From Sorex araneus (lineage: Eukaryota > Chordata > Mammalia > Eulipotyphla > Soricidae): a DNA stretch of 64,000 nucleotides. Position numbers and translations under genes: made by a program. Location: contig NC_073304.1 in assembly GCF_027595985.1 (NCBI RefSeq), positions 222,012,223 through 222,076,222 of the forward strand, in the 5' to 3' direction. Of this stretch, positions 1-64,000 are shown piece by piece; positions within the stretch are counted from its first letter, which is position 1, and the number at the start of each line of letters is the position of its first letter. The notes beneath the pieces are model-generated. The model saw only the letters and a program-made list of their open reading frames with translations. It was not told the origin of the DNA and did not search any database.

Positions 1-640
1 GGCCCACATTTTGTAGGCAGACCCTGCACCACAAACCCCCAAGTTTTTCCAACAAGAACATCCCCCGTCTCCCCCATTTCGAAGAGGAAGGCAATTTCAG
101 GCTGTCAGGCAGCGGGGTGGTGCAATGGCATCTGAGTTTCAGTCCTCTGACCCTGAGCCTCTCTGGGTGTCTCCAGTCTCCTCCGGGAGCTGACGCCAGC
201 CTCAGCCCACCTGGGCTCTCCAGATCCTTCTTCAGGATGGGGGCCCCCAGGGGTGGCTGGCCTCTCAGCACTGGGATGGAACATGTCCACGCCAGGAGAC
301 TCAGCTTCCTCATCTGCAGAATGGGCACGGCCGAGGTTCCATGTGCCCTCCGCCCAGTCAGGCGGGTCCGAATGAGATGATGGGTGTGCAGAGACCTCAT
401 AAAACATCAAAGGGCGGAGGCTTCTGTTTTTAAGACATCAGAGAAGTCCCTCTTGTTAATCCGATGATCTGTCTCTGAGGCACGAGTTGGTCGGGAAGCT
501 GCTGTCAGACAGCACCAAGATGGCAGAAGGGAGGCGGCTGAGGGAGGGGGCGGGGACTGCCCCCCCCCCCCGGCCCTCACTATCTCTGCATCAGAACTTC
601 TCAGCAGCTGTGCCAAGGAAGTGGGGCAAATTTTAATCTT
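1..640 (+). repeat. Non-coding; MIR-like remnant near 290-420
   Basis: No exon is recognised. Sequence around 290-330 (CTTCCTCATCTGCAGAATGGG) resembles the conserved core-to-tail part of an old mammalian MIR SINE in plus orientation. The rest appears to be unique non-coding sequence. Confidence 0.4.
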
Positions 641-651
641 CTGTTTCCCTT

Positions 652-832
652 TTATTTTTTTTTTAATTTTTTTTTGCGTCACACCCAGCGATGCTTAGGG
701 GTTACTCCTGGCTCTGCACTCAGGAATTACTCCTGGCAGTGCTTGAGGGACCATATGGGATGCCGGGGATAGAACCTGGGTCGGGCGCGTGCAAGGCAAA
801 CGCCCTACCCGATGTACTATCGCTCCAGCCCC
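652..832 (-). repeat. SOR-type SINE
   Basis: Full-length; starts with a T-tract and GCGTCACACC and ends in CGCTCCAGCCCC, that is, reversed tail to head. Confidence 0.9.
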
Positions 833-867
833 TCCCTTTTATTTTTTTAAGGCTTTTCTTTTATTTA

Positions 868-1042
868 TTTGTTTTGTTTTGGGGTCCCACCTGGCAATGC
901 TCAGGGGTCACTCCTGGCTCTGCACTCAGGAATTACTCCTGGTGGTGCTCGAGGTACCATGTGGGATGCCCAGGGATCAAACCCAAGTTGGCTTCCAGCA
1001 AGTCCAATGCCCTCCCTACCTGCCAAACTATCCCTCCAGCCC
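868..1042 (-). repeat. SOR-type SINE
   Basis: Nearly full-length, moderately diverged copy directly following the previous one in the same orientation. Confidence 0.85.
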
Positions 1043-1073
1043 AGAGGGTTTTTATTTTTAAAGATGAAGACAC

Positions 1074-1251
1074 AGGGCTGGAGTGACAGTACAGTGGGTA
1101 GGGCATCTGCTTTGCATGCAGCTGAACCTGAGTTTGATCCCTGGCATTCCATCTGTCCCCCGAGCATTGCCAAGAGTAATTCCTGAGTGCAGAGCCAGGA
1201 GTAACCCCTGAGCATCGCTGGGTGCGACCCAAAACCCAAAATAAATAAAAT
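1074..1251 (+). repeat. SOR-type SINE with clear target duplication
   Basis: Flanked by AAAGATGAAGACAC at 1060-1073 and 1252-1265, a 14-base target-site duplication. Confidence 0.92.
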
Positions 1252-1270
1252 AAAGATGAAGACACGGAGG

Positions 1271-1432
1271 AGGCTGGAACCGTAACACGGTGGGTAGGGT
1301 GCTGGCTGGCCTTGCGTGCGTGCGGCCGACAGGGTCTGACCCCCAGAACCATATGTAGGTCCCCCCAGCCCAGCTCTGAGCCCAGAGCCAGGAGAGATCA
1401 CAGCCAGATGTGGCCCCCAAACAAACAAACAA
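1271..1432 (+). repeat. Diverged SOR-related SINE
   Basis: Head and tail recognisable (GGCTGGAACCGTAACACGGTGGGTAGGG; AGCCAGGAG) but with many substitutions, so older than its neighbours. Diverged pieces of the same kind follow at 1817-1910 and perhaps 1932-2085. Confidence 0.65.
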
Positions 1433-2168
1433 AAAACACTAGGAAACACACCAGGGACTTAGCTCCATCTCCTGTAGGGCTGTTGCTGCTCGGATGGCCT
1501 CAGTATGAGAGGGGCCTGCGCCGAGATGGGTCGGGAGAGACGGCTGTCGGCCCTGCAGGCAGCGGCTCACCAGGCCGTGGCGCTGGGAATGGCGAAGGTC
1601 TGGCTTGGCGCTGGCCTAGCCCCGGCCTCGTGGCCACGCAGTGTTCCGGTTTGGTGCTGGGCTTCCTGCCGCAGCCCTGCTCTGCACCCCCTCCTACAGC
1701 CCTCACCCTGCAAGTCTCTCTCTCCCTGCTCCTCTCGGTCGTGTGGCTGTCTTTTATTGCCTGCCCTGGTGTCCTGAGTACTCATCACACGGAAACAGAC
1801 TCAAAAAGAAGAGGGTTTGGGGAGGGGTTACCTTGCACGGCGGCCGGGTCCACCCCGTATCGTCCCCTGAGCACAGCCAGGAGTAGGTCCCAGAAGAAAA
1901 CAATAACATGAATGAATCCAACCTCTGTCTAGGGCGGGACAGGTGGCTTAAAGGACTGAGCACATGCTTTACGTGTAGGGGCGCAGGGCTCGATCCCGAC
2001 AGGGCACGGTCTGGGAGCAGCCCCCGAACACTAAGTAGGGGAGCAGCAGGCCCTGTGCAGCACTGGCTGTGGCCAGAAAAACACAGAGAAAGTTCATCCG
2101 TAGAAGCTTCAAGCTGCAATACAGCGGAGGGGATAAAGAAGGAAAGCAAGATGGCCCGGAGGGGGGGG

Positions 2169-2336
2169 GGGGGCTGGAGCGATAGCACAGCGGGTAGAGC
2201 GTTTGCCTTGCATGCGGCCAACCCGGGTTCGATTCCCAGCATCCCATATAGTCCCCTGAGCACCACCAGGAGGAGTAATTTCTATGTGCAGAGCCAGGAG
2301 TAACACCTGTGTGACCGCCCTCCCCCCCAAAAAAAA
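2169..2336 (+). repeat. SOR-type SINE
   Basis: Good head and promoter-like boxes, small internal duplication (AGGAGGAGTAATT), short deletion in the tail, ends in an A-run. Confidence 0.9.
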
Positions 2337-2340
2337 GGTA

Positions 2341-2515
2341 GGCTGGAGGGTTAGCCCAGGGCTTCAGGCTGGGTGCCTTGCCTATGACAGACCCCGAATG
2401 GGTCCCTGGCACTGCATAGGGTCCCCCAAGTTCCACCAGGAGTGAGTCCTGAGCCTGGAGTGGCCCCTGAGTGCCTCGGGAACTGGCCCACCCCCAACCC
2501 CAGAAAAATAGACTA
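2341..2515 (+). repeat. Diverged SOR-related SINE
   Basis: Same order of blocks as the family (GGCTGGAGGGTTAGCCC, GGGTCCCTGGCACTG, CCAGGAGTGAGTCCTGAG) but heavily mutated. Confidence 0.6.
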
Positions 2516-3420
2516 AAATCTAGCTCAGTATGAGAAAGTTCAGACTCCCAGAGAGAGCAGGATCTTGCACCCACACACGATCCACGCACCGTTGGGGGAC
2601 TGGAATGGAAACGTGGACGTGGTGAGGGGCCTCTCAGCGACTCAGGTCACACAGCCTGGGGCAATGCCACTCTGGGAAAAATCCGCATCTCTGCACTGAG
2701 CCACAGCAGGACCGAGAGGGTGAAAGAGCCGACGTCCGGGACTGCGAAGGCTTCCCCGTGTAGGAGGCTGAGAGGTGTAAGGGTCAGTTCCCTGTTGAGT
2801 CAAGCAACGAACTCGGCGGCCCTGACAGATCCTAGCCTTGAGACAACCCTAAACGGCCTCATAAATTCCAAACGTGTCCCCTAGGGGGCGGTAGCGCTCC
2901 AGAGAGAAACACCGCCCGGCGCGTTCTGCAGCTAAATCTCACTGGGTCACTTATTTTAGAGGGTGATGCCTAGAACTGCGGCCTCTCCAGACTGCGTGGC
3001 ATCGGTGCTGGGGAGTGACTGACGGACACTGCCAGGACCTTCTGAGGGTGTTCTCTCTTACCAGCCTGGCTGCTGTGGCATCGTGCGGACTCAAGCCCCT
3101 TGCAGAGAAGCTATGGGGCTGGGTCACCAGGTCGGCACCTGGTTTTGATATTTTTGCCCCAACTCCCTTCCCGGGGAAGAGGACTAAATACTCTCCACAG
3201 ATCTGGAGCCAGCCTGTCCTCAGAGCCCCGGCGGGGGGACTCTAGAAGGGCTTAGCCAGGACCCTTCTCAATGGGGGTCTTCCCAGACCACACCCAGAGG
3301 CCTCCCAAGAAGTTTTGGTGCCCAGATTCTCCCAACCCCCTTTCTGAGGCTATGGGGATGGTGAGAGGGAGGTAGAGGGTATACCTCATACCCCAGGCAG
3401 CCAACCTTGGCTATTACATT
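2516..3420. other. Unique intergenic sequence, no gene seen
   Basis: Roughly 900 bases of moderate-GC single-copy sequence. No splice-bounded coding exon or repeat family was recognised. Confidence 0.5.
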
Positions 3421-3427
3421 TATAATT

Positions 3428-3605
3428 TTTTTTTGGTTTTTTTTTTTTGGGGGGGTCACACCCGGCAATGCACAGGGGTTACTCCTGGCTCTTCAGGAAT
3501 TACCCCTGGCGGTGCTCAGGGGACCATATGGGATGCTGGGATTCGAACCCGGGTCGGCCGGGTGCAAGACAAACACCCTACCCGCTGTGCTATCGCTCCA
3601 GCCCC
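3428..3605 (-). repeat. SOR-type SINE
   Basis: Full-length, with TATAATTT on both flanks (3421-3428 and 3606-3613). Confidence 0.9.
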
Positions 3606-3671
3606 TATAATTTGTTTTAACCTGGAAAATAACAAAAAAACACAGCCAGGGATGTAGCTCTGTTACATCGC

Positions 3672-3854
3672 TTTTTTTTTTTTTTTTTTTGCTCTTTGGT
3701 CACACCCAACAATGCTCAGGGGTTTACTCCTGGCTCTACACTCAGGAATTACTCCTGGTAGTACTCAGGGAACCATATGGGACACCGGGGATTGAACCGG
3801 GATCGGCTGCATGCAAGGCAAATGCCCTACCCGCTGTGCTATTGCTCTGGCCCT
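3672..3854 (-). repeat. SOR-type SINE
   Basis: Full-length with a long T-tract at the left. The piece just right of it (3870-3920, GTGTGAGGCCCTAAGTTTGATTC) resembles the ID/tRNA-Ala-like elements described at 31576 and 41846. Confidence 0.88.
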
Positions 3855-3949
3855 CACATCATTTCTTGTCTTGCCTGTGTGAGGCCCTAAGTTTGATTCT
3901 AGGCACCACTAAAAATAAAAGAAAAAAGAAAAAAACAGAAAAAGAAGAG

Positions 3950-4100
3950 GGGGCAGAGATATAAAACAGTGGACATGGCGCTGTCTTGCATGTGGCAAAC
4001 CCAGGTTTAAATTCCTGGCATCCCACATGGTCCCCTGAACCCTGCCAGAAGTGGTCCCTAACATAGGAGTCAGACCTGAGCACGACCTGACAGAGTTTCC
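3950..4100 (+). repeat. Diverged SOR-related SINE
   Basis: Old copy; TGGCATCCCACATGGTCCCCTGAACC identifies the middle of the element. Confidence 0.65.
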
Positions 4101-4314
4101 CTGACCTCACCAATTGCTTTTAGGAGGCTGAGGCCACACTTGGCGGTGGTTAGGGGCCACCATGGGCTTAAGGGTCACTGCCGTTGGTGGTCAGGTCACT
4201 GTCCACAGAGCTGATGATCTGACTGGGATCTGCTGTGTGCTAAACAATTGCCTGAACCCCCATCCCCATCCCTCCAACCCCCACATTAAAAACAAACAAA
4301 CAAACAAAAAAACA

Positions 4315-4503
4315 GGGGCTGGAGCGGATAGAACAGCGGGTAGGGCGTTTGCCTTGCAGGCGGCCGACCTGGGTTCGATTCCCAGCATCCCATATTGTCC
4401 CCTGAGCACCACTAGGAGTAATTCCTGAGTGCAGAGCCAGGAGTAACTCCTGTGCATTGCCGGGTGTGACCCAAAAAGAAAAAAGAACATTAAAAAAAAA
4501 AAA
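4315..4503 (+). repeat. SOR-type SINE
   Basis: Full-length with intact head, middle and A-rich tail. Confidence 0.93.
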
Positions 4504-4525
4504 CACTTATAAAAACTTTAAGGGC

Positions 4526-4640
4526 AGAGCGAGCGCTCAGAGAGTTGGAACACAAGCTTTGCATGAGGGTTTGATGCCCCCCAACCACGGCCGGGAGCAA
4601 CCCCAGCACTGCTGGGACTGATCTGAAGTAACATCACACA
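4526..4640 (+). repeat. Old SOR-related fragment
   Basis: Weak similarity to the head and CAGCACTGCTGGG tail of older family members. Confidence 0.4.
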
Positions 4641-5540
4641 TGGCCCAAAACCCAACCAACATGGCTAGGAAGGGCCAGTGAGCGCCCCGGGAGTTGCTCT
4701 GGCTTTCCTCTCTCTTTGGATCTCTCTGAGGGGGCCCCGCACGCCTTGGTGTGCATTTCCCCAGAACAGGGCTGTTCTCCTGTGAAGCCATAGCCTGGCC
4801 TCCACAGTCCAGAAACAGCACTGACGCGGTCTTCTTGGCTGCCCGCCAGTTTCCTCCGGCGGCCCCAGGAACGGTCTCCGTTGCTCCAGCCTTTCCTCTG
4901 AAGAGCTGACCCTCGGGCCCGGGGCTCTGCTCCTGAGACCCCGGAGGAGTGGGTGGTTGCCAGCCCCCAGGCTTGTCCTCGCAAAATTCAGCTTCTCTGT
5001 TTTTCTCCCCCCTTCCCTCCCGTCTGTGGCTGCTGGGACAAGCCACAGATGGCTGCTGTGGCCTTAGCACGGGCCGGGCCGCCGCAGGCCAGAGGCTGCC
5101 CTCAGGCATGTGGGCAACGCCAGGGGCAAGACTCACCCTGGAGGCCCTTTGGTGACTGAGCCTGAACCCCGCACAGTTCTCTTTACCTTGCTCTTCCCCC
5201 AGGCTCCTCCGCTGGGCCGGGCAAGGAGGCTGGCCATGGCCACACGAGGCCACCTGCTGCTTCTGGAAGGACTGTGGGTGCCTGAACCCGGGCGGATCAG
5301 CCAGGACGGAGGCCACCTCCTCCGCAGGCCTCCAGGCTTGCTCCTCTATGCAGGCAAGTTGAGTCAGGTCCCAGACTCCCGTGAGGTGGCCTGGGGTAGA
5401 GCGGGGGCCATGGAGGATCTCTCCCACTGGCACTGCCCGCACTTTGGTCACACCAACGTCACTCCAAGGTTTTCTTTCTTGCGGGTGCGGGACAGGCGAT
5501 ACTCAGAACTTACTCTTGATGATGCACTCGGGGGCCCCTT
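4641..5540. other. Unique GC-rich intergenic sequence, no gene supported
   Basis: A long minus-strand open frame covers part of this, but it runs into SINE sequence, has no recognisable domain and lacks splice signals that would extend it. Treated as non-coding. Confidence 0.5.
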
Positions 5541-5602
5541 CCCTTCCCTTCTCCCCCTCCCCTTCCCTCCCCTTCTCCCCCTCCCCTCCCCTCCCCTTCC
5601 CT
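5541..5602. repeat. Pyrimidine-rich simple repeat (CCTTCCCCTCC-like)
   Basis: Imperfect CTTCCC/CTCCCC repeats immediately left of a SINE; they may be the expanded tail of that SINE. Confidence 0.8.
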
Positions 5603-5740
5603 TAGGTTACTCCTGGCTCTGCACTCAGGAATTACCCCTGGCGGTGCTCGGGGGACCATATGGGATGCTGGGAATCGAATCCCGGTCGGCCACATGCAAG
5701 GCAAACACCCACTCTGCTGTACTGTAGGGTGCTCCAGCTG
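5603..5740 (-). repeat. SOR-type SINE lacking its 3' tail
   Basis: Begins at GGTTACTCCTGGCTCTGC, so the tail has been replaced by the pyrimidine tract, and ends at the head near GTGCTCCAGC. Confidence 0.88.
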
Positions 5741-5894
5741 CCCCCCCCACCCAATGTTTTCTAAGCCTGGGGCCTCCAGGCCTCTCACAGAGGGGACTTT
5801 AACCGGCTCTGGAACCTGGACAGTGACATCCTCCTGCTCTTGAGCTGAGGAAAGTGAGGTGTAGCGACAAACCTCTTGTTTGTTTGCTTCTTAG

Positions 5895-5985
5895 CCTTTT
5901 TTTAGGGGGCTCACACCGAGTAGTGCCTGGTGCTGGGATGGAACCCAGGGCCCCTACATGCAACACACATGCTCCAGCCTCTCCA
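5895..5985 (-). repeat. Old SOR-related fragment
   Basis: GGGGCTCACACCGAGTAGTGCCTGG and GGATGGAACCCAGGGC match older family members; the middle is deleted. Confidence 0.55.
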
Positions 5986-6015
5986 GCCATGTCTTCAGCT
6001 TACTGTGACTGTGAC

Positions 6016-6232
6016 ACATTTTTTTTTCTTTTTTTTAAGTATAACAGATTTGGAAGTTGCTAAGGAGGCGCAGAAGAGAAAGGCGAGTAATGCATTCAAG
6101 AGGAAACACGGGCTTTTCCAAAGGCGGAGGGAACCCCAATACACAGCCCAGAACTAGGTATACAAGTATTAAAGTCCACATCTCAAGAGGGTCTGAGATG
6201 TGGGCCACACATATGTTCACATGCCCTTGGCG
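6016..6232 (-). mobile_element. Unclassified poly(A) retroposon, family D
   Basis: Starts with a T-tract and then shares several blocks with 49596-49877: GGAAGTTGCT, AAGAGGAAACACGGGCTT, GTCCACATCTCAAGAGGG. Two diverged copies with T-tracts at the same end imply a poly(A)-tailed retroposed transcript on the minus strand. The class is unknown; a 3' end of an LTR-type transcript is possible. Confidence 0.5.
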
Positions 6233-6815
6233 GGCAGCTTATGTGCCTACAGTGACAGATCTTAAAGGCCTGCTACTGTAAGAAGGAACCGGAACCCAAG
6301 TTTAAGCTCCATATTCTACTGTTGGGGAAACTGAGGCACGAGGTGACCACGTTTGCTACCTGGCTGAGCTACTCAAGCACAGTGTGATCTTGGCTCTGGG
6401 AAGGAAAAGGTGTAAAGGGTTATCAGACCTACCTGCACTTAGAGGCAAAAGGAAGACAGAGCAAGTCACTCTCTGCAGGCCTTTTTAAAAACTTTGCCCC
6501 CACCTCCCCCCGCCACACACAATGTGCCTACAATTACTACGAGTACGAGGGCCAGGCGGGGGTCTGAGCACCTGACTGCTGTGAACTCACTAAATCCTCA
6601 GGTAATGAATTCACGTAAAGGTTGGTGCAGCAGTAACACCATGGGCTTATGCTCTAAACAGGGCAACTAAGGCTGAGACCCTTCCCCTCCCGGTGCGGGG
6701 GTGGGGTTTGAGCTCAGAGCTGGTCCCAGGTGAGCAGGCCACTCCAGGGGGGCGGAGTGTCCCAGTATGGATGGGTGGGAGAGAAACCTGTCCCAAGGTG
6801 ATGAGGAGCTGAACC
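6233..6815. repeat. Unique intergenic sequence with a MIR-like remnant (about 6310-6370)
   Basis: GGGGAAACTGAGGCACGAGG is the reversed MIR core. No gene is seen in the remainder. Confidence 0.45.
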
Positions 6816-6826
6816 ACCAGCAGCTT

Positions 6827-6990
6827 TTTTTTTTTGGGGGGGGGTCACACCCAGCAGTGCTCAGGGGTTGCTCCTGGCTCTGCACACAGGAATCACCTCT
6901 GGCAGTGCTCCGGAACCATATGGGACTGAACCCAGGTCGGCTGCCTTCAAGGCAAACGCCCTACCCGCTGTACTATGGCTCTGGCCTCAC
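6827..6990 (-). repeat. SOR-type SINE with target duplication
   Basis: ACCAGCAGCTTTT flanks both sides (from 6816 and from 6991). A short internal deletion removes part of GGATGCTGG. Confidence 0.9.
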
Positions 6991-6999
6991 ACCAGCAGC

Positions 7000-7699
7000 T
7001 TTTGGAGGCGAAACAGTTGTCTACATCTTGTCCCATTTCCCCAAAGCCTGTTTCTTACTTCGCTAAGGTTTGCATTAAAAATAGTGGAACTGCTGTTTAT
7101 TCTGGGGCCACCGGAACCTGCTTCTCTTTTCCTAAAAAATTTTCCACTTCTTACGGCCAGGCTGGCCACATGGTTACTTTGAGGACAGGCGTCAGCCACC
7201 GCTTATTGCTAGTGAAGGTCTTTCTCCAGCTGTGGCCTTGACCTGGCCCTAGCGGGAGGTGAAGGAGCTTTCAGGGGCGGCCAGGGGGGCGGGGGCCTTC
7301 GCGTTCAGATCCTTTCTTTTGCGTGACCTTGGAGCGATTTGTCTGGGGAGAGAAGTCTGGGTCCTGCCGCACTCCAGGGGAGCCTTGACTCACCAGGACC
7401 CCAGCGTCCTCCTCTGAACGGAGACCGGGCTTTGCACGGGGAGCCCGGAGCGCGATCCTAGGACCACGTGGTCCTCCAGGTCCTACAAGCACCGCTGCAG
7501 GGCTCCCAAGCAGGGAGCAACCCCCAGCCCCGCAAAAGTAAATAACTACATAAAATGGAAAGAATCATCTCTTGGCTGTTGGCTGTGAAACCTTTCGCGT
7601 AAACTACCTATAATTTTGAGGTTGCTGGAAGACCTTAACAGAGGCCGGCTAATCGCCAGAAGACAATCAGAAAAGCGATTTGTGTCATTTCAGACCTCA
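7000..7699. other. Unique intergenic sequence, no gene seen
   Basis: Moderate GC, no recognised exon or repeat. It leads into the orphan GC-rich island. Confidence 0.45.
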
Positions 7700-7980
7700 C
7701 CTTGAGAAGGAACGGGAAAATACGCCTACTCGAGCCTGAAGACCAGCGCCCCAGTAAGCCCCGCACAGCTCGCACCCTCCCAGCCCCGCCAGTTTGCCCG
7801 CGGGGAGCCGCGCCGACCCTTTCTCCGGGAAAGCCGACAGTCGGCCCCTGGGCACCCACGTGCTCACTCGGCATGCGCCGGCAGGCGGGGCGGCTCCGGG
7901 CCCAGAGCGACCAGTGGGGGCGGAGGGGCGGGGCATCGGTGACGCAAAGTCCCCGCCTACTCTTCTTAAAGGCACAGGCC
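7700..7980. promoter_or_regulatory. Orphan GC-rich, CpG-containing island
   Basis: CpG-rich single-copy sequence with GC boxes (GGGGCGGAGGGGCGGGGC near 7917-7934) and a GTGACGCAA motif near 7939, surrounded by lower-GC DNA and 0.8 kb upstream of the SLC25A39 island. No exon or known gene is recognisable. It could be a distal or alternative promoter, or an unrelated unmethylated island. Confidence 0.35.
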
Positions 7981-8489
7981 CGCACCCCAGGGTTTTTTTT
8001 TTTTTCTGTATTAGGACAAATAACCCCGAGGCACATTAGCCTAAAAGGTGACACTGATGGTGGGGATCTCGGTGCGGAGGTGACCCAGGAGAGAAATGCA
8101 TCTCCCTACGGTGCTCAATCTGAGAGGTCACCCCCGGTCACCCCAGGAAGCATCCTGGAGAAGGGAGCCTCAGTCTTATGTTCCGTGAAATGGGGTTAGT
8201 AGTGGCCTACGCCTTTAAGTTCCGAGACTAAGTTAACCAGGAGCGCCTCCAACACACGCGTGCAGGTTCCTTCTCCCCTCCCCAGTCCTCTGGATGATGG
8301 TGGTGGTGTCCCTGGCCCAAGGTCGCCAGCCAGGTGGACTGGGGGGTGGGAGGCCTGGTCTCTGCCCAGCCCGCCGGGCCGCAGCGGACGCCAGGAGCTG
8401 CACGGTGCCCCACAGACTTGTCAAGTGGGTTTAGACGCGACGGCCCCCTCCATCGCCTACGCCACGGGGAGGGTGTTGCACAGTCGCCC

Positions 8490-8860
8490 ATGAGTCAGAA
8501 GCCCGGCGGGGCGCGGCGGCGGGCAGGCCGCGGCCTCGGACGGAGACCACGCGGGGGCAGGCCCGCCTGCTCCGAGCGCAGGGCCGGGGCTGGGAGCCGG
8601 GCGTGGGCGGGCGGGAACACGCGGCCAGGCTCGCGGCGGGGCCGCAGTCCGGCGCCTCGCGGGGGCGGGGCCGCGGCGGCGCGCGGGGGGCGGGGCCCGC
8701 GCGGCCTCGGGCGGGCGGCCGGGCGGCCCGGGGGGCGGGGCCTCGCGGCGTCGTCCGCGGGCGGGGCGGGACGGGGCGGGGCGGGCGCCGCGGCTTCCCG
8801 AGTCGGCCTCGCTGCCCGGCGGCCGCGCGGACCCTGCACCGGCCGCGGAGCGGCTATGGG
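8490..8860 (+). promoter_or_regulatory. CpG-island promoter of SLC25A39
   Basis: Very high GC with dense CpG and repeated GC boxes (GGGCGGGG and variants, for example around 8662-8785), and no TATA box. This is the expected housekeeping-type promoter for a ubiquitous mitochondrial carrier. The island continues through intron 1 to about 9540. Confidence 0.75.
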
Positions 8861-8909
8861 CCCGCTGGGCCCCCGGCGCCGCGCCGCGCGAGCACCCGCC
8901 TAGAGCCAG
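8800..8909 (+). other. SLC25A39: SLC25A39 non-coding exon 1 (start approximate)
   Basis: A GC-rich segment ends in a good splice donor (GCCAG/GTGGGC, cut after 8909). The acceptor before the ATG exon is at 9554-9555, so exon 2 starts at 9556 with 15 bases of leader. The 5' edge is not visible and is placed just inside the CpG island by analogy with the family gene structure. It contains a short upstream reading frame at 8856-8903. Confidence 0.55.
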
Positions 8910-9570
8910 GTGGGCGGGACGAGAGCGGGACCGGGGACGGACGCGGGGTGCGGGGTCTGGGGCGGGGGTCTGGGATCCGGGAGGCCGGGGTCGCCCCTTG
9001 GGCCTCCGCGCCGGTCCCCGCGGGCGAAGCGGGATCCGGCCGCCTCTCCCGCCGGCCACTGTCGCCTGGCCCCGCGCCTCCGCCCGGAGCCGTATTTCCA
9101 GCCGCCGGGCTTGGGGGGGCAGCCGAGATTGCCCGGCCCCGGGCCCCAAGCCTGGCGCTTCCGGCCTCGGGAGACGGGGGCGAGAGGCCGGGCCGGCCGG
9201 GTGACCCCGTCCCTGCCGCCGGGGTGGTGGCCGGCCTGCCGCGCGCTCCGGAGAGGGCGGATCCGAGGCTTGATCTTCGACCTCCCGGGCCTAGGCGGGC
9301 CGTGGAGGCCGGGGGCGCGGCCAGGGGGGAGGCGCGGGGACCCACGCGGCCGGCGCGCTGGCCCCGCCGCCTTCCCGCCCCCCGCAGTGACCTTGGCCGG
9401 GTCACCTCCCTGCCCCGGCCTCAGTTTCCCCAGTGGCAAGGGTCGTGGGGAGGATCGCCGGAAGCTGTGCCCCCTGAGTGGGGCGGGGGGGGGGAGGGCC
9501 GGTGCGGGACCCCGCCGAGGCCGCGACCGCGAGTGACCGGGCCTCTGCTTTACAGAACTGAAGCGCCCAG

Positions 9571-11854
9571 ATGGCAGACGGGCACCCCGGGGGCATCAGC
9601 CCCCTTCAGCAGATGGTGGCGTCTGGCGCTGGGGCTGTGGTGACCTCCCTGTTCAGTAAGATGGGGGAGGGGCTGGGGCAGTGGGCTGCGGGTTGGAGGC
9701 AGCGGGTCCTGGGGGGAGTTGGGGATCTGGGCTCGAGAGGCAGCTCAGGCCTGTTCTCTGACCCCTCCCCCTCCCCCAGTGACACCCCTGGATGTGGTGA
9801 AGGTTCGCTTGCAGTCTCAGCGCCCTGCCCATGTCAGCGGTGAGTGCCCACTCTGGGGTCCCTGGGGAAACTGGTATGTTCCCCCAGGCAGGGGCTCCGG
9901 TGCCAGTGGGGCACATCTGAGCCCAGGGCTCCTTTGTGTTGTAGAGACGACGCCCCCCTTCAGGCTCTGGAGCCTCTTGGATGCCAGACGTGAGTGCCCC
10001 ATACCCCAAGCAAGGGACGCGCGTTGGCCCCCGGGGGAGGTGGGCCCCAGCGGCTGCCCCTCACAGATGTGTGGGTCTCTCTCACTGCACCCCTCTCCTC
10101 TCTTCCCCCTCGCAGGGAAGTGCCTTCTGTACTGCAGTGGGGTGCTGGAGCCCCTGTACCTGTGCCCACACGGCCCGCGCTGTGCCACCTGGTTCCAGGA
10201 CCCTGCCCGCTTCACTGGCACCATGGTAAGGGCCAGCCTCGTGGGCGTAGACATTTTAGCTGGGAAGGGCAGTGCCCGAATAAGGTTTTGTTGCTTTTTT
10301 TAAAATTTTTTGGCTTTGGGGCCACTCCTGGCAGCGCTCTGAATGCCATGGGGTGTAGGGATTGAACCCAGGTCAGCCAGGTGCAGGGCACGTTCCCTAC
10401 CCGCTGTACTGCCGCTCCCACACGAGTCTTGAAGGGTGAATAGGAGTCCGCTCGGAGCTGGTTGGGGTATCCCGGGGGGCGCAGGGTGAGTGGGGGCATT
10501 GGAGCTGTGCCCGTCACAGCCAGCTCACGCTGTCTTCTCCCTCTGCTGTCCGTGTGGCCAGGACGCGTTTGTAAAGATTGTGAGGCACGAGGGGACCAGG
10601 ACCCTGTGGAGCGGCCTCCCCGCCACGCTGTGAGTGTCCCACTGCCACCTGCCTCAGTCCTCAAACGTGCCTCGTCCCCCGCTGCCCCGGCTCCTCCCTC
10701 ACTCCTGTTCCCGCCCCAGGGTGATGACCGTGCCGGCCACTGCCATCTACTTCACCGCCTATGACCAGCTGAAGGCCTTCCTGTGTGACCGAGCCCTGAC
10801 CTCTGACCTCTTTGCGCCCATGGTGGCCGGCGTGCTGGCCCGTTGTGAGCAAGGCGGGGGCTGCCCTGCCGGTGCCTGCGGGGGTGGGGCGGGCCCGGCC
10901 CCCCTCGGCTGATCTCGCCCGTTCCTCACAGTGGGCACGGTGACAGTGGTCAGTCCCCTGGAGCTGGTGCGGACGAAGCTGCAGGCCCAGCAGGTGTCCT
11001 ACCGGGAGCTGGGCAGGTGCGTCCGCGCAGCCGTGGCGCAGGGCGGCTGGCGCTCGCTGTGGCTGGGCTGGGGCCCCACAGCCCTGCGGGACGTGCCCTT
11101 CTCAGGTAGGCACTCGCGCGGGCGGGCGGGGTGGGCGCGGGCACCTCCCGCTCCCCCCAGGCCTCACGTGCGCCCCGTCCCACAGCCCTGTACTGGTTCA
11201 ACTACGAGCTGATGAAGAGCTGGCTCAGCAGGCACAGGCCCAGCGACCAGGCCTCTGTGGGCATCAGCTTCATGGCCGGTGGCATCTCAGGAACTGTGAG
11301 TAAATAGGGTTGGGGTCAGGCCTGCCAAGGGATCCTTGGGCCTGAGGGTAGTGGGGGTGCCGGGGGGGGTTGCGGGGAGCAGGGTCCCTGGATACCCCTT
11401 GAGTCCTGTGTCCCCGCAGGTGGCGGCCACCCTGACCCTCCCCTTTGACGTGGTGAAGACGCAGCGGCAGGTGGCGCTGGGAGCGCTGGAGGCAGTGAGA
11501 GGTAGGAGGGTGAGGGCCTGGGGGCTGTCCCCCCCCCCCCGTGGGGTTGGGGTCTCACCCAGCCCCCGCCTTGCAGTGAAGCCCCCGAGAGTTGACTCCA
11601 CCTGGCTGCTGCTACGGAGAATCCGGGCTGAGTCTGGCACCAGGGGCCTCTTTGCAGGTGAGCCCCCCGGGGCTGCGTCCACACGGGTGGTGGGGGCGCC
11701 GGCCCGGGACCTCTGGCTCAGCCGCCTCCTCCCCACAGGCTTCCTCCCGAGGGTCATCAAGGCCGCCCCGTCCTGTGCCATCATGATCAGCACTTACGAG
11801 TTCAGCAAGAGTTTCTTCCAGAGGCTCAACCACGAGCGGCCCCTGGGCTCCTGA
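9571..11854 (+). CDS. SLC25A39: SLC25A39, mitochondrial carrier (glutathione importer), complete
   Basis: Coding exons 9571-9655, 9780-9839, 9945-9989, 10116-10225, 10562-10629, 10720-10844, 10932-11105, 11186-11295, 11420-11501, 11577-11657 and 11739-11854 join in frame with GT/AG junctions to 351 codons plus TGA, the length I recall for the shorter human isoform. The product is a six-helix inner-mitochondrial-membrane carrier. Three carrier signatures are visible: PLDVVK (about residues 31-36), PLELVR (173-178) and PFDVVK (267-272). The family member is known to be needed for mitochondrial glutathione import. The matrix loop after helix 1 keeps four cysteines (about residues 66, 70, 80, 86), the cluster linked to iron-sulfur sensing and protein turnover. 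The start at 9571 gives MADGHPGG, close to the human N-terminus. The exon ending at 9989 corresponds to the short splice form; an extra eight-residue extension seen in human was not found. The gene converges on RUNDC3A with 1035 bases between stop codons. Confidence 0.97.
10288..10422 (-). repeat. SOR-type SINE in SLC25A39 intron 5
   Basis: Shortened copy; GGGGCCACTCCTGGCAGCGCTC shows an internal deletion. It lies between the exons ending at 10225 and starting at 10562, in antisense orientation to the gene. Confidence 0.8.
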
Positions 11855-12230
11855 GAGGACGAGCACCCACCTCTCCCGGGAGGGCCGCACAGGCGGCGAC
11901 CGAGCCAAGTGCCTTGTCCTCAGCACTGATGGGAGGGGCCCCAATCCGCCCTCCCTTCGCCACTCTGAGCCCCAGGAATAGGGGGGCTGTTGTTCTCTGG
12001 GCCCACACAGATTTCCGCCTGCTGCTCCCCAGTCCCGAACCTCAAGAATCATCACTCTTCTGTCCCCCGCCAAATTGAAGACCAAATCTGCTGACCACAC
12101 TCCCCCCCAGCCCCATTTCCCCTCTGTGCTTGTTGTTGATGGCCTGCCCGGAGCCCCATGCCCTGGCGGGGCGTTGTCTGCACCCCGAGTCTAAAGCTGA
12201 TGAACTTCTCTGTGTGCCTGTGCCTGTGGG
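11855..12230 (+). other. SLC25A39: SLC25A39 3' untranslated region (end uncertain)
   Basis: Follows the stop codon. No AATAAA or ATTAAA hexamer is visible on the plus strand between 11855 and 12590, so the cleavage site cannot be placed. The remaining gap to the RUNDC3A poly(A) signal at 12594 holds no other gene that I can see. Confidence 0.45.
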
Positions 12231-12593
12231 GCCTGGGGAGGCCAGGATGGGGGGGCTGGGAATGCGGGAGAGGCGGTCAGGCCGAGGGCCCCCCTGCTCA
12301 GATCCAGGTGGGGTGCTGACCCCTGCCGGAGTGGGTGTGGTGCCGGGCTGACCTGGCCTGATGGGGCGGCCCATGACCTTCGTCTCCCACTGCTTGCCCT
12401 GGCATCGGCCACATCCTGCGCAGTGTGCATAGGGCACAGCGTCCTTGGCGGGCACCCTGTACTGAGCCCCAGCTCCCCAGGTTAGGCGGCCCCTTTATCC
12501 CGCTGGGCCAGTACCGCCGCCTTCTAGCCAGGCTCAGAATCGGGCCCCTGTGCCCACCCCACAGACAAGGCCACCCTGAGTCCGGGCGGGGGT

Positions 12594-12599
12594 TTTATT
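12594..12599 (-). terminator. RUNDC3A poly(A) signal
   Basis: The plus strand reads TTTATT, giving AATAAA on the RUNDC3A strand, 291 bases past the stop codon. Cleavage is expected near 12575-12585. It is the only canonical hexamer between the two convergent stop codons. Confidence 0.8.
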
Positions 12600-12889
12600 G
12601 GCCTAGGCCCCTTGGAACCTGCCTTCCCTGGCACTGAGGAAGGAAAGCGCCTGGGGTACATGGGAACGGAGGGAGAGGCGTGGGAGGAGGGCACGAGCCG
12701 AGGAGAGTCCAGGGGGGAGCCAGATGGACATCAGGGTCACCAGGAGCACGAGCCTCAACTCCCCTCATGGCGTCCTTGGAGCCCCGCCCAAGCAGTGCCT
12801 CTGCTTGGCAGGCGAGCTAGAGGGCCAGGAGGCCCCTGGCTGGGGCAGCCTTCCCGGAGGGCCTGCACTGGCCACTGGCCACGCGCTCC

Positions 12890-21458
<8,569 letters not shown>

Positions 21459-21600
21459 TCACGGCCGCGCCCTCTGCCCCCCGGGGCCCCGCGACCCCTC
21501 TGCGGCCATCCTGCGGCGGCGGCGGCGGCGGTGCGCCCGGTGCCCGGCCCCCTGGCTCCCTCCCCCGGCGGCCGCGCCGGTGCAAAACAAGGCCGGGGAG

Positions 21601-21621
21601 GGAGCTCTCCGAGGTGCTGAA
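21601..21621 (-). promoter_or_regulatory. REST/NRSF (RE1) site
   Basis: On the minus strand the first 17 bases read TTCAGCACCTCGGAGAG. Over the full 21 positions only three differ from the classical NRSE. It lies about 215-235 bases upstream of the RUNDC3A start codon. This is the arrangement expected for repression of a neuronal gene outside the nervous system. Confidence 0.7.
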
Positions 21622-21666
21622 CCGGGGCCCGCCGCCCTCCCCCTACCGCCCGCCCCCCTCGGCCCG

Positions 21667-21674
21667 TGACGTCA
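21667..21674. promoter_or_regulatory. Palindromic CRE (TGACGTCA)
   Basis: A perfect eight-base CREB/ATF site in the RUNDC3A promoter island, 281-288 bases upstream of the start codon. A CCAAT motif lies 30 bases further upstream of the gene (21704-21708). Confidence 0.65.
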
Positions 21675-22120
21675 GGGACAGGCCCCGCCCCCGCGGCCGG
21701 GGACCAATCCGCCGAGGGTGCGGGATCGGACGGGGAGGGGTGAGGCCCGAGACCCCAGGGGGTCCCCGGAAGCCGCGGCGATTCGGAGGGGGAAGAGCGG
21801 GCCTCCGGCGCGTCCTCCATCCCGCAGGCTGGCCCCGGGGCCCGTGGCCGTGGCCGGAGTCCCTGAGCTCGGGCATCTGAACGTCTGGGCTGTCTCCGGC
21901 GCCCCGCTCCCGCCGCCGACCCCCACCCATACCCCGCAGCTTTCCAGGGCCGGATCTGCGTCCCTCCCAAGGCCCCCCCCAGCGTGGGAGGCTGCGCCGC
22001 TGGCCCCAAAGGTCCGGGAGCGTTTGTCCTTCTGCTTCACTGGTCTGCAGCAGCCGGTGGAGGCAGCCGCTGCCCCGTGGGGGATGGGAGCCCAGACTTA
22101 AAGCCCAGTGCGGCAGCCGC

Positions 22121-22400
22121 GCGGCGGCACAGCCCGCCAGCGCCCGGGCACCCGTGCAGATTCCCAGCAGCAGAGCCGCTGCCCCGGGCAACTGCCGCTA
22201 ATGCGTTTCCTCCCGCACAGCCGCGCCCCGTGCCGTCCAGCCGCCGGCTCTGCTGGAGGCCCTGCAAACGGGCAGAATCTCTTCCAGGAAGGAGGGGGTG
22301 GGGGGGGGCGAGTTCCTGGCCGTGAGGCTGGTGAGGAAGCCCAGCAGCATCAGGTGTGACCCCAAAACAAAACAAAAGAGAGAGAGATAGTTCGAGAAAT
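22121..22400. other. GC-rich sequence distal to the RUNDC3A promoter
   Basis: Falling CpG density. An isolated SINE tail (CAGGTGTGACCCCAAAAC) is visible near 22350. No gene. Confidence 0.4.
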
Positions 22401-22402
22401 GA

Positions 22403-22545
22403 GGAGCCAGAGAGATAGTACAGTGGGTAACCAGTTTACCTTGCGCGCGGCATCCCAGATTCAGTCTCAGCACCCTGTATGCTGGGCGCGGGGCATTGAA
22501 TCTGAAGGCAGGCGTCCTCGCCATGCTATGGCTCGGGCCCCCATT
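22403..22545 (+). repeat. Diverged SOR-related SINE
   Basis: GAGCCAGAGAGATAGTACAGTGGGTAAC marks the head; body shortened. Confidence 0.65.
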
Positions 22546-22878
22546 CCTCAAACTCTGGCCTTTGCCTCCTTGACGAAGATTCTGCTTGTTGTGGGAATCG
22601 GGCAGCGCAGGTGGCTCTGCATTGGGCCTGGGAAGGAGAGCCTGGGGTCCACGGTGGGATCTAGAACTGGGTCTCACATCTCCTAGCCGGCAAGATAGGC
22701 TTCACTGCAGGGTGACTGAGGAGCTGCTCCCAGTAGGATGCTGTGCTATCATGAGTCCTAAAACTCCTACCCTGGTTACTCAGGGGAGCCCTGCCTCTGC
22801 GTGTCTCTAGCACTGAGATCCATTGGAGAGAAGTGCCCAGGGCCCAGAAGTGCCCAGTGGCTATTAAATACCATCAAA

Positions 22879-23013
22879 GGGGCTGGAGCGATAGTGGGGA
22901 GGGCGTTTATGTGCCTTGCATGCGGCAGATATGGGTTCTATCTTCAGCCTCCTATATGGTCCCCCGAGTACCACTGGTAGTGATTCCTGAGTGCAGAGCC
23001 AGGAGTAACCCAA
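22879..23013 (+). repeat. SOR-type SINE, left half of an inverted pair
   Basis: The head has a small insertion (GTTTATGTGCC). Its tail is interrupted by the next, oppositely oriented copy. AAATACCATCAAAG before it and AAATGCCATCAAAG at about 23206 flank the pair. Confidence 0.88.
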
Positions 23014-23018
23014 GTCTT

Positions 23019-23188
23019 GGGCTTTTTGGTCGTACCGTACCCGGCGATGCTCAGGGGTTACTCCTGGCTCTGCACTCAGGAATTACCCCTGGCGGTGCTC
23101 AGGGGACCATATGGGATGCTGGGAATCAAACCTGGGTCGGCCGCGTGCAAGGCAAATGCCCTACCCACCATGCTATCACTCCAGCCCC
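23019..23188 (-). repeat. SOR-type SINE, right half of an inverted pair
   Basis: Full-length; together with the previous copy it forms a tail-to-tail inverted repeat. Confidence 0.9.
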
Positions 23189-23244
23189 CAAATATATATA
23201 TTTTTAAATGCCATCAAAGTGCGGGGATTGGGTTCAGCTGAGAG

Positions 23245-23540
23245 ACAGGCGTTATGTCACTTGCCTTCATGGGCCAATCTTGCTCCTAGCCCCAGCACTG
23301 CAAGATCTCCCAGTACCTCAGGGTGTGCCCCCAAACCAAAACAAAGGGAGAATGCTGGGGGAAATGACTGGAGGGCTGGAGAACTGGCTGGAGGAGCTCC
23401 TGCGCACATTATGCCTGTGGGAGGCCTGAGCTTGCTCCCCGTCACAACAGGGCCCTGGCCGGAAACATCCCAGGGCGCCTCTGAGCACTGAGGAAGGAGT
23501 ACCTCTGAGTACCTCCAGGTCTGACTCCCAAACAAAAGAA
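23245..23540 (+). repeat. Two old SOR-related SINE remnants
   Basis: Tail-like ends (CAGGGTGTGCCCCCAAACC near 23320 and CCAGGTCTGACTCCCAAAC near 23516) followed by A-rich tracts suggest two diverged plus-strand copies. Confidence 0.5.
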
Positions 23541-24770
23541 AACAAAACGAAACAAAACCCAGAGGATGTTTGTCTGATTGTATTGCATTCAGATCTGCCT
23601 GGGTTTGCGGTGTGCGGGGACACCCTGACAGTCACCCTGACAGTGTCAAGTTTGCAGTGACATGAGGAATACCTCCTCTGACCTACGGCAGAAAGCTCAG
23701 AGGTGAACAGACAGACAGGAGGGAACTGAGAACAGAGTATTCCAGAACACTGGCAGCCCATGCACGAGCGCTGCTGTTCACGTTCCTGGTGGAGTCCCAG
23801 CAGGGCTCAGGGCCTCGCCCTGTGCTCTGGAACAGTGCTCATTGAGCTAAACAGTGCGCATCCTGCAAAGACCCCTCTGAGAATGCCGAGCACGGCTTCT
23901 GCTGCATTAAGTCAAAGAGTAAGTCAAACCATCCTGTCTACCATTTGATTTCTACTTCCATTTTTGGACCACACCTGGTGATGTCCAGGAACTACTCCCA
24001 GTTCAGTGCTCAGGGGACCATGTTGTGGGTAGGGCTGGAGCCACGGCATTCCAGTGCATGGTGCTCGCTCTCTCTTTCTAGTTCATGTCTGTGTATTTAA
24101 AGCTTCAGCAAGTCAGGGCCCTCTCAGCTGGGTGCGGGGGGGGGGGGGGACCCTGAGATCAGGTAGGGGAGCTCTGGAACCCTGGGGCCAGCAGCTGGAG
24201 CCTCTCCCCTTTTTGCCTTGCCTCTCCTGGGGAAGACGGGCAGAGACACCATCTGCGGCAGACAACCCACAAGGGAATAATAACTCATCCCATCAAGGTC
24301 TGCCTGTCTCCACGACTCTAGGCCAGAAACTATGGTCAAGTCGCATTTTGGACCAGGTGTCCTCAGGGAAAGTTCTGTCCCAGCTCCTCGAGAAAGGGGT
24401 GACTCACCAAGGAGCCCTAGGGTGCAGTAGGCAGGCACAGGAGGAATGGGAACCAGGAGGGCGGGGAGCGGGGGATACTGTCAGTTTGGCTAATACAGGG
24501 TTCACTGAGCCAGGATCCTCTGCTATAACGAAGGCCTGGGGTATTTCTTGACTTTGTCCTTCGCCCCCCGCCTCCTCCACCAAAGCAAGGCAGGGTGAGA
24601 GGGCAGAGGGCGCAGCCTCAGGACAGTGGAAAGGAGAAAGTGAGGCACCACCCAGATGTAGAAATTCAAGGTCCCACCCAGAGACTGGTGGACCCCCTCA
24701 GAAAAAGAAAAGCTACAGAAGAATCTATGAGGTTATGAGAAGACCATCAACAGTACAAGACTTTCTGAAG
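23541..24770. other. Intergenic, an old SINE fragment at 23955-24056, no gene
   Basis: GGACCACACCTGGTGATGTCC and GTGCTCAGGGGACCATG mark the old minus-strand SINE piece. The rest is unique, with a G-run at 24136-24149. Confidence 0.45.
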
Positions 24771-24774
24771 TTTG

Positions 24775-24950
24775 GGCCGGAGTGATAGTACAGTGGGGAG
24801 GGCATTTGTCTTACATGTAGCTCACCTGGATTCATCCCCCAGCATACCATATGGTCCCCTGAGCACCACCACCAGGCTTAATTCCTGAGTGCAGAGCCAG
24901 GAGAAACCCCTGAGCATCCTGGTGTGACCCCAAAAGAAAATAAACAAATA
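24775..24950 (+). repeat. SOR-type SINE
   Basis: Full-length with a small CAC insertion, ending in an AT-rich tail that merges with the simple repeat before 25000. Confidence 0.88.
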
Positions 24951-25002
24951 TATAAATATAAACATATTTATATAAATACATAAAATATATAAATATATCA
25001 TC

Positions 25003-25660
25003 ATCACCATCCTGTTGATCTTCAAATTTCTTGAATGATCTCAGTAATGTCTCCATTCGTCCTAGCCCTGAGATTTTAGAAGCCTCTCTCTGCTCGTCCT
25101 TCCCAATGATGCTGCATTGGAGGCTCTTTCAGGGTTAGGGGAATGAGACCCAGCTTGTTACTGGTTTTGGCATATTAATACACCATAAGGACCTTGCAAG
25201 GTTCTCCCATGTGGGCAGGAAAGTCCCGGTAGTTTGCAAGGTTCTCCCAAAGGAAGAAGTAGGCTATAAGATATCCGGGAGCTGGCTTTTAAGTCTCTGG
25301 ATGCTGGATGTTGATGGGATTACATGGAGCCAGGGGCAGTCCCTGAGTGTGACTGCCTAGCTACTGGGAAATGAGAAATCTGGGATGAGGAGGCCCAGCC
25401 CCGATCCCCGCAGGCTTGGAGGTCTCAGCCCCGGGTCCCACACACCTGGGTTCCTCTGCTGGTTCCTTCATGCATGAGGCTCATCTGAACGTGTGGAGAG
25501 GGGCCTTGAGCATGGCTGTGACTAGGCTCCAGAGGTCTTCGGCCATCGGGAACTCTGCTCGTTTCAGGGAGGGAAGCTGGAGCCCATCCCCTCCGAGGGG
25601 CCCCAGGGAAGACAGCCAGGTGCGCGGGCAAGAGACTGTTTATGTATATAAATCTTTATA
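25003..25660 (-). mobile_element. Repeat C (long retroposon with GAT-type tail)
   Basis: Reads from the (ATC) tail remnant and TCCTGTTGATC through GTCTCCATTCGTCCTAGCCC, ACTGGTTTTGGCATATT and GAGGTCTTCGGCC to GGGCAAGAGACTG. It is colinear with 30056-30746. No open frame of convincing length or known domain. The reverse-transcriptase source is unknown. Confidence 0.8.
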
Positions 25661-25922
25661 TATATAAATATATAAATAAAACCCAGATCACCTAGAGGTC
25701 TAGAGCTTCATGTCCTGGCCATTACTCATTATTTTGACTTTAAAATGTTAGTTCTTACACTGGGAGTGTGGTGGCAAGAGTGTGATTTCCTTCTTTCCTT
25801 CCTCTCCCTCCCTCCAAACCAGCAGAAGTAGCAGCAACCTCTGATCTCATTTCTAGCATCATAGAACTGTATTGCCTGTTTGAGAATTCATATAAATGGA
25901 ATCATATAATCAATACTGTCTG

Positions 25923-26098
25923 GTGCTGGGGTGAGAGTATAGCAGGTAGAGTGCTTGACTTCATGCGGCTGACCTGGGTTCCATCCCTGGTACACCATGT
26001 GATGGTCTCTTGTGCCTACCAGGAGTGAGCCCTGAGTTGGGAGTAAGCCCTGAGCATTGCTGGGTATGTCCCCATCCCCCCCCACACACACAAAAAAA
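25923..26098 (+). repeat. SOR-related SINE
   Basis: Moderately diverged, with CA-rich/A-rich tail at 26085-26098. Confidence 0.82.
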
Positions 26099-26105
26099 GT
26101 AAATA

Positions 26106-26281
26106 TTTTGTTTTTTGCTTTTTTGGGTCACACCCGGCGATGCACAGTGGTTACTCCTGGCTCTGCACTCAGGAATTACTCCTGGCAGTGCTCAGGGGAC
26201 CATATGGGATGCTGGGAATCGAACCCGGGTCAACCACATGCAAGGCAAATGCCCTACCCGCTGTGCTATTGCTCCAGCCCC
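26106..26281 (-). repeat. SOR-type SINE
   Basis: Full-length and close to the common sequence. With the preceding copy it forms a tail-to-tail inverted pair. Confidence 0.93.
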
Positions 26282-26486
26282 AAAAGTAATTTCTTGTACA
26301 GATTTCATTCTGCACAAAGCTTTTGAGATTTATTAATCTTGAGTCATGTATAAATAATTTGGTTTTGGTGGGGTAAAACGGTGTCACATCTATTTATTCT
26401 CTGTTGGTAAACAGTTGAACTATTTCCAGGTTAGGGGTAATATGAATAAAATGAACATGAATGTTTTAGGCTTTTGTTTTATTTAT

Positions 26487-26656
26487 TTTTTTGCTTTTTG
26501 GGTCGCACCTGGCGATGCACAGGGATTACTCCTGGCTGTGCACTCAGGAACCACCCCTGGCGGTGCTCAGGGGACCATATGGGATGCTGGGGATTCAAAC
26601 CCGGGTCAGCCGCGTGCAAGGCAAATGCCCTACCTGCTGTGCTATCACTCCAGCCC
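26487..26656 (-). repeat. SOR-type SINE
   Basis: Flanked by imperfect GCTTTTGTTTTATTTAT / GCGTTTGTTTTATTTTA, a probable mutated target duplication. Confidence 0.92.
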
Positions 26657-26819
26657 CAAGCGTTTGTTTTATTTTATCACACACCCTTCGTGCTCAGTGC
26701 TCCCTCTAGCTTGGTGCTCAGGGAGCCAGGGGGGCTGGGGAGGGATCCTTGGTCTCATGCTTGTGAAGCCTGTGTTTCAACTCACTGCGTTCTTTGTGAA
26801 AGCCTAAATTTATTTTTGT

Positions 26820-26974
26820 TTCTAGGCTCCACCTGCCTGTGTTGGGGGTACTCCTGAATCTGTGCTCAGGGATCATTCCTGGTAGGCTTGGAGGGCCATA
26901 TGTGGTGCCAGAGATTGTACCAGGGTTGGCCGTGTGCAAGGCAAGTGCCCAACTGAATACTATTGCTCCAGTCC
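26820..26974 (-). repeat. Diverged SOR-related SINE
   Basis: Older copy; CCATATGTGGTGCCAGAGATTG and GCTCCAGTCC remain. Confidence 0.75.
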
Positions 26975-27014
26975 ATCAAGCGTGAAATTAAAAAAAAATA
27001 ATTATTTTGAGAGG

Positions 27015-27385
27015 GTTGGTTCTGCAGTGCTCAGGACTTACTCCTGGCTCTGTGCTCAGGGATCACTTCTGGTGGCTCAGGGGACTTTATGGGGCACCAT
27101 ATCTCTTTATCCCCCCCATCAAGCCTCAATATTTAAGATTTCAGTGAACATGCATGTGTGTTTTCTTGGATAAATTGTCTAGGCATGAATGAATGAATCA
27201 TCAAATAAGTACATAATTAGCTGTTTTGTTTTGGGGCCACACCCAGAGGTGCCCATGGGCTACTCCCTGCTGGGTGCTGGTGCTGGGGTGAGTGTGGGAA
27301 TGGCGGGCGGGACCTGAGGTGTGGAGATCAAACCCAAGCCTCTGGCGTGCAGAGCCTGTCTCACCCTACGAGCTCGGTCTCAGGT
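27015..27385 (-). repeat. Two partial old SOR-related SINEs
   Basis: First piece 27015-27105 (CAGTGCTCAGGACTTACTCC), second about 27222-27385 (GGGGCCACACCCAGAGGTGCCC), both minus and truncated or rearranged. Confidence 0.6.
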
Positions 27386-27411
27386 GATTAACTTTTTATT
27401 TTAAAAAGTTT

Positions 27412-27690
27412 TGTTGTCCAGGGGTTAAGACACTTCCTGCGTGAGGCTGATGCTGGTTCTAGTCCCCCAGTCTCACACAGTCCGTGAGCACCACTCAAAA
27501 TGACCTTTGAACACCGAGCCAGGGATAATTCCTGAACACCACCAGGTGTGGCATGACCCAAAGTTCTCCCACACACACAGCAAAACTTTATTTTGTTATT
27601 GTTTGCTGTTCTGGGGATCAAATTTGTGGCTTCATACATCAAGGCGTGCACCTTACCACTGAACTGTCTCCCTGGTCCCATGACTAGTTT
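27412..27690. repeat. Old SOR-related SINEs, tail to tail
   Basis: A plus-strand copy (27412-27563, ends CCAGGTGTGGCATGACCCAAAG) faces a minus-strand fragment (about 27590-27685, ends GTCTCCCTGGTCCC). Confidence 0.55.
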
Positions 27691-27984
27691 TTTTCAGAAA
27701 CTGCTAAACTGTTTTCCAAAGTATTTATATAATCTATGAATGCGTAAGCTATGTCTCTGACAATAAAAATTGTCAATATTTTTTTATTTGGGTCATTGAT
27801 GGGTATTCAGTGGTACCTAACTGTGGACTTAATTCTCACTTCTCTAATGATTAGCGATTCTGAGGCTTTTCATGAGCTGCTTAAGTTTTTTTACCAATGC
27901 TTGTATTGAGTTCTCGTATCTTAAATTTAGTTTTCTATTTCTTTAGTATAGCTCAGGTATTATGGTTTGCAATAGTGTGAGCTG

Positions 27985-28160
27985 TTTGTAGTACTGAGGA
28001 CGCAGAGTGGGTAGGCACTTGCCTTGCACGTAGCTGACCTGGATTCCATCCCAGCACCTCATATGGTCCCCTGAGCCCCTCTAGGAGTGATCCCTGAGCT
28101 CAGAGCCAGGAGTAAGCCCTGACCACCACCCGCTGGGTATGACCCCCAGACAGATCAGAA
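27985..28160 (+). repeat. Diverged SOR-related SINE
   Basis: Complete but older; tail CCGCTGGGTATGACCCCC. Confidence 0.75.
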
Positions 28161-28169
28161 CAAGTGTAT

Positions 28170-28345
28170 AGTGTTTTTGATTTTGGGGTGCCACACCCAG
28201 CATTTCTCAGGGCTTACTCTCACTCAGGGGTCACTCCTGGCTGGTGGGATCAGAGGATCATACAGTGCCAGGGATTGAACTGGGTGGGCCCCATGCAAGG
28301 CAAGCGCCCTGCCCCCTGTACAATCTACTCATTTACTCAGCCCCA
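28170..28345 (-). repeat. Diverged SOR-related SINE
   Basis: Older member of the GGGGTGCCACACCCAGC type, facing the preceding copy tail to tail. Confidence 0.75.
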
Positions 28346-28689
28346 AAGTTTAGAGTACAGATGTACAACATTACTGCTCCCTCCTGTTGGTGTTTGTTGT
28401 TATTGAATTGTAGAAGTTCTTCATTTTTTCTAGATACAAGTAATTTGTCACATGTTGCAGTCACTTATTTCCTCTGGGACTGGTTTATTTAAGTTTTTTC
28501 CAGTGTTGCGGATTAAATCCAAGTCTCCTGAGGGCACTACCCTGAGTCATATCTTTTGCATGTTTACTCTTTTTTACTGAGGCCATTGAGTTAAACACAA
28601 GTTTGAAACATCTTACAAGGTTTGTTTTAGCAATTTTTTTCTTTTATAGTTGATCCATTTGGGGACTTCCATAAATACTTACTGTTCCC

Positions 28690-28838
28690 AGGGATAGAGA
28701 TAGTACAGTGTGTCGGGTGTTTGCCGTGCATGTGGCTGACCTGAGGTTGATCCCTGGCCCCCATGTGGTTCCCTGAGCCTGCCAGGAGTGATCCCTGAGT
28801 AGGAGGAAGTCCTGAGCACTGCCAGGTGTGACCCCAAT
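28690..28838 (+). repeat. Diverged SOR-related SINE
   Basis: GGGATAGAGATAGTACAGTGTG head; tail CTGCCAGGTGTGACCCC. Confidence 0.75.
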
Positions 28839-29016
28839 GCTCCTTCCTCCCTTCCTCCCCCAAAAAGAAAGAAAGAATGACTGCTACTCCAGAGTGTAAA
28901 CACTGCTCTGTTTTCTTTCAAATGATTTGAACTATTCACTGCTCTAGCTTTTATGCTGAGTATCTGACCCATGTTAAATTCACTCCTGTGAGTTGAGGTT
29001 CAAAGATCCCTCTGTG

Positions 29017-29232
29017 GAGCTGGAGTGATAGTACAGCAGGTAGGGCGTTTGCCTTGCACACCACTGACCAGAGTCCAATCCCCAGCACCCCATAATGGGC
29101 CCACGAGAACTGCCAGGAGTGATCCCTGAGCACGAGCCAGGAGTCAGCCCTGAGCACTGCAGGTTTGTTTGTTTGTTTGGGGGCCCTGGGCTGCAGATTT
29201 GGCCCCAAAATAAACACAAACAAACAAATAAA
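29017..29232 (+). repeat. SOR-related SINE with rearranged tail
   Basis: Normal head and middle. The tail contains a GTTT repeat and an extra segment (GGGGGCCCTGGGCTGCAG) before the A-rich end. Confidence 0.78.
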
Positions 29233-29382
29233 AAATCCTTCTGTTCCAACAGCATTTGTTAGAATAAATGTTTCTTTCCCCATTTAGTTACCTTTGTATC
29301 ATTGTTGAAACTCACTGGGGTATATGTATGGAGGGTTACATCTGGATTTACTATTTTGTCTGTTCTATGGACCTATTGATAC

Positions 29383-30055
29383 AATTTTTTTTAATTGTGT
29401 AGGACATACAAAACACAGCATTTAGCACTTTAAGCATTTTCTTTTTTTGGGGCGGAGGGTCACACCGGCCTTACACAGGGGTTACTCATGCACTCAGGAA
29501 TTACTCCTGTTGGTGCTCAGGGACCATATGGGATGCTGCGATTCGAACCCAGGTAACCCAGGTCGACCACGTGCAAGGCAAATGCCCTACCCGCTGTGCT
29601 ATTGCTCCAGCCCCAGCACGTTAAGCATTATCTTGGCTTCTATTCTGGGACACTACCGCTATTCCCCTTGTTACACAACCACCACCACCATAGAGCCAAG
29701 CTTTTTCATCTTCCCAAGATGAAACTCTGATGCCATTCAATAACTTCCACCTCCTGCCCGGAGTCCCTGGCAAGTCTGCTTTCACTCTGTGAATTTCACT
29801 ACTCAACGTACTTAATAAGGGAGACTGGAACAATGAACAGTGTCCTCAAGGTCAGTCCTGATGTGGCAGGTGTTTGAACTTTATTTCTTCTTGAGGCTGA
29901 ATAATGATCTATTGCATATGCAGACCAGCATTGGATTAGGTTGGGTTTAGTCTTTCCCTAATAACGAACGCTATTGCAAAGAAAAGCACCTTACTCGCTG
30001 TACTGTCACTCTGGCCCCTCAATTCTATTTTTGTGTACATACACATAATTTCATA
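29383..30055 (-). mobile_element. Ancient L1 3' end (second element)
   Basis: Antisense of a mammalian L1 3' region. Anchors are TTTTTTTTAATTGTGTAGGACAT, CAACCACCACCACCATAGAG, TTTTTCATCTTCCCAAGATG, AATTTCACTACTCAACG and TGAGGCTGAATAATG. The poly(A) side is at 29383, so the element runs to the left on the minus strand. Confidence 0.75.
29440..29613 (-). repeat. SOR-type SINE inserted in the ancient L1
   Basis: Flanked by AGCACTTTAAGCATT and AGCACGTTAAGCATT, a 15-base target duplication with one difference. Confidence 0.93.
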
Positions 30056-30064
30056 TATCATCAC

Positions 30065-30106
<42 letters not shown>

Positions 30107-30746
30107 GTTGATCATCGATTTTCTCGAGCAGTCTCAGTAACGTCTTCATTTGTCCTAGCCCTGAGATTTTAGCAGCCTCTCTTTATTTGTCCTTCCCAAT
30201 GGTGCCACATTGGAGGCTCTTTCAGGGTCAGGGGAATGAGACTCATCATTGTTACTGGTTTTGGCATATGGATATGGCACGGGGTGTGGGGGGTGCTTTC
30301 CAGGCTCTCTCATGTGGGCAGGAAACTCTCGGTAGCTAGCCAAGTTCTCCGAAAGGGAGAACTAGGCTATTAACTTCTGGGATCTTAGTTTTATAGTCTC
30401 TGGATGTTGGCCATTGATGGGATTACACGGCACTGGGGGCAGTTTCTGGGTGTGACCGCCTAGCTACTGGAAAATGGGGGATCTGGGCGGAAGAGGCCTA
30501 GTCCCGATCTGAGCAGGCCTAGAGATCTCAGTCCCGGGTCCTGCACACCTTGGGGGTTCCTTTACCGGTTACTTCATGCGTGAGGCTCATCCGAATGTGT
30601 GGAGAGGGGCCTTGAGCATGGCTGTGGCTGGGTTCTGGAGGTCTTCAGCTGCCAGGACTCTCTGCTCAGGGCGGGGAGGAAACTCAATGAACCCCCTCCA
30701 AGGGGCCCCGGTGAAGACAGGCAGGCGTGGGGGCTAGAGACTCTGC
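30056..30746 (-). mobile_element. Repeat C, longest copy, with (ATC)n tail
   Basis: Pure ATC repeats (about 30060-30103), then CCTGTTGATCATCGATTTTC and a body colinear with 25003-25660 and with the right part of 32704-33277, ending at GGGGCTAGAGACTC. A coding sequence is not evident. Confidence 0.82.
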
Positions 30747-30786
30747 CATATATATATATACATATATATGTATATATACATATATA
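30747..30786. repeat. (TA)n microsatellite
   Basis: TATATA/CATATA repeats between repeat C and the following SINE. Confidence 0.9.
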
Positions 30787-31045
30787 TATGGATTGGAGCC
30801 ATAACACAGAGAGTAGGGCGTTTGCCTTGCACGAGGCCGACTTGGGTTCAATTCTTCTGTCCCTCTCAGAGAGCCTGGCAAGCTACTGAGAGTATCCCAC
30901 CCGCATGGCAGAACCTGGCAGGCTACCCATGGCGTATTTGATATGCCAAAAACAGTAACAACAAGTCTCACAATGGAGATGTTACTGGTGCCTGCTCCAG
31001 CAAATCGATGAACAATGGGATGACCATGCTACAGTGCTATATATA
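30787..31045 (+). repeat. SINE family B (tRNA head, repeat-C-like body)
   Basis: The head GGAGCCATAACACAGAGAGTAGGGCGTTTGCC is shared with SOR. From about 30860 the body is different (TGTCCCTCTCAGAGAGCCTGG, GATATGCCAAAAACAGTAAC, GCAAATCGATGAACAATGGG). It ends in CAGTGCTATATA repeats and not in poly(A). Confidence 0.82.
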
Positions 31046-31098
31046 TAGTGCTATATATAGTGCTATAGTGCTATATATATATATATATACATATATAT
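31046..31098. repeat. (TA)n / AGTGCTATATA microsatellite
   Basis: Continuation of the non-poly(A) tail of the preceding SINE into pure TA repeats, abutting the next repeat C copy. Confidence 0.85.
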
Positions 31099-31331
31099 AA
31101 TCATCATGATCATCCCATTGATCGTTGATTTTCTCGAGTGGTCTCAGTAACATCTCCATTTGTCCTAGCCTGAGATTTTAGAAGTCTCTCTTTACTCGTC
31201 CTTCCCAACAGTGCCACATTGGAGGCTCTTTTAGGTTCAGGAGAATGAGACCCATCATTGTTACTGGTTTTGGCATATGAATATGCCACAGGGAGCTTGC
31301 CAGGCTCTCCCATGCAGGCAGGAAACTATGT
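31099..31331 (-). mobile_element. Repeat C, 5'-truncated copy
   Basis: Contains only the 3' third (ATCATGATCATCCCATTGATCG to CATGCAGGCAGGAAAC), as expected from incomplete reverse transcription. Confidence 0.8.
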
Positions 31332-31442
31332 ATGAGTATTTTCTATGTGCAAAAATTATTTTGCTTTTACTACTGATGATATAAATTTTATTCAAATAAT
31401 ACTGCTAGAAACTTTGCTTCATTCATCAAGAGCTCAGACTAA

Positions 31443-31562
31443 TTGTATGACTGAAACCCAACCATGAACAACTTTTAACTGTGTATCTCAGGTGATTCAA
31501 CAAAAAAATTTTTTTTATATATCTCTATCTATCTATTTATCTTTCTATCTATCTATCTATAT
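31443..31562 (+). mobile_element. Minimal L1 3'-end insertion
   Basis: About 70 bases of L1 3' end (TTGTATGACTGAAACCCAAC, CATGAACAACTTTTAACTG, GGTGATTCAAC) followed by an A/T tail with TCTA repeats. Flanked by GAGCTCAGACTAA at 31430-31442 and 31563-31575. A severely 5'-truncated L1. Confidence 0.8.
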
Positions 31563-31575
31563 GAGCTCAGACTAA

Positions 31576-31665
31576 GAATTGGGTTGTGACTCAGAGGTAG
31601 AGCACTTGTCTTGCATGTGTGAGGCCCTAGATGTGATCTTCACACAAACACCAAGAAAATAAACT
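31576..31665 (+). repeat. ID-like (tRNA-Ala-like) SINE remnant
   Basis: GTTGTGACTCAGAGGTAGAGCACTTGTC and TGCATGTGTGAGGCCCTAG match a tRNA-Ala-type SINE head distinct from the SOR head. A second copy is at 41846. Confidence 0.6.
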
Positions 31666-31966
31666 TTACAGAACATAAAATCTTATGTGACTATTAAAGT
31701 CAAAGTAATCATAAATCTCTCCCTAAAAAGTCTAAATTTCTAAGGAAAAGTGAGTGGTAGAACCTTTTTTTCCCCCCAGTTTTTGGACAATACTTAGTAG
31801 TAATTTGGGGCTACACCCAACTGTGTACTCTGGTCACTACCAGTTGTGCTAAGGGAACCTGCCACATGCAAGTCAAGTGCCTTAACCCTGGTACTATCTC
31901 TCTAATCCTAAAACAACTTTCTAAAGTTCTTCAAGTCTCAGGCTCATGTGGGTTTAGCAACACATT

Positions 31967-32145
31967 CTCTTTTTTTTTTTTTCCTTTTAGGTCGCACCTG
32001 GTGATGCACAGGGATTACTCCTGGCCGTGCACTCAGGAACTACCCCTGGCAGTACTCAGGGGACCATATGGGATGCTGGAATTCAAACCCGGGTTAGCCG
32101 CGTGCAAGGCAAACGCCCTACCCACTGTGCTATCACTCCAGCCCC
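31967..32145 (-). repeat. SOR-type SINE
   Basis: Flanked by AGCAACACATT at 31956-31966 and 32146-32156. Confidence 0.94.
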
Positions 32146-32156
32146 AGCAACACATT

Positions 32157-32690
32157 ATCTTATCCATTCATTCTTTTGCCTTTTATCAATTTGATTCATA
32201 AATATGACCCCTTCCTTCTAATTTGTAATTATTTTTGTATAGCTATTGCAATAAGTAACATTTTAAAAATGCAAATAGAAAAAAGGTAGATTACTCAAGT
32301 TAAATAACTGAACTCTGGAACATTTTAAAAGTTCTCACCCATATAAATCAGATTAAAAGGTTATCCAAGAATGATTTTAATTTACTTTGAAATGAAGACT
32401 TTCCCTTTCACACACTTGGATAAAACAGATAAGCTCTCCAAAGCATTATACAGTGAGGATTTAACACCAGAGAAGACAATTCTTTATCTCACAGACATTC
32501 TGTGCATTGAAGAATGGGGGGCTTGCTACTCTCTTTGACCACCTACTAATGCCAATGGCATCCCTCCAGCCTCTGTGACAACCTAAATATGCCAAATCAT
32601 TCCCAAAGACTTCAAGGAGTAAGTATTAGTCCAGATGAAACCCACTGTACCGAAATTTTCCAGAGACCTGTATCCTAAATATAGTTGCAT
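32157..32690. other. AT-rich intergenic sequence, no gene seen
   Basis: Possibly old LINE or unique DNA. No exon or family is recognised with confidence. Confidence 0.4.
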
Positions 32691-32703
32691 ATTAAGAGAA
32701 CCT

Positions 32704-33277
32704 TGAGCATGGCTGTGGCTAGGCTCCAGAGGTCTTCGGCCGCCAGGAGCTCTGCTCGGGGCGGGGAGGGAAGCTGGAGCCCATCCCCTCCAAGGGGCCC
32801 CGGGGAAGACAGCCAGGCGCGCGGACCAGAGACGCTCAGCCATACTCAAGGCCCCTCTCCACATGTTCGGACAAGCCTCACACATGAAGGTACTGGCAGA
32901 GGAACCCAGGTGTGTGGGACCTGGGGCTGAGACCTCCAAGCCTGCTTGGATCAGGACTGGGCCTCCTCTGCCCAGATTTCGGAGGCTGCATGATATTTTA
33001 TAGCCTACTTCTCCTCTGGGAGAACCTGAAAAACTACTGGGAGTTTCCAGCCCACATGGGAGAGCCTCGCAAGGTCCCATGGAGTACTAATATGCCAAAA
33101 CCAGTAGCAAGCTGGGGCTCATTCCCCTGCCCCTGAAAGAGCCTCCAATGCAGTATCATTAGGAAGGATGTGTAGAGAGGCTTCTAAAATCTCGGCTAGG
33201 ACGAACGGAGACGTTACTGAGACCGCTCGAGAAAATTGACGATCAACGGAATGATGATGATGATGATGATGATGATG
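32704..33277 (+). mobile_element. Repeat C with 5' inversion and 13-bp target duplication
   Basis: The left part (32704 to about 32838) is in minus orientation (TGAGCATGGCTGTGGCTAGG to GCGGACCAGAGAC). The rest is plus, starting CTCAAGGCCCCTCTCC and ending in (GAT)n at 33250-33277. ATTAAGAGAACCT flanks it at 32691-32703 and 33278-33290. The inversion junction is as produced by twin priming. Confidence 0.85.
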
Positions 33278-33290
33278 ATTAAGAGAACCT

Positions 33291-33506
33291 AAGGGGCCGG
33301 AGCGATAGCACAGCGGGTAGGGCGTTTGCCTTGCATGCGGCCGACCCAGGTTCGATCCCCGGCATCCCATATGGTTCCCCAAGCATCGCCAGGAGTAACT
33401 CCTGAGTGCAAAGCCAGGAGTAACCCCTGAGCATCGCTGGGTGTGACCCAAAAAGCCAAAAAAAAAAAAAAAAGAAAGTGAAATAAATATAAATTTAAAA
33501 AAAAAA
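33291..33506 (+). repeat. SOR-type SINE inserted at the repeat C target duplication
   Basis: Full-length with intact head. AAGAGAACCTAA is repeated at 33281-33292 and 33507-33518. Confidence 0.93.
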
Positions 33507-33536
33507 AAGAGAACCTAAAAAAAGGTAAATTTAATT

Positions 33537-33641
33537 GTAGCACTGTAGCACTGTCATCTCGTTGTTCATCGATTTGCTCGAGCAGGCATCAGTAACGTCT
33601 CCATTGTGAGACTCGTTGTCACTGTTTTGGCATATCGAAAG
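33537..33641 (-). repeat. SINE family B, 3'-end fragment
   Basis: TGTAGCACTGTAGCACTGTC (tail repeats), then CTCGTTGTTCATCGATTTGC, CATTGTGAGACTCGTTG, TTTTGGCATATCGAAAG. 5'-truncated. Confidence 0.8.
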
Positions 33642-33956
33642 GTAGTTTTTTCCAATCAGTACTGTGGAACTTTAGTATGCTGGAAGTCTTTCACGTGGAT
33701 GGCCTTAGTTTGGGTCATTATATTAAATATATACACAATTATGAGTTATCTTGTCGTTATTGAAGAAAGCCATAGTGGCATCCTGTCCAGCATGAGGAAG
33801 TGGGTGTGGCAGACAGTGGAGAGTAGAGTCCAGGTTTTTGCCCTAAGATGAAAGGTTTGGCAACGGTAAACTTGTCACAGTGAAAATGGTTTTCCTGAAA
33901 TATGCAAGATTTCTGCTTTGTTGGTGTGGCACAGCTAAGGCTGTAGACCTTCAATG
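33642..33956. other. Intergenic, no gene or named repeat
   Basis: Possibly old LINE-derived (TGGATGGCCTTAGTTTGG); not assigned. Confidence 0.35.
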
Positions 33957-33965
33957 GTCATTTCA

Positions 33966-34151
33966 GGGGCTGGAGTGACAGCACAGCAGGTAGGGCATTT
34001 GCCTTGCACACGGCAGACCCAGGTTCAATTCCCAGCATCCCATATGGTCCCCTGAGCACGGCCAGGGGTAATTCCTGAGTTCAGAGCCAGGAATAACCCC
34101 TGTGCATCGCCGGGTGTGACCCAAAAAGCAAAAAAAAAAAAAAAAAAAAAA
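33966..34151 (+). repeat. SOR-type SINE
   Basis: Long pure A-tail; GTCATTTCA at 33957-33965 and 34152-34160. Confidence 0.94.
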
Positions 34152-34282
34152 GTCATTTCAGCCTGAGGATTCTCCATATGGAGATTGATGGAACAGATAC
34201 TTTGAAACACTATGAACCAGTACATCATTGTAGTTTGATTACTGAAAGTTCTGGTAATAAAATATGCCGTTCAGTTAGCAGA

Positions 34283-34317
34283 TATATATATTATATATAT
34301 ATAAGTATATATTTATA
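34283..34317. repeat. (TA)n microsatellite
   Basis: Tail-adjacent TATATA run left of the next SINE. Confidence 0.85.
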
Positions 34318-34487
34318 TGCTTTTTAGGTTATACCCGGCAATGCTCAGGGATCACTTACTCCTGGCTCTACACTCAGCAATTACTCCTAGAAGTGCTCGG
34401 GGGACCATATGGGGTGCCGGGATTGAACCTGTGTTGGCCATGTGCAAGGCAAATGCCCTACCTGCTGTACTATTGCTCTGGCCCCAC
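34318..34487 (-). repeat. SOR-type SINE
   Basis: Nearly full-length, starting at GCTTTTTAGGTTATACCCGGC. Confidence 0.9.
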
Positions 34488-34717
34488 TCTGTTGAATATT
34501 AGCATGTTTATTATTGCCCATTTGTAAATCTTTGGAGAAATGTTTATTCCAGTCATTCATCCATCAGTGGGCATTTGGGTTGTCTCCACGCTGAGCTGTT
34601 GTGAATAAAATCACTATAAATATAAGTGTACTGTTGGAGTATTTGCCTTCTGTTTGATTATATGTTTGAGTACTTGCTTTCAAGGTATTTGAGTTTGTAC
34701 ACAGAAATAGAATTAAG

Positions 34718-34895
34718 GGGCCAGAGTGAGTATAGCAGGTAAGGTGCTTTCCTTGCATGCAGCCAACCCGGGTTCGATCCCCAGCATCCCATATGTCCGC
34801 CCCACCCCCCAGCACCACCAGGAGTAATTCCCGAATGCAGAGCCAGGAGAAATCCCTGAGCACCACTGGGTTTGGTCCAACACCCCCCTCCCCCA
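34718..34895 (+). repeat. SOR-type SINE
   Basis: Slightly diverged, with CCGCCCCACCCCCC insertion and a C-rich tail. Confidence 0.88.
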
Positions 34896-35137
34896 GAAAA
34901 AAAGAAATAAAATTAAAGATCACATGGTAATTCTGTTTTTATTTGGTAATCACACATGACAATTTCATTTTCTGAGGGACTGCCTTGCTATTTATCGCCC
35001 AAACCTATGGCAGCCCTTAGTTAATTATTTCTTTATGGTAAATCTTAGAATTCAGATCAAGGTATTCAACTTTGTCCGTTCTGAAAATAATCAGAACTAT
35101 TCTATGTTGTTTGCATTCCTATTAAGATATGAGATTC

Positions 35138-35321
35138 GGGGCTGGAGCAATAGTACAGTGGGTAGGGCGTTTGCCTTGCACGCGGCTGATCCAGGTTCGA
35201 TTCCCAGCAACCCATATGGTCCTCTGAGCACTGCCAGTGGTGATTCCTGAGTGCAGAGCCAGGAGTAACCTCTGTGCATTGCCAGGTGTGACCCATAAAG
35301 CAAAAAAAAAAAATAAGCAAA
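35138..35321 (+). repeat. SOR-type SINE
   Basis: AAGATATGAGATTC at 35124-35137 and 35322-35335 is a perfect 14-base target duplication. Confidence 0.95.
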
Positions 35322-35339
35322 AAGATATGAGATTCACCT

Positions 35340-35620
35340 TGGCCTGGTAGATAGCTTGGTGGGCTGAAGTGAGTGAGGGTAGGAGCCCTCCGCGTGGTCC
35401 CTGGCACCAGACTCTCTGCCTGTCCCACCCATCCCCATTCCTCCCCACTCCCCTTCCCAGCTCTCAGAAGGCCCCTGACTGAGCATGCTGGGTATGGGTA
35501 TGACCCTAAAATGAACAACAACAAAAATTTGGGTTGGGGACACACCTGGCTGTGATTAGGGTTTACTTACTTCTGGTGGCTCTGGACTCAGGGATTAATC
35601 CTCCCTACCTCTTCAGCCCA
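35340..35620. repeat. Old SOR-related remnants
   Basis: Diverged plus copy at about 35340-35510 (tail GCTGGGTATGGGTATGACCC) and a short minus fragment at 35526-35620 (GGGGACACACCTGGCTG). Confidence 0.5.
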
Positions 35621-35695
35621 CAAAACACATTTTTAAGTTCACCTTGTTAATTTCTACATTTCTCACACTCCCCTACCCCAGAATATCCCCTGAGT

Positions 35696-35860
35696 GTTTT
35701 GGAGGGATCCATACCCAGCTATGTTCAAGGGTAACTCCTGGCTCTGAACTCAGGAATTACTCCTGGTGGTGCTGGGGGACCATATGGGGTGCTGGGGATC
35801 GAACCCAGGTCTGCCGTGTGCAAGGCAAACTCCCTACTGACTGTACTATCGCTCCAGCCC
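35696..35860 (-). repeat. SOR-related SINE
   Basis: Complete except for the T-tract; ends CTATCGCTCCAGCCC. Confidence 0.88.
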
Positions 35861-36261
35861 AACCTCTGTGTGTTTCGACTGGATTCCATTGCATGAGTCA
35901 CAGATCAGTTTAGAGACTGTCCTCCTTCACCTCATTGCTCTTCTAGCACACAAGCACGGTATGTGCCAATCTCTTGACAGTTCTTCCAGGGATATTCTAT
36001 ATTTTCAGTGTACAACCTTATATGTAATTGTTAAATGTGCCTGAATATACACACACATTTTGGGTGGCATTATCAATGGCATTACTAACCTTTTTGTTTT
36101 TCCATCTCTACCAGTACGTAGAAATATTACTGATTTTTCTCTGTTAACTGTATTTCCTGAGACTAATTTACTTGAGGGCATTTCTGTAGATTCCTTGTGA
36201 TTTTCTGTTATATTATCAAATGCAGAACTTAAAACTGGTACAATTATTTATTTATTTATTT

Positions 36262-36435
36262 TTATTTTTTATTTATTTAATTTTTTTTGCTTTTTGGGTC
36301 ATACCTGGTGATGCACAGGGGTTACTCCTGGCTCTACACTCAGGAATTACCCCTGGCCGTGCTCAGGGGACCATATGGGATGCTGGGAATCGAACCCGGG
36401 CTGGCCACGTGCAAGGCAAACGCCCTACCTGCCCC
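36262..36435 (-). repeat. SOR-type SINE, head truncated
   Basis: Typical body from GCTTTTTGGGTCATACC; stops at CGCCCTACCTGCC, before the head end. Confidence 0.9.
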
Positions 36436-36463
36436 ACAATTTTTTTTTAATTTGGACTATACT

Positions 36464-36636
36464 TGGGGCTGGAGCAATAGCACAGTGGGTAGGGTGTTTG
36501 CCTTGCATGCGGCCGACCAGAGTTCTCTTCCCAGCCCCATATGGTTCCCTGAGCACAGACAGGGGTAATTCCTGAGTGCAGAGCCAGGAATAACCCCGGT
36601 GCATTGCCAGGTGTGACCCAAAAAGCAAAAAAAAAA
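36464..36636 (+). repeat. SOR-type SINE nested in an older one
   Basis: AATTTGGACTATAC at 36449-36462 and 36637-36650. The following sequence (36650-36798) is itself an older minus-strand SINE. Confidence 0.94.
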
Positions 36637-36649
36637 AATTTGGACTATA

Positions 36650-36798
36650 CCTGCCAGTGCTCGGGGCTTACTTCTGGCTCTGTGCTCTGGGATCTTCCTG
36701 GCTGGTTCAGGGAATCGTATGGGATGCTGGGGATCAAACCCAGGTCAGGCATGTGTTCAAGGCAAATGCCCTGTCCACTGTACTATCACTCAGCCTCC
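36650..36798 (-). repeat. Older SOR-related SINE
   Basis: GCCAGTGCTCGGGGCTTACTTC to CTATCACTCAGCC. Confidence 0.82.
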
Positions 36799-37166
36799 AA
36801 AATTAGCACAATTTGCTTCAATCTCTTCCATTTGTAAGCTTTTATTTCTTTTCCTTGCCTTACTGCCCTGGCTACTGGCAACAGAAAATTGTTGAATAGA
36901 AATGATTAGAGCAAATTGTTAAAGAGAAAGTGATTGTCTCCTTGTCTTGTTCTGAATCTTTAGGGGAAAGCATTTCATTTTCACCTTGAAGTATAATGTT
37001 AGTATTGCTTTTCAGATGCTTTTTATGGTTTGAAAACATTTCCTACTATACCTGGGTTCCTGAGCATTTTTATTATGAATGGATTTTGTTGTGGGATTTT
37101 TTTTTGCATTTATTGAAGTAGCAATTTTCAATCTGTTAAAATAGGTAGTTACAATGATGCAATATT

Positions 37167-37340
37167 TGGGGATGGAGCATAGTACAGAGGGTAGGGCATT
37201 TGCCTTGCATGTGGCTGACCCGGTTCGATTCCCAGCATCCCATATGGTCCCCTGAGCACCGCCAGGGGTAATTCCTGAGTGCAGAGCCAGGAGTAACCCC
37301 TGTGGATTGCCGGGTGTGACCCTCCCCCCCAACAAGAACC
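37167..37340 (+). repeat. SOR-type SINE
   Basis: One-base losses in the head (GATGGAGCATAGTACAG). Flanked by CAATGATGCAATAT / CAATGATACAACAT. Confidence 0.9.
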
Positions 37341-37398
37341 CCCAATGATACAACATCTACTGAAATAACATTTTTAATCTGTTAAAATAGGTAGTAAC

Positions 37399-37576
37399 GG
37401 GGCTGGAGTGATAGCACAGCGGGTAGGGTGTTTGCCTTGCACTCGGCCAACCCGGGTTCGATTCCCAGCATCCCATATGGTCCTCTGAGCACCACCAGGG
37501 GTGATTCCTGAGTGCAGAGCCAGGAGTAACCCCTGTGCATTGCCAAGTGTGACCCAAAAAGCAAAAAAATAAAAAT
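37399..37576 (+). repeat. SOR-type SINE
   Basis: Perfect target duplication AAAATAGGTAGTAAC at 37384-37398 and 37577-37591. Confidence 0.95.
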
Positions 37577-37587
37577 AAAATAGGTAG

Positions 37588-37846
37588 TAACTCCTGGCTC
37601 TGCACTCAGAGATTACGGTCTTGGGGGACCATATGGGATACCAGGGATTAAACCCATGCCAGCCGTGTGCAAGGCAAGTGCTTTAGGGGCTGGAGCGATA
37701 GCACAGTGGGTAGGGCGTTTGCCTTGCACGCGGCCGACCCGGGTTCGAATCCCAGCATCCCATATGGTCCCCTGAGCACCGCCAGGAGTAATTCCTGAGT
37801 GTAGAACCAGGAGTAACTCCTGTGCATCGCCGGGTGTGACCCAAAA

Positions 37847-37881
<35 letters not shown>

Positions 37882-37917
37882 AGTGCTTTACCCCCTGTGC
37901 TATTTCTCCAGCCTCCT
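37588..37917 (-). repeat. SOR-related SINE split by a younger copy
   Basis: Host pieces are 37588-37685 and 37891-37917. The younger plus-strand SINE sits between them. Confidence 0.85.
37686..37875 (+). repeat. SOR-type SINE nested in a SINE
   Basis: AAGGCAAGTGCTTTA at 37671-37685 and 37876-37890; the long A-tail suggests a young insertion. Confidence 0.96.
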
Positions 37918-37921
37918 ATTT

Positions 37922-38093
37922 GCTTTTTTTTTCCCATTTTTGGGTCACACCCAGCGATGCCCAGGGGTTACTCCTGGCTCTGCACTCAGGAATTATTCCT
38001 GGCAGTGCTCGGGAACCGTATAGGATGCTGGGGATCGAACCCGGCTCGGCCGTGTGCAAGGCAAGCGCCCTACCCCCTGTGCTATTGCTCCTT
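37922..38093 (-). repeat. SOR-type SINE
   Basis: Full-length with a modest number of substitutions. Confidence 0.92.
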
Positions 38094-38109
38094 CCCTCCA
38101 TTTGTTATT

Positions 38110-38272
38110 TTGCAGGGGGCACACCCTAGGGTGCTTAGGGCTTACTCCTGGCTCTGTGTTCAGGGGTCAGTCCTGGTGGGGCTCAGGGAACTATACATGG
38201 TGCCAGGGATAGAACCTGGATGAGCTGCAGGCAAGGCAAATGACCTACCTCCAATACTATCTCTCCAGTCCC
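38110..38272 (-). repeat. Older SOR-related SINE
   Basis: GGGGGCACACCCTAGGGTGC to CTCTCCAGTCCCC. Confidence 0.85.
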
Positions 38273-38534
38273 CCATTTGCTACTTTTTTTTTCTTTTACT
38301 GAATCACCATGTGGAAAGTTACAAAGTTTTCAGGTTTAAGTCTCAGTTATACAATGCTCGAACACCCATCCCTTCACCAATGCACATATTCCATCACCAA
38401 GAATCACAGTATAGCTCCACCCTGCCCCCCCACATCCCCAGCCCCCCACCCCGCCTGTGTAACTGATAAATTTCACTTTACTTTCACTTTACTTTGATTA
38501 CATTCAATATTTCAACACAAAACTCAATATTATT

Positions 38535-38690
38535 TATTTATTTATTTTTTTGCTTTTTGGGTCACACCTGCGATGCACAGGGAATCACCCCTGGCCATGC
38601 TCAGGGGACCATATGGGATGCTGGGATTTGAACCCGGGTCGGCCGCGTGCAAGGCAAACGCCCTACCCGCTGTGCTATCTCTCCAGCCCC
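38535..38690 (-). repeat. SOR-type SINE in the L1 3' UTR
   Basis: AAAACTCAATATTATT at 38519-38534 and 38691-38706. An internal deletion removes part of the TTACTCCTGGCTCTGCACTCA block. Confidence 0.95.
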
Positions 38691-39259
38691 AAAACTCAAT
38701 ATTATTGTTTGGAGTTTCTCCCCCCTAAAGTCGGACCTGCTGAAAAGGAAGCATTTGATAATTTGTTTTCCATTACAGAGAATGAAGAGATATGAGGTCA
38801 AGTGGCCGCACTAGTGGCCGCATGGTTTTGGATTTCTGTATTTTAGTATTTTAGTAACTAAGTCCAGAGAAATATCTGCCAGAAATTGCATCATTGCAAA
38901 CTTGTACTTCTCGGCTATTTTATAGTCCACATATGAGTGCCATTTTTCTATATCTGTCTCTTTCTTTCTGACTCATTTCACTCAACATGATACTTTCCAT
39001 GTTGATCCACTTATATGCAAATTTCATGACTTCATGTTTTCTGGCAGCTACATAGTATTCCATTGTGTAGATGTACCAGAGTTTCTTTAACCAGTCATCT
39101 GTTTTTGGGCACTCTGTTTTTTTCCAGATTGTGGCTATTGTAAACAGTGCTGCAATGAACATAGAAATGCAGATGTCATCTCTACTATACCTTTTTGCCT
39201 CTCCAGGATATATTCCCAGGAGTGGTATTGCTGGGTCAAATGGAAGCTCAATTTCTAAT

Positions 39260-39435
39260 CTTTTTGTTTGTTTTTTGGGTCACACCCAGCGATGCACAGG
39301 GGTTACTCCTGGCTCATGCACTCAGGAAGTACTCCTGGCGGTGCTTGGGGGACCATATGGGATGCTGGGATTTGAACCCGGGTCAGCTGCGTGCAAGGCA
39401 GACGACCTACCTGCTATGCTATTGCTCCAGCCCCA
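39260..39435 (-). repeat. SOR-type SINE in L1 ORF2
   Basis: TCAATTTCTAAT at 39248-39259 and 39436-39447; it splits the L1 reading frame. Confidence 0.95.
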
Positions 39436-39628
39436 TCAATTTCTAATTTTTTGAGAATCATCCATATTGTTTTCCAAAAGGGCTGAACCAGTCGGCATTC
39501 CCACCAGCAGTGAAGGAGAGTCCCTTTCTCCCCACATCTATGCCAATACCGGTTGCTTTTGTTTTTTGGGATGTGGGCCAGTCTCTGTGGTGTGAGATGA
39601 TATCTCATTTGCTACTTTTAAAGCTTTC

Positions 39629-40282
39629 TTGGGTAGCATGTTTTTGTTTGTTTCTGCAGTGTCTGGGATGGTGTGCAAGGCAAGTGCTCTGCTGAGCTAG
39701 TCTTTGGCCGAGTCACTCAACTTATTCCATCCCGAGCCACTGGCACCGCTGCATTAGATCTTTTCTCATCTTCTGATGTTTGTTTGTCAGCTTGTCCTGT
39801 GCTAACCACACATGGTCTATGTGTCGTTTATTATCAACGTGGAGAGGGGAGGAAATGAAGGGGAAGGAAGAACACTTGAGGTTGGGCAAAAGCTGCTGGA
39901 TATTGGCGTTTATTATCGTGAGGGAGGAACAGGTTCTGATTTGGGCTTAAGACGCCAGTGGAGGCTCCCTGGCGGGTGGCCAGATAAGAGATGTTGCCAT
40001 CACTCCCTCTCAGGACGCGACGGGGGCAGTGGGCAGAATGGGTGTATCTGGCTGAGATAGAGCAGCTGGGAAGCCGGCCGAGTTACCAGAGTGTGCAGGG
40101 TGGAGGGAAAAGATAGCTCAGGAAAGACCAACTTTGAGGAGGCCCCCGGGGAGGTGATAGGAAGGAGAACCTGCCAAGAAGATAGGGAAGCAACCATCAA
40201 GGGGGGGGGGGGGCGGAGAATGAAGTATCGCCATGTTGACAAATGCTACAGGGTCATGGGGGTGGCAGTTCCTTCAGATTTG
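39629..40282. other. Unique intergenic sequence, no gene seen
   Basis: A short SINE-like fragment occurs near 39668-39700 (GGTGTGCAAGGCAAGTGC). A G-run is at 40201-40213. No supported exon. Confidence 0.45.
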
Positions 40283-40533
40283 GTGTCACTGTCACTGTCA
40301 TCCCGTTGCTCATCGATTTGCTCGTGCGGGCACCAGTAACGTCTCCATTGTGAGACTTGTTGTTACTGTTTTTGGCATATCAAATACACCACGGGTAGCT
40401 TGCCAGGCTCTGCCATGTGGGCGAGATAGTCTCGGTAGCTTGCCGGGCTCTCCGAGAGGGGAGGAGGAATCGAACCCGGGTCGGCCATGTGCAAGGCAAA
40501 CGCCCTACCCGCTGTGCTATTGCTCTAGCCCTA
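40283..40533 (-). repeat. SINE family B, full-length
   Basis: From the (TCACTG)n tail through CGTTGCTCATCGATTTGCTC, TCTCCATTGTGAGACTTG, GGCATATCAAATACACC and GTAGCTTGCCGGGCTCTCCG to the SOR-like head (GAATCGAACCCGGGTCGGCC to GCTCTAGCCC). The best copy for defining the family. Confidence 0.87.
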
Positions 40534-40572
40534 CTTACTTACTTACTTACAGATTTGGTGACCAAATAAATT

Positions 40573-40746
40573 ATCTTTTGGGTTGGGGGCCACACCCAGG
40601 GATGCTCAGGAGTTACTCCTGGCTCAGCACTCAGGAATCACTCTTGGTGGGGCTCTGTGGACCAAATGGGATGCCGGGGATCAAACAAACCCGAGTTGGC
40701 TGCATGCCAGACAATCGCCCGCCTGGCCCTGCTATTGCTCCAGCCT
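40573..40746 (-). repeat. SOR-related SINE
   Basis: Full-length with AAAC duplication (GGATCAAACAAACCCG). Confidence 0.9.
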
Positions 40747-41165
40747 CAGTGGGGAGAAGATTAGTGGGGAGGGGACACGGGAGGAAGCTGAGCGGCCTTG
40801 GGCAGGGGCGGGGCTGCGAGGTGAGGAGGAGCTAATCAGCACCGGGTGAGGAGCTGAGCAGTGAATGGAAGGAGAGCAACAGGGGAGGCGGGCAATGGGA
40901 TCACTGCTGCTGCCGTCAGGAGAAGATACTCAGTTATTTATAGACTCCCGGCTTCTGGAGGGCTTCAGGGAAGGAGCTGGTGGCGGGAGAGCGTTGGGGA
41001 GTCCAGGAGGGAGGGGGGAGCAGACGGAGGAGGTCTGTGTTCTGGGTGGGCCTGGGCTCACTGGAGGCAGGGAGGCGCCTGCAACGCCCTGAGCCCCCTG
41101 GAGGACAGGTGGTGCTACTACAGGCACATTTACAAGCGCCGGGAAGGATCTTTCTTTTCCCGCCC
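40747..41165. other. Unique GC-rich sequence, no gene seen
   Basis: Open frames here are short and lack homology that I recognise. Confidence 0.4.
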
Positions 41166-41472
41166 TGGTGGGTGCCACACTCAGCAGTACTCAGGGGCTA
41201 CTCCCGGCTGGGTGTTTGGGGGTCGCACCCTGCAGTGCTTGAGGTGCCATGTGGTGCTGGGTGCTCTCCTGCCTGCGAGGCAGGCACTCAGCCCTTTGAG
41301 CGGTCTTCCTTACCCCCAAGAGGTTATTTTGGGGGCTTGGGGCCATACTCAGCAGCACTCAGGGATTACTTCTAGCAGGGTTTGGGGGACCATATGGGGT
41401 GGCAGGGAGCAAGCCTGGGTTGGCTGCATGCAAGGCAAAGCGCCTTACCCGCTATAGTATCTCTCTAGTCCT
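41166..41472 (-). repeat. Two older SOR-related SINEs
   Basis: Rearranged copy 41166-41315 (GTGCCACACTCAGCAGTAC) and a more complete copy 41327-41472 (GGGGCCATACTCAGCAGCAC to CTCTCTAGTCC). Confidence 0.7.
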
Positions 41473-41534
41473 TTAAGAAAGGTTATTTATTGAATTCTTT
41501 AGTACTTCTTGAAACTGGCTTGATGTCCACTCTA

Positions 41535-41694
41535 TTTTTTTTTCTTTTTGGGTCACACCTGACAATGCACAGGGGTTACTCCTGGCTCATGCACTCAGGA
41601 ATTCCTCCTGGCGGTGCTCAGAGAACCATATGGGATGCTGGGAATCGAACCCGGGTCATCTGCGGGCAAGGCAAATGCCCTACCCGCTGTGCTA
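41535..41694 (-). repeat. SOR-type SINE ending in a foldback
   Basis: Typical copy up to CCCGCTGTGCTA. Its head half is then repeated in inverted orientation (see 41643-41755). Confidence 0.92.
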
Positions 41695-41755
41695 TTGTTG
41701 CTCTAGCACAGCGGGTAGGGCATTTGCCTTGCCCGCAGATGACCTGGGTTCGATT
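41643..41755. repeat. 52-bp-arm inverted repeat (hairpin)
   Basis: Left arm 41643-41694, nine-base spacer TTGTTGCTC, right arm 41704-41755. The arms are complementary with one mismatch and share the private variant CCGCAGATGAC, so one arm was copied from the other. Confidence 0.92.
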
Positions 41756-41845
41756 AACCTTATGAATTTGTTGAAGAATTGGGAGAACGGGGGCAGAAAG
41801 GTGGGTAAAATTAATTTGTTGTAGAACTGAAATTAAGTAACCGGG

Positions 41846-41930
41846 GGCTGGGGGTGTAGCTCGGAGGCAGAGCACCTGCCTTGCACACATGAGGCCCTGG
41901 GTTCAAGATCCAAAAGCAAACAAATAATCC
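41846..41930 (+). repeat. ID-like (tRNA-Ala-like) SINE
   Basis: GGGGGTGTAGCTCGGAGGCAGAGCACC and ACACATGAGGCCCTGGGTTC are a tRNA-Ala-like A and B box, followed by an A-rich tail. Confidence 0.65.
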
Positions 41931-42159
41931 ACACTTATTTACGGTTCACCCAAGGTAACCCAAAAGTGAAGACCTAGAGTATGATAAATTAAGTCTCCCT
42001 AAACCTTTTTCCTGGTGAGTGGCAGTAGAGTGGAGGTGTCGGGGTTCCCGCACATGAGGGCTTGCTCCAGCCCTGGAACCATCTCCCCTCCCTAAACATT
42101 TAAAAAAATGAGTTACCAAAACAATGACACTAAAAATCGGTGACTTTGATTATTTTGCT

Positions 42160-42317
42160 TGTTTTCTTTTGGGGGGGGCCTGTACCTGGCAATGCTCAGG
42201 GCTTACTCCTGGCTCTGTGCTCACTCCTGACAGGGCTCAGGGACCATATAGGTACCAGGGATCAAACCCAGGTCAGACACCAGCAAGGTAAGCACCGCTG
42301 TACTATCGCCCTGGCCC
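42160..42317 (-). repeat. SOR-related SINE
   Basis: Older, slightly shortened copy (GTACCTGGCAATGCTCAGGGC to CTATCGCCCTGGCCCC). Confidence 0.85.
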
Positions 42318-42504
42318 CACACCACGTCTAATAGAGATCAAGTAAAAGCCACACCGAGGGGGTCTCTCAGCTTTTTGTCCTTGTTTTATGCCCCTGAGCA
42401 CAGGACCGCCCCACCAGTAGAAATTGGTCCACACTCAGACCCCCTGGGCATCCTTCCCTGTCTTCACTTAGCACAATCGCTTCTTTCTCTTTCTTTTCTT
42501 TCTT

Positions 42505-42692
42505 TTTTTTTTTTTTTTGTTGGGGTGTGTGCACACCAGCGATGCTTGGGGTTACTCGCGGCTCTGACTCAGTAATCACTCTCGGCAGATGTGGGGGACC
42601 ATATGGGATGTGGGAGAGGGAACCCAGGTCGACTGCATGCAAGGCCAGGTCCTACAGCGGTGCTATTGCTCGGTGGTTCTATCGCTCTGGCC
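42505..42692 (-). repeat. SOR-related SINE
   Basis: T-tract, GATGCTTGGGGTTACTCGC; the head end is partly duplicated (GCTATTGCTCGGTGGTTCTATCGCTCTGGCC). Confidence 0.85.
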
Positions 42693-43443
42693 TGGACCCC
42701 CTCCTCTTTCTGATGCCCAATGGCCCTCCTCCCATCTGGGGGGTGCGCAGCTCTCAGGGACAAGCCCGCTTCCACCCTCAGAGCGCTTGCCCATACCCCG
42801 CCCCCCCCCTCCCCCCCGCTCATGGCTGGAAGATGCTGGTCCCTGGCACTTTCCGGAGCCAATGGGCGTGGCTTGGGGGTGCAGTGGGCTGTGGGGGTTT
42901 ATGCCCTCTCCCCTCGACCGGGAGGGTTCCACGCCCCTCAGCTGGGGTTTCAGGCTTCTTCCACACCTAACATGACCCCTGACACATCAGTGAGTGCAAA
43001 ATAAATGCCGATGCATCCTTGGAGGAAGACACAAACGCCCTCATCTCTCCATGTTGCGGGGATGAAAAGCCATTTCCTCTATTTATTCCAAAGATAAATT
43101 GAGGCACAGACTGGAAGCGCCCCCTCAGCCCCCACCCCCACCCCCCCAGCCACCGCCTCCTGGGCCAGTATCAGGCTGTTTTTTTGGTTTGTTTTCCCCA
43201 AGGCCAGATGGGTTAACGCTGTCCCCTCCCAAGTCTCCCAGCTGACAGCTCTGCATCCCCAGATAGGAACCTGCCCCGCCCCCCTCCAGCTGCAGAGTCT
43301 GTCCCCCCCCCTTACCACACAGACCCCAGCGCAGCTGGTCTGGCGCCAGCTGAAAGTAACCAGTGCCTTGGGCGCTCATTGGCTACTCCGGGTCTTTTCA
43401 AAAAGAAACAAGGAACCAGTAGAAAAGGAAGGCTTGGACCAGA
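42693..43443. other. Unique GC-rich sequence, no gene seen
   Basis: C-runs (42800-42817, 43125-43150) but no recognised exon or repeat family. Confidence 0.4.
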
Positions 43444-43520
43444 TACACACACACACACACCCACACACACATGCCCAGCTCGCGCTCTCTCTCACTCTCT
43501 GTCTCTCTCTGTCTCTCTTT

Positions 43521-43567
<47 letters not shown>
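43444..43567. repeat. (CA)n-(CT)n-(CA)n compound microsatellite
   Basis: ACAC repeats, then CTCT repeats, then about 44 bases of pure CA. Confidence 0.97.
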
Positions 43568-43568
<1 letters not shown>

Positions 43569-43795
43569 TTGGCCCATCCACCAGCAGGAGCTACTAGCAG
43601 GGCTGTTTATTTATTTATTTTTTTCCAGTTCTTTTTGTTTGGGGACAACATCTGGTCCAAGCATGCTCTGGGCTACACCTGGTGGGTGCCCCTACCTCAG
43701 GGCCAACCCCCCGAGCAGACCTGGGCTGCAGCCTGGGGCGTGCTCGCCCAAACCCCTGTCTTTGGGTGCCAGCTTTGGGATCTTCTTTGTTTGGT

Positions 43796-43962
43796 CTGGT
43801 TTTCTGTCCACGTTCGGCAGTGCTCAGGGGTTACTCCTGCCTGGCTCTGTGCTCAGAGATCACTTCTGGTGGGGCTCAGGGGAATATATCAGGTCACAGG
43901 GATGGAACCCTGCTCGGCCCAGTGGAGAGCAAGCAGCCTGCCCCATGCGCATCGCTCCAGCC
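43796..43962 (-). repeat. Older SOR-related SINE
   Basis: CGTTCGGCAGTGCTCAGGGG to GCGCATCGCTCCAGCC. A further degraded piece may lie at 43612-43790. Confidence 0.78.
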
Positions 43963-44087
43963 AGGGGAGACCCCTATGTCCATTGGAGTTTTTGCCCGAT
44001 CCATGACAACCCTCTCTCTCTCCTTTCTTCCTTTCTTCTTTCTCCTTTCTTTCTTTTTATTTCTTCTTCCTTCTTGTCTTCATATGT

Positions 44088-44434
44088 TTGTTTGTTTTGG
44101 GGCCATACCCAGCGATGCTCAGGGGTTACTCCTGGCCCTGCACTCAGAAACCACAAACCCCTCCTGGCAGTACTTGGGGGACCCTATGGGATGCTGGGGA
44201 TAGAACCTGGGTCGGCTATGTGCAAGGCAAGTGTCCTGCCTGCCATACTACTGTTCAGGCCCTCTTCCTGTCATTTGGGCCACATCCTGTGGTGTTCAGG
44301 GCTTATTCCTGGCTTTGGCTCTGTGCTGAGGGATCACTCCTGACAGGGCTCAGGGGACCATATGGGGTGCCGGGTCTCAAACTCAGGTCAGCTTCGTGCA
44401 AGGCAAGTGTCCTACCTGCTGCCCGTCTCCAGCC
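44088..44434 (-). repeat. Two SOR-related SINEs in tandem
   Basis: 44088-44262 (with ACAAACCCC insertion) and 44272-44434 (GGGCCACATCCTGTGGTGTTC), same orientation. Confidence 0.85.
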
Positions 44435-44883
44435 CCAAACTTCTTTCCTTTCCTCCAACTTCCCTGTCGGCCTGGAGTTGCGGGACAGACTCTCAGTGCA
44501 CTATCTCGTCTCCCTCTGTGGGAGGCTGGACATTAAGAAGGATCTGAGACTCTGGGAAACTGGGAGACATCTGGGGACTTGGTCAAGGCCACACGCTAGC
44601 AAGGGGCCAGCCATGGGCTTAGCCGCTGCCTGGGCTCCCCACCCTCCTGGGGGACACGCCCATGCACCCAGACATGTGGCTCAGCAGATAGGAGGGCAGA
44701 GGGGGCAGCGCTGCCAGGGAGCAGGTGAGCCCGCCCTCTCCCGGGCAGCCCTATGTCCCCTCCTCTCCGGAGGAAGGCAGCTCAGGGGGCCGGAGAGGAG
44801 AACTCGAGGGCAGGAAATTCCCCCTGCCTGAGGAGGGCTGGCAGCACAGGGAGAACCTGGGATGTGCACAAGAGTCAGACTGG

Positions 44884-45060
44884 GGGGGCTGGAGCGATAG
44901 CACAGCGGGTAGGGAGTTTGCCTTGCACATGGCCGACCTGGGTTCCATCTCCGGCATCCCACAGGGTCCCCCGAGCACTGCCAGGAGTAATTCCTGAGTG
45001 CATGAGCCAGGAGTAACCTCTGTGCATTGCCGTGTGTGACCCAAAAAGAAAAAAAAAAAA
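44884..45060 (+). repeat. SOR-type SINE
   Basis: Full-length with A-tail. A MIR-like remnant lies upstream at about 44560-44640. Confidence 0.93.
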
Positions 45061-45264
45061 GAATCAACAGGCAAAGATGGACGCTGTGGCCCCTCTCCCC
45101 CCAGGTGGCCTGCAGCTGTCCGGCCGCAGCCACTCACTAGGGAGCTGAGCGTGTATCACACTCCGGAAGCATCCCCGCCTCCCCCCTCGCCTGCCTTCTT
45201 CCCTCTGTCACCAGCCGGCCCTGCCCAGCAGTTGCAGGTGCTAGAATGAGGGGTTTTGGTTTTG

Positions 45265-45433
45265 GTTTAGTTTTGGGGCCACGCCTGGCGGTGCTCAGGG
45301 CTTACTCCTGGCTCTGCACTCAGGGGTCACTCCTGGCGGTGCTCAGGGAACAGTATGGGCTGCTTTGTGTCGAGGCTGGGTCGGCTGCATAACAAGGCTC
45401 GTGCCCTACCTGCTGTAGGGTCGCTCGAGCCAC
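45265..45433 (-). repeat. SOR-related SINE
   Basis: GGGGCCACGCCTGGCGGTGC to GGGTCGCTCGAGCC. Confidence 0.85.
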
Positions 45434-45749
45434 CGCAGTGTCATTTTGAGAACATTTTCCCGTTTACCAGTCCTCCACCCCACACCCCATACGCAGGCCT
45501 GGGCCGTGAGTGGGCAGAGCGGGGTCCCCGGGAGCTGGGGCTGGGAAGCGGAACCTCTGCCCCTCATGCCCAGTGCACCCTCCAGGCCAGTCACCTCCCC
45601 CCCCACCATGGTTTTGTGGTTTCTGGTCTCCCCCATTCCAGTCAGGGGCGGGGGGGGGGGTGCAGTGGTGTGGCAGGATCACTGGCTTCCTGCCAGCTGC
45701 GACTTCCAACTTACACTGATGCAAAAGAATTCGTTTATGGGTTTTATTA

Positions 45750-45929
45750 TTTTTTTGGGAGGGGTCACACCCAGCGATGCTCAGGGGTTCCTCCTGGCTC
45801 TGCACTCAGGAATCACTCCTGGATCCCTCCTGGTGGTGTTCAGGGGACCATATGGGATGCTGGAAATCGAACCCGGGTTGGCCGCCTACAAGGCAAACCC
45901 CCTACCCGCTGTGCTATCGATCTGGCCCC
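45750..45929 (-). repeat. SOR-type SINE
   Basis: Contains a 12-base partial duplication (CACTCCTGGATCCCTCCTGG). Confidence 0.92.
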
Positions 45930-46094
45930 AGTTCAGGCAGGTTTGACGTCTCATAAGCTGATCATCAGCAACACCCACACCCTCGCTCCCGGACCCCTCG
46001 TTACTCATATCTATCCACAAGGCTCTTTCTCCTGGGGTCGGGCTGCTTCCGGGCACTTAATTCAAACTCTGGAGTTTCGAGCAGCGAAGGTATA

Positions 46095-46255
46095 AAGAAT
46101 AAGCAGAGGCGCTTTGCAAGAGGGAGGTCGGGGTTCACGCCCCAGCACTGCACGGTCTCCTGGCCGCTGCTGGACGTGACCCTCGAGCACTGAGCTGGGA
46201 GAAGCCCCTGACCACTGCCAGGTGAAGTCCTTCCCCTCAAAAAAAAAAAAGAAAA
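46095..46255 (+). repeat. Old SOR-related SINE
   Basis: Diverged; GACCACTGCCAGGTGAAGTCC and an A-run mark the tail. Confidence 0.65.
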
Positions 46256-46728
46256 AAGAAAAAGATAATCTGGTCCCAGGGCTTCATTACAGGAGGAATT
46301 GACGGTGGGTTCCCTGCAGCCTCCTCAGCGGGTGGTGGCAGAAATTGTATAGACACTCGTCTCAAACAACCATTATCCACTATTCAAAAAATGAGTCCAT
46401 TTTTGTTGTGTGATATTGTGCCAGTTCCTTTATTGCATTATTGTGCTTTACAGTGCGGCTCATATTCTTTGATACTTGCAGTGCGTCAGCAGCCGCGCCT
46501 TTTGCTGATCCCATTCCAGGCTCTAGTCACCATTTGTGATCCCAGAGGGGCATTTCCCAGAGGACCGTGGCAGGGGGGGCAGTGCCCAGGCTCTTACTCG
46601 CTCCAGGTCAGGCGAGGGCCTTGGAGAAACCAGAGGGCGGCATGGACATGCTGACAGAGCATGGAGGGAGGCCCAGATATCGGGGGCAGCACCGGACCCC
46701 TCTGCCTGTGGTGTGAGCACAGGGAGTT

Positions 46729-46731
<3 letters not shown>

Positions 46732-46764
<33 letters not shown>

Positions 46765-47243
46765 CCTGCCTCTCCCCTCTCCCCTCTCCCCTCTCTCTCT
46801 CTCTGCCTCTCCTCTCTCTCTCTTTCTCTCTGCCTCTCCCTTCTTTCTCTCTGCCTCTCCTCTCTCTCTTTCTCTATGCCTCTCCCTTCTTTCTCTCTGC
46901 CTCTCCTCTCTCTTTCTCTCTGCCTCTCCCTTCTTTCTCTCTCTGCCTCTCCTCTCTCTCTGCCTCTCCTCTCTGCCTCTCCTCTATCTCTCTCCTCTCT
47001 CTCTGCCTTTCCTCTCTGCCTCTCCTCTCTCTCTGCCTCTCCTGTCTCTCTCCTCTCTCTCTGCCTCTCCTCTCTCTCTGCCTCCCCTCTCTCTCTCTCT
47101 CCTCTCTCTCTGCCTCTCCTCTCTCTGCCTCTCCTCTCTCTCTCTCCTCTCTCTCTGCCTCTCCCCTCTCTGCCTCTCCTCTCTCTCTCTCCTCTCTCTC
47201 TGCCTCTCCCCTCTCTCTCTCTTCCTCCCTCCCCCCTTCCATC
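46732..47243. repeat. (CT)n / TCTCTGCCTCTCC minisatellite
   Basis: About 510 bases of pure pyrimidine with embedded G. Starts as (TC)n and becomes a 13-20 base variable unit with CTCTGCCTCTCCT. It gives rise to Ser/Leu-rich spurious reading frames. Confidence 0.97.
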
Positions 47244-47254
47244 CCATCTCTCTT

Positions 47255-47416
47255 TCTCTTTTGGGCCACACTCAGCAGTGCTCAGGGATTACTCCTGTCT
47301 CTGAGCAGGAATTGCTCCTGGTGGTACTTGGGGGGACTGTGTGGGATGCTGGGAATCGAACCTGGGTCGGCAGCATGCACAGCAAGTGCCCTCCCCCCTG
47401 TACTGCCCATCCAGCC
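47255..47416 (-). repeat. SOR-related SINE next to the CT minisatellite
   Basis: GGGCCACACTCAGCAGTGC to CCCATCCAGCC. The CT array occupies the place of its T-rich tail. A MIR-like piece follows at about 47436-47490. Confidence 0.85.
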
Positions 47417-47711
47417 TGGGGTGGGGTGGGGGTTAATCTCTGAATTTCCTTTTCCTCATCTGTGACATGGGGTGAGAATGCATTCTTCGTCAAGTACTCA
47501 CTCATTCAGAAAAATGCAGCCTTTCCTGAGGCAGGCAGGGAGGGAGGCTTCAGAGGGAGGCCGGGGGTGGCCGAGCAAAGGCTCTGTGCCAGTGGACAGA
47601 GGAAACAAAGAGCCAGGAGGGGCCCGGGCTCAGCTGCTGGGAAGCAGCGTGGTGCTTCTATGAGGCCCTAGGTTCGATCCCTGGTTCTGCAGAAAAAAAC
47701 TGTTTTCTATT

Positions 47712-47882
47712 TTCTTTTTTTTGCTTTTTGAGTCACACCTGGCAATGCACATGAGTTACTCCTGGCTCTGCACTCAGAAATTGCTCCTGGCGGTGCTCAG
47801 GAGACCATATGGGATGCTGAAAATCGAACCCAGGTCAGCTACGTGCAAGGCAAACGCCCTACCCACTGTGCTATCACTCCAG
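47712..47882 (-). repeat. SOR-type SINE
   Basis: Full-length (GCTTTTTGAGTCACACC to CTATCACTCCAG). Confidence 0.93.
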
Positions 47883-47918
47883 TGCCTGGAAAAAATGCTT
47901 AATAAGAATAACCAGTGA

Positions 47919-48098
47919 GGGTCTGGAGTGATAGCACAGCGGGTAGGGCGTTTGCCTTGCACGCGGCCGACCCGGGTTCCATTCCCAGCATCCCATATGG
48001 TCCCCTGAGCACCGCCAGGGGTAATTTCTGAGTGCAGAGCCAGGAGTAACCCCTGTGCATCTCCGGGTGTGACCCAAAAAGCAAAAAAAAAAAAGAAG
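47919..48098 (+). repeat. SOR-type SINE, first of a tandem pair
   Basis: Preceded by AAGAATAACCAGTGA (47904-47918) and followed by AAGAATAAACAGTGA (48099-48113). Confidence 0.94.
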
Positions 48099-48117
48099 AA
48101 GAATAAACAGTGAAAGG

Positions 48118-48290
48118 GGGCTGGAGCAATAGCACAGTGGGTAGGGCGTTTGCCTTGCACACGGCCAACCCGGGTTCGATTCCCAGCATCCCATATGGTC
48201 CCCTGAGCACCACCAGGGGTAATTCCTGAGTGCATGACCCAGGAGTAAACCCTGTGCATCGCCAGGTGTGACCCAAAAAGAAAATAAAAT
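48118..48290 (+). repeat. SOR-type SINE, second of a tandem pair
   Basis: Followed by AAGAATGAACAGTGA (48291-48305), a third version of the same target. Confidence 0.94.
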
Positions 48291-48517
48291 AAGAATGAAC
48301 AGTGAAGCAGGAAAGTATCCCGTGGTAAGAGACGAGAGGCCGGCAGGTGGTGTGAGTCCGGCTGCGATGACAAAGGGCCATTCCCCTTCTCTTCCTGTGT
48401 CTCGGCTCCCAGGCTTCAGACTCCCTGGCCCAGGCTCCTGGGGCAGAGCCCCGTGACTCAGTTTCAGCGTGACAGGCCCCTGGACAGGGCCCAGAAGGGA
48501 GGCTTAGCTCATTCTGG

Positions 48518-48518
<1 letters not shown>

Positions 48519-48555
<37 letters not shown>

Positions 48556-48557
48556 TT
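48519..48557. repeat. (GTT)n microsatellite
   Basis: Thirteen or so GTT units ending in a T-run. Confidence 0.97.
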
Positions 48558-49069
48558 CCCAGTGGCTGGGGTCTGGTTGGTTCGGGACTTGAACCCAAGA
48601 CCGGGAGGAGGATCTCCTGCCTGCCAGTCCGGCCTCGGCGCACAGGCCGTTGGTGTGTGCGGGGCCTGCCCAGCCGGCCGGGGGCCCGGACACAGCCCCT
48701 CGCCTTCCTGGCTGCAGCTCTCCCGCTGCCTCTGACCTTTGCCATGATTCTCCCTAGGTGGATTGGCGCATCCTTGGTGACCGTCCCCCCCTGCCCGCAC
48801 CTCTCTGGCCTGTCTCCTGCCCCAGCTTATCTCCTTCTGCCCCTCCTGCCACGTGTTGCCTCCGCTGATGCTCCAGCAGCCAGAAGGGACCAGGAAGAGA
48901 AAACGCCCAAGGAAGGTGACCTCAGTCAGCAGGTCCTGGGGCGGGGGTGGGGGGTTCCTGGACCTGGGGACCCCCATCCTGCCTGGGGGGGCCTCTCACC
49001 TCCTGGCTTGGACCAGTGAGGAATAAACTCTATCTGGTGTACTGAGACTTGTTTTTTTTGTTTGTTTGT

Positions 49070-49220
49070 TTATTTGGTTTGGGTTGGGGGGGCCACACCT
49101 GACAGTGCTCAGGGCTTACTCCTGGCTCTGTGCCCAGGGATTACTTCTGACTTGGGGACCATATGGGGTGCCGGGGATTGAACCCAGGTCTGCTGCATGC
49201 CAGGCCAGTGCTTTCCCCCT
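49070..49220 (-). repeat. Older SOR-related SINE
   Basis: GGGCCACACCTGACAGTGC to CAGTGCTTTCCCCC. Confidence 0.85.
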
Positions 49221-49294
49221 TGGGTTTTCTTTTCTTTTCTTTTTTTTTCTTCTTTTGGTTTATGGGCCACACCTGGCAATACTCATGGGTTACT

Positions 49295-49582
49295 TTTTTT
49301 TTTTTAAGTGAATCACTGTGAGGTACAGTTACAGACTTACAAACTTCCATGCTTACATTTCAGTCATACAATGGTCAAAGATCTATCCCTCCACCAGTGC
49401 CCATTTTCCACCACCAATGGTCCCAGCATCCCTCCCACCATCCCCATCCCATCCCCTCCGCCCAGCCCGCCTCTGTGGCAGGGCATTCCCTTTTGCTCTC
49501 TCTCTCCTTTTGGGTGTTGCACCAGAGGCATGAGTGGCCATCGTGTTCGGCCTATCGTCTGCTTTCAGGGCGCGTCTCCCAT
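49295..49582 (-). mobile_element. L1 3' UTR, 5'-truncated insertion
   Basis: T-tract, GTGAATCACTGTGAGGTACAG, CAGTCATACAATGGTCAAAG, CTCCACCAGTGCCCATTTTCC, and a short CTCTCTCT (polypurine on the L1 strand). The same 3' end type occurs at 38284, 31443 and 53458-54140. Confidence 0.85.
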
Positions 49583-49595
49583 CTCATGGGCTACT

Positions 49596-49877
49596 TCTTT
49601 TTTTTTTTTTTTTTTCAGGAGTAGACAAGCAGTGAAGTAAATAGATTTTATTCAGAAGTTGCTGAGGGAGGGAGGAAGGGATAAGTGGGAGAGAGAATAG
49701 TAAGAATAACGCGCTCAAGAGAGAACGCGGGCTTCTCCAAGGGTGGAGAGAGCTCTACACACATCCTAGCACTGGACACGAAAGCATGAAAGTACACATC
49801 TCAAGGGGGGAGATGCGGGCGACACATGTGCTCGGCCACATGGCACAAGCAGCACATGGGCTCAGGCAGCATATGCG
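49596..49877 (-). mobile_element. Unclassified poly(A) retroposon, family D
   Basis: T-tract, then TTTTATT (AATAAAA on the minus strand), AGAAGTTGCTGAGG, CTCAAGAGAGAACGCGGGC, TACACATCTCAAGGGGGG. Flanked by CTCATGGGCTACT at 49583-49595 and 49878-49890. Related to 6016-6232. Confidence 0.7.
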
Positions 49878-50023
49878 CTCATGGGCTACTTCTAATGCTG
49901 TGCTCCTAGCTCTGAATTACTCTGGTTGGTGCTCAGGGGACCATATGGGATGCTGAGGATTGAACCTGGGCCAGCCACATGCAAGCCACGACACACTCTA
50001 TCTGCTGTACCATCTCTCCAGCA

Positions 50024-51288
50024 CCCACCCTGGGATTTTCTTAGAAACACAGCCCACCCTGATTTTCGTGGACAGTGGGGTGGGTCCCCTAAGTGGGCCT
50101 GGTGGCAGGAGTGACATTTGGTCTGAAACCTGAATGATGAGAAGGAACTGGTCAGGGGAGTGGAGGGAGGAGAAGGGGAATAGGAAAAAGGGAATGGGGA
50201 GGAGAGGAGGGGGGAGGGAGATGAGGAGGGGAGGGGTGAAGGGGAGAGGAGCTCCTGGCTTATCTTTTTGCCATTGGTGTTTAGGGAAAAGAACCAGAAC
50301 TAACGATACTCTGCCCGGGCCCTGCATATTGCCTTGGTCAGAGGGTGGAGGCTGGTCTGGGCTTGTCGGGGTGGGGTAAGGCCCTGGGGTCACTGACCCC
50401 TCTCCCATCCCTCGACACACAGATGCCACCTCCAGGCAGGGCCACGGGCTAGTGGGGATGGGCAGACTGTGGCCCCTGTCCCTCAGGGGCCGTGGGGGAT
50501 GGACAGGACACAGATCGGTGCTGACCCGTGGCTGGGGCAGGGGAGATTGGGGGGGGGGTCTGCGGCAGGGAAGACTTCAGAGGGGCTGGTCCAGGGCAGC
50601 AGGTGTTGAAGGAAGGAAGGGTGTCTGGGGAAAGGGAACAGTTGGGGGAGACCCAGAGGCCACGAGAGCCCAGAGCTTCCTGAGAAGGGCAACACTGAAA
50701 CTCCGAAAGTTCCGGCTGGCCTTGAGTGACCACCCCAGCTGTCCTGGGGTGCGTTGGGCCCAGCACTCCCACCCCAGGGCCTGGCTGTGACCTGCTACCC
50801 AGGCTCATCCAGTCTGAGCCAGGGGGTAGGAAGGACCAGAAGGGCCATCGGGAGCCTCTCCAGTTCCCGGCCCCCCTTGCCGTGAAGACGGGACCCTGGT
50901 GTGCTTCCCCCTCCCCCCACCCTAGCTGCCTCTGCACCCCCAACTCACCCTCACGTCTCTGCCTCCTCCTCCCTGGGGACACCCACTCCCCCAGGCCCTC
51001 GGCCCTCAGCTCTTGTTGTTTAGTCAACATGCCCTGCAGTACCTCTGCTCCCCACTGGACGTGAGGTCCTGGGGTTCAGGGTGACCCCCCAACCCTGCCT
51101 CCTCCCCCCACGTATACCCCTCAGCTCTCACCTGTGTCCCGAGAAGGTCTGATTCTCATACTCCGTCCTGTGGGGTCCCCAAGGTGCCCAGAGAGGAAAG
51201 CCAAGGTCAGGGAGAGGTTGCGGCAGCCCAGGTCACACGGCCACGTGACGGTGAAGTGGTAAAGTGCCTCCCCCCAGCCCGTGTAGCG

Positions 51289-51289
<1 letters not shown>
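50024..51289. other. Unique intergenic DNA with a purine tract (50148-50252), no gene
   Basis: The A/G tract GGAGGAGAAGGGG-type is asymmetric for about 100 bases. No exon is recognised. Confidence 0.45.

Positions 51290-51350
<61 letters not shown>
51290..51350. repeat. (GT)n microsatellite
   Basis: About 30 uninterrupted GT units. Confidence 0.98.
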
Positions 51351-52273
51351 AGGGGGGGTGACTTCCCATGAACACCAGATCCCAGGGATCTGAGCCAGCC
51401 CAGAGGGAGGGCCCAGGAAGCTGTCTCCTCACCCAGGACCCCCGGGACCCCACACCTGCACAGCCCCCCGCATGCCTCTGCCCGCTGCTCAGTGCTGCAG
51501 GCCGCTCTCTGCCCTGCCAGCTGCACTCAGACCCCTCAGTGCCCGGGATGGGGGGGGCGCCCTTGGGGTGAGGGCGCCGAGCTTGACTCCCTTTGCCAGG
51601 CTGTGCCACCCCAGACTGCGGGGGACACGGGACAGGCGTCTGCTCAGGTGGCCCCAGCCCAGGCGGCTCCTCTCAACGCCCTGTTCCCAAGCCCGGGGCA
51701 AGCCCAGCTCACCAGGACACCCCTCACCGCCTCTTCCCCAGGGGTCCCCCAGGCTGAGAGGAAGGAGCCCCTCCCCCACGAGACCTGTCCACTGGCTCCT
51801 TCAGGGACAACCCCGGGTCTGCCGGGCATGTGGGCTGACAACAAGGGTGGGCAGGAAAGACCCTGTCGGAGCCCAGACGGATCCCGGCTGCAGGACCAGC
51901 CTGGCGCCCCTCAGCTCACCTGCGCCTGCTGGCACAGCCTCCTGCCAGCACAACCTTGGGCAAGGACGTGCGGACCAGGGGAGGAGGACGCCTCCTCCTG
52001 CTGGCCAGTCCCTGGGGGCCTGAGGGACAGTGGGGGTGAGGCAGCAAGCAGGACTGGGAGGGCTCTCCCATCAGCCCCCGAGTCACCGTCTCCACCCAGC
52101 CCAGGGGCCACTAGGAGCAGGTTTCCAGCCCTGGACCCCGTGTGCATCTGGAAAAGAGTGAGCAGAGATGGGAGAAGGTTCGACGGGCTGAGGGCGGGCC
52201 TGGCATGCAGGACCCCCCAAACAGGAGTGACCACCCAGGAAGCACAGGATGAAGCCCCAAAGATATAACACAA
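51351..52273. other. Unique GC-rich sequence, no gene supported
   Basis: Long open frames on both strands reflect high GC. No conserved domain or splice-bounded exon was identified. Confidence 0.4.
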
Positions 52274-52283
52274 AATAAAACAC

Positions 52284-52459
52284 TTCTTTTTTTGCTTTTT
52301 GGGGTCACACCTGGCAGTGCACAGGGGTTACTCCTGGCTCTGCACTTCAGGAATCACCCCTGGCGGTGCTCAGGGGACCATATGGGATGCTGGGAATCAA
52401 ACCCAGGTCGGCCGTGTGCAAGGCAAACGCCCTCCCCACTGTGCTACGGCTCCAGCCCC
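52284..52459 (-). repeat. SOR-type SINE
   Basis: AATAAAACAC at 52274-52283 and 52460-52469. Confidence 0.95.
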
Positions 52460-52469
52460 AATAAAACAC

Positions 52470-53457
52470 ATTTTAGAAAGCTTGACGAGTGAAGCGGCCT
52501 TGGTGGCAGATTTGGGAGAACAACCGCATTCAGTCAGCCCAAGAAGGACCCAGGATAGTGGGGGTACTGGAGGGGTTGAGCGAGGCCCCTCTGTTGTGGC
52601 TTGGGTGTGGGGGGCTGCCAAGGGAGGCTGAATGGAGACAGGCTGGCCGCTGTGCCCCCTCCTAAGTCAGCAGTTCTCAGGGCACCCCCACATCCTGCAA
52701 GCTCCTCCTGGCGGGCCAGGGGCAGTGGGCAGGGCGGGAGGCATCGCCCCGGCTGACCAGGCTGGGGGCACAAGGCCCTGCCTGGCTGGAGAGCGAGCAC
52801 GGCGTCTGGAGAGGACTCCCAGTTACGAGGGCCGGAGACCGGCCCGTCCAGGCGGGGGTGAGGTCCAGGCCATGGGGGGCAGCACAAAACGAGCCCCATC
52901 CACCAGCCCGGGGCCCGTGGCCAGCCTGCCCCTGTCTCCCATCTGAGCTTCCTGGTCTATGAAATGGAATAGCAGCAACAATCAACAGTGTTTCCTCGGA
53001 GGGGCTCGAGGGGCAGAGATAAGAGCTGGGCACCGTGCCCAGCCTTGGGCTGGTCTTCCTAGAGGGAAGACACTTTAGTTCTCCGGTTTGCTAACTTGCT
53101 TTTCCCTTCGTGGGGGGGGGGGGGAGGCAGGGGACGCAGATCCCCCACGAGGCCCTGTGAAGCTGGGGACTGAAACAGGCTCTTGTGAGGGACAGATGGA
53201 GAATAATTGCACTCACCTGTGGGACATCAAAACACACGGTAGGAGACTAATGTCCAGGGACAGTAGAAACAAGGCCCCAGAGGACTGGTCCGCTGTTGGA
53301 TGCTTGCCACAGGGAGAGGCGGTCAGTTAGGACAGAGCAGGGACCACGATGACAATGACAGTTGGAAATGTCCAGAGAACTAAGTGCTGAGAGTAGGTAA
53401 GAGGATGTTCATGATAGCCTTCCAGTGTTTGTACTGCAAACCACAGTGCCCAGAAGA
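52470..53457. other. Unique intergenic DNA; MIR-like remnant and GATA motif near 52930-53025
   Basis: CTTCCTGGTCTATGAAATGG resembles MIR. AGATAAG occurs at about 53018. No gene. Confidence 0.4.
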
Positions 53458-53848
53458 AGGGAGAGACAGACAGACAGACAGACAGAGACAGACAGACAGA
53501 CAGAGACAGAGACAGACAGAGACAGAGACAGAGAAACAGAGAGAGACAGAAAAACAAGAGGGAGAAAGAGACAAAGGAGAGAGACAGAGACAGAGAAACA
53601 GAGACAGAAAGACAAGAGGGAGAAAGACAGAGACAAAGGAGAGAGACAGACAGACAGACAGACAGAGACAGAGACAGACAGATAGAGACAGAGATAGAGA
53701 AACAGAGAGTGACAGAAAGACAAGAGGGAGAAAGACAGAGACAAAGGAGAGAGACAGACAGATGGAGACAGAGACAGACAGACAGAGAGACAGAGACAGA
53801 GAAACAGAGAGAGACAGAAAGACAAGAGGGAGAAAGACAGAGACAAAG

Positions 53849-53947
<99 letters not shown>

Positions 53948-54140
53948 AAAGTGCCTGCCACAGAGGCAGGCTGGGGCAGGGCGAGGACAGGGGAGGTGGC
54001 GGGAGGGAAACTGGGGACACTGGTGGTGGGAAATGCCCACTGGAGAGGGGATGGGTATCGGAGCATCCTATGACCGAATCATGAACAACTTTGTAACTAT
54101 GTGCCTCACGTTGATTCAATTAAAAACATGTAAAGAAAAA
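53458..54140 (+). mobile_element. L1 3' UTR with giant polypurine microsatellite
   Basis: 53458-53942 is (GACA/GA)n, the last 90 bases nearly pure GA. It is followed by TGCCTGCCACAGAGGCAGGC, ACTGGTGGTGGGAAATGC, ATCATGAACAACTTTGTAAC, TTGATTCAATTAAAAAC. The same order is seen in reverse at 49295-49582, so the array is an expanded L1 3'-UTR purine tract. Confidence 0.8.
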
Positions 54141-54373
54141 GAACAGAAACAGGTCCCTGTGTGTGACAGGCATTGGTCCAGCCCCAGGGAAACGCTCTCC
54201 TCCGCCAGACAGGGCCTGGGACAGAAGGTGTGAGTGGCTCTCGGCTCTCGGGGCTGACCCAGAGCCTGGGTCGCGAGGCTGCTGTCTCTGCCGGGCCCAC
54301 GGCCAAGCTGCAGGCCTGGTTCTGGACCTGCTGCATTGCCACATCGCCATCCCTGCCTCGTGTTTCTATTTTT

Positions 54374-54545
54374 TCCCTCTCTTTTGGTTTCTGGGCTGCA
54401 CCCGATGGCGCTCAGGATTTACTCCTGGCTCTGAGTTCAGGAATCTCCACGGGGCTTGGGGGACCTGTGTGTCAGGGTGTCGGGGATCAAACCTGCATCA
54501 GCCACGAGGCAGGCACCGTAAGCCCTGTGCTATTGCTCTGGCCCT
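54374..54545 (-). repeat. Older SOR-related SINE
   Basis: Between two GTGTTTCTATT copies (54360-54370 and 54546-54557). Confidence 0.85.
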
Positions 54546-54564
54546 GTGTTTCTATTTCTTTTTC

Positions 54565-54750
54565 TTTCTTTCTTTTTTTTTTTTTTGCCTTTTGGGCCAC
54601 ACCCAGAGATGCACAGGGGTTACTCCTAGCTCTGCACTCAGGAGTCAATCCTGGCAGTGCTCGGAGGACCATCTGGGATGCGGGGAATTGAAGCCGGGTT
54701 GGCTGCATGCAAGGCCAACGCCCTACCCACTGTGCTATCGCTCCAGCCCC
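54565..54750 (-). repeat. SOR-type SINE
   Basis: Full-length; followed by the third GTGTTTCTATTT at 54751-54762. Confidence 0.93.
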
Positions 54751-54762
54751 GTGTTTCTATTT

Positions 54763-56889
54763 TTTGAGGCTGAAACAAAGTCTCCCCCACGCTGTGGGCT
54801 GTACCCTAGACCCTCACACCCAGCAGAGGAGGCCCCGACACCCCCAGCGGGGCAGGCCCCGGCCCAGGGTCCTGTTGGCAGCCACTGTGGGCACTGAGCG
54901 GGGCCAGCTGCTCTCCGTGCTGGCGCCGTGACCACAAACCCCCGTTCTGTCTCTCAGCCCTCCTTCATCCTTGCCCCTCGGAACTCACCTGGCAGCCTCT
55001 TTGGCAACTGTGCCAGGTCGGGTGGCTGGGAGCCGAGGCTGGCCCGCTGGGGGGCGGGGGGAGGGCAGCGGAGGCCGAGAATGCCGCGGTTCTGGCCCGG
55101 GGGCCAGGCTGCTCGGCCCACAGAGGAGCCAGTGTGCCCAGACATTGGGGCTTTGTGTGCCGGGCCGGGGCCAGAGCCGGAGCCGGCGGCTGCTCTGCTG
55201 CCCGGGTGCTGCTCCTCGTGGATGCGGGCAGCTTGGCCCCCCCGTGGCCACGCTCGGGAGCCAACGGGGTCTTGGGGGAGAGAGAGGCTGTCACCCTAGT
55301 CTAGGGCAGGGACGGGAGGAGCCTGCCCATTCTGGGGGCCCAGCACAGATGCCTGTGGGCACGGGGTGGAGGAGCACCGCCCCCAGGGAGGACCCCAGGA
55401 GGAGGAGGAGGAGGAGGAGGTGGTGCCCGGGCATCCTCGGGTCAGAGCTGAGACCTGGCCAGGAGGAGGACGGACAGAGGCAGGACAGGGTCGTCCAAAC
55501 CCGAGGGCAGGCCCCAGGGGAGGCAGCCAGCACTGAGGTCCCCGTCACCCCGACTCTGCAGGGAACGGGGGAGTCCCAGGGGCCAGTGGGGGAGCCTTGG
55601 GGGCGGCCGGGGTGCAGTGGGCCCGACTCAGGGCTGTCCAGATGTGGGTGAGAGATAACCCTGTTTACCGAGCACCCCTGGGAGTGGGGTGGGGGGTGGA
55701 GAGGGGCTCCCGGGCTGGTGGGGCGGGCAGATTAGGAGGCGGGGGCATGAGTCAGGGGTTTGCGAGCTGCCCCGGGGCGCGGGCGCCAGGACCTGCCGCC
55801 GTCAGAGCAAGCACAGCCTGCTGGGCGCCGAGGACACAGGCGGCTGCAGGAGGCACAGGGGACCCCGAGACTCGAGAGCAGGTGAGCCGGGCCGGCGGGC
55901 AGGGGGCGGCCCCCAGGGCTCACGGACTCAGTCTGTGCTCCAGGAGGCAGCGAGTCCCGACCTCGTCAGGGGGGCGGGTGGGTGGAGTGAGGCTATGGTG
56001 TGTGGGTCACCCTCAGGGCACAGGCCCGCAGGCACCTGCAGCTGGGGACAGCGGTGGCCACCATGAGAGAGCAAGGCCGGAGCATGTGCTCTGAGGACAG
56101 TGCTCGTCCCCTGGGTGGGGGGTTCCTGGCCCTGGCCTCTGGGATCAGCCTCCAGATTCTCATTCTGCAGAGCACGGGGTGCCCCAACGTCCGCCTCAGA
56201 GGGCAGCTGTGGGCGACACTGCCTCCCTTTAGGGACAGTCAGGGGGGCACTTGTCCCTGTCCATCCTGGCTGCGTTGGGGGGGGAGAGGTTCCCAGGCAA
56301 ATTCTGTGGGAACTGGAGGGCGATTGGGGCAGGGGGGGTGTGAGGGCCAGCGTGGCCGCGGTCCTGGACACACAGATCTTTAGGGGAGCGGGCAGAGCCT
56401 GTCACTGCCTGGCTCTGAGGTGGGCTGGCACTGGGGGTACCTGCCCTGTGGGAGGAAGCCGGGTTCCAGCCCCAGCACTGCCAGAGGAACCCCGACTCAG
56501 GGCAGCATGAGTGCCGTGCTGGGCCCTCCTAGGAGGGGTCAGTGATGCCACCCTGTAGTGGCACGAAGAGATGGAGTCACTTGCCCAGGGTCACACAGAC
56601 CCCCCCGTCCATGCAGGGCTGGGCTGTGAGCCCTTAGGGTCATCACGGACGACCAAGAGCCATGACGAGCTGTTCCCTTCTGGACGGCCACTGGGCATGA
56701 CCTTCAGAGCTGGCGCGGGAAGTTGGAGCCCAGGATTTAGTCCCAGCGCCCAGCCCCAGCCGTCCCACCTCAGTTTCTCTCCTGTAAAACGGGGTCTGTG
56801 CTGTGACCCCTTCACAGAGCGGCTCACTCCTGAGGCTGCACAGCGGGCAGGCAGGCACGGAGCGGGGGGGCAGACACAAAGGTGGGGCT
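54763..56889. other. Unique GC-rich upstream region of SLC4A1, no gene
   Basis: Free of SOR insertions. MIR-like remnants near 56545-56640 (GTCACTTGCCCAGGGTCACAC) and 56765-56800, and a GGA-triplet run at 55399-55421. Likely regulatory. Confidence 0.5.
55639..55760. promoter_or_regulatory. Candidate erythroid enhancer (E-box/GATA composite plus NF-E2-like site)
   Basis: CAGATG at 55639-55644 is followed after exactly nine bases by GATAA, the spacing of TAL1-GATA1 composite elements. TGAGTCA (NF-E2/AP-1 core) follows at 55748-55754, with CACCC-like sequence between. It sits 3.7 kb upstream of the first SLC4A1 coding exon. Function is inferred. Confidence 0.4.
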
Positions 56890-57130
56890 CCCGCCATCAG
56901 CTGGTCCCGCAGCTGATTCCGCCCGGCCCCTGACGCTGTGTGCCCCCTTATCTGGCCGGGCCCCGCTGGCTGGCCGGGCCAGGTGTTTGGTACACTTCCA
57001 GACTCGGGGCGTCAGTGGGGCACCCGCTCTTATCAGCGCCGGGCAGGAAAGGGCTGCCCAGGGCGGGGATGCCCGGCCCGGCGGGGGCAGCAATCTGCGC
57101 GCACCCCAAAGGGTCTGGCTGGGCGTGAGT
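56890..57130 (+). promoter_or_regulatory. Candidate erythroid promoter and exon 1 of SLC4A1
   Basis: Within 140 bases there are two CAGCTG E-boxes (56898-56903, 56910-56915), a CTTATCT GATA site (56947-56953), a CACCC motif (57021-57025) and a second GATA site CTTATCAG (57029-57036). A strong donor GTGAGT follows at 57125-57130. It lies 2.3 kb upstream of exon 2 and has no TATA box. Placing exon 1 between roughly 57040 and 57124 is inference from this arrangement only. Confidence 0.4.
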
Positions 57131-58239
57131 CTCCCCCCTTCTCTCTCCCCTCCCACTGAGGTCTCAGACCTGGGGGAAAGGCCCCCCGCATGCGGCAGAA
57201 GGGAGCTGAGTCCTGGAGAGGAACCGAGGGCCCTGGGTGGCAGAGAGGCAGAGGGGACCCCCAACTTCACAGGCCCTGGGGCTCCCTCACCACCCCAGCC
57301 CCCAGAGGGGACGCAAAGGTCACAGTTCCACGCCCCAGGGGGGTTGGCGAGTGGGTCCCTAAAATACCCTTGAGGCTGAGGGGTCTGAGCCAGACTGGGA
57401 CAAGGCTAGAGAAGGAAGAAAGACTAAGGGGGTTTGGGGGGCTGAGGCTGGGGTCGGCGGGGGGGTACAGAAAAGGAGAAGCAGAGCAAGGCCGGGACAA
57501 GACCCCAGGCAGGAGGGACCGCCCACCCGGGGCTCGAGACCCTCTGAGGACATTGCCACTCCCCAGGGCTAGAAGTGATTCTGGGTCCAGCCCCGGCCGT
57601 GGTCCGTGCTTACAGCAGGGCCCCGCTGCCCACAGAGAGGGTCATCCCTGGCCCCGCTGCTGCCCTCTGCCCTCTCACCCCCGCTGCAGACCCCAAGTCT
57701 CCAGCCTGGGCTCCTCTGGCCCCGCAGGTGCCCGGGGAGCCATCCCTGTCCCCAGACACACCCCGCTGCAGCCAACAATGAGACCTACTCTTCCTCCCGC
57801 CAGACAGAGCCCTGGCACCCGGCACATTCCGAGCATGACTGGGGTGTGTGGGGGGACAGGCCAGCCCCCGAGCCACTTGGCACCTCATGTGCCCCGGCTG
57901 GTCTCCCCAGTCAGGGCCGGGAACTTAAGAGCAGGTGGAGTGAGGCTTCCCTGCCGAGTCCCGAGGCCTCAGAACGCTGTCCTGACCCCCGAGTCCCAGC
58001 CACTGTCCCGCCCCACCCCTGCACCCGCCCTTGCCCTCCTGCCAGCCGGGAGTGAGGTGCGCGCCGCCCCCCTCTGCCCCGGACCTGCTGAGGGCTGGGC
58101 GGCGCCTACAAGGCGAGAGAGCACAGGGCCCCCTGGCGTGTGGGGTTCAGCCCTGCAGGGGCTTCTGCTGTGCCCCCGTCACCCCGGCTCCCTGCTCGCA
58201 GAGCCCCAAGCTACCCGGACAGTCGTTCCTTTTTTCTTT
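57131..58239 (+). other. Presumed SLC4A1 intron 1, no other gene
   Basis: GC-rich unique sequence. The open frame over most of it has no recognised domain. Confidence 0.4.
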
Positions 58240-58424
58240 TTGGTATGTTTGTTTTGGGGCCACACCCGGTGATGCTCAGGGGTTCCTCCTGGCTCTGCTT
58301 CTGTTCCTCAGGAAACACACCTGCCAGTGCTCAGGGGGCCAAATGGGATGCCAGGGATCGTACTGGGGTGGGCCGCACACAAGGCAAATGCCCTCCCCGC
58401 TGTTTTCTCTCTCTACCAGTCCCC
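58240..58424 (-). repeat. SOR-related SINE in presumed SLC4A1 intron 1
   Basis: GGGGCCACACCCGGTGATGC to CTCTCTACCAGTCCCC, with a 15-base insertion (TTCTGTTCCTC). Confidence 0.87.
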
Positions 58425-58697
58425 AAAGTCATTCTGACGGTCACTTCTCAGCGCCTCTAGGAGTGGGGACTTTGGACAGCTTGGGTCAGCGGGACCCAGG
58501 ACCTCGAGGGCTCCCTATAAGGGGTGTGGCCAAGAGTAGAGACACAAAGAGTATCAGAAAACCCGAGACTGAGAGAGGGGTCAGGGAGGAATGTGCAGAA
58601 GTGATGCTGGGGCAGAGGGGAGAGCCCTGCATGAAGGTGCAACGGCCCTGGGGTTGGAAGGGCTTGGTCAGGAGACGGGTGGAAGATTGTGGGACAG

Positions 58698-58869
58698 CAG
58701 GGCTGGAGCAGTAGCACAGTGGGTAGGGCGTTTGCCTTGCACGCGGACGACCCAGGTTTGATTCCCAGCATCCCCTACGGTCCCCCGAGCACCACAGTAG
58801 TAATTCCTGAGTGCAGAGCCAGGAGTAACCCCTGAGCATCGCTGAGTGTGACCCAAAAAGAAAAATAGT
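58698..58869 (+). repeat. SOR-type SINE in presumed SLC4A1 intron 1
   Basis: AAGATTGTGGGACAG at 58683-58697 and AAGATTGTGGGGCAG at 58870-58884. Confidence 0.94.
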
Positions 58870-59410
58870 AAGATTGTGGGGCAGAACCAGAGACAGAATT
58901 CAAAAGCAAACTAAATAAATAAAGTCGGGGTCCCATCATCAAGAACCTGCGGGCCTCTCACTGTGGCCCTCACCAAGGACACTGCTGCCCTGCCCAGAGA
59001 AAGCGGGATCTGGGGGAGGCGCTCAGCCCCTCAGGGAGGGCCCTGCCGTACTCCCAGCATCGGCTGGTCCTGGAGACGGGCAGGAAGAAGAGCCAGGGAG
59101 CACTGGGCGGCGGGGCGGGGGGGAGGACAGGGAACGAGTTGGGACTGAAGGACACTTGCTCTCCAGACACCCCCAGATCAATGCCGTCCAGGCTTCCCCT
59201 CCACCCCCACCCAACCCCGTGCCTTCCTCACTCCCACCCCGACTTCCTCCAACTGACCTGCCACTTCCCCCTGGAATCCCCCTGTACCCAAATGCAGCCC
59301 CATCTGCAGGGGACCCCAGCTGCTCTGCAGCCCCCTCAGCCTCTGCCCCACACCTCCTCACAGGAACCCGCAGGGCGGGTTATGCTGGGGGCTGAGACCA
59401 CCCACTGCAG

Positions 59411-59446
59411 ACACTCGGACCATCATCGCACACCCAGGACAGTGCC
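59411..59446 (+). other. SLC4A1: SLC4A1 exon 2 leader
   Basis: An acceptor-like CCCACTGCAG at 59401-59410 is followed by 36 leader bases to the ATG, whose context is GTGCCATGG. A second possible acceptor (CTCCTCACAG) ends near 59361. The coding part of this exon is only 15 bases long, as in other mammals. Confidence 0.55.
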
Positions 59447-62400
59447 ATGGGGGACTCACAGGTAAGTGCAGGGGGTGGCCGGGGTGCTGGGGATGTGGGG
59501 AGCCGGCTGGGGGGGTCTGTCCGCACGGGGCAGGGACCCTCACAGCCCCCTCAATGGCCTCTCTCCACAGGAGGATTACGAGGAAAGGCTGGAGGAGATA
59601 ATGGGGCCGGAGGAATATGAAGACCCGGGGCTCCCCGTGCCCCAGGTAGTGGTGGACGAGACAGCAGGTGAGCGCCCCCCGCCCGCCCCTCGCCCCGGGA
59701 TGAGCCGCCAAGCCCTGTCGGGACAGTTGGGAACTCGCCGTCCCCGCTCCTCCCTGCCCGGGTCAGCTCGCCCACAATCCTGGGTGATTGGCACATAAAC
59801 AGACTTTTGTTTGAAATGATCACAGGAGGCGCCCTGGTGGGGACGGGGCCAGTGACCCGTCACCATGCCCCTGAGATGGGGGGCCGCCGGTCTGTCTGGA
59901 CGAAGGTGGGGGCCCGCCCCCATGCCCACCCGAGGCCGGGCTTCAGGCCGGGTGCTGGGCCTCTTCTGGGAGCACAGGTCCCTCTAGGGGGCTCAGCGAG
60001 AAGTGGGGGGCCGTGGGGGGGTCGCAGAGAGACATCAGGAAACCTCTCGGGCCTGCCAAGGTCTTGGTGGGGAGCCCCTGGCAAGCCCCTGTTTACTGTC
60101 AACAGGAACTCAAGTGCTAGCACTTGGCATGGAAGGCCAGGGCCCCTCTGGGCACGGGGGGGCCGGGGCCGGGGGACATATAAGGGGCAGACCCCACCCT
60201 GGCACTGGCGCGCAGGCAGAGGCCGTGAGAAGCTTCTAGGCTGGCAGGATCTGGGAGGCAGGTGGGCCAGAGGCAGGGAAGGGGTCGCTGACGGTGGTGA
60301 GCGAGGGGTGCCCCGGCCTCCTCGCCGCCCCTCAGGCCTCACCATTCGTGGTGGGGGAGACACCCCACCAGCATCGTGGAGGGCCCTGGGGCCTCTCCTG
60401 CTGCAGTGCTCCAAGGGGAGCCACAGGACAGGACTAGGCTGGGCTGGGAACAGGCCCTCACGGTAGCCGAGCAGGCAGCAGGGATTGGGGATGGGCCCGA
60501 GGGGGCGTCCTCCCCGCTGCCCCCGGCTCCTGGTGGGTGGGGGTGCAGGGGCGCCTGCAGGATGGACTGCGGGGGCCACACTAACTGGCCCCTGGGTTTC
60601 AGTGTACGTCGCCGAGCAGACGGTCACTGAGTATCAGACGACATCACAGCCAGGCACCCACGAGGTGAGGACCCCGCTGCCCCCCACGGTCAGGGACCCG
60701 CCACTGGACCCGGGGCAGGGAGCCACAGAGGGAGGGCTTCAGATGAGGGACCCCCAAAGCAGGGCCCGGAAAAGATGGGGGGTAGGAGCTAGAAGGGACG
60801 TGCCCTGAGGGGGCTGCCGAAGACAGGCCTCCCGGGGCTCCCTGGGGCAGGGCCACCCTCCTCTGCCCAGGCCCCCACGGCCATGCCGGGCACGGGCTGC
60901 CTCACGGCTCAGGAAGGGACTTTGCTTCAGCGAGGTCCCCTGCCCCCAGGAGAGCCCAGAGCTCCAGAGACGTCACCCAAGGGTGCCTGGGGAACCCCCC
61001 TCCCCCCCCACACACATACACACTTTAGCTGCCCTCCACAACTGCCCTGAAATGGGGCCGGAGGCCTGGCCAGGAGGCTGGGGTCCGATATGACGGGCCT
61101 TGCGTCCTCTCCCCACGGGCTCCCAGCAAGAGACTCAAACAGGAGCGTGTGTGGGTCCCACCCCACCCTGCAGTGTCGTCCCCCCCCAGCCTCCAGACAA
61201 CACCTATGGGAGCTTGGTGAGGGGCCCCCACAGGCCCCCCACCCCCGCCGCACCCCCCCCCCGCCCCTAACTCCAGCCCGTGCCAGGTCTACGTGGAGCT
61301 GCAGGAGCTGGTGATGGACGAGAAGAACCAGGAGCTGCGCTGGATGGAGGCCGGGCGCTGGGTGCGGCTGGAGGAGAACCTGGGCCCGGACGGGGCGTGG
61401 GGCCGCCCACACCTCTCCTACCTCACCTTCTGGAGCCTACTGGAGCTGCAGAGGGCCTTCGCCAAGGGTGAGCCCCCCCACCCCAGGAATGCCCGCCTCG
61501 GAGGCTGGGGGGCGGGCTGCGGGCCCCCTGTGCCGCTCACCTCCCCCCTGCCGCTGCTGCCGGCTCGCTTGCAGGCTCCGTCCTCCTGGACCTGCAGGAG
61601 ACCTCCCTGGCCGGGGTGGCCAACCAGCTGCTGGACAGATTTGTCTTTGAGGAGCAGGTCCGGCCTCAAGACCGGGACGAGCTGCTGAGGGTCCTGCTGC
61701 TGCAACACAGGTACGCGCCGCCCCCCTCCTCCGCTCCCGCCCGCCCGTCTCCAGGGAAGGGAGGCGCGGGTGCACCTCTCGCAGGCCAGGACCCACAGCG
61801 GCGTCTGCTTGTCTCCTCACTCAGAGCCGGGGCCACTGTCTCCGGGAGGGCAGATGCCAAGGCCCTTCCCGCCATCCCCTCTGGCTCTGCTCAGGGTGCC
61901 AGGGAGGCCCCATAAGGGCTGGAACCCAATTTGATGAGCAAGAACCCTGGTTTGCTCCCAGTCCCGCATGGCCCCCAGCACTGCTGGGTGTGACCCCCAA
62001 AAAACCCAACCCAGAAACACCCCAGGGCCAGAGTGATAGCACAGTGGGGAGGCCCTGGCCTTGCTGCTGGCTGGCTTGGGGTCTACCCCAGGCACCCCTA
62101 GGGTTTCCCCAAGCCCCACTAGGAGTGTGATGCCTGGGCTCCGAACCAGGAGTCAGCCCTGAGCACCGCCTGGTGTGGCCCCAAACCCCAACAAAATGAA
62201 ATAAAACAAAACAAACACAAACAGGCTGGTTCTGGTTCCTTCAGAGCCCCGCTTAAGCCTAGTCTCCAGCCTTCCCTGGGGTCTCCTGGCTCTGCCCAGG
62301 GATCGAGCCCTGGCCCCTCCCACCACCCCCTCTGCCGAGGCCCCGCCCCCCCCCACATAGCTCACGCAGCCCCCGGCCCACAGCCATGCTGGAGACCTGG

Positions 62401-63823
62401 CAGCCTTGGGAGGTGTGAAGCCCACGGTGGTGGCGCGTTCCGGGGAGCCTTCGCAGCCCCTGCTCCCCCAAAGCCCCTCGCTGGAGACCCAGCTCTTCTG
62501 CCAACAGGTGGGATGGCACAGGGTGCGGGGGGAGGGGGCGGTGGACAGAGGGAAGGGAAGGAAGGGCGAGGGAGGGCTGGATGCTCAGGTCTCCTGGGCA
62601 GGGCTAGAGGCTCCCCCTGACGGTGCCGTTTCCCCAGGGCGAGGGGGGCGGCGAGGGACGCTCGGCATCAGGAGTCCTGGAGAAGCTCCCCCCGGACTCA
62701 GAGGCCACGCTGGTGCTCGTGGGTAAGAGGCAGGACCCCTTGGCCCACCCCTCCCTGAGTCGTGCAGCCGGGCGCCCCAGGCCCCCTGACCCCTGCCCTC
62801 TGCGCGTCCCCCCAGGCCGCGCCTCCTTCCTGGAGCGCCAGGTGCTGGGCTTCGTGCGGCTGCGGGACGCCGTGGAGCTGGACGCCGTGGAGCTGCCGGT
62901 GCCCGTGCGCTTCCTCGTCGTGCTGCTGGGCCCCGAGGACCCTCACACCAACTACACGCAGCTGGGCCGGGCGGCCGCCACCCTCATGTCTGAGCGGGTG
63001 AGGCAGGCCGGGCTCACCCGCTGCGTCCTTCGCTCCCGTGGTGTGACACCGGCTGGTTCACACCCACCCCACGTGGCTTTGCCCTGCCCGATCCGGCCCG
63101 GTGGGCCCAGCCGCGCCGACCGGCCTCCACCTGGTTCGGCCCGGTTTGCTCTCGCTCGGTCCACTTGGCTTCGCTTGAGTCCTTCCGGGTCCTTTGATGG
63201 TGGTGGTGGGGAGGGGGGGGGCTAGGACAAGCCCGCGGGGAGCTGGGAGAGGGCTCCCGGCTTCTCTGCAGGGGTCACTCCTGGTCGCGCTGACCCCTCT
63301 GCTGCCCACAGGTGTTCCGCACAGACGCCTACCTGGCCCAGAGCCGGGGGGAGTTGGTGCGCAACCTGGAGGGCTTCCTGGACTGCAGCCTGGTGCTGCC
63401 TCCCACCGACGTGCCCTCGGAGCAGGCCCTGCTCAGCCTGGTGCCGGTGCAGCAGGAGCTGCTGCGGAGGCGGTACCTGCCCAGCGCGGCCCAGCCGGAC
63501 CCCAGCTTCTACAAGGGCCTCGGTAGGCCCCGCCCCCGCCCAGCCCCCGCCCAGCCCAGCCCCGCCCCCGCCCGCCCTTCTCCGGGTCACCCCAGGCCTG
63601 TCGTTCTCTGCAGACCTCGGTGGGGACCCAGGAGCCGCCGCTGCAGACGACCCTCTGCAGCGCACAGGGCACTTCTTCGGGGGCCTGGTGCGTGACATCC
63701 GGCGCCGCTACCCCCACTACCTGAGCGACATCACGGACGCACTCAGCCCCCAGGTCCTGGCTGCTGTCATCTTCATCTACTTCGCTGCCCTGTCACCTGC
63801 CATCACGTTTGGGGGCCTCCTGG
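59447..63823 (+). CDS. SLC4A1: SLC4A1 (band 3 / AE1), 5' part, exons 2-11; runs off the window
   Basis: Exons 59447-59461, 59571-59667, 60603-60664, 61287-61467, 61575-61710, 62384-62507, 62638-62722, 62816-62997, 63312-63522 and 63614-63823 join in frame to 434 codons plus one base. They encode the N-terminal cytoplasmic domain (ankyrin, protein 4.2 and glycolytic-enzyme binding; dimer arm LATE) and the first membrane helix ([23 protein letters not shown]). The start MGDSQEDYEE keeps tyrosines 8 and 21 in acidic settings, the deoxyhaemoglobin/glycolytic-enzyme sites. Exon lengths of 181, 136, 124, 85, 182 and 211 match those I recall for human. Exon 11 is 15 bases longer and adds five residues (Ala-rich) before DDPLQ. 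The protein exchanges chloride for bicarbonate in red cells. The kidney form would start at the Met codon 61314-61316 (residue 68). The remaining exons lie beyond 64000. Confidence 0.97.
60130..60230 (+). promoter_or_regulatory. Candidate kidney AE1 promoter in SLC4A1 intron 3
   Basis: CATATAAGG at 60177-60185 is a TATA-like box in an otherwise GC-rich stretch of intron 3. Renal AE1 transcripts of other mammals start in this intron and are translated from a Met in exon 5, preserved here at 61314-61316. The predicted start is about 60210. Confidence 0.5.
61925..62218 (+). repeat. SOR-related SINEs in SLC4A1 intron 6
   Basis: A tail fragment near 61975-62015 (AGCACTGCTGGGTGTGACCC) is followed by a fuller, older copy at 62026-62218 (GGGCCAGAGTGATAGCACAG to CTGGTGTGGCCCCAAACC). 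They lie between the exons ending at 61710 and starting at 62384. Confidence 0.8.
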
Positions 63824-64000
63824 GTCAGTCTGTGCCCCTCCGTGCCCCCTGAGTACCCCCAGCCCCTCACCCCAGACCCTCAGGCCCCCTCCATCGGGTC
63901 AGCCCTGACTCCTCATGTGACCTCTGAGTCTCGGGCTGAGAAAGGCTCTGGTGGGAGGAGGGGGCAGGGTGGTGGGCGCCGCCCACCCAAGCCTGAGCCG

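Follow-up and report, generated by a model that had tools for sequence, protein, structure and literature searches.

Two interspersed repeat families, a SINE (B) and a longer repeat (C), occur together on contig NC_073304.1 of Sorex araneus (assembly GCF_027595985.1), in a window of 64,000 nucleotides (positions 222,012,223 to 222,076,222 of the forward strand) that represents the whole stretch of DNA analysed here. The initial annotation had placed copies of B at 30787-31045 and 40283-40533, with a tail fragment at about 33537-33641; all three are confirmed, the fragment being a 5'-truncated B (Table 1). Profile searches and a first look at the genome establish B and C as real repeat families, both large genome-wide, with 5777 and 10692 first-look candidates, respectively (best 40 of each scored). 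A rough estimate from 200 kb puts B at ~2 x 10^5 copies and full-length C at a few x 10^4.

Table 1. Copies of B and C in the window, with their target-site duplications and the matching positions of the reference LINE copy L053. H, head of C.
Feature	Position	Strand	Remarks
Repeat C, full length by C profile (2-630)	25009..25640	-	Head H; 25265-25066 = L053 837-1033; 3' end recognised by the C profile, with no significant direct match to L053
Repeat C, full length	30102..30745	-	Head H; 30358-30159 = L053 845-1033 (5' region); 30155-30100 = L053 3846-3902 (3' end); (GAT)n tail ~30060-30101
SINE B, near full length	30787..31045	+	SOR head ~30794-30852; 30860-30963 = L053 845-948; 30972-31024 = L053 3851-3903; tail of ACAGTGCT-like repeats
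Repeat C, 5'-truncated	31112..31330	-	31322-31171 = L053 881-1030
Target-site duplication ATTAAGAGAACCT, left copy, of C 32697-33277	32691..32703	.	
Repeat C with 5' inversion	32697..33277	+	5' part of the head inverted at ~32693-32834 (H 3-143, minus strand), followed by H 118 onward; 33002-33206 = L053 837-1039 (5' region); 33199-33247 = L053 3846-3895 (3' end); (GAT)n tail
Target-site duplication ATTAAGAGAACCT, right copy, of C 32697-33277	33278..33290	.	Adjoins (GAT)n tail
SINE B fragment, 5'-truncated	33538..33640	-	B profile 149-252; 33605-33552 = L053 3851-3904
Target-site duplication CAGATTTGGTG, left copy, of B 40283-40533	40275..40285	.	Overlaps tail end
SINE B, full length	40283..40533	-	SOR head; 40467-40358 = L053 839-948 (5' region); 40349-40284 = L053 3851-3918 (3' end); (ACAGTG)n tail
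Target-site duplication CAGATTTGGTG, right copy, of B 40283-40533	40550..40560	.	TACT run between duplication and head

Composition of B and C

The head of B had been attributed to the SINE SOR, and rightly so: over the first 66 nt of B, identity to the head of the SOR consensus that we take as reference is 95.5%. The head is tRNA-like, with A and B boxes (GGTTCGATTCC being presumably the B-box), and transcription by RNA polymerase III is predicted. ARAGORN reports 10 tRNAs in the window, all 10 of which overlap head matches. Alignment of B to SOR is limited to positions 1-66 plus one 11-nt match (E 0.66), leaving no trace of the SOR body in B; the A-rich SOR tail is absent as well, B tails being non-A.

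What, then, makes up the rest of B, and how does it relate to C? With the LINE copy L053 as reference, B consists of the SOR head, 839-948 and 3851-3918 (B consensus 65-174 matches 839-948 at 87%, and 183-246 matches 3851-3916 at 85%), while C consists of a ~385-nt head H, 837-1033 and 3846-3902 (C consensus 386-576 matches 845-1033 at 82%, and 580-632 matches 3846-3899 at 81%). Mapped in this way, the body of B holds ~110 nt of LINE 5' region and ~60 nt of LINE 3' end, and most of it is LINE 5' region, with just the last ~60 nt taken from the 3' end. This tail piece comprises the end of the LINE ORF and the start of its short repeat tail; the body of C corresponds to ~190 nt from the 5' region plus ~55 nt from the 3' end, following the head. 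The joint 948|3851 recurs in both near-full-length B copies of the window, and joints 1033|3846 and 1039|3846 are found in two of its C copies. Both families thus show a 5'-region piece joined to a 3'-end piece, as in the bipartite RTE SINEs of PMC7245038, and B shares its 3' end with a partner LINE, as expected of a tRNA-derived SINE.

The body of B had been described as the 3' portion of C. The similarity itself is beyond chance: scored with the C profile, the bodies B1 and B2 reach 67.0 and 72.3 bits; among 500 dinucleotide-shuffled versions apiece, none exceeds 0.5 and -0.9, respectively, and no match is left when the sequences are reversed. The portion in question, however, is two LINE pieces, one from the 5' region and one from the 3' end. 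A chance or low-complexity origin of the likeness between B and C can practically be dismissed. AT-rich and ATG simple repeats do surround some copies, and nothing else was found that favours an artefact; the shuffle controls, the thousands of genomic candidates and the target-site duplications contradict it. Aligned to each other, the two consensus sequences agree at 87 of 102 positions and then at 41 of 50, with a spacer of 10 nt in B and 98 nt in C. B is shorter by 88 nt, in agreement with the ~90 bases first noted as missing, and these bases are extra LINE 5'-region sequence that C has retained.

Where does the ~385-nt head of C come from? Its probable source is a diverged 5'-UTR unit of the RTE-type LINE. 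The match of the head to the LINE 5' UTR is weak (12.1 bits), and head-related units stand in tandem at locus L048, which could also suit a composite C with a head foreign to the LINE, such as a satellite or a 5'-UTR unit of L1. We consider such a composite unlikely: 0 of 1000 shuffles attain 12.1 bits (best 5.4), and the head-like units of L048 (183-370 and 7-175) overlap and run on into LINE 5'-UTR sequence (E 5.1e-13). Among the regions upstream of L1 ORF1, checked at 4 of 150 listed ORF1 places, none has a convincing match to the C head (best E 0.016, on the border of a truncated C copy), and the proposal of an L1 5'-UTR unit is left unsupported. Seven matches that stop at 364-367 had raised the idea of a free head element ending at ~367. 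The six of these that were retrieved (L057-L062) each align to C unbroken, from 1 to 610-633, and the idea is rejected; a seventh fetched locus, L063, covers a neighbouring head fragment.

A probable RTE-type partner LINE

C had been proposed to be, or to carry, the 3' end of an active non-L1 LINE. As a LINE it does not stand: C is a ~630-bp non-autonomous deletion derivative of a LINE, with the same bipartite structure as B, and has no reverse transcriptase coding region. Of the 40 highest-ranking genome matches of C, 36 have the same extent, starting among the first 8 bases of the 632-base query and ending at base 625 or later. In six frames, no reverse transcriptase domain was detected in the window between 25 and 40 kb, by the same method that detected one in L053.

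The longer, ORF-bearing relative that had been called for does exist. The LINE behind B and C is of RTE type, encodes endonuclease and reverse transcriptase, and is common in the window's own genome (15,906 first-look candidates). Eight copies were fetched (L049-L056). L053 matches RVT_1 (E 2.6e-30) and Exo_endo_phos (E 8.2e-5, just below the curated Pfam cut-off), and L056 matches RVT_1 (E 2.8e-22), with no endonuclease match. Endonuclease and reverse transcriptase lie in one ~3-kb element whose ORF ends at a short repeat tail, which is the layout of the RTE clade, and the copies are 57-86% similar, over the matched pieces, to what we take to be a nematode-type RTE ORF. Both near-full-length copies inspected carry stops or frameshifts. 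A PDB search with one LINE frame gave 0 matches.

The LINE copy at L034 ends in the same sequence that closes B and C; read in the frame of this copy, the shared tail encodes the last residues of the ORF. The expectation that B takes its tail from a non-L1 LINE is borne out to this extent, the 3' tail being common to an RTE-type LINE that could be found, but the body is mostly LINE 5' region. The tail of B is 82-90% identical to the eight LINE copies and no closer, and that of C is 80-84% identical to 7 of the 8. Matches to the LINE 3' end (33-78 nt) occur at 28 of 28 loci fetched as B matches, at 8 of 19 other random loci and at 6 places in the window. For three C copies (window 25009, L032 and L036), direct search with the LINE piece gave no significant match at the 3' end. 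A further 39 LINE copies align without a break across the region used by B and C.

Is C the direct parent of B? In that case, a C-type RNA would have lost ~88 nt and exchanged its head for that of SOR. On the 3' side, B and C rejoin the ~3-kb LINE at points ~5 nt from each other (L053 3851 versus 3846), and their 5'-region starts agree within a few nt (839 versus 845, or 837 in some C), though the LINE reaches further upstream. Such near-identical breakpoints are equally expected from one bipartite RTE ancestor of both, or if a minimal 3' recognition sequence restricts the sites of deletion, and in places B is closer to the LINE 5' region (95% over 60 nt, L056) than to C (85% over 102 nt). Direct descent can therefore be entertained only tentatively; C is a sibling or a possible intermediate of B.

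Mobilisation of B and C

Target-site duplications, as expected of a tRNA-derived SINE, are found well above control. A word of at least 9 nt is common to both flanks in 18 of 51 B copies versus 2.5% in swapped-flank controls, and one of at least 12 nt in 9 of 51 versus 0.3%. For the B copy at 30787-31045, a duplication cannot be judged because of the AT microsatellite around it. Target-primed reverse transcription is expected to give 5' inversions such as that of the C copy at 32697-33277.

By whose machinery is B copied? L1, which is abundant in this genome (13,300 first-look candidates for PF02994; an L1-like reverse transcriptase, its clade judged by eye, lies at L032), could mobilise B as it does SOR, whose copies with A-rich tails are common, the RTE sequence being passive cargo. 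This is very improbable: judged by eye, all 52 B copies extending to the 3' end close in ACAGTG-type repeats and none in poly(A), and RTE copies end in short repeats comparable to these. B most likely copies itself with the enzyme of the RTE retrotransposon. Transcribed by RNA polymerase III from the head shared with SOR, its RNA would be recognised by the RTE protein through the 3' end common to LINE, B and C; the protein would then nick the target DNA and copy the RNA by target-primed reverse transcription. A template switch involving a bipartite RTE RNA and a SOR-like RNA may have given rise to B. Taken as a whole, we hold with high confidence that B is a tRNA-headed SINE with the body of an internally deleted RTE-type LINE, and C a like derivative.

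Being short (~60 nt), the 3' end that LINE, B and C share is a compact candidate for the signal recognised by RTE proteins. In both B and C, a hairpin (CAGTAAC...GTTACTG) can be drawn between the 5' and 3' pieces. Its folding energy is unremarkable, however (z -0.52 to -1.64), and windows from inside the LINE also pair with the 3' end, in 21 of 53 and 20 of 53 cases as strongly as the real piece or more so; we reject the hairpin as evidence of function.

Known relatives and a possible nematode origin

The architecture of B is known from other animals. PMC7245038 describes bipartite non-autonomous RTE families as common and as sometimes gaining ncRNA heads. The hagfish SINEs given there (SINE2-1_EBu, SINE2-9/10_EBu and SINE1-1_EBu) resemble B in joining an RNA-gene head to part of an RTE 5' UTR and an RTE 3' end, but differ in host, in RTE families and in head, which in B is that of SOR. 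These hagfish families also carry 7SL or UCON3 parts. In the shrew window, Rfam finds 0 families at the gathering threshold. In ruminants, according to Table 1 of PMC3747384, Bov-tA is tRNA-headed and Bov-A2 has the BovB 5' end, both with the BovB 3' tail. A tRNA-headed SINE and a relative with the LINE 5' end thus share a LINE 3' tail, as here, and the likeness drawn is one of architecture. The partner there is BovB, which according to PMC5857283 is horizontally transferred. The main text of PMC3747384 contains neither 'shrew' nor 'Sorex'. With the SOR SINE of shrews, as presented in PMC11240701, B shares its head but neither body nor A-rich tail.

In contig scans, the tail pattern of B and C gave 0 matches in the viral and genome contigs covered, and a pattern that we take to be like ruminant BovB gave 0 in viral contigs. 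Among the titles and abstracts listed from the freely accessible literature, none describes B, a shrew RTE-SINE pair or C, and both families may already carry names in Repbase, Dfam or subscription journals.

The LINE is probably RTE1_Sar, likewise an abundant RTE of a shrew (Sorex araneus), which PMC6542046 reports as exchanged with parasitic nematodes; the main text of that paper uses 'SINE' 0 times and 'non-autonomous' 0 times. Promoters built of tandem 5'-UTR units have the layout of mouse L1.

We know of no such promoter in RTE elements. That a LINE which a shrew ancestor took over from a parasitic nematode founded C and a tRNA-headed SINE of ~2 x 10^5 copies, with LINE and C carrying a tandem 5'-UTR-unit promoter, is a reading to which we give even odds; if the transfer is real, a large share of the shrew SINE load would run on a worm-derived reverse transcriptase. 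A probable partner LINE is in any event identified for a very common SINE of the shrew genome, and both non-autonomous families are assembled from parts of the two ends of this LINE. Should the LINE be RTE1_Sar, the reported worm-mammal transfer had effects far beyond its own copies, and insertions of B and C would help to establish when the LINE reached shrews and might be used as markers in the phylogeny of Soricidae.

Composition of B and C

What are the bodies of B and C made of? Local BLAST and profile searches located the window copies listed in the table, recovering every B copy of the initial annotation. A profile built from C copies only, so that the comparison is not circular, matches the two B bodies with 67.0 and 72.3 bits, whereas the best of 500 dinucleotide shuffles per body reaches 0.5 and −0.9; the previously noticed likeness of B to C is thus above chance.

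Window copies of B and C and tRNA predictions
Feature	Position	Strand	Method
B	30787-31045	+	BLAST/profile
B	40283-40533	-	BLAST/profile
B, truncated	33538-33640	-	BLAST/profile
C	25009-25640	-	BLAST/profile
C	30102-30745	-	BLAST/profile
C, truncated	31112-31330	-	BLAST/profile
C	32697-33277	+	BLAST/profile
tRNA call	2175-2247		ARAGORN
tRNA call	3528-3600		ARAGORN
tRNA call	6912-6981		ARAGORN
tRNA call	26579-26652		ARAGORN
tRNA call	32068-32140		ARAGORN
tRNA call	37404-37476		ARAGORN
tRNA call	37691-37763		ARAGORN
tRNA call	38613-38685		ARAGORN
tRNA call	47809-47881		ARAGORN
tRNA call	47924-47996		ARAGORN

Both consensus sequences match two separate regions of an RTE-type LINE, represented by the genomic copies L053 and L056. 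In B, bases 65-174 correspond to L053 839-948 (87%), 116-175 to L056 900-959 (95%) and 183-246 to L053 3851-3916 (85%). In C, bases 386-576 correspond to L053 845-1033 (82%), 433-576 to L056 902-1046 (84%) and 580-632 to L053 3846-3899 (81%). The B tail is matched in all eight LINE copies fetched (82-90%), the C tail in seven of the eight (80-84%). Individual window copies carry the same joints (L053 numbering): 948|3851 in B at 30860-31024 and 40467-40284, 1033|3846 in C at 30358-30100 and 1039|3846 in C at 33002-33247. The C copy at 25009-25640 and the truncated one at 31112-31330 match L053 significantly in the 5' block only, the truncated B in the 3' block only. Because consensus matches and window joints agree, B is a SOR head followed by ~110 nt of the LINE 5' region and ~60 nt of its 3' end; likewise, C is a ~385-nt head, ~190 nt of the LINE 5' region and ~55 nt of its 3' end.

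B therefore stands as a SINE, but its body, taken initially for the 3' end of a longer element, is bipartite. The ~90 bases said to be missing from B relative to C number 88, all of them LINE 5' region retained in C. Nor is C the LINE itself; it is a sibling product with bipartite LINE pieces of its own. Most C copies share one extent: of the 40 best genome matches, 36 start within the first 8 bases and run to at least base 625 of the 632-base query. At their 3' joints, B and C differ by ~5 nt on a LINE ~3 kb long. This suggests either a bipartite ancestor common to both or a constraint on the joints from the 3' recognition sequence.

The LINE and the head of C

The LINE 3' part is present in L034, a sampled stretch, as a broken RT frame with KRGVRQGDTISPKLFSA; its C-terminus ends RYWRPLEQIEDQRDDK, and a stop follows within a short ACAAGTGAT repeat. 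It is the DNA coding this C-terminus that B and C have in common at their ends, and the B consensus, read by hand in the LINE frame, gives WRRYWCPLEQIDEQRDDS without a stop. By BLAST with the L034 piece, the LINE 3' end (33-78 nt) was found in all 28 loci that had been fetched as B matches, in 8 of the 19 remaining random loci and at six places in the window (three B, three C); the C 3' ends at window 25009 and in the random stretches L032 and L036 fell below significance. Genome-wide, the LINE query gave 15,906 first-look candidates, and the 40 scored comprise L034 itself and 39 matches at 86-88% identity.

Eight LINE copies (L049-L056) were fetched, and two, L053 and L056, are nearly full-length, both with stops or frameshifts. 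Pfam RVT_1 matches L053 (E 2.6e-30) and L056 (E 2.8e-22). Exo_endo_phos matches L053 at E 8.2e-5 and 22.9 bits (cut-off 24.5), and no endonuclease match was obtained for L056. The same search over six frames of window 25-40 kb returned no RT.

A search with L053 700-1400 found 39 further copies, unbroken across the region used by B and C, which start at L053 758-760 (n=21), 776 (n=1) or 798-812 (n=17). Five upstream pieces were fetched. Three of them (L068, L071 and L072) are similar over ~390-430 nt (74-85% pairwise), from which it follows that the LINE 5' UTR is longer than L053 reveals; L069 and L070 have only ~40-70 nt in common with the others. Against a profile built from this 5' UTR, the C head scores 12.1 bits and the best of 1000 shuffles 5.4. 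In the random stretch L048, sequence resembling the C head (positions 183-370, 116 bits; 7-175, 38 bits) overlaps and then runs into LINE 5' UTR sequence (44.9 bits). L063 holds two head units in a row (79-367, then a full C), and L058 a partial tandem. Given the profile match, L048 and these tandems, we somewhat favor deriving the C head from a tandemly organized LINE 5' UTR, of which it would be one diverged unit. Upstream of four L1 ORF1 copies, no convincing match to the C head was found.

At 4839-5840 and 1667-2429, L048 contains a diverged tandem pair of C-head-type units, spaced by about 385 bp and 74.7% alike, and an upstream block present twice; these may derive from the 5' UTR of the LINE or of a related family. 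Four C copies (L057, L058, L060, L062) exceed consensus length by ~19-26 nt, the extra sequence sitting near position 367 of the head; this may mark a subfamily.

Abundance and marks of retrotransposition

Across 2.41 Gb in 65 contigs, first-look candidates numbered 5777 for B and 10692 for C, 40 being scored for each. Twenty arbitrarily placed 10-kb stretches contained 16 B copies above 100 bits and three full-length or nearly full-length C copies; very roughly, the genome holds ~2 x 10^5 copies of B and 4 x 10^4 of C, with a large counting error, especially for C. SOR is very common, as fits a Sorex shrew: near-complete copies numbered 117 in the window plus the 200 kb sampled. Measured against its own consensus, each family shows a mean K2P divergence of 0.133 (B, n=17), 0.107 (C, n=5) or 0.202 (SOR, n=117).

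Flanks of B share a word of at least 9 nt in 18 of 51 copies, versus 2.5% in swapped flanks, although for the window copy at 30790, counted among the 18, the word is merely AT sequence; words of at least 12 nt occur in 9 of 51, versus 0.3%. For C, 3 of 11 copies share at least 9 nt (control 1.6%), one being AT sequence, and for the LINE 2 of 8, a figure without control. CAGATTTGGTG flanks the window B at 40283-40533 on each side, and ATTAAGAGAACCT the C at 32697-33277. The leading ~140 nt of this C are inverted, ~25 nt of head occur in both parts, and a single target-site duplication encloses the two. Twin priming in target-primed reverse transcription yields such 5' inversions, and the inversion, overlap and single duplication together form the pattern it gives.

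Of 54 listed B copies, 52 reach the 3' end, and these finish, by eye, in ACAGTG-type repeats without poly(A). The tails of C consist of (GAT)n or related repeats, those of RTE copies of CAAGTGA-type repeats and those of SOR of A runs. Beyond composition, duplications and tails, which are observed directly, we infer that pol III would most likely transcribe B RNA from the SOR-type head, and that the LINE protein would recognize the last ~60 nt, common to B and the LINE, and copy the RNA into nicked DNA. A special hairpin in the B/C mechanism found no support. B tails in L002-L028 and L029-L048 are of at least three types (ACAGTGCT, ACAGTGAT and ACAGTG repeats), which suggests subfamilies.

Known systems and surrounding sequence

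This kind of element, the bipartite RTE SINE, is already known. As in B, RTE 5' and 3' pieces occur together in hagfish SINEs: according to Kojima 2020 (PMC7245038), these carry RTE 5' UTR and 3' end sequence, and such bipartite RTE derivatives are called common. Among the RTE pairs of mammals tabulated in Ohshima 2013 (PMC3747384) are Bov-tA and Bov-A2, both with BovB as partner; 'shrew' and 'Sorex' are absent from that paper's main text. In the scientific papers searched, no description of B or C was found. The interest lies in the B/C pair, the size of the families and the probable link to a transferred LINE. RTE1_Sar, as Dunemann and Wasmuth 2019 (PMC6542046) report, is highly abundant in Sorex araneus and common to parasitic nematodes via horizontal transfer (nine nematode species); neither 'SINE' nor 'non-autonomous' appears in the main text of that paper. 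Our LINE copies match a nematode-type RTE ORF with 57-86% identity across the pieces aligned (for example L056: 775 residues at 67%), a lead that the LINE may be RTE1_Sar or a transferred element.

The region with B and C copies, window 24001-40000, has a GC content of 45-48%, and the 4-kb steps flanking it on both sides 56-70%. Ten long open frames (220-456 aa) in these flanks gave no Pfam match. At ~38290-39610 on the minus strand, L1-3'-like sequence, recognized by eye, is split by SOR copies; Pfam flagged no domain there. Because SOR-type head matches overlap all ten ARAGORN predictions in the window, seven of them called 'Ala', these are probably SINE artefacts rather than tRNA genes.
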